From NCBI GenBank assembly GCA_947090545.1, contig CAMUPC010000014.1, positions 1-36,344 on the forward strand: DNA of 36,344 nucleotides. The letters are read 5' to 3'. Shown piece after piece: positions 1-36,344 of the stretch; position 1 is the first letter of the stretch, and each line of letters starts with the position of its first letter. Both the position numbers and the translations under genes were made by a program. Source of the stretch: an uncultured Eubacterium sp. GTDB taxonomy: Bacteria > Bacillota > Clostridia > Lachnospirales > Lachnospiraceae. Below the pieces are notes generated by a model. The model had not been told where the DNA came from, made no database searches, and saw only the letters and a list, made by a program, of their open reading frames with translations.

Positions 1-109
1 GGCGAACTAGGTGCCGCGCCCGGACGGTGCCTCAGCGTAAACGCAGGATGCTTAGCGCTTCTTAACCTTCTGGAACGGACGCAGCCAGGGCGTGCCAATC
101 CCCTCTCCC
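1..109. repeat. Left copy of end repeat (inverted relative to right end)
   Basis: Bases 1-60 are the reverse complement of 35788-35847 at 55 of 60 positions, with the last 31 bases of that match perfect. Bases 81-109 are an exact 29-base reverse complement of 36316-36344, the very end of the window. The two blocks are 20 bases apart on the left but about 470 bases apart on the right, where a MITE-like unit and half of a palindrome lie between them. This is a dispersed non-coding repeat of G+C-rich character. I see no gene in it. Its presence at both ends suggests that the window ends are assembly breakpoints. Confidence 0.85.
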
Positions 110-380
110 AGCGTCCCATATCCAAAATCCCCAACAAGAAACATACAACAAAAAACCCCCTAGGCAGCGAATCCCCCCCAGGTTCCCAGCCTAATTTTTT
201 TGCATTCCATCCCCACAAGTCCACAATTACTTCCACCAGTAAATATCTATTCCCACATACCTATGCTATAACAATATCTGACATTTCAGTCATAGATTCT
301 CACAACCGTAGCCGTTAAAAACAAACCATCCAGCACCCCACTGCCAGGTAATTTCTTAACGCTGCCACAGGAATAGAAAA
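110..380. other. Non-coding leader before the first operon
   Basis: No convincing gene. A C-rich stretch (seven C at 174-180) sits inside a weak stem (TAGGC near 162 with GCCTA near 190) followed by a run of seven T, which is terminator-like but poor. Bases 215-252 resemble 7128-7163, upstream of the next operon, at 29 of 36 aligned positions including an exact ACAATTACTTC. A convincing -35/-10 pair could not be assigned. A CAGGAA ribosome site lies a few bases before the ATG at 381. Confidence 0.4.
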
Positions 381-1553
381 ATGTGCAAAAACACCATAAA
401 TACAAGCAAAAACAAAAAAATTACCCAGCTATTTAAAATCTACTCCCCAGATAATGGCGGCGGCATTGCAAACGTCATGGAAAGCATTGCCGAAGGATTT
501 TTGCACTGCCGCCAGGAGATCATTGTCTGTCAGGATACCTGGCTGAAAAAGAGTGCAGATGACACATATCACGGCATCCCGGTACGCAGAAGCAGACAGC
601 TTTTTACAATTGCATCAACGCCGGTCTCGCTCCAGTTTCTGCTTGATGTGAAAAAGCGGACAAAGGACAGCGGCATTGTGATCTGCCACTTCCCTTATCC
701 AATGATCGACCTTGCCATTCTGCTTGGATGGTATCACGGCAAACTGGTCGTATGGTGGCACTGCGGGATAGAAACGTACAGGCGGCTCGTTCCGTTTTAT
801 CGTCCGCTTGTGATGCATACGCTGAAAAAGGCAGACCGCATCCTGGTTTCTTCCAAAGGAAACCTGATGCACAGCGCCATGCTGCGCCCGTTTCGCGGCA
901 AATGCACGGTGATTCCGTTTTCTGTCAGCGACGGATATTTGCGAAGGGGAAGAGCTTATGTGAAAAGCCGGAGGGATGCGGAAAAGCGGGAGGAAAAGCC
1001 GGAGCAGAAAAAGAAAGAAATCAGCATCTTGTTTATTGGGCGGCTTGTCTGGTATAAGGGATGCGATGTACTGATCAAAGCTTTTGCAAGGATGAAGGAA
1101 AAAAACTGCCGGCTGGTTTTGGTCGGCGGCGGGCCGCTGGAGCAGGAGCTGAAAGCGCTTGCGGGGCGCCTTGCGCCGGGGCGGGTAGAATTTGCCGGGC
1201 GGATATCGGAGGAAGAAAAGATGGGCAGGCTGGAAGCGTGTGATTTTCTTGTACTGCCTTCGGTGTCTCAGGCGGAAGCGTTTGGGCTGGTGCAAATCGA
1301 AGCGATGGCTTTTGGAAAGCCTGTGATTAATACAAGGCTGCCGGGCGGGGTGCCGTATGTGAGCGTGCACGGCGTGACCGGCAGGACGGTGCGTGCCGGG
1401 CAGGTGGGAGAGCTTGCGGATGCGATGGATTTGCTGGCACGGGATGATAAGATGCGCAGGGAGTATGGGCAGAATGCGTGGGAGAGGGTGAACCAGGAGT
1501 ATACGAGAGAGGTTATGGCGGCGAGGTATGAAAAGGTGTTTGGGGAATTATGA
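381..1553 (+). CDS. GT4 family glycosyltransferase
   Basis: A 390-residue retaining glycosyltransferase of the GT4 (group 1, GT-B fold) family, expected to act on the cytoplasmic face and add a sugar from a nucleotide donor to a lipid-linked glycan. The C-terminal domain has the usual FIGRLVWYKG strand-turn near residues 218-227, a VGGGPLE loop near 248-254, and the EX7E donor-site motif at E299 and E307. The N-terminal domain contains a glycine-rich GGGIANV start. A highly charged segment at about 187-213 (many K, R and E) lies between the two domains and is longer than usual. The start has a CAGGAA ribosome site upstream. It is the first gene of an operon and overlaps the next gene by four bases (ATGA). 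The donor and acceptor sugars cannot be told from sequence. Confidence 0.9.
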   Translation: MCKNTINTSKNKKITQLFKIYSPDNGGGIANVMESIAEGFLHCRQEIIVCQDTWLKKSADDTYHGIPVRRSRQLFTIASTPVSLQFLLDVKKRTKDSGIVICHFPYPMIDLAILLGWYHGKLVVWWHCGIETYRRLVPFYRPLVMHTLKKADRILVSSKGNLMHSAMLRPFRGKCTVIPFSVSDGYLRRGRAYVKSRRDAEKREEKPEQKKKEISILFIGRLVWYKGCDVLIKAFARMKEKNCRLVLVGGGPLEQELKALAGRLAPGRVEFAGRISEEEKMGRLEACDFLVLPSVSQAEAFGLVQIEAMAFGKPVINTRLPGGVPYVSVHGVTGRTVRAGQVGELADAMDLLARDDKMRREYGQNAWERVNQEYTREVMAARYEKVFGEL

Positions 1554-2722
1554 AGATAGCGTTTTTTGGACAACTGCTTTGCGAAGCGCAGAAAACAGGA
1601 ATTGCCTGGAGCGCGCACAATCTGATTCTGGAGCTGGTAAAAATACCGGGGTTTGAATGCGTGGTGCAGTATTTTTCGTTTCCGGGCGGAGAGGAAAAGC
1701 TGCGGGAGCTGAAAAAATATGAGGATGCCGGATGCAGGCTGGAGCCGTGCGGATGGTTTCATTTTGTATGGTATAAGCTGCTGTGTGCCCTGTTTCCGGT
1801 TCCTTATAGGATCTTTTTCCGGTCGGCGCAGGATATTACACAGTGTTTTAATTTTACCGCGCCGTTTGGGGCGTATGGAAAGTGCCTTACGGTCGTTCAT
1901 GATATGGCTTACCTTGCCTGCCCGCATACCGTCCGCAGGAAAACGAGAGTCTGGCTGCGCGCAAGCATGAAGCGCTCCTGTCATTATGCGGACCATATTA
2001 TTACCGTATCTGAGTTCAGCAAGCAGGAAATCATACGCTATCTGCATGTGAAACCGGAACGGATTACCGTTGTGCCAAATGCGGTAGACCATACGCGGTA
2101 TCATCCGTTTTATTCCAAAGAACAGATCCGTGACGCGGCGCGTGCCTATGGCATTCGGGGAAACTATTTCTTATATCTTGGCACCATCGAGCCGCGCAAA
2201 AACCTGGAAACGCTGATTGGTGCTTACGCAAAGCTGTGCATGAAAAAAGAAGAAGTGCCCAAGCTCGTGATTGCGGGCGGCAGAGGGTGGATGTGCGGCA
2301 GCATCTATCAAAAAGCAGAGCAGGCGCGGCTTGGAAACCGTATTTTATTTACCGGATATATTGCACAGGAGCACAGCCCTTTGCTGATGTGCGGGGCACA
2401 GGCGTTTGTGTTTCCGTCTGCCTATGAGGGGTTTGGAATGCCGCCGCTTGAAGCGATGGCGTGCGGAACGCCGGTGATTGTGTCCAATACGACAGCGCTG
2501 CCGGAGGTTGTCGGGGACGCGGGGATTTTGACAGATCCAAAAAGTGAGGAAGCGCTTTGCCTTGCTATGGAAAAAATACTGGAAAACGAAGCGTTCAGAG
2601 ATAATTTGCGGACGCTTGGGCTGCGCAGGGCAGGCGGCTTTACGTGGGAAAAATCAGCGGAAAAGCTGGCAGAGGTATATCAAAAACTGTCCATGCCCGG
2701 CGGAAAGGGGATCGTGGAATGA
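1550..2722 (+). CDS. GT4 family glycosyltransferase
   Basis: A 390-residue GT4 glycosyltransferase. The phrase [11 protein letters not shown] near residues 210-220, typical of mannosyl- and rhamnosyltransferase-like GT4 enzymes, opens the C-terminal Rossmann domain. An IAGGRGW loop follows near 241-247, and EX7E lies at E293 and E301 within [10 protein letters not shown]. The N-terminal half has VHDMAYL near 116-122, common to this subgroup. No signal peptide or membrane helix is seen, so it should be cytoplasmic or peripheral. ATGA overlaps on both sides show translational coupling with the GT4 genes before and after it. Sugar specificity is unknown; a mannose- or rhamnose-type donor is only an inference from the subgroup look. 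Confidence 0.9.
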
Positions 2723-3987
2723 TAAGAATGCTGCTGCGTGCGGCGGATGCGGCAAAGCCGATACTCGTTAAAATGATTCCCCGAAAGCTGCTGCGCAAAT
2801 GGAAAAAGCGGGCGTCAGAAGCCAATTTTTGCAGGATCAGTCAAAACCGTATTCCTTTTGCAGCAGGGCACGACGCAAAGGGAGTCAATCTTATCGGAAA
2901 TATCCGGTTAGAGGCAGGGCTTGGCAAAAGCTGCCGTCTTGTGGCGTCTGTCTTAGTCCAGGCAGGGATAGCGCTGGATCTTTACCCATATGAGCAGCCG
3001 GGCGCGGATAATACGAAAGATCACTCATGGGATCACCGGATATCCGACAGGCTGCATTACCAGGTAAATCTGATCCACATTAATCCTACGGAGCTTGCGG
3101 GCGCCTTTTCGGTGATTCCTCCGTCGGTATGGAATTACCGGTATCAGATCGTGTTCTGGCTCTGGGAGCTGGAAGAAGTGCCGGATACCTGGCAGATGTA
3201 TGTTTCATGTGCAGATGAGATTTGGGCGCCTTCTGCATTTGTCTGTCAGGCAATCCGCAGAAAAACGGCGCTTCCGGTAAAGCATATGCCGTATTATGCA
3301 GAAGCGCAGATGCACACAAGCTATCAGAGAGAGCATTTCAGGCTGCCGCAAAACCAGTTTTTATTTCTTGTAATGTATGACAGCTATAGCTGCGCGGAAC
3401 GGAAAAACCCGCAGGCAGTGTTTCGGGCGTTTCGGGAAGCGTTTGCAAAAGAAAACCGGGAGGTAGGGCTGGTCATTAAGATCGGGCATCCAACCGAAAA
3501 GGATGAGGCATGGATTGCGGATATTTTGGAAGGGTACGATAACCTGTATCTGATTCGGGATTTATTGGACAGTGACGAAGTATACAGCCTGATCCAGTGT
3601 GTGGACGTGATGGTGTCTTTGCACCGTGCCGAAGGCTTTGGGCTTGTGATGGCGGAAGCAATGCTTCTTGGAACGCCTGTGATAGCGACAAACTGGTCGG
3701 CGAATACAGAATTTATGGATGGGAACACCGCATGTATGGTAGATTATCGGCTGGTTACGATTGAAAAGGAGATCCCTCCGTTTCCGGCGGGAGGGCGCTG
3801 GGCAGAACCGGATATCCGGCAGGCAGCGGGCTATATGCGGAAATTATATACAGACAGGCAGTTTTGCAGAGAGCTGTCAGAGCGCGCAAAAGAACATGTC
3901 AAAAAGGTGTTAAGTATGGAACGTGCGAAAAAACAGATGCTGGGCAGGCTGGAGGAGATTTGGCGGGAGCTGGAAAGGAAAACATGA
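2719..3987 (+). CDS. GT4 family glycosyltransferase
   Basis: A 422-residue GT4-type protein. I chose the ATG at 2719, which overlaps the preceding stop as ATGA; an in-frame ATG at 2644 would force a 79-base overlap. The N-terminal about 50 residues are basic and helical-looking. The middle has WLWELEEVP and a DEIWAPS phrase near 167-173, typical of one GT4 subgroup in O-antigen-like clusters. The donor-site EX7E is at E305 and E313 in AEGFGLVMAE. It overlaps the next gene, an ABC exporter permease, by four bases, so the three GT4 enzymes and the exporter are likely made together. The linkage formed is not predictable here. Confidence 0.87.
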   Translation: MIRMLLRAADAAKPILVKMIPRKLLRKWKKRASEANFCRISQNRIPFAAGHDAKGVNLIGNIRLEAGLGKSCRLVASVLVQAGIALDLYPYEQPGADNTKDHSWDHRISDRLHYQVNLIHINPTELAGAFSVIPPSVWNYRYQIVFWLWELEEVPDTWQMYVSCADEIWAPSAFVCQAIRRKTALPVKHMPYYAEAQMHTSYQREHFRLPQNQFLFLVMYDSYSCAERKNPQAVFRAFREAFAKENREVGLVIKIGHPTEKDEAWIADILEGYDNLYLIRDLLDSDEVYSLIQCVDVMVSLHRAEGFGLVMAEAMLLGTPVIATNWSANTEFMDGNTACMVDYRLVTIEKEIPPFPAGGRWAEPDIRQAAGYMRKLYTDRQFCRELSERAKEHVKKVLSMERAKKQMLGRLEEIWRELERKT

Positions 3988-4760
3988 AAGCGTTAAAAGA
4001 TTTGTATGTGTACCGGCAGATGGTCTACAGCCTGGTGCGCAAGGAATTAAGAGGAAAATATAAAGGCTCGGTACTTGGATTTGCGTGGACATTTCTCAAT
4101 CCGCTGCTCCAGCTTTTTGTGTATACGCTTGTTTTTTCTGTGATTATGCGGGCAAGCATTGAGCATTATTATATCTTTTTATTTGTGGCGCTTGTCCCGT
4201 GGATGTTTTTTCATTCTTCTGTCGTTGGGGGAAGCTCCAGCATTTTGGATGCAGGCGATATGGTAAAAAAGATTTATTTTCCGAGGGAAGTCTTACCGAT
4301 CGCTTATGTAACAAGTGCGTTTGTAAATATGGCGCTGACGTTTCTCGTTGTATTTGCGGTCCTGATCCTGTCCGGGTTTGGAATCAGCCTGCGGGCGCTG
4401 CTTTGCCTGCCGGTTGTAATGCTGATCGAATATATTTTGGCGGTCGGATTTGCGCTGCTGTCCTCGGCGTGTTCCGTATACCTGCGGGATCTTGTCTATG
4501 TGCTGAATATCGTTACTATGGCATGGCAGTATTTAACTCCGGTGATGTACTCAGAAGAAATGATTCCCAAAGACCTGCTGCCGATCTGGAACCTGAATCC
4601 GATGACGCCGATTATCAGTGCCTACCGGTCTATTTTATACGACCAGCAAATACCGCAGTTGTCTACGCTTAGGCAGGCGTTTGTTCTGGGCATTGTATGT
4701 GTAGCGGCGGGATATTGGATCTTTCGCCGCCTACAGAGAGGATTTGCAGAGGAGCTATAG
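3984..4760 (+). CDS. ABC-2 type polysaccharide export permease (Wzm/TagG-like)
   Basis: A 258-residue membrane subunit of an ABC transporter that moves a completed lipid-linked glycan across the membrane. The start at 3984 follows GGAAAGGAA and overlaps the previous stop. Family hallmarks are the amphipathic YKGSVLGFAWTFLNPL segment at about 26-41, about six hydrophobic helices between residues 30 and 250, and the YLTPVMYS and NLNPMTPIISAYR phrases near 183-190 and 204-214. The ATPase subunit follows six bases downstream. Wzm (O-antigen), TagG (teichoic acid) and RgpC (rhamnan) all look like this. The neighbouring glycosyltransferases fit a cell-wall or capsule-like polysaccharide but do not tell which. 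Confidence 0.92.
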   Translation: MKALKDLYVYRQMVYSLVRKELRGKYKGSVLGFAWTFLNPLLQLFVYTLVFSVIMRASIEHYYIFLFVALVPWMFFHSSVVGGSSSILDAGDMVKKIYFPREVLPIAYVTSAFVNMALTFLVVFAVLILSGFGISLRALLCLPVVMLIEYILAVGFALLSSACSVYLRDLVYVLNIVTMAWQYLTPVMYSEEMIPKDLLPIWNLNPMTPIISAYRSILYDQQIPQLSTLRQAFVLGIVCVAAGYWIFRRLQRGFAEEL

Positions 4761-4766
4761 CAGGAT

Positions 4767-5534
4767 ATGGAACAACAATATGCAATCAACGTGCAGGATT
4801 TGGTAAAGAGCTTTAAAGTCTATCAGGATAGGACGTATTCTGTCAAAGACCGCCTGCTCTTTCGGAAAAATAAGTACGAAACGCACACGGTTATTAACGG
4901 TATCAGCTTCCAGGTAAAAAAAGGGGAAGCAATCGGGCTGATCGGCAGTAACGGATGCGGCAAAAGCACGACGCTAAAGCTGCTGACAAGAATTATCTAT
5001 CCTGACAGCGGGAGCATCCAGATCCAAGGCAGAGTATCCAGCCTGCTGGAGCTTGGGGCAGGCTTTCACCCGGATATGACAGGCAGGGAAAATATTTATA
5101 TTAACGCCGCGATTTTTGGGCTTTCCAGAAAAGAAATTGACAGGCGTATCCCGCAGATCATCCGTTTTTCTGAGCTGGAAGCATTTATCGACCATCCCGT
5201 CAGGACGTATTCTTCCGGGATGTATATGCGCCTTGCCTTTTCGGTGGCGATCCATGTGGATGCGGAGGTGCTTTTAATTGATGAGATTCTTGCCGTCGGC
5301 GACGTCAATTTTCAGCAAAAATGCTTTGACAAGCTAAAGAGCCTGAAAGAGCATAATACGACGATCGTGGTCGTTTCGCATTCTTTGGGACAGATTGAAG
5401 AGATCTGTGACCGGACGCTTTGGATCAGCCATGGCAAAGTGATCGAGGACGGGCGTCCGGCACAAGTGCATAAAAAATATCTGGCCGCGATGGAACAGGA
5501 ACGAAAAATCAGAATGGAGCAGGAGAGAAAGTGA
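4767..5534 (+). CDS. ABC exporter ATP-binding protein (Wzt/TagH-like)
   Basis: A 255-residue nucleotide-binding subunit. Walker A is GSNGCGKS at 60-67, the Q-loop area is followed by LLELGAGFHPDMTGREN at about 93-109 (a stretch diagnostic of polysaccharide and teichoic acid exporters), the signature is YSSGMYMRLAF at 148-158, Walker B with catalytic glutamate is EVLLIDEIL at 167-175, and the H-loop histidine is H205. The protein stops soon after the ATPase domain with a short charged helix, so it lacks the C-terminal carbohydrate-binding module of long Wzt proteins. This implies that export does not depend on recognising a modified chain end through that module. It pairs with the permease just upstream. 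Confidence 0.93.
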   Translation: MEQQYAINVQDLVKSFKVYQDRTYSVKDRLLFRKNKYETHTVINGISFQVKKGEAIGLIGSNGCGKSTTLKLLTRIIYPDSGSIQIQGRVSSLLELGAGFHPDMTGRENIYINAAIFGLSRKEIDRRIPQIIRFSELEAFIDHPVRTYSSGMYMRLAFSVAIHVDAEVLLIDEILAVGDVNFQQKCFDKLKSLKEHNTTIVVVSHSLGQIEEICDRTLWISHGKVIEDGRPAQVHKKYLAAMEQERKIRMEQERK

Positions 5535-5540
5535 GCGACG

Positions 5541-6920
5541 ATGGATCATCTACAGGAAGATATGGAGCTTTTACAGGATAATTTGCTGGAAATGCAGGCG
5601 CTTTGGGAATTGGCAGAACCAAAGGTAACAGTTCGCCAGGCAGGGATAAAATACCCGTTTGTATTGTGCAAAAAAGCGGCGCGGAAAATCATACGCTGGA
5701 TGCTGCGCCCTTATTTTCAGCGTCAGGCGGCATTTAACGGGGCGGCGGTACGCGCTGTAGGAGATCTTCTGCGCATCCAGCATGAAATGCTTGTCCGGGA
5801 AGGGGAGGCAAAGGATATCCTTCCTAAGTCAGATGCGCCGCGGATTATACAGATTGTTGCGGGGCTGAATTACGGAGACGCAGTCGGAAATGATGTCATA
5901 GCCATTAAAAAGGCATTAAAAGCAAAAGGAATCGTTACAGAGATCTATGCAACAACCATTCATAAAAAAATACCCGCTGGCACGGCAAAATACAGCTACC
6001 GGCTGCCCGATCTGGAAAAAGACGATATTGTCATTTACCATTTTGCATCCGCAGACCCGCTGGCAGAGACAGTCCAAAAGCTTAAGTGCATCAAAGTGCT
6101 CCGCTATCACAATGTAACGCCGCCCGCATTTTTTCAAAAATACGACCGTACGGCGGCGCACAGCACCAGCCTTGGATTAAAGCAGATACGGGAAATGCGC
6201 CAGTCGTTTGACTATGTGATGACAGTCTCGGAATATAATAAAAAGGATTTGCGGCAGATGGGATACCGCTGCCCGATCTTTGTAGTGCCGATCTTGATTT
6301 CGTTTGCGGATTATGCAAAGAAACCGTCGGCAAAGGTTATAAAAACATACAGCGACGGAGTCAAAAATCTGATCTTTGTCGGAAGAATTGCGCCAAATAA
6401 AAAGATCGAGGATGTGATTGCGGCATACGACTATTATCATAAAAATGCAGACGCCAATACACGCCTGATCATCGTTGGCTCCTATCAGGAAAAGAACCGG
6501 TATTATCGATACCTGCAAAGCCTGGTACGCAGGCTCAAAGCGGAAAATGTCATATTTACCGGGCATATCGCATTTGAAGAGATTCTTGGATATTACCGCG
6601 CCGCGGATGTTTTTTTATGTATGAGCGAGCACGAGGGATTTTGCGTGCCGTTAGTAGAAGCAATGTATTTCGGCGTGCCGGTAGTCGCCTATGCAGGCAC
6701 AGCAGTACCGGAGACTTTGGCTGGCTGCGGAGTGCTGCTGGAACATAAGGCGCCCGAGTATGTGGCGAAAGCGCTTGGATGCGTGCTGCACGATGAAAAG
6801 AAGCGGGAAGCCATTATAAAAAAAGAAGGAGAACGGCTGAAAGACTTCTCTGCGGAAGCAGTAGGAAAGCAGATGATCGAGGTGCTGGAGGAGATTGCAG
6901 GGAAAAGGAACGCAGGGTAA
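5541..6920 (+). CDS. GT4 family glycosyltransferase with helical N-terminal extension
   Basis: A 459-residue GT4 enzyme. Residues 1-95 form an extension before the first Rossmann strand (RIIQIVAGLNYGDAVGND near 101-118). It begins with an acidic, leucine-rich helix that could form a coiled coil and includes a basic amphipathic part near 43-62 that may sit on the membrane. The catalytic C-terminal domain has FVGRIAPNKKIED near 279-291 and EX7E at E365 and E373 in EGFCVPLVE. It starts six bases after the ATPase gene with only a weak ribosome site (GTGAGCG), so translational coupling is likely. It is the last large gene of the first operon. Confidence 0.88.
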   Translation: MDHLQEDMELLQDNLLEMQALWELAEPKVTVRQAGIKYPFVLCKKAARKIIRWMLRPYFQRQAAFNGAAVRAVGDLLRIQHEMLVREGEAKDILPKSDAPRIIQIVAGLNYGDAVGNDVIAIKKALKAKGIVTEIYATTIHKKIPAGTAKYSYRLPDLEKDDIVIYHFASADPLAETVQKLKCIKVLRYHNVTPPAFFQKYDRTAAHSTSLGLKQIREMRQSFDYVMTVSEYNKKDLRQMGYRCPIFVVPILISFADYAKKPSAKVIKTYSDGVKNLIFVGRIAPNKKIEDVIAAYDYYHKNADANTRLIIVGSYQEKNRYYRYLQSLVRRLKAENVIFTGHIAFEEILGYYRAADVFLCMSEHEGFCVPLVEAMYFGVPVVAYAGTAVPETLAGCGVLLEHKAPEYVAKALGCVLHDEKKREAIIKKEGERLKDFSAEAVGKQMIEVLEEIAGKRNAG

Positions 6921-6939
6921 AGCAAGGAGGAAAAGAAGC

Positions 6940-7074
6940 ATGGGATGGTATATGCTGTTGTTTCAGGCGTCATTAAAAATGAGAGATAGCAAAACAGGTA
7001 AAAAAGTGTACGACTTTTTGGAAAGTGCGGGAATACGCATATTGTACGCAGTGTATGAAAAAAACGGATTATGA
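6940..7074 (+). CDS. Small 44-residue protein of unknown function
   Basis: A 44-codon open frame, not a family I recognise. It has one of the best ribosome sites in the window, AAGGAGG at 6924-6930, nine bases before the ATG. It begins 19 bases after the preceding stop and ends 7 bases before the stem of the intrinsic terminator at 7081, which is what a true last gene of an operon looks like. The product starts MGWYMLLFQASLKM, a short hydrophobic stretch, then turns basic and polar, ending YAVYEKNGL. It could be a small membrane-associated or regulatory protein, or the remnant of a larger gene. Expression has not been shown. Confidence 0.5.
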   Translation: MGWYMLLFQASLKMRDSKTGKKVYDFLESAGIRILYAVYEKNGL

Positions 7075-7080
7075 TAATAC

Positions 7081-7111
7081 AATCCTGGCTTGCAAGAAGC
7101 CGGGATTTTTT
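7081..7111 (+). terminator. Intrinsic terminator of the first operon
   Basis: A ten-base stem (7082-7091 with 7097-7106, one T-G wobble, GGCTT paired with AAGCC at the top) closes a five-base GCAAG loop, extended by an A-T pair and followed by six T at 7106-7111. It is the textbook form of a Rho-independent terminator and lies just after the small ORF, separating the exporter operon from the GT2 gene at 7229. Confidence 0.88.
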
Positions 7112-7228
7112 AGTTTGCTGAAAATGGACAAATCTACAATTACTTCTTTCAGTGCATATATTCGCGCAAAAATCCATGTAATAATTACTTTCGGTATGGA
7201 TACAAAAGCACTGATACGGGGGATCGGT

Positions 7229-7990
7229 ATGGATATTTTTGATAAAAGCCTTTCCATTATTATGCCGGCTTATAACGAAGGGGCGTCGATTTACAGCAAC
7301 TTAATGAAAACCGCAGAGACGGTAAGTACATTTCACCGAAACTTTGAGATTATTGCCGTCAACGACGGCAGTGAGGACCAGACGGAAGAGGAAATCAGGC
7401 GCGCTACAATGCAGGATGCGCGCATTGTACTGGTTAGCTATATGCCAAACGGCGGAAAAGGAAGAGCTGTGAAGGAGGGTGTTTTAAAGGCAAAGGGACA
7501 CTACATTGCTTTTTTAGACGCTGATTTGGATTTGTCCCCGGCGCATCTTAAGGAATTTCTTGAAAAAATGGACGAGCTAAAAACGGAGGCAGTGATCGGT
7601 TCCAAGCTACATAAAGATTCTAAAGTGAATTACCCCAAAAGAAGAAAAATCATGAGTTTTGGGTATTATCTTATTTTAATGCTTTTGTTTCATCTGCCGG
7701 TCAAAGACACGCAGACAGGAATCAAGCTGTTTCGCGCGGACTGCCTGAAAAAGCTGATTTCAGGAGTAAAGAGCACCGGATTTGCCTATGACATAGAAAT
7801 CCTGGCAAAGATTGCCGAACAGGGAGGCAGGATCGCGGAAATGCCGGTTGTATTGGAATTTCAAAGAAAAAACCATTGGGGACGTATCCGCGTCGGGGAC
7901 GTCTGGCTGGTCGTTAGGGATACGATGGCATTGTATGCATCCATGAAAAGAAAGAGAACTGTTTTGAATGAAAAGACTACAGGAATTTGA
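7229..7990 (+). CDS. GT2 glycosyltransferase, dolichyl-phosphate-sugar synthase-like
   Basis: A 253-residue GT-A fold enzyme. I chose the ATG at 7229 because GGGGG at 7218-7222 sits six bases upstream and the family fold begins right after it (SLSIIMPAYNEG, residues 8-18); earlier in-frame starts would read through the terminator region. The metal-binding DxD is within DADLD at 97-101, and KDTQTGIKLF at 159-168 is characteristic of polyprenyl-phosphate glucosyl- and mannosyltransferases (ALG5/DPM1-like). It lacks the two C-terminal membrane helices seen in GtrB proteins. Likely role: making a polyprenyl-phosphate sugar at the inner membrane face. It overlaps the next gene, a flippase, by 23 bases. 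Confidence 0.85.
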   Translation: MDIFDKSLSIIMPAYNEGASIYSNLMKTAETVSTFHRNFEIIAVNDGSEDQTEEEIRRATMQDARIVLVSYMPNGGKGRAVKEGVLKAKGHYIAFLDADLDLSPAHLKEFLEKMDELKTEAVIGSKLHKDSKVNYPKRRKIMSFGYYLILMLLFHLPVKDTQTGIKLFRADCLKKLISGVKSTGFAYDIEILAKIAEQGGRIAEMPVVLEFQRKNHWGRIRVGDVWLVVRDTMALYASMKRKRTVLNEKTTGI

Positions 7991-9224
7991 AAAAAACAGC
8001 ATGATTTTATTTGTTCTTTTAATGGGAGCAAATGGCTGCAATTATTTATTTCAAATCATAGCCGGCAACCTGATGGAAGTGGAGGATTATGGTGTTGTAA
8101 ATACTATTTTAGGGCTGGTTGGAATCCTGGCAATTCCAACAACGATGGTTTCTATGGTATCTGCCCGTTATACAGCGATTTTCGCGGCGCAAAAAAATGA
8201 GGAGGGAATGATTTCTGCCTTGCATCTATTGCTTCGCTTTGTAATGACAGCGAGTGTTGTGCTGTTTCTTGCAGGTACGGCAGGAATGCGGAAAATAACG
8301 GATTTGTTTGGGCTGGAATTGCCGGGATTTGTAATAGGGGCGTTTATGATTGCTGTAGGAAATCTGTTCTTATCTGTTACTTCTGGAACCTTGCAGGGTT
8401 TAAAACAGTTTTTTCCGTATGGAATACAGACAATGCTGGCAGCAGTTGGAAAGCTGGTGTTAAGTGCCTGCTTCCTGTATTTGGGATGGCGTGTTTATGG
8501 AGTATTGGCCGCCATCTGCATTGGGACAGCAGCGGCGGCCTGTTACGGCGCCTTGCAGATAAAAGAACCTATGAGAAAAGCATTCTGCTATCACGGGGAA
8601 CGTCCCGCAGATCTTAAGGAGCTGTGGAAATATGCATTCTCAGCAATGGTAACGCAAGGATGCGTGATTGCGGTTACAAACGGAGACGTCCTGCTGGTGA
8701 AAATGTATTTTACAGATGCAGTAACCGGAGTGTATGCATCGGCATCAGTCATCGGCAAGATATCCATGTACGTCTCTACAGCAATTGTAGCAGCGCTGTT
8801 TCCGATGGCAGTGGACAAAAATCAAAAAGGCGAAGATACGCTTCCGCTGTTTCAAAAAGCGCTGCTTTACGGCGGGTCGGCGTCCGCGGCAGCAGCTTTA
8901 GGGATGAGCCTGTTAGGAAACTATGTGATAGGGATCTTGTTTGGGGAACGGTACGCAAGAGCGGTTCCATATTTGCCATATGTCTGTCTGTTTATTGTGC
9001 CGCTTACGATCGTTACTATTTTTATGAACTATGTGCTTGCCATTGGCAAAGCGAAAGTGTTTGGAATCTCGATCGCTGTCGGAGCGGGAAGTATTTGCGG
9101 GTTCAGCGTATTGCTGCACAGAACGGTTGAACAGATGCTGACGATGTCTGGAATTATTTTAACGGGAGTATGTATCGTAAATATGATATGGCTGCTGTAC
9201 AGCCGGAAACAGGCAGAGGTTTAG
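7968..9224 (+). CDS. Wzx-like polysaccharide flippase (MOP superfamily)
   Basis: A 418-residue integral membrane protein with about twelve hydrophobic segments across its length. Conserved charged and polar residues appear in the early part (NYLFQIIAGNLMEVEDYGVVNTI near 23-45), the usual start of polysaccharide flippases of the MOP superfamily. It would move a lipid-linked sugar or oligosaccharide across the membrane. Its presence beside an ABC exporter in the previous operon means that the region encodes two different export routes. The 23-base overlap with the upstream GT2 suggests that the two act on the same lipid-linked substrate. No Wzy-type polymerase is obvious next to it. Confidence 0.85.
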   Translation: MKRLQEFEKNSMILFVLLMGANGCNYLFQIIAGNLMEVEDYGVVNTILGLVGILAIPTTMVSMVSARYTAIFAAQKNEEGMISALHLLLRFVMTASVVLFLAGTAGMRKITDLFGLELPGFVIGAFMIAVGNLFLSVTSGTLQGLKQFFPYGIQTMLAAVGKLVLSACFLYLGWRVYGVLAAICIGTAAAACYGALQIKEPMRKAFCYHGERPADLKELWKYAFSAMVTQGCVIAVTNGDVLLVKMYFTDAVTGVYASASVIGKISMYVSTAIVAALFPMAVDKNQKGEDTLPLFQKALLYGGSASAAAALGMSLLGNYVIGILFGERYARAVPYLPYVCLFIVPLTIVTIFMNYVLAIGKAKVFGISIAVGAGSICGFSVLLHRTVEQMLTMSGIILTGVCIVNMIWLLYSRKQAEV

Positions 9225-9235
9225 GAGTGAGACAA

Positions 9236-10402
9236 ATGAGGTATCACGATTTGCTAAAAAGTGACAGCAGGGTTACGATCCTGGCTTTGTCGTGGAGAGA
9301 TATCAAGTCACCGACAGCCGGAGGCGCGGAAGTGCATACGCATGAGATGTTAAAACGGATCGACCGTGCTTTCTACAGGGTGATCCATATCGCTGCAAGG
9401 TACGGCGGCGAGAAAGAGAGTGAGCTGATAGACGGCGTACAGTATCTGCGAAAAGGCAATCCGGCAAGTGTGATCTGGTATGCCTTTTCCTACTATCAGA
9501 GAAACAGAAAAAAGATTGACCTCGTGATCGACCAGTGCAATACGCATCGTTTTTTCACGCCGCTATGGGTGCCGCGGAAAAAAAGAATCTTTTATATCCA
9601 TCAGCTAACAAGGGAAATCTGGGAGATCAATTTAAAGTTTCCATGGAGCAAGATTGGAAAATGGATGGAGAATGGGCTGCTGAAACTGAATCGGAGAGAC
9701 TTTGTCATTACCGTTTCTGAATCTACGAAAGCAGAGCTGATAGCGTTGGGATACCATGCGGATAAAATTACGATAATTCCAAATGGGATCTCGTTTGTTC
9801 CGTGGCAGAAGGAGCAGTGGAAGGAAAAGGAACAGGTTCCTGCGTTTGTGTATGCTGGCAGATACGCGGCATATAAGGGAATCGGCATTGCGGTTGAAAG
9901 TATTGGGATTTTAAAGCGCAGGGGTATTCCGGCAAAGCTGTGGATCTTGGGGAAGGCAGATCGGGAATATATCAAAACGCATTTGCTTCCGGTTTGCAGA
10001 ACTTATGGGATCAAGATGGGGAAACGAGACTCTGCGTCGGAGGTCATTATCTGGGGATATGTCTCTGAGCAGGAAAAGCTGGAGCTGTTAAGCCGTGCGA
10101 AAGCGCTGGTGTTTCCGTCTGTGCGGGAGGGATGGGGGATTCCCATTACCGAGGCAGGAGCGGTAGGGACGCCGAGTGTGGTATTTGATTCTCCTGGAGT
10201 ACGGGATGCTGTGGATTGGGGGAATGCCGGGTATTTGTGCGGGTGTAATTCGGAGAGCTTGGCGGAGGAAATGGAACGGGTTTTGCAGGATGAGGTGTTG
10301 TATGAGCGCAAGAGGGAGAGGGCTTATGCTTTTTCTTGCCGGTTTTTGTGGGATGGGAATGAAGAGAAGATTCGGAAGTTTTTAAAACAGATAGGAAATT
10401 AG
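9236..10402 (+). CDS. GT4 family glycosyltransferase
   Basis: A 388-residue GT4 enzyme. The ATG at 9236 is preceded by AGGAG at 9223-9227, which overlaps the stop of the flippase gene; an in-frame ATG at 9170 lies inside that gene and is unlikely. The N-terminus has SWRDIKSPTAGGAEVHTHEM, a phrase typical of this GT4 subgroup where the GGAE loop binds the acceptor side. The C-terminal domain has FVYAGRYAAYKGIG near 204-217 and EX7E at E298 and E306 in EGWGIPITE. It is the last gene of G+C-rich character before the AT-rich island, which begins within 50 bases of its stop. Confidence 0.9.
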   Translation: MRYHDLLKSDSRVTILALSWRDIKSPTAGGAEVHTHEMLKRIDRAFYRVIHIAARYGGEKESELIDGVQYLRKGNPASVIWYAFSYYQRNRKKIDLVIDQCNTHRFFTPLWVPRKKRIFYIHQLTREIWEINLKFPWSKIGKWMENGLLKLNRRDFVITVSESTKAELIALGYHADKITIIPNGISFVPWQKEQWKEKEQVPAFVYAGRYAAYKGIGIAVESIGILKRRGIPAKLWILGKADREYIKTHLLPVCRTYGIKMGKRDSASEVIIWGYVSEQEKLELLSRAKALVFPSVREGWGIPITEAGAVGTPSVVFDSPGVRDAVDWGNAGYLCGCNSESLAEEMERVLQDEVLYERKRERAYAFSCRFLWDGNEEKIRKFLKQIGN

Positions 10403-10447
10403 ATTTTAAATAAAAAAGCAATGAGAAGAAACGCAGAGGTATTTTAT

Positions 10448-11383
10448 ATGAAACTGGTATCTGTCATAATACCTACTTATAATCGGGCACATATGCTGTG
10501 TGATTGTATAGATTCCGTTTTGAGAAGTACATATACAAATTTGGAAATAATTGTTGTAGACAACAAATCAACAGACCAAACGGTAGAGCTGGCAAGGAGT
10601 AAATACCAGGATATAACACAGGTTAGAATTGTAAAATTAAAGAAGAATATGATGGCAGCAGGCGGAAGAAACGCTGGTATTAAAAGAGCAAAGGGAGATT
10701 ATCTGCTTTTTATTGATAATGATAATATTGTGTGCCCGGATATGATTCAGCGATTGGTAGAAGAAATGGAACAGGACGTTCATATTGGACTGGTTGGGCC
10801 TTTATCTATCGATAAATATAATAATGATAAAATCTGGCTTGCAAGCGGAGATTATAATTTTTTTACGTCTATGCCCAAAACATTATATTCGGGAAAAAAG
10901 GTTGAAGATGTTGCGCTGGACAAACATTATAAAACGTGTTACTCGCCCAATGTTATGATGGTGAGAAAAAATGTGATAGAAGCTGTTGGAGGATTTGCCA
11001 GGAATTATTATGCGATGTATGAAGAGGCTGATTTTGGATATCGGATAAAAAAGGCTGGTTTTCAAGCTTATATTGTTACAGATGCCAGAACATATCATTT
11101 GGGTACAGTAGGAGAAGGAGAACAGGAAAAGCTGCGTCACTTGGGGATAGGGTTTCCAGAGCGGGCATTTCATTTTGCCAAGAACAGAACAGTGTTTATG
11201 AAAAAATATGCCAGGTGGTATCATATGTTCAGTTACTATTTGGTTTTTATACACATATTTACAATTTATTATGTGTTTATGGCATTAAAATATGGGCGAA
11301 AAGATATTGCGGCTGCTCTGATACGAGGTACTGTGAGAGGAATATTGCAAAAAGTGGAAAAGGAAGTTAAAGTCCAGATATAA
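10448..11383 (+). CDS. GT2 family glycosyltransferase (rhamnosyltransferase-like)
   Basis: A 311-residue GT-A fold enzyme. The ATG at 10448 is chosen because GAGGT lies about eight bases upstream and the protein begins directly with the GT2 strand VSVIIPTYNRA. Substrate motifs are VVDNKSTD at 36-43, NMMAAGGRNAGIKRA near 67-81 (nucleotide-sugar loop) and FIDNDN at 88-93 as the metal site. A GGFARNYYAMYEEADFGYR segment near 186-204 matches the ED motif of the catalytic base. A hydrophobic stretch near residues 266-286 may hold the enzyme at the membrane. It is the first gene of the AT-rich island; codons ending in A or T dominate. Confidence 0.87.
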   Translation: MKLVSVIIPTYNRAHMLCDCIDSVLRSTYTNLEIIVVDNKSTDQTVELARSKYQDITQVRIVKLKKNMMAAGGRNAGIKRAKGDYLLFIDNDNIVCPDMIQRLVEEMEQDVHIGLVGPLSIDKYNNDKIWLASGDYNFFTSMPKTLYSGKKVEDVALDKHYKTCYSPNVMMVRKNVIEAVGGFARNYYAMYEEADFGYRIKKAGFQAYIVTDARTYHLGTVGEGEQEKLRHLGIGFPERAFHFAKNRTVFMKKYARWYHMFSYYLVFIHIFTIYYVFMALKYGRKDIAAALIRGTVRGILQKVEKEVKVQI

Positions 11384-11415
11384 GCAGCTATTGATAAGGA
11401 GATTGGAATATTATT

Positions 11416-14259
11416 ATGCCAAAAAAGAACAAAGTTTTATCAATATTATGTATTATGGCAATAGGCGTGCTGTTGTCTGGTTATTTTTACAGCCAGCTAA
11501 TCGGCACAGAGGTTCCGATTCATTCTGATGATGCGGGTACGGCAACAGATATGCGGGATGTTATAGAAATGGGAACTGCTGGATGGAAGTATTGGATAAG
11601 GCCGTTGACAATGTTGAATCGATTGGTGTATATGCTGGCTGGGCCGAGTGAATTATTTTTGCAGGTTTTTTTTGCGCTTAAATATGGTATCTGCATTTCT
11701 TTGACCTTATATCTGGCTTTGTATTTCAAAAAAAAATTTATGTGGTGGCTACTGCCTTTTTTTATTTTCTTTTGTCTGCCGGGCAATTTCGGGACAGCGA
11801 GCATTCAGCCGTTAAAGTTTCATGTATGGACGCAAATGGTTCCGCTGATTTGTCTGGTATATATATTGGCAAAAGGAAATGATCTTCACCTTTTAAAGAA
11901 AAAAGATTTTTTGATGATTTTTTGCCTTTCTGTTTTTGGGCTTATTGAAAGGGATATTTTAGTTGTTGTAACTTGTTGGCTTCCATTGCTTTTATACGCT
12001 GTGATTTATGTATGGCAGAAAGGGGCGATAAAATGGTACAGAAATTGTATTCTTGCTTTCAGTATGCTGGCGCTTTTGTTCGGAAAAGCTTTTTTTTCTA
12101 ATATAGAATACCAAGGCTATGGAGCAAGCCGGTTTATTGGCATCGAAGATTTGGGAAATAATCTTGTGGTAGGAATCACAGGATTTTTATCAATGTTTAA
12201 TATAGATCTGATCGGAAGTAATGTATTGCAGTTTCAGACAATTATTTGCGGAATACGGCTTTTGGTGCTTGGCTATGCGCTTTGGTGCGTGGCAGACATG
12301 ATCCGTGGCATATTTGTGTCGAAGATAGAAAATGTTGATATGGTAAATGCTATACTCGCTATAAGTGTTGTGGTTTTATTAGTGGTATATCTTTTTGGAG
12401 GGATGCGGGAGGACGCAATATCGATTCGCTATATGGCGTATTCCTATTATGCCCTTTTGGTAGTGTCATGCAGAAAAGCTTGTGAACGATGGGATCAAGA
12501 ACAATTTCTGATTGGAAGGAATCGATATCGTGTGAATGTGTTATCCTGCTTTTTTGTAATATGTATCGCTGTAACGATGAATAGAGTTTCCTTTCAAAGA
12601 GAAGAAAATGACGCAGACCGTCTGGCAGAACAAATACAAAAAATGGATCATATAGAATGCGGCATGGGTTCTTTCTGGACAGCAGGGGTTACGAGCTGCC
12701 TGACGAATTATGAAACGGAAGTACAGGCTGGTGAGCGAAATCTTCATGGCAGGATTGTTCCGTATTTAAGCAAGTGGGATTCCTATTGCAGCGGAAACCG
12801 ATTTTATAATTTTTTTCTTGAGGATTGTGAACGCGGAGATTTTGGGATTACAGCAAAAAATCTGCTTGATCATTATGGGATCTATCAGGAAAAGTATGAG
12901 CTGGACAATGCAAATGTCTATGTCTATGACTATGACATAAGAACGGCACCTTTGATTATTCACACAGGCAGCAGAGGATATTTTGAAAATTATGATGATC
13001 TGATCATCGAAAATAATTCTATACAATTAAAACAAAATAAGTACATTGAACTGGGAAATTTATATGTGTCAGTTGGAAAAATTCGCATGTCCGTGTACGG
13101 AAAACTTGCAGAAAATGCTTTGGCAGTAGACCTTGGCGAATCTGCCCATATTCAGATGGCAGAAAAGACGAAGAATAAGGCTGTTTATGAAATTACGGCT
13201 GATAAGTTATATGAAAATCTAAAAATAAAGATCTTTAATAAGAGCACCGATGCCTGTGAGATAAAAACGATTACTATGGAACGGCTGCAAAACAGCATAT
13301 CATTGCCAAATGATAAAAAGCAGACATTAGAGCTGATGCCTGGATATTATATTTTTGGAATAGAAGGAGAACAAGTTAAAAATTCAACAATGCTTTTTGA
13401 AGCAAATGGAGAAGAGTGCTATGCAGAAAGGATCAATCATGGAACCAATAAAGTTGCATATGGCATTCAGGTGCCAAAGCAGGAGAAAGTAAACGTTGTG
13501 ATAGAGAAGAAAGGAACGGTCTCAGAAGTATATTATCAAAATGAGATAAGAAGCTCCTTTGACCATCCGAATAAAAAAATCTATACCATTAATGATGGAA
13601 TCCAGGTAAAAAAAGCAACAGGATTATTGTATGGCCCATACGACAGCTTGGAGCCGGGAATCTATGAAGTGGATATTTATGGAAACAATTTGGAAAACGC
13701 AGAGATACGATTTACCTGTGATGGCGGAACGCCACTGGAACATGCGATGCTTATTCAAAAAGATCAGGATCACTTGTTATACAGGATACAACTTGATGAG
13801 AATAAAGAATTGTTTGAAGTACTGATATCAGGCAGTGGCAATAAAGACTGCAAAGTTTATTATTATACATTGACATCCGTGGAAAAAGATTCGCTGAAAA
13901 TGGTAGACCTGATTTATGATTGTTATGATCCCAGCATACATACTTCTTCTGAAAACAAAAAAGAAAATGAAGTTTTGCTGCAAAAAAATGATGTTTGCTA
14001 TGGGCCTTATATCAATCTGCCAGCAGGAAACTATCGGCTTGAATTATTTGGCAGCAATTTGGCAGACGCTGAAGTTGCGGTTACATATCAAAATGGTGAG
14101 CAGACAGTTCATAATTTAAAGAAACATAATCGTACGGCAACAAAATCCGAGATGGAATTTGTATTAGAGGAGTCAGCAGAAAATATCGAAGTAGTGATTC
14201 GGAATAATCAGGATCATGCTGTTTCTATCAAATCTTATAATATTCAATCTTGGGAATAG
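11416..14259 (+). CDS. GT-C-like membrane protein with C-terminal beta-repeat domain
   Basis: A 947-residue protein in two parts. Residues 1 to about 390 are a multi-helix membrane domain with the motif HSDDAG at 36-41 in the first outside loop, as expected for the acidic catalytic site of GT-C glycosyltransferases that use polyprenyl-phosphate sugars. An extracytoplasmic section follows with GMGSFW near 416-421 and ends with YVYDYDI at 502-508. Residues about 530-947 are four related beta-rich units; the last two share YGPYxxLxxGxYxxxxxGxNLxxAE at 739-763 and 862-886. Both this HSD motif and the YVYDYDI region recur in the proteins at 19315 and 23734. Inferred role: transfer of a flipped sugar onto the surface glycan, with a glycan-binding tail. 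It has not been matched to a characterised enzyme. Confidence 0.65.
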   Translation: MPKKNKVLSILCIMAIGVLLSGYFYSQLIGTEVPIHSDDAGTATDMRDVIEMGTAGWKYWIRPLTMLNRLVYMLAGPSELFLQVFFALKYGICISLTLYLALYFKKKFMWWLLPFFIFFCLPGNFGTASIQPLKFHVWTQMVPLICLVYILAKGNDLHLLKKKDFLMIFCLSVFGLIERDILVVVTCWLPLLLYAVIYVWQKGAIKWYRNCILAFSMLALLFGKAFFSNIEYQGYGASRFIGIEDLGNNLVVGITGFLSMFNIDLIGSNVLQFQTIICGIRLLVLGYALWCVADMIRGIFVSKIENVDMVNAILAISVVVLLVVYLFGGMREDAISIRYMAYSYYALLVVSCRKACERWDQEQFLIGRNRYRVNVLSCFFVICIAVTMNRVSFQREENDADRLAEQIQKMDHIECGMGSFWTAGVTSCLTNYETEVQAGERNLHGRIVPYLSKWDSYCSGNRFYNFFLEDCERGDFGITAKNLLDHYGIYQEKYELDNANVYVYDYDIRTAPLIIHTGSRGYFENYDDLIIENNSIQLKQNKYIELGNLYVSVGKIRMSVYGKLAENALAVDLGESAHIQMAEKTKNKAVYEITADKLYENLKIKIFNKSTDACEIKTITMERLQNSISLPNDKKQTLELMPGYYIFGIEGEQVKNSTMLFEANGEECYAERINHGTNKVAYGIQVPKQEKVNVVIEKKGTVSEVYYQNEIRSSFDHPNKKIYTINDGIQVKKATGLLYGPYDSLEPGIYEVDIYGNNLENAEIRFTCDGGTPLEHAMLIQKDQDHLLYRIQLDENKELFEVLISGSGNKDCKVYYYTLTSVEKDSLKMVDLIYDCYDPSIHTSSENKKENEVLLQKNDVCYGPYINLPAGNYRLELFGSNLADAEVAVTYQNGEQTVHNLKKHNRTATKSEMEFVLEESAENIEVVIRNNQDHAVSIKSYNIQSWE

Positions 14260-14277
14260 GTATGTGAGGAACAAGTG

Positions 14278-15207
14278 ATGAAGTTATTAATTACAGGTGG
14301 AATGGGGTATATTGGACAGTATTTGGTTCAGCTTTTTAAAGAATTTGGATATGAGGTTTATTATACCAGCCGCAAGCAAAAGGATATCAATGATGGAAAT
14401 GTACGTTACCTGAATCTGAATGACGAAAATTCTTTTGCGGATTTGTGCAGAGGAATGGATGTGGTCATACATACGGCAACGATGGATGAAAGAAAGATAA
14501 AAGGAAACGAAAAAGCTGCTCTGCTAACAAATGCATATGGTACAAGACAACTGTACTTGGATGCAGTAAATTGCAAAGTAAAAAAATTTATCTATTTTTC
14601 TACGTTTCATGTATACGGATGCCAGAATGGAACAATAGATGAACATACAGTTCCCAATCCAGTCAGTGACTATGGGCTGACTCATTACTTTGCGGAACAG
14701 TATTTGCGGCAGTTGTCCAAACAGTCTGAGTGCAGCGTTGATATTATTCGTTTAACAAATGGGGTTGGGATGCCATTAGGAAATATAGACCGATGGTATT
14801 TGGCACTGAATGATTTTTGCAGAGCTGCGTTGGAAAATCAAAGAATACAGATGAAATCAAACGGGCTGTCAATGCGGGATTTTATAGCGATTCAGGATGT
14901 AGTAAACGCGGTAAAGATCTTGATAGAAAGACAAGATACAGGAAAATTTGAAGTATTTAATGTTAGTATGCAGCATTCGGTCAGTATAAAGGAAGCTGCA
15001 AAAATGGTAGCAAATATATATGAAAAAAGATATGAAAAAAAATGTGAACTATTGATTCCAGATTGTACAAAGGATCGGCAGAATACAGCAGGAACATTAA
15101 AAGTAGTTTCAAAAAAGATTCGCGAACTTGGATGGGAGCCAACAGCAACATTAGAAGATACGATCAATGATATTTTTTCGCAGATAGAAAAAACAAATGA
15201 GGAGTAG
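14278..15207 (+). CDS. NAD-dependent epimerase/dehydratase (extended SDR)
   Basis: A 309-residue extended short-chain dehydrogenase acting on a nucleotide-sugar. GTGAGGA at 14264-14270 supports the ATG at 14278 over the GTG three bases earlier. TGGMGYIG at 6-13 is the Rossmann glycine motif. FSTFHVYG near 107-114 contains the usual S/T step. The catalytic tyrosine is Y132 in DYGLTHYFAEQ, where the normally conserved lysine four residues later is histidine (H136). The C-terminal domain has the usual SMRDFIAIQDVV near 200-211. Next to an RmlC-like epimerase and RfbF, it most likely modifies or reduces a CDP-linked sugar. Its product is unknown, and the histidine substitution makes activity assignment less certain. 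Confidence 0.78.
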   Translation: MKLLITGGMGYIGQYLVQLFKEFGYEVYYTSRKQKDINDGNVRYLNLNDENSFADLCRGMDVVIHTATMDERKIKGNEKAALLTNAYGTRQLYLDAVNCKVKKFIYFSTFHVYGCQNGTIDEHTVPNPVSDYGLTHYFAEQYLRQLSKQSECSVDIIRLTNGVGMPLGNIDRWYLALNDFCRAALENQRIQMKSNGLSMRDFIAIQDVVNAVKILIERQDTGKFEVFNVSMQHSVSIKEAAKMVANIYEKRYEKKCELLIPDCTKDRQNTAGTLKVVSKKIRELGWEPTATLEDTINDIFSQIEKTNEE

Positions 15208-15211
15208 CACA

Positions 15212-15778
15212 ATGATAAAAAATTTTCAGATTCAAAAGACAGATTTGACGGGCGCAATATTAATCGCACCATTTGTTGCAGAAGATGAACGCGGAAGTTT
15301 TATTAAAGACTATTCCTGTGAGTTATTAGAGCAGCATCATATTTCGCATAACCTGAAAGAAGTATTTTATACAGAATCACATAAAGGTGTCATCAGGGCG
15401 ATTCATTTTCAGAGGGTAAAAGAACAGGCAAAACTTGTCAGGTGCGTATATGGGCATGTATACGATGTTATCGTAGACTTAAGGCCGGAGTCAGATACAT
15501 TTGGCAGATGGCAGGGATTTCATCTAACAGGAAAGAATCATTTAGAGATCTTGGTTCCAGAACATTTTGGGCATGGGTATCTGGTAATACAGGATGCAAT
15601 TGTTTCTTATAAATGTGCCGAAAGATTTTATGGAGAATATGACGATGGGATTCGATGGGATGATACCGATATTGCGGTCAACTGGCCGTTAGAGTTGGTA
15701 GATCATCAAATTATATTGTCAGATAAGGATAAAAAATTGCAGTCGTTTAAAGAATTTCGTCAGAAGTATTGTTGGTAA
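15212..15778 (+). CDS. RmlC/RfbC-like nucleotide-4-keto-sugar 3,5-epimerase
   Basis: A 188-residue cupin of the dTDP-4-dehydrorhamnose 3,5-epimerase family, which inverts carbons 3 and 5 of a 4-keto-6-deoxy nucleotide sugar. The ATG at 15212 is just after AGGAG that overlaps the preceding stop. The core shows EDERGSFIKDY near 24-34, catalytic His65 in IRAIHFQ, YDVIVDLRP near 84-92 and Tyr133 in VSYKC, then GIRWDD near 146-151. Length is normal for the family. Its position between an SDR and RfbF suggests a CDP- rather than dTDP-linked substrate, but that is inference; a dTDP substrate is possible if RmlA and RmlB are encoded elsewhere. Confidence 0.85.
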   Translation: MIKNFQIQKTDLTGAILIAPFVAEDERGSFIKDYSCELLEQHHISHNLKEVFYTESHKGVIRAIHFQRVKEQAKLVRCVYGHVYDVIVDLRPESDTFGRWQGFHLTGKNHLEILVPEHFGHGYLVIQDAIVSYKCAERFYGEYDDGIRWDDTDIAVNWPLELVDHQIILSDKDKKLQSFKEFRQKYCW

Positions 15779-15807
15779 GCATTGTTAGGACCGAGTAGGA
15801 GGTACAT

Positions 15808-16584
15808 ATGAAGGTAGTTTTGCTGGCAGGAGGCTTTGGCACTCGTATTTGTGAAGAAAGCTATTTAAAGCCAAAACCTATGATTGAACTTGGCGGATAT
15901 CCTATTTTATGGCACATCATGAAGTATTATTCATTTTATGGTTATCATGAATTTATTATCTGTGCGGGGTATAAACAGCATGTGATTAAGGAATACTTTG
16001 CCAATTATTATCTTTACAGAAGTGATGTAACTTTTGATTTTGGGTTAAAAAATGAGATGATTATCCATGATAATACGTCTGAGCCATGGAAAGTTACGAT
16101 TGTAGATACCGGATTAAATACAAAGACAGGCGGACGCATTAAAAGAATTCAAAAATATATTGGGGATGAGACATTTTTATTGACATACGGGGATGGAGTA
16201 TGCGATGTCCCGGTAGACCGATTAATTGCATTTCACAAAAACCACGACGGTGTGGTTACGTTAACAGCTATTCAGCCAGGAGGAAGATTTGGAACGCTTG
16301 ACATGCTGGCGAATGGAAAAATTAAGTCGTTTTCAGAAAAAAAGAAAGAGGACGGCGGGTGGATTAATGGTGGCTATATGGTCGTGGAACCTTCTGTTTT
16401 TGATATGATAGACGGAGATGATATTGTCTTTGAACGGGAGCCATTGGAATTATGTGCAGAAAAGAATTTATTAAATGCATATATTCACAACGGTTTTTGG
16501 CAGTGTATGGATACGCTGAGGGATAAAGAACTGCTGGAAAGGCTGATACAGGAACAAAGCGCTCCATGGATAAAATGGCAATAA
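15808..16584 (+). CDS. rfbF: Glucose-1-phosphate cytidylyltransferase
   Basis: A 258-residue nucleotidyltransferase that makes CDP-glucose from CTP and glucose 1-phosphate. It has LAGGFGTR at 6-13 for nucleotide binding, KPKPMIELGG at 21-30 with the activating lysine, FIICAGYKQHVIKEYFANY near 48-66, TYGDG near 126-130 and SEKKKEDGGWINGGY near 176-190, all at the positions usual for RfbF. An AGGAGG ribosome site lies just before the start. CDP-glucose is the entry point to CDP-dideoxy and CDP-6-deoxy sugars, yet the next enzyme of those routes, CDP-glucose 4,6-dehydratase (RfbG), is not in the window. Confidence 0.92.
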   Translation: MKVVLLAGGFGTRICEESYLKPKPMIELGGYPILWHIMKYYSFYGYHEFIICAGYKQHVIKEYFANYYLYRSDVTFDFGLKNEMIIHDNTSEPWKVTIVDTGLNTKTGGRIKRIQKYIGDETFLLTYGDGVCDVPVDRLIAFHKNHDGVVTLTAIQPGGRFGTLDMLANGKIKSFSEKKKEDGGWINGGYMVVEPSVFDMIDGDDIVFEREPLELCAEKNLLNAYIHNGFWQCMDTLRDKELLERLIQEQSAPWIKWQ

Positions 16585-16599
16585 GACGGGAGAGATAGG

Positions 16600-17394
16600 A
16601 TGGATGAGAACGTAACGATATTGATGACTTCGTGTCAGGCATACAGCGATATACTTTATATTCATGACCAGTTATTTCAAAAATATTGGCATGACTGCCC
16701 ATTTAAAAAAATACTTGTGGTAGATAAATATGATCAAAAAGTATTAGGAGAATCCTTTTATGATGAAGTGATCGAAGCTGGGGATGACGCAGAAGGGGAT
16801 TGCAATGGCGTTCGGATTGTGCAAGGGCTCAGGCATATCAAAACACCGTATTTGATTTTGCTACAGGAAGATTTTCTATTATATGACCATGTGGATACAG
16901 CATTGATTCTAAATCTTGTAAAGCTTGCAAAAAAATATCATGCGGGAAATATCAGGTTTACAGTTGATCCCATAACAGAGGATCAATTTTCTGTAAAAGA
17001 AAACCTTCTCGAATATAAACGTGGTATGGCATATCGGTTATCTATGCAGGCAGGATTGTGGAAAACAAAATATTTGTATAAGATGTTCAGCAAATGCAAA
17101 AATGGGAGTGAATTTGAACGAAAAGGTTCGTTTGAGAGCGTCAAATATGAAGAACCAATTTTGGCGTGGGGGGGGGTAGCTTACCCATATATGAATGCCA
17201 TTCAGAAAGGAAAATGGTTGCCGCATTGCGTAAATATTGTTCAATGGAATAAGCTGGCGCCGGATTTTCGCAGACATTCAGTAATGACAAACAAGGACAG
17301 GTTTCTGAATGAATTAAAAGGATATATCTTAAGTATCAATCCGCAGGCTGTAGTGAAAATTCAAAATCTGCTGAATTTTGGCAAAAAGTATTAG
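16600..17394 (+). CDS. GT-A-like putative glycosyltransferase with poly-G tract (ON as read)
   Basis: A 264-residue protein without a family I can name firmly. GGGAG seven bases before the ATG supports the start. The N-terminal half reads like a GT-A domain: an ILMTSCQAYSD strand, an internal repeat of beta-alpha elements, and LLQEDFLL near 87-94 in the place of the metal-binding DxD. It directly follows rfbF, so a CDP-sugar donor is plausible. Codons for W190-G191-G192-V193 are written as nine consecutive G (17168-17176). Loss of one G creates a TAG stop directly after Gly192 and would remove the last 72 residues. As sequenced the gene is full length. Confidence 0.6.
   Translation: MDENVTILMTSCQAYSDILYIHDQLFQKYWHDCPFKKILVVDKYDQKVLGESFYDEVIEAGDDAEGDCNGVRIVQGLRHIKTPYLILLQEDFLLYDHVDTALILNLVKLAKKYHAGNIRFTVDPITEDQFSVKENLLEYKRGMAYRLSMQAGLWKTKYLYKMFSKCKNGSEFERKGSFESVKYEEPILAWGGVAYPYMNAIQKGKWLPHCVNIVQWNKLAPDFRRHSVMTNKDRFLNELKGYILSINPQAVVKIQNLLNFGKKY
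17168..17176 (+). repeat. Poly-G tract A (9 G), candidate phase switch
   Basis: Nine G inside the 16600-17394 gene, read TGG GGG GGG GTA (Trp-Gly-Gly-Val). At eight G the frame runs straight into TAG. The surrounding 1 kb is AT-rich, so a run this long is not expected from base composition. The state here is ON. Confidence 0.8.
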
Positions 17395-17407
17395 AGGTAT
17401 CAAGCAT

Positions 17408-18391
17408 ATGAAAAAATATCCTACGATTACAGTTGCGCTGCCATGTTACAACAGGGCTGAAAATCTGGAACGGTTTCTAAAAAATATCAGACAGCAGACA
17501 TATCCAAAAGAATGTCTGGAAATTATCATTGCGGATGGATGTTCAACAGACAATACGGTAGATATTGCCAAAAAGTATGGATGTAAAGTTATACAGGATC
17601 AGACGCCGGATATAGAAAAAAGAAGGAAAATTTCATTTGAAGCTGCAAAAGGTGAATATATTTTTATTGTAGATGATGATAATTTTTTTCCGAATCGGGA
17701 CCTATTGCTCCATATGATGGATGCATTATTAGCCGAGGGAGCATATGCAGCCGAATGCGTGTGGCAATTTTACGATAGACAGGATTATCCGATGAACAGG
17801 TATTGTGCACTATTTGGATGTTATGATCCTGCTGCGTATTATCTGCATAGAAATGACCATATGCCCATTATTAGTAAAACATGGACATTAAATGGGACCG
17901 TGATCAAGGAAAATAACGATTTTTTTAAAGTGAGATTCAATCAGGATGAAGTGCCTACTATGGGCGGGCAGGGATTTCTCTGTAAAAAGGAATATCTATC
18001 AAGAGGAGTTTCTAAAGATGTAGTTATGCATATGGATATTTGTGCAAATTTAATTAAAGAAGGAAAAAATGAATTTCTTTTTATGAAGGATTACTTTGGG
18101 CATAATTGTGTAACAAGCAAGAAGCAGCTTATAAAGAAGCTAAGGAGAAATATTAAACGGTATCATAAAGAAAGCAGCCAAAGAACGATGGTTTATGAGA
18201 TGGATAAATTAAAGATGATTCGGCTTGGGCTGGTTATGGGAACCTTTGTGGTACCACTTAAGGATGCCGTAAAAGGATATATGAAATTAGCTGATCCAGC
18301 ATGGCTGATACACCCTGTTTTGTGTTTTCAGGTGGCTTGTTGCTACGCATGGAATACACTATTAAAAGCTGTCAAAAATAATGAGAGGTAG
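17408..18391 (+). CDS. GT2 family glycosyltransferase
   Basis: A 327-residue GT-A fold enzyme. I use the ATG at 17408, nine bases after GAGGT at 17394-17398; the preceding gene stops at 17394. The family start PTITVALPCYNRA is at 5-17, the donor-binding ADGCSTDNT at 42-50, and the metal site is IVDDDN at 87-92. A hydrophobic region near residues 273-325 may be one or two membrane-associated helices. The segment between residues 110 and 170 is rich in aromatic residues. It probably extends the CDP- or amino-sugar-containing side chain, but neither donor nor acceptor can be assigned. Confidence 0.85.
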   Translation: MKKYPTITVALPCYNRAENLERFLKNIRQQTYPKECLEIIIADGCSTDNTVDIAKKYGCKVIQDQTPDIEKRRKISFEAAKGEYIFIVDDDNFFPNRDLLLHMMDALLAEGAYAAECVWQFYDRQDYPMNRYCALFGCYDPAAYYLHRNDHMPIISKTWTLNGTVIKENNDFFKVRFNQDEVPTMGGQGFLCKKEYLSRGVSKDVVMHMDICANLIKEGKNEFLFMKDYFGHNCVTSKKQLIKKLRRNIKRYHKESSQRTMVYEMDKLKMIRLGLVMGTFVVPLKDAVKGYMKLADPAWLIHPVLCFQVACCYAWNTLLKAVKNNER

Positions 18392-18394
18392 ATT

Positions 18395-19282
18395 ATGTTA
18401 GGTGTATTATTAGATCGAATAAGAGGAAATCATGTAGCGAATGAGATTATGACAATGCTTGGAAAGTTAGGGATGGATCGCTTTTTTTATATGCTGTTTT
18501 ATAAATATTTTGAAAAACATCCTTCTGTGGCTATGAGAAACAGTTCTGCCTATTTTAACCGGCATGAGAAAGATATAGAAATGATAAAAGGATGGCTTGC
18601 AGATGAAAAATCAAAAAAAATCTGGGAACAAATGATCGAATTTCGCAAAACTATGAATTATAAATTACATCCTGGAAGAGAATTGCCTCAATATTTTGTA
18701 AAAGAAATTATTCAATTTAACCAAAACGAAAGATTTATAGATTGTGGAGGTTTTGATGGTGCAACGTCTTTAGAATTTATTCATAGCTTGAAAATTTTAG
18801 GGGGGGGGTATGAATCTATCGTTATCTTTGAACCGGATAAATTGAATGTTCGGTTAATTAAAGAAAAAACGACTGATAGAGACCATATTGTGCTCATTGA
18901 AAAAGGGCTTTGGAATAAACATGCAAATATAGGCTTTCGTGGGAGTGGAAATTCATCTTCAAAGGTCATAGAGTTAGATGAGAATTGTACAGATTTTTCA
19001 AGTACAGAGACAATAGAAGTTGTTGCAATGGATGATGTAGCAGAGTGTAAGGATGCAACATTTATTAAAATGGATTTAGAAGGTTCAGAGATGATGGCAT
19101 TGAAAGGCGCAGAAAAAATAATTAAGAGAAATAAACCGAAACTTGCGGTTTGTATCTATCATTCAGATCAAGATATGCTGGAAATCATTCAATACATTCA
19201 TAGTTTGGTGCCGGAATACAAATTGTTTGTGCGTCAACATGCGAACTCTTATAATGAAACAGTTCTGTATGCTGTAGTATAG
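18395..19282 (+). CDS. FkbM family methyltransferase with poly-G tract (ON as read)
   Basis: A 295-residue SAM-dependent O-methyltransferase of the FkbM family, often used to methylate sugar hydroxyls. The AdoMet site is FIDCGGFDGAT at 114-124, followed by IFEPDKLN near 144-151 and the family-typical FIKMDLEGSE near 222-231, then KPKLAVCIYH near 245-254. The N-terminal 100 residues are extra to the core. GAGAGG precedes the ATG. Gly136-Gly137-Gly138 are coded by a nine-G run (18800-18808); at eight G the frame would read about a dozen unrelated residues and stop. The tract is in the loop after the AdoMet-binding motif, so an OFF variant would have no methyltransferase fold. Confidence 0.88.
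   Translation: MLGVLLDRIRGNHVANEIMTMLGKLGMDRFFYMLFYKYFEKHPSVAMRNSSAYFNRHEKDIEMIKGWLADEKSKKIWEQMIEFRKTMNYKLHPGRELPQYFVKEIIQFNQNERFIDCGGFDGATSLEFIHSLKILGGGYESIVIFEPDKLNVRLIKEKTTDRDHIVLIEKGLWNKHANIGFRGSGNSSSKVIELDENCTDFSSTETIEVVAMDDVAECKDATFIKMDLEGSEMMALKGAEKIIKRNKPKLAVCIYHSDQDMLEIIQYIHSLVPEYKLFVRQHANSYNETVLYAVV
18800..18808 (+). repeat. Poly-G tract B (9 G), candidate phase switch
   Basis: Nine G within the first FkbM gene, read TTA GGG GGG GGG TAT. At eight G the downstream frame is GGT ATG AAT and ends at TGA after about a dozen codons. The state here is ON. The position in the fold differs from that of tract D in the other FkbM gene. Confidence 0.8.
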
Positions 19283-19314
19283 GTAGTAAAATAGGTTTCT
19301 ATCATGGAGAAAAA

Positions 19315-20874
19315 ATGAAAAAGAATGTTCAGAAGAAAATCATATCTATATGCCTGTTTATGCTGGTTACAATCCTCGCATATGGATGGCGCTTAGGAAC
19401 AGGCAGGGTGATTCATTCGGATGAATTAAGCGTCGTGTTTGCGGGAAAAGATATGCTAAGCAACGATCCATTTTTAAAAGGCTGGCACATGACTACAGGA
19501 GTATTTCTGCTGCCGACCCTGGAACTGGCAGTGTTGGTAAATATATTTGGTTATTCTGAAACATTGGTATACCTGGCTGCGGGAATCAATTACGCGCTTA
19601 TGGTTTTATCAGGAATATGGATCGTCTGCCTGTATGCAAAAAAGTGGTCAGTAAAAAAAGCAGATAGCTATGCGGCAGCAGCATTGCTGATCTTGCTCGT
19701 ACCAAGATCCGTAACATTGCTGAATGCAGGAACGCATGTGTTAAGCTATGCGGCAGCAATATTGTCGATTCTTTTTACTTACCGATTATCGGAAACCAGT
19801 ACCGGAGCTTGGAAGAATGCAGTCTGGATATTTGTTTTGGGGCTATTGTCAGTGACAAATTCTATGTTTTTGTATACGGCATGTGTTCCTGTTTTGCTTG
19901 TCGGTATCCTATCTTCGTATGAGGACAGAAAGGAACACAAGATTTCGGGGCTTTTGTATTATGGAGCAGCATCCGTTATTTTGTATGCGGTTTTTCAGAA
20001 AGTATGGACGGGCATCCGCGGAGATCGATTGGGCGGGATTGATACGGTCTTTACTTCGAGAGAGGATATTTGGGATCATGTTGTGATTGGAATGTGTAAT
20101 ATTCTCGAAGTATTTGGGATTGATTTCTGGGGAGAGAAAGTGGTTTCTGTCAGTACATGCAGAGCTGGCGCAGGATTTTTAATTTTATCAAAGTTAACGT
20201 ATGAAATCTACAGGTATCTGAAAATAAAAAAGAAACAAGACAGAGAGATTGTCTATTTATTTTTGGCGATGGGAATGGTTAATATAGCGGCATATATATT
20301 TTCGACTGTGCCTGCTTATTCCCCGGATGTGAATTTAATCCAGCCGTTTTTAATCGGTTTCACGCTGGCTGGTATTTTGGCATGGATGTATAATGATCGG
20401 GACAAGGAAGGGCATAGCGGCAGAAAATACAATGAAATTGTTTTGTGTGCGTTGTTTTTGTTTTTGCTTCTGTTTCCGGCTTTTACGTTTCATCAGCCGG
20501 ATAATTCAAACAGGCGCAAGGCGGCTGAGTATTTACAAGAACAGGGATATCAAAAGGGATTTGCCGCTTATTGGGATGCAGCATCTGTGATGTATGCGTC
20601 GAAAGGAAAACTGGAAATAGAGCCAGTGATTGGCCATAATATCGTGGAGGTTACGGAGGATACAAGCCTGGTTGCCTATCGGTGGATGACAAGGAAGGAA
20701 TGGGAACAGCAGGAAGGAAATTTTCTGATTGCTGATACGGAATCGGATATGCAGTATGCAATTAATGAAAACACGATTTTGCAGACATTCGGGCAGTATC
20801 AGGAGAAAAAGCAGTTTGGAGAGATTACGGTATATTTGTGGAATGAAAAGAAAAGACTGCCGGGATATAAGTGA
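19315..20874 (+). CDS. GT-C-like polytopic membrane glycosyltransferase (GtrC-type role)
   Basis: A 519-residue membrane protein with about ten hydrophobic helices between residues 8 and 400 and a soluble outside tail. HSDE at 34-37 in the first outside loop matches the acidic motif of GT-C enzymes and the HSD motifs of the proteins at 11416 and 23734. The tail carries KGFAAYW near 417-423 and ends with a beta-like ITVYLW segment, again shared with those two. It is followed, with a four-base overlap region, by a GtrB-like GT2 and a GtrA flippase, which is the standard three-component glycosylation set. Inferred role: transfers the sugar flipped as undecaprenyl-phosphate sugar to the surface glycan. 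Confidence 0.72.
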   Translation: MKKNVQKKIISICLFMLVTILAYGWRLGTGRVIHSDELSVVFAGKDMLSNDPFLKGWHMTTGVFLLPTLELAVLVNIFGYSETLVYLAAGINYALMVLSGIWIVCLYAKKWSVKKADSYAAAALLILLVPRSVTLLNAGTHVLSYAAAILSILFTYRLSETSTGAWKNAVWIFVLGLLSVTNSMFLYTACVPVLLVGILSSYEDRKEHKISGLLYYGAASVILYAVFQKVWTGIRGDRLGGIDTVFTSREDIWDHVVIGMCNILEVFGIDFWGEKVVSVSTCRAGAGFLILSKLTYEIYRYLKIKKKQDREIVYLFLAMGMVNIAAYIFSTVPAYSPDVNLIQPFLIGFTLAGILAWMYNDRDKEGHSGRKYNEIVLCALFLFLLLFPAFTFHQPDNSNRRKAAEYLQEQGYQKGFAAYWDAASVMYASKGKLEIEPVIGHNIVEVTEDTSLVAYRWMTRKEWEQQEGNFLIADTESDMQYAINENTILQTFGQYQEKKQFGEITVYLWNEKKRLPGYK

Positions 20875-20882
20875 GGACAAGC

Positions 20883-21829
20883 ATGGAGAGAAAATTATCG
20901 ATGGTGATACCATCCTATAACGAAGCAGATTCGCTGTATGAACTATATCAAACAATCTTAAAAAATGCAGACATTTGTATGGACGCGGGTTTGATTTCAG
21001 AGTTTGAACTTATTTTTGCCGACGATGGCTCCACGGATGCGTCGCCTTCTATTATGCGTGAACTTTGCAATCAGGACAGCAGGGTACATATGATAGTACT
21101 GAGAAAAAATTTTGGTAAAGCAGTGGCGTTAAATACGGCGTTTCGGAACGTAACCGGAGATATTATTATTACGATGGATGCGGATTTGCAGGATGATCCT
21201 GCTGAGATCCGGCGGTTTATTTGCAAATTAGATGAAGGCTTTGATCTTGTAAGCGGATGGAAAGTGAACAGGCTTGATCCTCTGGAAAAGCGGATTCCAT
21301 CGAAATTGTTTAACAAAGTAACTGCAAAATTATCTGGGGTAAAGCTGCATGATTTTAACTGCGGATTGAAAGCATATCGGAAGGAAGTTGTGGACAGCCT
21401 GGATATTTACGGAGAGCTTCATAGATATATTCCCGTCTTGGCGTATAGGAATGGATATAAAATCGCGGAGATCCAAGTTCATCACCAGAGAAGAAAATTC
21501 GGCAAGTCAAAATATGGGATGGAACGGTATCTGAGAGGATTTTTTGATTTTCTTTCAGTATTGTTTCTTTCAAAATATGATGATAAACCAATGTATTTTT
21601 TCGGCAGGATTGGGATGGTTTTGTTTGGGACAGGCTTTGTTTTTTGCGCAGCGTTAACATTGGAATGGATGTGGGGGGGGTAATTGGAACACGCCCATTG
21701 CTGATGCTGGGCGTGATGCTGATATTGTTAGGCGTACAGTTTGCTTCGATCGGGCTGATTGGAAATATGCTTGTTGATTTGTCATACCGCAGCAGATATA
21801 CAGAAAACCATGTGAAAGAAAAACGGTAA
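20883..21829 (+). pseudogene. GtrB-like GT2, frame broken at a poly-G tract (OFF as read)
   Basis: As read, translation from the ATG at 20883 (after GTGAGGA) gives 266 residues and stops at 21683. It has the GT2 fold with DADLQDDP at 99-106, a NFGKAVALNTAF loop at 76-87 and a first C-terminal membrane helix, then stops directly after Trp-Gly-Gly in a run of eight G. The missing second helix is present in the other frame: GTRPLLMLGVMLILLG and on to a stop at 21827-21829. Nine G would join the two parts into a 315-residue protein of normal family length. The fold is that of undecaprenyl-phosphate glycosyltransferases such as GtrB and ArnC. It is either a phase-variable gene caught OFF or a sequencing error in the homopolymer; true decay is less likely because the distal part is intact. 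Confidence 0.82.
21673..21680 (+). repeat. Poly-G tract C (8 G), candidate phase switch, OFF
   Basis: Eight G between the two C-terminal membrane helices of the GtrB-like GT2. As read it is TGG GGG GGG TAA. With nine G it reads TGG GGG GGG GTA ATT GGA, restoring the family-typical GTRPLLMLG helix. The Trp-Gly-Gly-Val wording is the same as at tract A. Confidence 0.82.
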
Positions 21830-21837
21830 AAAATATC

Positions 21838-22299
21838 ATGCGGGATGGGATACAGATGAAAGAGGTTTTTAGGAGAATATGCCAACGAGAAATGCTTGCA
21901 TATTGTTTTTGGGGAGCAACAACAACAGCCGTAAACCTTCTGGTTTATATGGGGTTAAAATGTTTGATAGGATATCAATTTGCGAACCTGGCAGCGATTA
22001 TAGCAGGAAAAGCGTATGCTTATATTGTGAATAAAAGGTTTGTGTTTCAAAGTGTTTGTGCAAACTGGAAGGTGCTGCTGCGTGAAATAGGAGCGTTTGT
22101 TTTAACCAGAGGGCTGACAGGAATCATTGATTTTGTGGGCGTGATTCTTTTGGTGGAATGGATGTGTGCAGGGCAAAATACAGCGAAGCTTTTTATGACA
22201 GGGCTGGTGATTATTATAAACTATTTTTTAGGAAAAAAGGTAGTGTTTTTAAACGGGGACAGAGGAAGAAAAGATGGAGTATCATTCAGGAAATTATGA
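21838..22299 (+). CDS. GtrA family membrane protein (undecaprenyl-phosphate-sugar flippase)
   Basis: A 153-residue protein (147 if translation begins at the ATG at 21856, which has a GGGATGGG stretch before it). Four membrane helices and the motif ANLAAIIAGKAYAYIVNKRFVF near 48-69 are characteristic of GtrA, and the YFLGKKVVF end is the usual second copy of the N-K-x-F theme. GtrA proteins flip the polyprenyl-phosphate sugar made by GtrB. Lying directly after the GtrB-like GT2 and close to the GT-C gene at 19315, it completes a three-component set. Its 3' end overlaps the broken methyltransferase-like fragment by 26 bases. Confidence 0.85.
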   Translation: MRDGIQMKEVFRRICQREMLAYCFWGATTTAVNLLVYMGLKCLIGYQFANLAAIIAGKAYAYIVNKRFVFQSVCANWKVLLREIGAFVLTRGLTGIIDFVGVILLVEWMCAGQNTAKLFMTGLVIIINYFLGKKVVFLNGDRGRKDGVSFRKL

Positions 22300-22405
22300 T
22301 AAATATACGTCGGCAAATGTGCTGAAAAAGTTAATGATAGGAAAATTTAATCAAAAGGTGATTGGACAATCATTGGACGTATTACGGGTTTTTAAAATAT
22401 TTTGA
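22274..22405 (+). pseudogene. Truncated start of a class I methyltransferase-like gene
   Basis: A 43-codon open frame with a good AGAGGAAG ribosome site, overlapping the GtrA stop. It begins MEYHSGNYDKYTSANVLKKL, resembling the N-terminus of sugar-cluster SAM methyltransferases (a YDKYxSxN opening), then runs into unrelated residues and a TGA. No AdoMet-binding motif follows. I read it as the surviving 5' end of a gene whose remainder was deleted. The family assignment rests on a short stretch and is tentative. Confidence 0.45.
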
Positions 22406-22557
22406 GAAATTTTGCGGGTGGGGGGATTCATGCGGCTGTACTTTTTCTTATTACAGTGGTTACCTATCTGATGGCATATTTTATGAATCAATATGTTTCT
22501 TATAAAAAAGGAATTTTGACTGCGTCAGAACGCAGTGGGGTGGATATGCAGAGATAG
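22396..22557 (+). pseudogene. Fragment of a hydrophobic protein, possibly GtrA-like
   Basis: An open frame without a plausible start that encodes two hydrophobic stretches, with LITVVTYLMAYFMNQYVSYK near its middle. The MNQYVSYK part resembles the N-K-Y-x-F turn of GtrA proteins. It includes a six-G run at 22420-22425. It looks like the distal piece of a gene joined by deletion to the methyltransferase fragment. Function is not claimed. Confidence 0.35.
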
Positions 22558-22559
22558 CA

Positions 22560-22826
22560 TATCGAGGAGAACGGTTTCTTTGCAGCGTATTATTTTGTTG
22601 TTTATTTTCTTATATCAATAAAGTTTTGATGGTAAAGCTGCTCGATCAGCCGTGGGATAATTATTATGAGACAGTTGGATTTTATGAACAACCAGAGGAT
22701 TCTATGGATGTTATTTTTTTTGGAAGCAGAGTATCCTTTTGTGATATTAATCCAATGGAAATAATTAATGCTTACAGTAAATATGATAGGACGGTAGGAT
22801 GTGCTATAAATTTATGGTATGTGTAA
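22560..22826 (+). pseudogene. Truncated N-terminus of an SGNH/DltD-like protein
   Basis: The frame reads a hydrophobic segment (SVLFCCLFSYINKVLMVKLL) and then a YYETVGFYEQPEDSMDVIFF stretch, GSRVSFCDINP, and stops at 22824-22826. The last parts resemble the start of membrane-anchored SGNH-hydrolase-like proteins, where one expects a catalytic GSS/GDS followed by NP; here serine has become GSR. Only about 80 residues remain of a protein normally over 300. It is most likely a remnant, and its end overlaps the region where the next FkbM gene begins. Confidence 0.45.
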
Positions 22827-22852
22827 CATATCGGATACATGAGGAAAGTTAT

Positions 22853-23691
22853 ATGAAAAAATTTTACAAATTTTTAACCGAATTAAGGCGGAATTATTTT
22901 AAGAACAGGATTTTAAAAAGGTATGCAAATACGCGTAATCCTGAAATCAGGGAGCTTATAGAAACAATCAGAAAAGAGAATGAGTTAAATATTTTTAATT
23001 ATGATTTTTATAACAAATACAAAAACAAAAAGACAGAGGTACAGTATGATGAAGATTCCAAAATGTATTATGTTATAGAAAATGGCCGTCGGCTATATTT
23101 TAAGCGGAGTATGTGTGAAAAGGATGTGATTGAATATTACAGGGGAATTAGCGCAGAACAGGATGAAAAATCCCCTCATAGATATGTTTCGGATTCTGTT
23201 TGCCTAAAACAAGGTGATTGTGTGCTGGATTTGGGAGCAGCGGAAGGAAATTTTGTATTTCAAAATGTGGATAAAATCGCAAAGGCAGTTTTAGTTGAGT
23301 GTGACAAAGAGTGGGTGGAAGCTTTAAAAATGACATTTAAAAATTATAAACATATAAAGATCATAAACCAAAAAGTTTCTGGACATGCCCAAAATGGCTG
23401 TACGACATTGGATGAGTTAGGAGACAGGCATGGAGCGTTTGATTTTATCAAAATGGATCTTGAGGGAATGGAAGCTGCGGTTTTAGGGGGGGGCAGAATA
23501 CATTAAAGCAAAAAAACAAATTGGCTGTTTGTACTTATCATAGACAGAAAGATTTTAGAGATATTTGCAGAATATTAAAAGAGAATGGTTACAGAATATC
23601 GCATTCGGACGGTTTTATGACTGTGTATTACTTTTGGGGATATTGTAAGCCGTATATACGCAGGGGGATTGTCAGGGCTAAGAAGGGTTAG
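22853..23691 (+). pseudogene. FkbM family methyltransferase, frame broken at a poly-G tract (OFF as read)
   Basis: From the ATG at 22853 (AGGAAAG just upstream) the frame gives 217 residues, with VLDLGAAEGNFVFQN at 124-138 as the AdoMet site, a VLVECDKEWVEAL strand, and the FkbM phrase FDFIKMDLEGMEAAVL at 196-211. It then enters an eight-G run and stops after Arg-Ile-His at 23506. With nine G the frame continues QNTLKQKNKLAVCTYHRQKD and stays open to TAG at 23689-23691, giving 279 residues with the family's normal C-terminus. The downstream part is intact, so a reversible slip or a base-count error fits better than decay. It would methylate a surface sugar when ON. Confidence 0.82.
23486..23493 (+). 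repeat. Poly-G tract D (8 G), candidate phase switch, OFF
   Basis: Eight G after Leu211 of the second FkbM gene, read TTA GGG GGG GGC AGA ATA CAT TAA. Nine G restores a 62-codon open tail containing KLAVCTYH, a conserved FkbM strand that matches KLAVCIYH in the intact paralogue at 18395. Confidence 0.82.
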
Positions 23692-23733
23692 GTGTTTGTG
23701 ATAAAAGATTTACAATCGATTTAGGAAGGATTA

Positions 23734-25563
23734 ATGAATACATTCATGAAGGGTATTTTTACAACGATTCTGTTTGCTGTTATTCCAATGCTGCTGGAAG
23801 CGTGTTTGATCTGTAGAAGAAAGATAGGTAAACGCGATAAAGCTATTCGCTGTGTTTTAACTTTGATCATAGTTCATTTTGTTGGAATTATTTTTTTGTT
23901 TTCTTACAAAAATTTGTGGACAGTATATGAATACATTTTAGTATATACGATTGCTTTAATTATAGTCACATTATTAATTTTGCCATTGATTTATATAGAA
24001 TCTATAGATATAGATAAAATATTATTTATCTTTTGTCTGATCATTATATCGGTTGCCGTGTATTCGATTCTAACGTATGGGCAGACAGATATTCATTCAG
24101 ATGTGGCAACAGCTACAAATTTGGCTCAATGCCAGGTTAGAAGCAGAAATATTTTTCCATATACATGGTGTTATGGAAATGGGGAAATATGGGTACTTGG
24201 ATTAAACATATTTGTTATGCCTTTTTCTGTATTCATGCAAAATCAGAGTTTAGCGAGAATGCTTGGTTCTGTACTAATAACGATAGTGGCTTTAACGGCA
24301 ATGTATTATCAAAGCCGAAAAATATTTCGTAATCATTCATGGCTGTTAAGCATACCACTGCTATTGGTTTTCTTGAGTGGTTCTTTGGATGCGGTTTTAT
24401 ATCAGGCTGCTTATATGGGGCAGGTTCTTTGGATTGCGCTAACCTGCACTATGGCAGATATGATGATACATGATAGACAGAAAAAAAACTCTGCTTTTTG
24501 CTTGGCAATATTGTTGATTTTGCTATGCATGGGAAGCATCAGGCAGATTGCGGAAAATACACTGCCTCTATGGGGCGCCTGCATGATTTTTTTATATGTT
24601 CGCAATAAAAATGAAGAAAAGCTGGAGGATTATAAAGAGGATTTCAAACGGGCTGTTTTTTTGTCATTATGGATACTTTTACCCTCATTTATTGGGTTTG
24701 GGATTTATAAAATTCTTTGCATTTCTCGCTCAGTTATTGATACGGGCGAGAATGAGCTACAGTTTGTAATGTCCTTGAGTGAGTGTTGGAACAATATAAT
24801 TGCTGTTTTTATTCATTTTTTTGGAGATTTTGGGTTTGCAGGAGGCGTTAAATTAATTTCCATAGATGGAATTAGAAATTTGATTTTAATAATTTTTTGT
24901 ACATTGATTGTATTTATTGTACCAGTCTTACAGTATAGAAAAATAAAAGAGGAAAATGATCATGTTGTTTTCTTTTATATTTTTGGGTTGCTGCACAATT
25001 TAATTATGTTAGTTGTTGCGATTTTTTGCGGCAAAACAGAAGGAAGATATCTGCTTACCTGTATTTTTGTAAATATTATCATCGCATCACAGTATGTGAC
25101 AAAACATTGGCTGAGAAAAGGTGATTTGCAAAAAAATGTGGTAGCAGCTTGCTTTATAGCAGCATCTTTCATTCAGTGTATTGCATTGTTAAAACAGAGT
25201 GCGGGATGGCAGGAAATTGTAGCAGGACGAAAGGCTTTTTCTCAGGAATTGACGAAACATGATTTGCGAAAAGGATATGCTTCCTATTGGTATGCTTATG
25301 CAAATGAAGTGTATTCGGATATGGAACTGCGAATCGGCGGCATTCATATCAATGAAAATGGTATCGTACCGTATTATTGGCTGGTTGATTCTGATGTATT
25401 TCATGCGGAAGATGAAAATACTTTTTTATTGTTGACCCAGGAAGAAAAAAATGTAATTGATGGTAATATCCAAACGTTATTCGGAAATCCAATAGAAGAG
25501 TTTTCGATTGGAGAGATGTATGTTTATGTTTTTGATTATGACATTATAAAAAATGTAGGTTAA
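23734..25563 (+). CDS. GT-C-like polytopic membrane glycosyltransferase
   Basis: A 609-residue membrane protein starting after AGGAAGGA. Three extra N-terminal helices (about 1-110) precede the shared HSD motif, here DIHSDVATATN at 119-129. Its TAT wording is close to HSDDAGTAT in the 947-residue protein at 11416. About eight more helices follow to residue about 480, then an outside tail with KGYASYWYA near 513-521 and YVYVFDYDI near the C-terminus, both echoed in the two other HSD proteins. It lies directly before the aminotransferase, SMR flippase and GT2 cassette, so it is the natural transferase for the sugar that cassette makes. Specificity is inferred only. Confidence 0.7.
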   Translation: MNTFMKGIFTTILFAVIPMLLEACLICRRKIGKRDKAIRCVLTLIIVHFVGIIFLFSYKNLWTVYEYILVYTIALIIVTLLILPLIYIESIDIDKILFIFCLIIISVAVYSILTYGQTDIHSDVATATNLAQCQVRSRNIFPYTWCYGNGEIWVLGLNIFVMPFSVFMQNQSLARMLGSVLITIVALTAMYYQSRKIFRNHSWLLSIPLLLVFLSGSLDAVLYQAAYMGQVLWIALTCTMADMMIHDRQKKNSAFCLAILLILLCMGSIRQIAENTLPLWGACMIFLYVRNKNEEKLEDYKEDFKRAVFLSLWILLPSFIGFGIYKILCISRSVIDTGENELQFVMSLSECWNNIIAVFIHFFGDFGFAGGVKLISIDGIRNLILIIFCTLIVFIVPVLQYRKIKEENDHVVFFYIFGLLHNLIMLVVAIFCGKTEGRYLLTCIFVNIIIASQYVTKHWLRKGDLQKNVVAACFIAASFIQCIALLKQSAGWQEIVAGRKAFSQELTKHDLRKGYASYWYAYANEVYSDMELRIGGIHINENGIVPYYWLVDSDVFHAEDENTFLLLTQEEKNVIDGNIQTLFGNPIEEFSIGEMYVYVFDYDIIKNVG

Positions 25564-25586
25564 CAATGAATAGACAGGAGAAAATC

Positions 25587-26738
25587 ATGATAAATTTTAA
25601 TGAACCTATTTTTTTAGAAAAAGCGTTAGTGTATGTGCGGGAAGCAATCAGCAATAAAAAACTCAGCGGTGATGGAGAATTTACAAAACGTTGTAACTAT
25701 TGGCTTGCGTGCTGGAGCGGAATAAAAAATGTGTTTCTTACTACGTCATGTACACATGCTACGGAAATGGCGGCAATACTTTCAGAGATTCAGCCAGGAG
25801 ATGAAGTTATTATGCCGTCCTATACTTTTGTATCAACGGCTGACGCGTTTGTATTGCGTGGGGCAAAAGTTAAGTTTGTGGATATTCGCCCTGATACGAT
25901 GAATATAGATGAAAAGTTAATAGAACAGGCTGTTACAGGCCGTACAAAAGCCATTGTACCTGTTCATTATGCAGGTGTTAGCTGTGAAATGGATGCCATT
26001 ATGAGTATAGCTAAAAAATATAACCTGATTGTGATAGAAGATGCGGCGCAGGGGGTAATGAGCACGTATAAAGGACAAGCTTTAGGAGCAATTGGGGATT
26101 ATGGCTGTTACAGTTTTCACGAGACGAAAAACTATAGTATGGGAGAGGGCGGTGCTATCACGGTCAAAGATGAAAGTAAAGTGGAAATGGCAGAGGTTAT
26201 CCGTGAAAAGGGAACGAATAGGAGTAAGTTTTTTCGCGGCCAGATAGATAAATATACATGGGTAGAAGCGGGTTCTTCCTATCTGCCAAGTGAGCTGAAT
26301 GCTGCATATTTATGGGCACAGCTTGAAATAGCAAATGAAATCTTCAATAATCGTATGAAAACATGGAAGATGTATTATGATGGATTGGAGGAACTGTCAA
26401 AGTCAGAAAAGATTGAACTGCCTTATATCCCGAAAGAATGCACGCATAATGCACATATGTTTTATATAAAAACGAAAGATCTCGAAGAACGGACAAAATT
26501 GATTGCATATATGAATTCTAAAGGCATAAGGTTGGTTTTTCATTATGTGCCTCTTCATACAGCTCCGGCTGGAAGAAAGTATGGAGAATTTGTGGGAGCT
26601 GAGAGATATACAACGAAGGAGAGTGAACGAATTGTCCGTCTCCCGATTTATTATGGAATGAAAGAAATTGATACAGAGAGGGTCATAAGCAGTTTGTTTG
26701 ATTTTTATAAAAATGAGCCTGGAACAAAGAAAAGATGA
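25587..26738 (+). CDS. rffA: DegT/DnrJ/EryC1 family sugar aminotransferase (RffA/WecE-like)
   Basis: A 383-residue PLP enzyme, likely dTDP-4-amino-4,6-dideoxygalactose transaminase, which aminates carbon 4 of a dTDP-4-keto-6-deoxyhexose using glutamate. The ATG at 25587 has CAGGAG six bases upstream and is preferred over the ATG at 25566. It shows the opening LSGDGEFTKRC at 26-36, TSCTHATEMAA at 53-63, PSYTFVSTADA at 77-87, IEDAAQGV near 150-157 and the Schiff-base lysine K181 in FHETKNYSMGEGG. The sequence follows RffA closely along its length. The dTDP-glucose pathway enzymes RmlA and RmlB that would feed it are not in the window. Confidence 0.88.
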   Translation: MINFNEPIFLEKALVYVREAISNKKLSGDGEFTKRCNYWLACWSGIKNVFLTTSCTHATEMAAILSEIQPGDEVIMPSYTFVSTADAFVLRGAKVKFVDIRPDTMNIDEKLIEQAVTGRTKAIVPVHYAGVSCEMDAIMSIAKKYNLIVIEDAAQGVMSTYKGQALGAIGDYGCYSFHETKNYSMGEGGAITVKDESKVEMAEVIREKGTNRSKFFRGQIDKYTWVEAGSSYLPSELNAAYLWAQLEIANEIFNNRMKTWKMYYDGLEELSKSEKIELPYIPKECTHNAHMFYIKTKDLEERTKLIAYMNSKGIRLVFHYVPLHTAPAGRKYGEFVGAERYTTKESERIVRLPIYYGMKEIDTERVISSLFDFYKNEPGTKKR

Positions 26739-27136
26739 GTGGCAAAGTGGAGAAAAGCAAAATATCTAAAAGAATAAAAGCCTTTGCAGTGCTGCATTTC
26801 GTATTATTGCTTTATTCGATCGGTGGAATTAGTTCAAAACTGGCAGCGCAGAAACCATTTTTGTCAGCAGAATTTGTATGTTTATATGGAATCGTTCTTC
26901 TTATTTTAGTATTATACGCTTTTTTATGGCAGCAGGTTTTAAAAGAGCTGCCGCTTATTACTGCTTATGCGAATAAGGCGATTACTGTAGTATGGGGTTT
27001 GGCATGGGGAACAATTATTTTTGGAGAACAGATAACACCTTATAAGGCGTTGGGAGTTTTCTTGATTGTTGCAGGGATTTTTCTCGTGGTAAACAGTGAA
27101 GAAGAAAAGAAGGATAAAGAAGATGGCTATACATAA
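26735..27136 (+). CDS. SMR/EamA-type small membrane protein, flippase subunit (ArnE/F-like)
   Basis: A 133-residue protein with four membrane helices and a charged C-terminal tail (KKDKED). The pattern AYANKAITVVWGLAWGTIIFGEQIT near 81-105 is the characteristic helix 3 to 4 region of small multidrug resistance fold proteins. It overlaps the aminotransferase stop as ATGA and the second SMR gene by 14 bases. A pair of such proteins beside an ArnC-like GT2 resembles ArnE and ArnF, which flip undecaprenyl-phosphate aminoarabinose. Here the cargo would be a different amino sugar. Confidence 0.78.
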   Translation: MSGKVEKSKISKRIKAFAVLHFVLLLYSIGGISSKLAAQKPFLSAEFVCLYGIVLLILVLYAFLWQQVLKELPLITAYANKAITVVWGLAWGTIIFGEQITPYKALGVFLIVAGIFLVVNSEEEKKDKEDGYT

Positions 27137-27455
27137 AGTTTTGTTTTTGGTCTCAGTATTTATATCTTCTGTATCTCAGATTATGTTAAAGACGAGTGCA
27201 GATGTACAATATGAAAAAAGAATTTCTGAATATTTGAATGTACGTGTAGTAACTGCGTATATGTTATTCTTTCTTTCTAGTTTTTTAACTATCATAGCTT
27301 ATCAAAAAGTAGCATTATCCACAGGTTCTTTACTGGAAGCGACAGGTTATATTTGGGTAGCGGTGCTGGGACGTATTATTTTAAATGAACCTATAAACAA
27401 GATGAAATGTGCCGGATTAGCGTTGATTTTTTTAGGGATTGTTATTTCCGTATAG
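27123..27455 (+). CDS. SMR-type small membrane protein, second flippase subunit (ArnE/F-like)
   Basis: A 110-residue four-helix protein. The ATG at 27123 follows an AAGAAGGA-like ribosome site inside the end of the previous gene and is preferred to the in-frame ATG at 27096. It shows SSVSQIMLKTSADV near 14-27 and LEATGYIWVAVLGRIILNEPI near 80-100, the SMR fold signature with a conserved glutamate in LNEPI. Together with the preceding protein it should form a heterodimer that moves an undecaprenyl-phosphate sugar across the membrane. Confidence 0.78.
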   Translation: MAIHKVLFLVSVFISSVSQIMLKTSADVQYEKRISEYLNVRVVTAYMLFFLSSFLTIIAYQKVALSTGSLLEATGYIWVAVLGRIILNEPINKMKCAGLALIFLGIVISV

Positions 27456-27478
27456 TCTTTGAAAGGGAATTGGCAGAA

Positions 27479-28459
27479 ATGAAAGTTTCGTTTGTTGTTC
27501 CATGTTATTGTTCCGAAGCAACAATAAAAAATGTTGTTGCAGAAATTCAAAAGAAAATGTGTGTATTATCTGAATATACCTATGAAATAATTTTGGTGAA
27601 CGATTTTTCGCCAGATGAAACATTTGAAGTAATTAAAGAATTATGTGATACAGATGACCGCATGATCGGTATTGATTTAGCAAAAAATTTTGGACAACAT
27701 GCCGCATTAATGGCAGGATTTCAATATATTTCTGGTGATATCGTTGTTTGTCTGGATGATGATGGACAAACACCAGCAGATGAGGTGGAGAAACTTTTGT
27801 ATCAGTTAGAAGATGGATATGATGTGGTTTATGCGTCCTATGAAAATAAACAGCATTCTCCGTTTCGTAATTTTGGAAGCTGGATAAACTCTAAGATGGC
27901 AGAAAGTATGCTTGGAAAACCTGATCATTTGTATATATCCAGTTATTTTGCAGCAAAACGATTTGTTATAGAGGAAATGAAGAACTATAAAAATCCTTAT
28001 CCATATGTGATAGGGCTTGTATTGCGTACGTCTCAACATATCTGCAATGTGACTGTATCGCATAGAAAAAGGGAAGTTGGCCATTCGGGATATTCATTTC
28101 GCAAATTGTTTGCATTGTGGATCAATGGATTCACATCATTTTCAGTAAAGCCACTGCGGATAGCAACGATTAGTGGAATTTTTGTAGCGATAGCTGGATT
28201 TATTTATGCCGTTTGGACAATTGTTAAAAAAATAACGAATCCATATGTAGTAATTGGATGGAGTTCGACGGTATCTATTATTTTAATTATAGGCGGAATG
28301 ATACTTTGTGTGTTAGGAATGATTGGAGAATACGTAGGACGTATTTACATCAGCATTAATAATTCACCACAGTTTGTCATAAGAGATCTTGTCTGTAATA
28401 AACAAAAATCTGTGAAAGTTCATCATTTGGAGGAGGAGAATGGAATTAGAGTGCGGTAA
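27479..28459 (+). CDS. GT2 undecaprenyl-phosphate glycosyltransferase (ArnC/GtrB-like)
   Basis: A 326-residue enzyme that should transfer a sugar from a nucleotide donor to undecaprenyl phosphate at the inner membrane face. The ATG at 27479 is used because the fold starts there (KVSFVVPCYCSE) and AAAGGG lies about eleven bases upstream. It has VNDFSPDET at 40-48, KNFGQHAALMAGFQY near 69-83, the metal site CLDDDGQTP at 91-99, and two C-terminal membrane helices at about 226-250 and 260-290, then EYVGRIY as in ArnC. It is intact, unlike its paralogue at 20883. The donor is probably the 4-amino or 4-acylamino sugar made by the flanking aminotransferase and GNAT genes. Confidence 0.88.
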   Translation: MKVSFVVPCYCSEATIKNVVAEIQKKMCVLSEYTYEIILVNDFSPDETFEVIKELCDTDDRMIGIDLAKNFGQHAALMAGFQYISGDIVVCLDDDGQTPADEVEKLLYQLEDGYDVVYASYENKQHSPFRNFGSWINSKMAESMLGKPDHLYISSYFAAKRFVIEEMKNYKNPYPYVIGLVLRTSQHICNVTVSHRKREVGHSGYSFRKLFALWINGFTSFSVKPLRIATISGIFVAIAGFIYAVWTIVKKITNPYVVIGWSSTVSIILIIGGMILCVLGMIGEYVGRIYISINNSPQFVIRDLVCNKQKSVKVHHLEEENGIRVR

Positions 28460-28958
28460 TTTGATTCTTAGGCCTATTACATTGGAAGATACAGACAATA
28501 TATTAACATGGAGAAATAAGCCGAGTGTGAAGAAGTTTTTTATTCATCAAAAAGACATCAGCAGGAAAGAACATATCAATTGGATGAAAACAAAAGTGGA
28601 TACAGGCGATGTGATTCAATTTATTATAATAGAAAAGCAAAATGCGCATCCTATCGGATCAGTATACTTACAAAATATAGATCTGTTGAATAAAAAGGCA
28701 GAATTCGGGATATTTATAGGTGAAGATCATTTGACGAGCAGAGGATTTGGGGCAGCCGCAGCAGAATGCATGATAAAGTATGCATTTGATAAAATGGAAT
28801 TGCACAAATTATACTTACGGGTATATGAAGATAATAGTAGAGCAATCTCAAGTTATTTAAAAGCTGGATTTAAAAAAGAGGCAGTGCTGAAGGATGATGT
28901 ATATATTGATGGAAAATATAGAAATATTGTATTAATGGGTGTTCTAAATTCTAAATAA
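28440..28958 (+). CDS. GNAT family N-acetyltransferase (WecD/PseH-like)
   Basis: A 172-residue acetyl-CoA-dependent N-acyltransferase. A strong GGAGGAGG site precedes the ATG at 28440, inside the end of the GT2 gene. It begins with LILRPITLEDTDNI as RimJ/RimL-type GNATs do, has the CoA loop in SRGFGAAAAEC near 100-110 and the NSRAISSYLKAGF signature near 133-145. With RffA in the same cassette it most likely acetylates the 4-amino group of the sugar, giving a product such as Fuc4NAc. It is the last gene of the long operon; a terminator follows at 29007. Confidence 0.82.
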   Translation: MELECGNLILRPITLEDTDNILTWRNKPSVKKFFIHQKDISRKEHINWMKTKVDTGDVIQFIIIEKQNAHPIGSVYLQNIDLLNKKAEFGIFIGEDHLTSRGFGAAAAECMIKYAFDKMELHKLYLRVYEDNSRAISSYLKAGFKKEAVLKDDVYIDGKYRNIVLMGVLNSK

Positions 28959-29006
28959 TTGAAGCAATGGTTAAAGTTTTAATAATTTGAACAATTGCAT
29001 TATTGA

Positions 29007-29054
29007 ACATACAGAGTATGCTTTTATTAAAAAGTATACTCTGTATGTATTTTT
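29007..29054 (+). terminator. Intrinsic terminator at the end of the AT-rich operon
   Basis: A 15-base stem with one wobble (29007-29021 with 29034-29048, ACATACAGAGTA paired with TACTCTGTATGT) and a 12-base loop, followed by T-rich ATTTTT. The loop flanks are T- and A-rich, so it may also work on the other strand. It lies 48 bases after the GNAT stop and marks the right end of the island. Confidence 0.85.
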
Positions 29055-29127
29055 ATTCATTTTTAATTTTAATGGGAGAACTATTTCTGTGTATACTGTA
29101 TTTTTAACAGTATTACGTTCCTTTCAA

Positions 29128-29156
29128 TTGACTTCCATTCTCATGCAGATTATACT
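29128..29156 (+). promoter_or_regulatory. Sigma-A promoter for the Rpn-family gene
   Basis: TTGACT at 29128-29133, a 17-base spacer, and TATACT at 29151-29156: near-consensus -35 and -10 boxes at ideal spacing, 38 bases before the GTG at 29194. This is among the best promoters visible in the window. Confidence 0.8.
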
Positions 29157-29193
29157 ATAGAAAAAGAACCCACATACGAAAGAAGGCAAACAT

Positions 29194-30162
29194 GTGGCAG
29201 CAAAAAATAAAGTAAAACCAGACATTATCCTAAAGGATTTTTGGCGCGACAACGAGCGTTTTGCAGATTTATTTAACGGCGCATTATTCGGCGGAGAAAA
29301 CGTATTAAAGCCGGATCTTTTACAGGAAGCAGATACAGATCTTTCCTCAGTTATAAAATTAGACAGCTATGCGCAGACGATTGGGCGTCTGCTGGATGTT
29401 GTCAAAAAGAGTGCGTACGGTGTGGATTTTGTCATTCTTGGCTTGGAAAACCAGATGAAGGTGCATTATGCCATGCCGCTTCGGAATATGACTGGCGATA
29501 CGCTGATTTACCTCAAAGAATATGCGCAAAAGGTGAAGGAGAATAAAAAAGCAAAAGACTGGGACAGCAGTGATGAATTTCTGTCCGGGTTTCGCAAAGA
29601 GGACCGGCTGCATCCGGTCGTAACCTTGTGTGTATACTATGGAGAAAATGCATGGGACGGGCCGCTTACGCTGTTGGATATGCTGGATATGCAGGCGATG
29701 CCAGAGCAGCTTGCAGGAGTTGTCAATGATTATAAGCTGCATTTGGTGCAGGTGATCGAAAGTGACAAATGCAGCTTTCATAATCAGGAGGTGCATGATT
29801 TTTTTGAGATTTTGCGCAGCATTTACCAGAGGGATTATCAAAAGATCGAAGAAGTATACGGCAGTCGGGAGATCAGCGCGCAGCTTGGGCTGGTGATCGG
29901 CGCAGCGGCACAATCGGAGAGCCTGATAAACAAGGCTTTGCAAAGGGAAGGCGGTGGAATGAATATGTGTACAGCATTACAGGAATTGGAAAATAAAGGC
30001 AGAATCGAGGGCAGAAACGAAGGCAAAATCGAAGGAATTGTAAAAACATGCCTGGATTTTGGCGTACCGCAGGCAGTAGCAGAGGAGAAGCTGCAACAGG
30101 AATGCGGGTTAAATATAAAAGATGCCAGGCAATATGTAATAAAATATTATACAAATCTTTAG
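29194..30162 (+). CDS. Rpn family recombination-promoting nuclease / putative transposase
   Basis: A 322-residue protein of the Rpn (PD-(D/E)XK nuclease, formerly transposase_31-type) family. The first 100 residues include KDFWRDNERFADLFNGALF near 15-33 and GVDFVILGLENQMKVHYAMP near 75-94, the latter corresponding to the nuclease core with an E-x-Q pair. The C-terminal part holds a variable region and GRIEGRNEGKIEG near 278-290, a repeated segment typical of this family. The start is GTG at 29194 with AGAAGG upstream; the ATG two bases earlier is in another frame and stops quickly. It has its own promoter and sits right at the edge of the variable glycan island. Whether it acts on DNA here is unknown. 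Confidence 0.8.
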   Translation: MAAKNKVKPDIILKDFWRDNERFADLFNGALFGGENVLKPDLLQEADTDLSSVIKLDSYAQTIGRLLDVVKKSAYGVDFVILGLENQMKVHYAMPLRNMTGDTLIYLKEYAQKVKENKKAKDWDSSDEFLSGFRKEDRLHPVVTLCVYYGENAWDGPLTLLDMLDMQAMPEQLAGVVNDYKLHLVQVIESDKCSFHNQEVHDFFEILRSIYQRDYQKIEEVYGSREISAQLGLVIGAAAQSESLINKALQREGGGMNMCTALQELENKGRIEGRNEGKIEGIVKTCLDFGVPQAVAEEKLQQECGLNIKDARQYVIKYYTNL

Positions 30163-30234
30163 CAGCCTTGCCACAGCCGCAATTTTATGTTACGATATGG
30201 ATTGCGAAAAAAGAAAAAGCAAAGGAAGAAAAGA

Positions 30235-30750
30235 ATGCAGCAGGTCGGAAAAAGTATCTGGGACTGGATTGCCCGGACAGTTTTGGTTGTGTTAAAAGCC
30301 GTTTATCGAGTGCTGGGCAGGGAGCTGACGCAAGAGACAGTCTCTGGCTTTTTGCAGTTTGTGAAATTTGGCATCGTAGGCGTGAGCAATACGGTGATTT
30401 CTTATGTATTGTATATGGTGACCCTGTTTGGGTTAAAGCAGGCGGGGCTGATGCCAAAGACGGATTATTTGATGGCGCAGGGAGTTTCGTTTGTGCTCAG
30501 CGTGCTGTGGTCGTTTTACTGGAATCAGAAGGCGGTGTTTGTGTTAAAAGAGGGGCAGCACCGGTCGATGTGGAAGGCGTTGGTAAAGACGTATGTGTCC
30601 TATTCGTTTACGGGGCTGTTTTTGAATACGGCGCTGCTCGTTTTGTGGGTGCAGGCGCTGCATATTTCGGAGTTTATCGCGCCGTTGATTAATTTGGTTG
30701 TGAGCGTGCCGGTGAATTTTTTGATTAATAAATTTTGGGCGTTTAACTGA
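30235..30750 (+). CDS. GtrA family membrane protein
   Basis: A 171-residue protein with four helices. I use the ATG at 30235 after AAGGAAG; an ATG at 30187 would add a very basic 16-residue lead. The core begins LQFVKFGIVGVSNTVISYVLY near 40-60, has ANQ-region equivalents in YLMAQGVSFVLSVLWSFYWN near 77-96 and ends INFLINKFWAF-like (NFLINKFWAFN) at the C-terminus, both diagnostic of GtrA. It lacks a GtrB partner next to it; mannose-1-phosphate guanylyltransferase follows. It probably flips a polyprenyl-phosphate sugar made by a GT2 encoded elsewhere, possibly the one at 7229. Confidence 0.86.
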   Translation: MQQVGKSIWDWIARTVLVVLKAVYRVLGRELTQETVSGFLQFVKFGIVGVSNTVISYVLYMVTLFGLKQAGLMPKTDYLMAQGVSFVLSVLWSFYWNQKAVFVLKEGQHRSMWKALVKTYVSYSFTGLFLNTALLVLWVQALHISEFIAPLINLVVSVPVNFLINKFWAFN

Positions 30751-30766
30751 TTTCAGGGAGATGGAG

Positions 30767-30804
30767 ACGGTCTGCTTTCTGCTTTGGGGCAGATTGCGGA
30801 CTGT
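30767..30804 (+). terminator. Hairpin after the GtrA gene, possible terminator
   Basis: A nine-base stem with two wobbles (30767-30775 with 30796-30804) topped by an inner TCTGC/GCAGA stem. The T-run is not immediate (a TTTATTTTTG stretch lies about ten bases on), so termination is plausible but not clear. Confidence 0.45.
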
Positions 30805-30925
30805 AAATGAAGTTTATTTTTGTGCCAAAAATAATGCTTATGGTCAAGAAAAATGAGATTTTTTTGGAAATAACCGCATGGAATCAGATTTATAAAAGAC
30901 AAAAGGTAAAGAGAGGTTAGATGTT

Positions 30926-31996
30926 ATGAAAAAAACAGCATTGATTATGGCGGGCGGGCGCGGGGAGCGTTTCTGGCCGAAGAGCCGCAAGAGCCTGCCG
31001 AAACAGTTTTTGTCACTGACGGATGACGGCAGGACAATGATCCAGCTTACCGTAGAGCGCATCCGTCCGATCATTGAACTTGAGGATATTTATATTTCTA
31101 CGAACCGGGCGTACCGGGGGCTGGTGATGGAGCAGCTTCCGGGGATTCCGCCGGAAAATATTTTGTGCGAGCCGGTTGGAAGGAATACGGCGCCGTGCAT
31201 TGGGCTGGGTGCTGTGCATATGGCGAAAAAATATGAGGATGCGCTGATGATGGTATTGCCGTCGGATCATCTGATTAAATACAACCAGATGTTTTTAAAT
31301 GCGTTAAAGGACGGATGCGGGGTTGCGGAAAAAGGGAAGAACCTGGTGACGATCGGGATTACGCCGGATTATCCAGAGACGGGATATGGCTATATTAAAT
31401 TTTTGCCGCAGCAGACGGACGGAAATGCGTATGCGGTTGACCGCTTTGTGGAAAAGCCGGATATGGAGACGGCGAAGGAATATCTGGAATCTGAGGAATA
31501 TTTGTGGAACAGCGGAATGTTTATTTGGAAGGTTTCTACGATTTTGGACAATATGAAGAGTATGCTGCCGAATCTGTATGAAGGGCTTTTAAGGATCGCG
31601 GAGGCGATCGGGACGGACAAGCAGGAAATGGTGCTGGAAAAGGTATTTCCTGAGCTGGAGTCGGTATCGATTGATTACGGCGTTATGGAAAAGGCGCAGA
31701 ATATCTATATCCTGCCGGGCGTGTTCGGATGGGATGATGTTGGCTCCTGGCTTGCTGTGGAGCGGATTCAGAAGTCCAATGAGAGAGGAAACGTCGTAAC
31801 GGGAAATATTATTACGATCAACAGTAAAAATAATATTATCCAGGGCGGGAAAAAGCTGATTGCGGCGGTCGGGCTGGAGAACCTGATTATCGTGGATACG
31901 GAAGACGCCACGTTAGTTTGTGACAAAGACAGTACGCCGGATATCAAGCTGGTGCTGGAAAATTTAAAGATCTGCAACCGGGAAGAGTATTTGTAA
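30926..31996 (+). CDS. manC: Mannose-1-phosphate guanylyltransferase
   Basis: A 356-residue nucleotidyltransferase making GDP-mannose from GTP and mannose 1-phosphate in the cytoplasm. It begins with MAGGRGERFWPKSRKSLPKQ at 9-28, the pyrophosphorylase motif, and has VLPSDHLI near 111-118, ETGYGYIKF near 152-160, FVEKPDMETA near 174-183 and WNSGMF near 194-199. It is the short, single-domain form without the C-terminal cupin isomerase domain of long ManC proteins. An AGAGAGG site lies upstream. The product could feed any of the mannosyl-type GT4 enzymes in the first operon, though ManC may equally serve the whole cell. Confidence 0.9.
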   Translation: MKKTALIMAGGRGERFWPKSRKSLPKQFLSLTDDGRTMIQLTVERIRPIIELEDIYISTNRAYRGLVMEQLPGIPPENILCEPVGRNTAPCIGLGAVHMAKKYEDALMMVLPSDHLIKYNQMFLNALKDGCGVAEKGKNLVTIGITPDYPETGYGYIKFLPQQTDGNAYAVDRFVEKPDMETAKEYLESEEYLWNSGMFIWKVSTILDNMKSMLPNLYEGLLRIAEAIGTDKQEMVLEKVFPELESVSIDYGVMEKAQNIYILPGVFGWDDVGSWLAVERIQKSNERGNVVTGNIITINSKNNIIQGGKKLIAAVGLENLIIVDTEDATLVCDKDSTPDIKLVLENLKICNREEYL

Positions 31997-32013
31997 GAAC
32001 GGTTTTGCCGGGT

Positions 32014-32041
32014 GCCGGGTATGTTTGGAAAGCTACCCGGC
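32014..32041. terminator. Hairpin between convergent manC and XRE genes
   Basis: GCCGGGTA at 32014-32021 and TACCCGGC at 32034-32041 form an eight-base perfect stem with a 12-base loop. It lies between the manC stop and the 3' end of the minus-strand regulator (overlapping its last codons). No strong T-run follows on the plus strand, so a simple terminator is only probable. Confidence 0.45.
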
Positions 32042-32368
32042 GCTCATAATTTCGGCAATTGCTTTTATAATCTGCACATAATGGGAGTAAGTGGCAGCGT
32101 CTTTTGTCTTTACTCCGTTTAATATATTGAGTAAAATCGGGTCGGACGGCCGTATAATATCCCAGAGCAGATAGTCGGCGCTGATCTCCAGCTCGCTGCA
32201 CAGTGCAACGAACGTATCCATGCTCATAATGCGCGTTCCGCGTTCTATGTGTCCCATAAACGAAAGGCTGATATTGCATTTTTCAGAAAGCCTGTCCTGT
32301 GACCAGCCTTTTTCCAGGCGTGCGGCGCGTATCTTCTTGCCGATTTTCTGATAGTCCAGTTCTTCCAT
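32033..32368 (-). CDS. XRE family transcriptional regulator
   Basis: A 111-residue protein on the minus strand with a helix-turn-helix of the Cro/C1 type at about 8-62: IGKKIRAARLEKGWSQDRLS, then CNISLSFMGHIERGTR and MSMDTFVALCSELEISADYLL. The remaining about 45 residues form a small C-terminal part without a known ligand domain. GGAGGA lies just before the ATG. Its promoter region carries two copies of TAGATACT, suggesting that it may control its own gene. It is convergent with manC and divergent from ilvE. Its targets are unknown; regulation of the glycan locus is possible but not shown. Confidence 0.85.
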   Translation of the reverse strand: MEELDYQKIGKKIRAARLEKGWSQDRLSEKCNISLSFMGHIERGTRIMSMDTFVALCSELEISADYLLWDIIRPSDPILLNILNGVKTKDAATYSHYVQIIKAIAEIMSAG

Positions 32369-32425
32369 GTGTATTCCTCCAAATTTGCTGCAAATATGTA
32401 CTGTAAGAATTATTTTCTATATAAA

Positions 32426-32464
32426 TAGATACTAAAATTATATACGATCTGATAGATACTGCAA
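32426..32464 (-). promoter_or_regulatory. Promoter of the XRE gene with paired TAGATACT repeats
   Basis: On the minus strand, TTGCAG (32464-32459) and TATAAT (32442-32437) are 16 bases apart. Two direct copies of TAGATACT, written on the plus strand at 32426-32433 and 32453-32460 (27 bases start to start), flank the -10 box. This arrangement fits an operator for the regulator's own control, which is an inference from position. Confidence 0.55.
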
Positions 32465-32527
32465 GCATTATTTGTGGACTGACAGTATATATTTTGCTTT
32501 TTCATCAAATAAAGTGCCGCTCTGTTC

Positions 32528-32556
32528 TTGACAGCAGTAGCGCATGGGGGTAAACT
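32528..32556 (+). promoter_or_regulatory. Sigma-A promoter of ilvE
   Basis: TTGACA at 32528-32533, a 17-base spacer and TAAACT at 32551-32556, followed by the ilvE ATG at 32604 with AAGGAAGG at 32586-32593. The -35 is perfect and the -10 good. No T-box or other leader is seen in the short 5' region. Confidence 0.78.
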
Positions 32557-32603
32557 AAAATGAGGAAAGTTTAGGAAATTATTTTAAGGAAGGTTTGATA
32601 AAG

Positions 32604-33629
32604 ATGGAAAAAAAGAATATGGACTGGGCAAACATTGGATTCAGCTATCGGAAAACGGATCAAAGATATGTGGCAAATTATAAAAACGGGGCATGGGAGG
32701 AAGGCAGGCTGATCGATGACGACATGATTACGATCAGTGAATGTGCATGTGTCTTGCAGTATGCGCAGACTTGTTTTGAAGGGCTGAAAGCTTATACGAC
32801 GAAGGATGGCAGGATCGTGACCTTTCGCCCGGACCTGAATGCGGCGCGTATGGAGGATTCCTGCAAACGCCTGATGATGCCTGTATTTGCGCAGGACAAG
32901 TTTGTAGATGCGGTTGTGCAGACCGTAAAGGCAAACGCGGCGTACGTACCGCCATATGGCTCTGGAGCGACGCTGTATATCCGTCCATATATGTTTGGCA
33001 GCAATGCGGTAATCGGTGTAAAGCCTGCGGATGAGTACCAGTTCCGTATTTTTACCACTCCAGTCGGCCCCTATTTCCAGGGCGGTGTAAAGCCGCTGAC
33101 GATCCGTGTCAGTGATTATGACCGTGCGGCGCCTCATGGCACCGGCAATATCAAAGCAGGCCTTAATTATGCGATGAGCCTGTATCCGATTGTGACGGCA
33201 CATGAAGAAGGCTATGATGAAAATATGTACCTGGATGCAGGGACAAGAACCTATGTGGAAGAGACGGGCGGCGCGAATTTCCTGTTTGTCACAAAAGACA
33301 ATACGATCGTAACGCCGATGTCTGACAGCATCCTGCCGTCGATTACAAGGCGTTCGCTGATGGTTGTCGCTGAGAAATACCTGAATATGAAGGTGGAGCA
33401 GAGAAAGGTAGCGCTGGAAGAAGTAAAGGATTTTGCAGAATGCGGGCTGTGCGGGACAGCAGCCGTGATTTCTCCGGTTGGAAAGATCGTAGACCATGGA
33501 AAAGAAATCTGCCTGCCAAGCGGCATGGAAAAAATGGGCCCTGTGACACAGAAGCTGTATGACACGCTCACAGGCATCCAGATGGGCCATATCGAAGCGC
33601 CAACAGGCTGGATTCAGGAAATTTGTTAG
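32604..33629 (+). CDS. ilvE: Branched-chain amino acid aminotransferase
   Basis: A 341-residue fold-type IV PLP enzyme that reversibly transfers amino groups between glutamate and leucine, isoleucine and valine. The ATG at 32604 is used (AAGGAAGG ten bases upstream); an in-frame TTG lies nine bases earlier. It has YAQTCFEGLKAY at 53-64, FRPDLNAARM at 74-83, IRPYMFGS at 126-133, the Schiff-base lysine K184 in HGTGNIKAGLNYA, and EETGGANFLFV near 216-226. Length and motifs match BCAT throughout. It belongs to core metabolism and marks the right flank of the glycan locus. Confidence 0.93.
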   Translation: MEKKNMDWANIGFSYRKTDQRYVANYKNGAWEEGRLIDDDMITISECACVLQYAQTCFEGLKAYTTKDGRIVTFRPDLNAARMEDSCKRLMMPVFAQDKFVDAVVQTVKANAAYVPPYGSGATLYIRPYMFGSNAVIGVKPADEYQFRIFTTPVGPYFQGGVKPLTIRVSDYDRAAPHGTGNIKAGLNYAMSLYPIVTAHEEGYDENMYLDAGTRTYVEETGGANFLFVTKDNTIVTPMSDSILPSITRRSLMVVAEKYLNMKVEQRKVALEEVKDFAECGLCGTAAVISPVGKIVDHGKEICLPSGMEKMGPVTQKLYDTLTGIQMGHIEAPTGWIQEIC

Positions 33630-33738
33630 CATTTGTTTGATCATGATTCGATATCGAAGCGTACAGCTGCCAGGCTTTGCAAAAGCGCCCGGGCAGGATG
33701 TGCGCTTCAAAGTATTACAAAACGAGCGAAGTGATGCG

Positions 33739-35055
33739 ATGAACGAGAATAATAAAAAGAATCAAAAAAGAAAGGCGTCCAGGCGTGCCCGTGAGCCGAA
33801 GTGGGATAAGCTGGACAATACCGCCCATTTATTCCCGGTAATTGCCGGCGACGATATGACCAATGTATACCGGATCAGTGTCGTATTAAAGGAGCCTGTG
33901 ATCGGCGAAACGCTGCAAAGGGCATTGGATATGGTGCTGCCGAAGTTTGACGGATTTAACGTGCGTCTCAGGCAGGGCTTTTTTTGGTATTATTTTGAAG
34001 AAAATGGAAAACCGGCGCCGGAAGTGCTGGAAGAAGATACGTACCCCTGCCGTTATATTTTGCAGCACCGCAACAACAGCTACCTGTTTCGGGTCACTTA
34101 TTATATGTGCAGGATTAACCTGGAAGTGTTTCATGTACTGACGGACGGCATGGGCGGGCTGAATTTTTTAAAAGAACTGACGTATCAGTATCTGCGCCTG
34201 TCGCATCCAAAGCTGCGCGAGCAGGAAGGGGATCGGCTGAGCATCGAGACTTCTTTAAACCGGGAGGACAGCTTTTTGCAGAATTATAAAAGGAGCCATG
34301 CGAGGAATTACCGCTCCAGCCGTGCGTTTATTATGAAAGCGCCAAGGCTTCGCGCGCAGGAATTTGGCGTTATGCACGGGTATTTGAATATACCGCAGCT
34401 CAAAAGGGTATGCGCCCGCCATGAGATGAGCATTAACGAGTATCTCGTAGCGCTTATCGTATGGAGCATTTATCAGGGATACCTGCATGGGGCGCCGGCA
34501 AAGCGCCCGATTCGGGCAGCAGTTCCAGTGAACCTGCGCCCTTATTTCGACTCGGTCACGACCAAAAACTTTTTTGTTATGGTATCGGCAGAGTTTCTGC
34601 CGGAAAAGGAGAACCATCCGTTTGAGGAAGTACTGCAAATCGTAAAGGACAGCCTGCGCAGCCAGATCAAAAAGGAAAACCTGGAGGATATTTTTTCCTA
34701 TAACGTGTCAAACGAGAAAAACCTGGCAATGCGCGCCGTGCCTCTTGTGATCAAAAACCTGGCGATCCGGTCCGTCTACACGAAGTCGGCACTGGCAAAT
34801 ACAACAACAGTAACCAATATCGGAAACGTAAAGGTACGGGAGGCATACGAGCCTTATATCGAGATGTTTCATTCGTTTCTTGCCATGAGCAAAGGCCAGC
34901 TGCTGAAAGGCACGATCTGCTCTTACCAGGAAACGCTGGCATTTACATTCAGCTCCGTACTGGAAAAGCCAGTCGTACAGAAGATCTTTTTTCGCACACT
35001 GGCGGCTGAAGGGCTGGATGTGACCATAGAAAGCAACGGGGTGTACTATGAATAA
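33739..35055 (+). CDS. Condensation-fold CoA-dependent acyltransferase-like protein
   Basis: A 438-residue protein related to the chloramphenicol acetyltransferase / condensation-domain / alcohol O-acetyltransferase superfamily. The catalytic HxxxDG is HVLTDG at 132-137, in EVFHVLTDGMGGLNFLKEL. RAAVPVNLRPYFDS and a later SNIG-like TNIGNV segment are the other expected landmarks. The start is uncertain: the ATG at 33739 is preferred because the conserved part begins soon after, although in-frame ATGs lie upstream to 33643. The first 20 residues are very basic. It overlaps the following zinc-ribbon membrane protein gene by eight bases. Its acyl donor and acceptor are unknown. Confidence 0.68.
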   Translation: MNENNKKNQKRKASRRAREPKWDKLDNTAHLFPVIAGDDMTNVYRISVVLKEPVIGETLQRALDMVLPKFDGFNVRLRQGFFWYYFEENGKPAPEVLEEDTYPCRYILQHRNNSYLFRVTYYMCRINLEVFHVLTDGMGGLNFLKELTYQYLRLSHPKLREQEGDRLSIETSLNREDSFLQNYKRSHARNYRSSRAFIMKAPRLRAQEFGVMHGYLNIPQLKRVCARHEMSINEYLVALIVWSIYQGYLHGAPAKRPIRAAVPVNLRPYFDSVTTKNFFVMVSAEFLPEKENHPFEEVLQIVKDSLRSQIKKENLEDIFSYNVSNEKNLAMRAVPLVIKNLAIRSVYTKSALANTTTVTNIGNVKVREAYEPYIEMFHSFLAMSKGQLLKGTICSYQETLAFTFSSVLEKPVVQKIFFRTLAAEGLDVTIESNGVYYE

Positions 35056-35722
35056 ATGTCTGCATTGCGGCGTAAAAATAGCCGACCAGACCGATGTCTG
35101 CCCACTCTGCCAATGCGTCGTGGAGCAAGAAGATGAACAGGCAGCAGTAGAACGGTATCCCAATATCCGCCTGAAAGGGCGCAAGCTGGAACTTGTCTCC
35201 CGGATTGCCCTGTTTTTGGCGATTGTACTCGGCGCATTGGCGGTGATCTTAAATTATACAATGGACAGCGACAGGATGTGGAGCGTGATTGTGGTCGGCG
35301 TACTAGCCTATTTAATGCTGTTCTTATTTTATATCATCGCAAACGAACATGCCGGATACCGCAGCAAAGTAGTGATCGGCGTAGCGTGCGGCGCTGCCGA
35401 CCTGGTAGTAATCGACTATGTGCTTGGATTTAAGCACTGGTCGGTAGATTACGCGATTCCACTGACACTGCTCGCGATGGACCTTATGATCATCGTAGTC
35501 ATGTTTATCAATATCCGAAACTGGCAGAGCTACATGCTGTTTCAGATTGTAATGACAGTATGCAGCGGCATCTGTGTAATACTCAGCCTGTGCGGTGTAA
35601 TCCGCCATCCGCTGATGAGTTATATTGCACTGGGGTTTTCGAGTGTGATGTTTCTAGCTACGTTTATTATTGGGGGAAGGCGTGCGAGAAATGAACTAAA
35701 AAGAAGGTTCCACGTTATGTAG
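35048..35722 (+). CDS. Zinc-ribbon membrane protein of unknown function
   Basis: A 224-residue protein. It starts with a zinc-ribbon motif, CLHCGVKIADQTDVCPLC at 4-21 (two CxxC pairs), followed by a charged linker and about six membrane helices between residues 48 and 215, and a basic C-terminal tail. It resembles the DUF6320-type family of Clostridia, which I mention only as a possibility. The eight-base overlap with the acyltransferase-like gene suggests joint action, such as presenting or modifying a membrane substrate. No function is claimed. Confidence 0.65.
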   Translation: MNKCLHCGVKIADQTDVCPLCQCVVEQEDEQAAVERYPNIRLKGRKLELVSRIALFLAIVLGALAVILNYTMDSDRMWSVIVVGVLAYLMLFLFYIIANEHAGYRSKVVIGVACGAADLVVIDYVLGFKHWSVDYAIPLTLLAMDLMIIVVMFINIRNWQSYMLFQIVMTVCSGICVILSLCGVIRHPLMSYIALGFSSVMFLATFIIGGRRARNELKRRFHVM

Positions 35723-35737
35723 TGGCTGGTGGGACGC

Positions 35738-35970
35738 CGGAGGAAGGGGAGCGGGGCTTGCCTCCTGTTCCTATTCCAGAATGTAAGGAGCCCTAAGCAT
35801 TCTGCGGTTACGCTGTGGCACCGTCCGGGCGCGGCACCTAGTTCGCCCTGGCTTACAGCCAGCAGCTAAAGGTGCCGCTTGGCTTCGCCCCTGCGTTGTC
35901 GAGCAGAATGCTAAGGGCTCCTAACATTCCTCCAACGTCACAGGAGGCAAGCCCCGCTCCCCTTCCTCCG
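35738..35970. repeat. Large imperfect palindrome
   Basis: The outer arms are a perfect 30-base inverted repeat (35738-35767 with 35941-35970). The middle arms match at 25 of 28 (35778-35805 with 35903-35930), the inner GCGGCACCT pairs with AGGTGCCGC (35831-35839, 35870-35878), and the centre has a small CTGGCT-TAC-AGCCAG hairpin at 35848-35862. The left half includes the sequence repeated in inverted form at 1-60. If transcribed it would fold into a hairpin about 115 bases long. An open frame crossing it (35872-36135) has no coding character. Confidence 0.82.
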
Positions 35971-35990
35971 CCTGTTTTTCGCAAGCTCCA

Positions 35991-36162
35991 GTGCTCCATC
36001 CGGGCAGAAATTAGAGTTTATATTAGAGTTTATTACAGCCTGATTCACGCCATTGTTACGTTAATATTTCTAGTCGATGGAACCACATCGCCGTCGAAAT
36101 TTTGCCTTGCACTGACGCAAATCGGACTGCACTAAACTCTAGTTTCTGCCCGGATGGAGCAC
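35991..36162. mobile_element. MITE-like inverted-repeat unit
   Basis: Terminal inverted repeats of 30 bases (35991-36020 with 36133-36162) match at 29 of 30 positions and bound a 112-base centre without an open frame of note. The centre side of the left arm also carries a 12-base tandem copy (ATTAGAGTTTAT twice). No clear target-site duplication was recognised. The form suits a non-autonomous element, but a structured intergenic repeat would look the same. Confidence 0.5.
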
Positions 36163-36344
36163 TAGGTGAAGAACCAACCGAGCCATTTTATCCCATGACT
36201 ATCCAGCAGAGTAGAAAGTAGGCTTCACGCCCTTTTTTATAACTTTGCATTCGCAAGCTCAAAAAAGACCAAACTGCACGCACCATTACTTTTGCAGAAC
36301 ATGCGAAAACCAGCCGGGAGAGGGGATTGGCACGCCCTGGCTGC
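36163..36344. repeat. Right end of the window, with inverted copy of the left repeat
   Basis: No gene seen. Bases 36316-36344 are the exact reverse complement of 81-109 and run to the last base of the window. A six-T run near 36234 has no good stem before it. The match ends only because the sequence ends. Confidence 0.7.

Follow-up and report, generated by a model that had tools for sequence, protein, structure and literature searches.

Four long runs of guanines lie in four neighbouring genes of a predicted polysaccharide cluster in a 36,344-nt stretch of DNA (hereafter the window; contig C14 of the genome of an uncultured Eubacterium sp. of the Lachnospiraceae), which raises the question whether these runs are slipped-strand switches that turn the genes on and off. 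The reading we favour, with a probability of roughly 0.84, is that the four tracts are poly-G contingency switches in a surface-glycan cluster and part of a genus-wide set, i.e., a Campylobacter-like phasome in bacteria which keep MutS. The tracts and the genes carrying them are:

17168..17176, + strand: tract of nine G followed by TA, in frame as read, inside the gene at 16600-17394
18800..18808, + strand: tract of nine G followed by TA, in frame as read, inside the first FkbM gene
21673..21680, + strand: tract of eight G followed by TA, out of frame as read, in the GtrB-like gene
23486..23493, + strand: tract of eight G, out of frame as read, in the second FkbM gene
16600..17394, + strand: gene without family match, 264 aa, reading through its own nine-G tract
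18395..19282, + strand: FkbM family methyltransferase gene (first), PF05050 E 3e-11, TIGR01444 above cut-off
20871..21683, + strand: gene of a GtrB-like glycosyltransferase of family 2, PF00535 E 7e-34, ending right after the tract
22799..23506, + strand: second FkbM gene, PF05050 E 1e-5, ending right after the tract

The G runs of 9, 9, 8 and 8 that a sequence-only reading had claimed at these four sites were confirmed, as was its claim that other long G runs are absent, since the + strand of the window contains no further run of at least seven; a single C7 is located at window position 173, at a distance of about 60 bases from a dispersed-repeat copy. The distribution of run lengths in the window is broken: nine G5 runs, one G6 and no G7 are present, yet there are two G8 and two G9 runs. 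Markov models of order 1 to 3 predict 0.2 to 0.7 runs of at least eight G in the window, as compared to the four observed. With 42% GC, the window is only moderately AT-rich, which tempers the description given earlier. Each tract is situated within a gene whose frame is set by the tract length. The open frames of 16600-17394 and 18395-19282 continue across the tract, and those of 20871-21683 and 22799-23506 meet a stop just past it, the remainder of the protein being encoded in another frame (the last 49 residues in case of the GtrB-like gene, and the C-terminal part in case of the second FkbM gene). These frames agree with the statement that two genes are on and two are off as read; the proposed number of up to 16 states is an upper bound obtained by counting.

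Profile searches upheld the labels FkbM, family 2 glycosyltransferase and FkbM for the second, third and fourth gene. Both FkbM genes match PF05050, and only the first passes the TIGR01444 cut-off, the second falling below it because its protein is cut short. The GtrB-like assignment relies on PF00535 together with an adjoining GtrA gene (PF04138) at 21838-22299; no NCBIfam equivalog scored above its cut-off. The label “GT-A-like” for the first gene found no support, as searches of Pfam, NCBIfam and PDB sequences at E values up to 1 returned no match, and thus none to a glycosyltransferase family. The genes are embedded in a larger cluster:

381..28459, + strand: polysaccharide cluster around the tracts, defined by profile matches of the part of its genes that was scanned

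Its genes code for family 4 and family 2 glycosyltransferases, an ABC-2 exporter, a flippase-like protein, an epimerase, a glucose-1-phosphate cytidylyltransferase, GtrA and an aminotransferase, and the cluster was also described as holding CDP/dTDP-sugar genes. Given the exporter, the glycosyltransferases, the flippase-like protein and the CDP/dTDP-sugar genes, the predicted product is likely a surface polysaccharide. The first part of the cluster shares 81% identity over 4.8 kb with a locus of a Eubacteriaceae bacterium (L096), and this homologous stretch contains no G or C run of at least six. An FkbM profile scan of contigs from other genomes yielded six loci, L096 among them, none of which was informative on the tract.

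The genome comprises 4.42 Mb in 380 contigs and is 96% complete. It contains 127 G tracts, 34 of exactly eight, 58 of exactly nine, and 35 of at least ten G. To regard all of them as switches was rejected, because 57 are located at the ends of contigs or adjoin a dispersed hairpin repeat, of which the window has two copies:

about 1-116, - strand: copy of the hairpin repeat, cut by the contig start
35732-35978, + strand: copy of the hairpin repeat, about 245 nt

The repeat starts with GGACGC[T/C]GG, often has a G-rich or poly-G 5' edge, breaks the assembly, and is found at many loci (e.g., L010:1521, L159:7385 and L166:15662). An alignment of 15 copies gave 84 predicted pairs, 25 of them with compensatory changes, and a search of Rfam with seven sources gave no match. 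Of the tracts, 54 lie no more than 1 kb from a contig end, each with its G strand pointing outward, and four contig-end loci finish in 26 to 45 G, which we take as a sequencing fault. The 57 tracts set aside are 50 contig-end tracts and seven interior ones beside the hairpin repeat; 34 of the 50 were inspected, in 31 loci, and 16 were never fetched. The start of the dispersed repeat was found within 60 bases of the tract in 26 of the 31 inspected loci and was absent in five. As locus L039 shares its 60-base context with L038, the pair was counted once, leaving 127 - 50 - 7 - 1 = 69 gene-type tracts for analysis, including four without the repeat at a distance of up to 1 kb from a contig end (L027, L108, L111 and L112).

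Counting long G runs genome-wide, as proposed earlier, revealed a clear enrichment, with about 70 gene-type tracts versus about five expected runs of at least eight G in the whole genome, the latter figure being an extrapolation of the G5/G4 ratio. The four-tract set is real, and its scale had been understated, with some 70 tracts in this genome and a feature that extends to the genus. A background sample of 400 kb from the same genome, consisting of 20 stretches chosen regardless of tracts, contained on both strands 1033 G4, 146 G5, 8 G6 and 4 G7 runs and one G10; all four G7 runs adjoin the dispersed repeat, and the G10 is the single gene-type tract of the sample. The G run was on the coding strand in 55 of the 69 tracts and the C run in two, and 12 were ambiguous.

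For a test of register, the longest left and right frames with at least 40 open codons on each side were considered, for which 46 of the 69 tracts qualified. The two frames join at a tract length divisible by three in 35 of these 46 (chance one third, P = 4e-9), with 11 not fitting; other cut-offs gave 41/57, 40/54 and 29/37. Among the 46, 21 are nine-G tracts in frame and eight are eight-G tracts out of frame. The first G falls evenly on the three codon phases (16, 16 and 14), indicating that the register is not an effect of glycine codons. In the sister genome G007, 22 of 24 tracts fit the register; its 45 tracts came from stretches picked around sites of exactly nine G, a choice that favours the length of nine but not the register.

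The tract genes largely code for methyltransferases, glycosyltransferases, acyltransferases and other envelope functions. Methyltransf_11 matched 18 of 76 tract-gene pieces (76 scanned of 81 prepared), followed by Glycos_transf_2 (5), FkbM (4), Acyl_transf_3 (3) and MBOAT (2); nucleotide-sugar enzymes, radical-SAM/SPASM proteins and solute-binding proteins occur as well. For comparison, 130 random ORFs were drawn from 265 and the first 76 scanned; the 25 families listed for these include no methyltransferase family, the lowest listed count being 2. In G007, where 37 of 40 prepared pieces were scanned, the matches were TupA-like ATP-grasp (4), Acyl_transf_3 (4), GT4 (3), Methyltransf_11 (3), LicD (2) and MBOAT (1). 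Surface-structure genes are thus over-represented among tract genes.

Two of the window tracts could be followed into sister species, where their length differed in three of three comparisons. The GtrB-like tract has eight G in the window and ten in G004 (82% DNA identity over 3 kb). The second FkbM tract, with the same flanks throughout, has eight G in the window, nine in G006 and twelve in G004. Nine further cross-species pairs have their tracts at matching positions, to within one residue, and five of them differ in length: 8/10 twice (two paralogues versus one gene), 8/9 twice, one of these pairs sharing 92% protein identity, 9/10 once, and 9/9 in the remaining four. Since the loci of the other species were fetched by the pattern of exactly nine G, nine is over-represented in these pairs. 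Homologues of the first two window tracts were not found in the genus at the DNA level. A GtrB homologue of 71% identity in G002 lacks the tract and has the length of the nine-G allele; an origin of the tract by a 9-base insertion is hence unsupported at this site.

These comparisons bear on the view that the two out-of-frame genes are simply decaying and that the tracts are relics without reversible switching. A pair of adjacent genes in the window is in fact a deletion relic:

22416..22425, + strand: junction GGGTGGGGGG in a gene relic, the left flank of one tract being joined to the right flank of another

Its intact counterparts are found in G004, where a methyltransferase gene and an MBOAT gene, 206 bases apart, each have an intact tract (L184, reverse strand, 13103 and 13319). 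This one case suggests that tracts may act as deletion breakpoints. General decay nevertheless appears very unlikely, because the sister-species homologues of both out-of-frame genes are intact save for tract length, those of the second FkbM gene having nine and twelve G, because many tract genes, among them the 21 mentioned above, are in frame, and because the tract is kept although its flanks diverge. Similarly improbable is a role in expression, by which slippage of RNA polymerase or of the ribosome would allow an off-length gene to yield some product and changes of the DNA would be secondary. Five tracts just upstream of a start codon (L019, L027, L062, L077 and L081), whose length might tune translation rather than set a frame, could act in this way, but slippage at the level of expression alone leaves the same-site differences in DNA length between sister species unexplained. 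That the tracts are artefacts of sequencing or assembly, with reads that run out into G past G-rich DNA and with wrongly called tract lengths, is hardly credible: the available part of PMC9187656 describes Illumina reads that change to G downstream of G tracts, and the outward orientation at contig ends and the ends of 26 to 45 G are in line with such a fault, yet the gene-type tracts are contig-interior, lie on the coding strand of narrow gene families in a common register, are met again at these sites in other genomes, which confirms the tracts as such, and are likewise found as exact nine-G tracts in G003, which was assembled in six contigs.

Phase variation by poly-G slippage is supported by the genome-wide excess, the bias for the coding strand, the shared register and the glycan-gene content, and it also fits the length differences at the same site between sister species. 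Points counted against a phasome are the assembly in 380 contigs, two-colour or G-tract sequencing faults at contig ends, the 11 of 46 tracts off register, the four of nine pairs with equal length, the presence of MutS, and the first two tracts having no DNA-level homologue in the genus.

The 13 genomes of the genus contain 58 (the genome of the window), 7, 43, 12, 35, 17, 28, 79, 1, 22, 73, 12 and 1 tracts of exactly nine G, as compared to 0 to 10 in 24 other genera of the family and 0 to 8 in 24 other families of the order; tracts at contig ends are included in these numbers. A lost mismatch repair was dismissed as the cause, since 12 of the 13 members of the genus, all but G008, have a MutS1-like match (E about 1e-87 or better), and 18 of the 18 genomes searched have a MutS_V match. 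In other bacteria, the presence of MutS lowers slippage rates. Campylobacter, to our knowledge, lacks MutS. As a separate observation, G008, the member without MutS1-like match, has one tract of exactly nine G but 24 runs of exactly seven G followed by TA, nearly all of them preceded by T, which possibly represent another repeat.

The tracts share a further property. TA directly follows the tract on its 3' side in 49 of the 69 cases, versus 57 of 1187 G4 to G6 runs of the 400 kb sample (P = 5e-42). Genus-wide, TA follows 180 of 388 exact nine-G tracts, as compared to 25 of 388 for the mirror pattern; the effect is weaker in G007 (14/45 versus 54/813). In the genome of the window, exactly seven G followed by TA occur twice and exactly nine G followed by TA 28 times. 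Selection for an immediate stop codon is a weak explanation, as TAA or TAG (26) are hardly more frequent than TAT or TAC (23) among the 69 tracts. As TA appears in every codon phase and with every third base, the preference seems to operate on the DNA itself. Tracts of exactly nine G with TA behind them were present in 21 of 196 genomes spread over the class; the genome of the window ranks first with 28, followed by 13, 10 and 8 in one other genus. Of 23 tracts viewed from genomes with this pattern, some are in long open frames and others are not. Other clostridial families have a few such tracts (L209-L228, from G074, G105, G154, G196, G088, G238 and G235), some of which, by eye, are located in acyltransferase-like or secreted-protein reading frames. 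It is conceivable, albeit rather doubtful, that the tract is a module of about nine G and TA which, in Clostridia with MutS retained, is generated and kept at a length of nine through a specific mechanism or the local DNA context; such a module would sit in any codon phase, almost without seven-G intermediates in the genome of the window, be spread through most of one genus and sparse in other clostridial families, and also serve as a deletion breakpoint.

In the switching mechanism that we propose, DNA polymerase slippage would add or remove a G; for most tract genes the frame would stay open at multiples of three, and at other lengths translation would stop soon past the tract. We infer that tract lengths change within one population and that truncation inactivates the encoded proteins. 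If so, a surface polymer would be methylated, acylated and glycosylated differently from cell to cell of that population. As the run length decides whether a gene is readable, many surface features probably switch on and off at random, as is known from some pathogens, and genes for glycans that are taken for broken in assemblies of this kind may merely be in the off state.

The tracts resemble the Campylobacter phasome in that poly-G runs on the coding strand of surface-structure genes differ in length between homologues (PMC6321876, as far as its accessible part goes). In the same part of that source, Campylobacter tract lengths peak at 9 (53%) and 10 (26%), and 5 to 81 poly-G genes are given per strain; the roughly 70 tracts found here fall among the tract-rich strains, which a clostridial genus would match in tract number, with no known pathogen among the genomes examined. 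The putative system described here belongs to another phylum than Campylobacter and coexists with MutS; it also shows a strong preference for TA after the tract. In Bifidobacterium breve, G-tract length likewise sets the frame of a surface gene of a Gram-positive gut bacterium, a switch shown by maximum-depth sequencing; according to the available section of that report (PMC9187656), pilus genes are concerned there, in contrast to dozens of glycan genes here. The invertible promoters of Clostridioides difficile are another example of phase variation in Clostridia, but involve site-specific inversion, judging from the part of PMC11868660 at hand, rather than homopolymer slippage. Among the papers listed in searches of the open-access literature, none showed poly-G switching in Lachnospiraceae or other Clostridia in its title or at the start of its abstract; an earlier description is possible.

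The two loci counted as one in the census (L038 and L039; G000:C12:25639 and 29413) are 3.8 kb apart, are identical over at least 75 bases surrounding the tract, and probably result from a recent duplication of a surface-protein gene.
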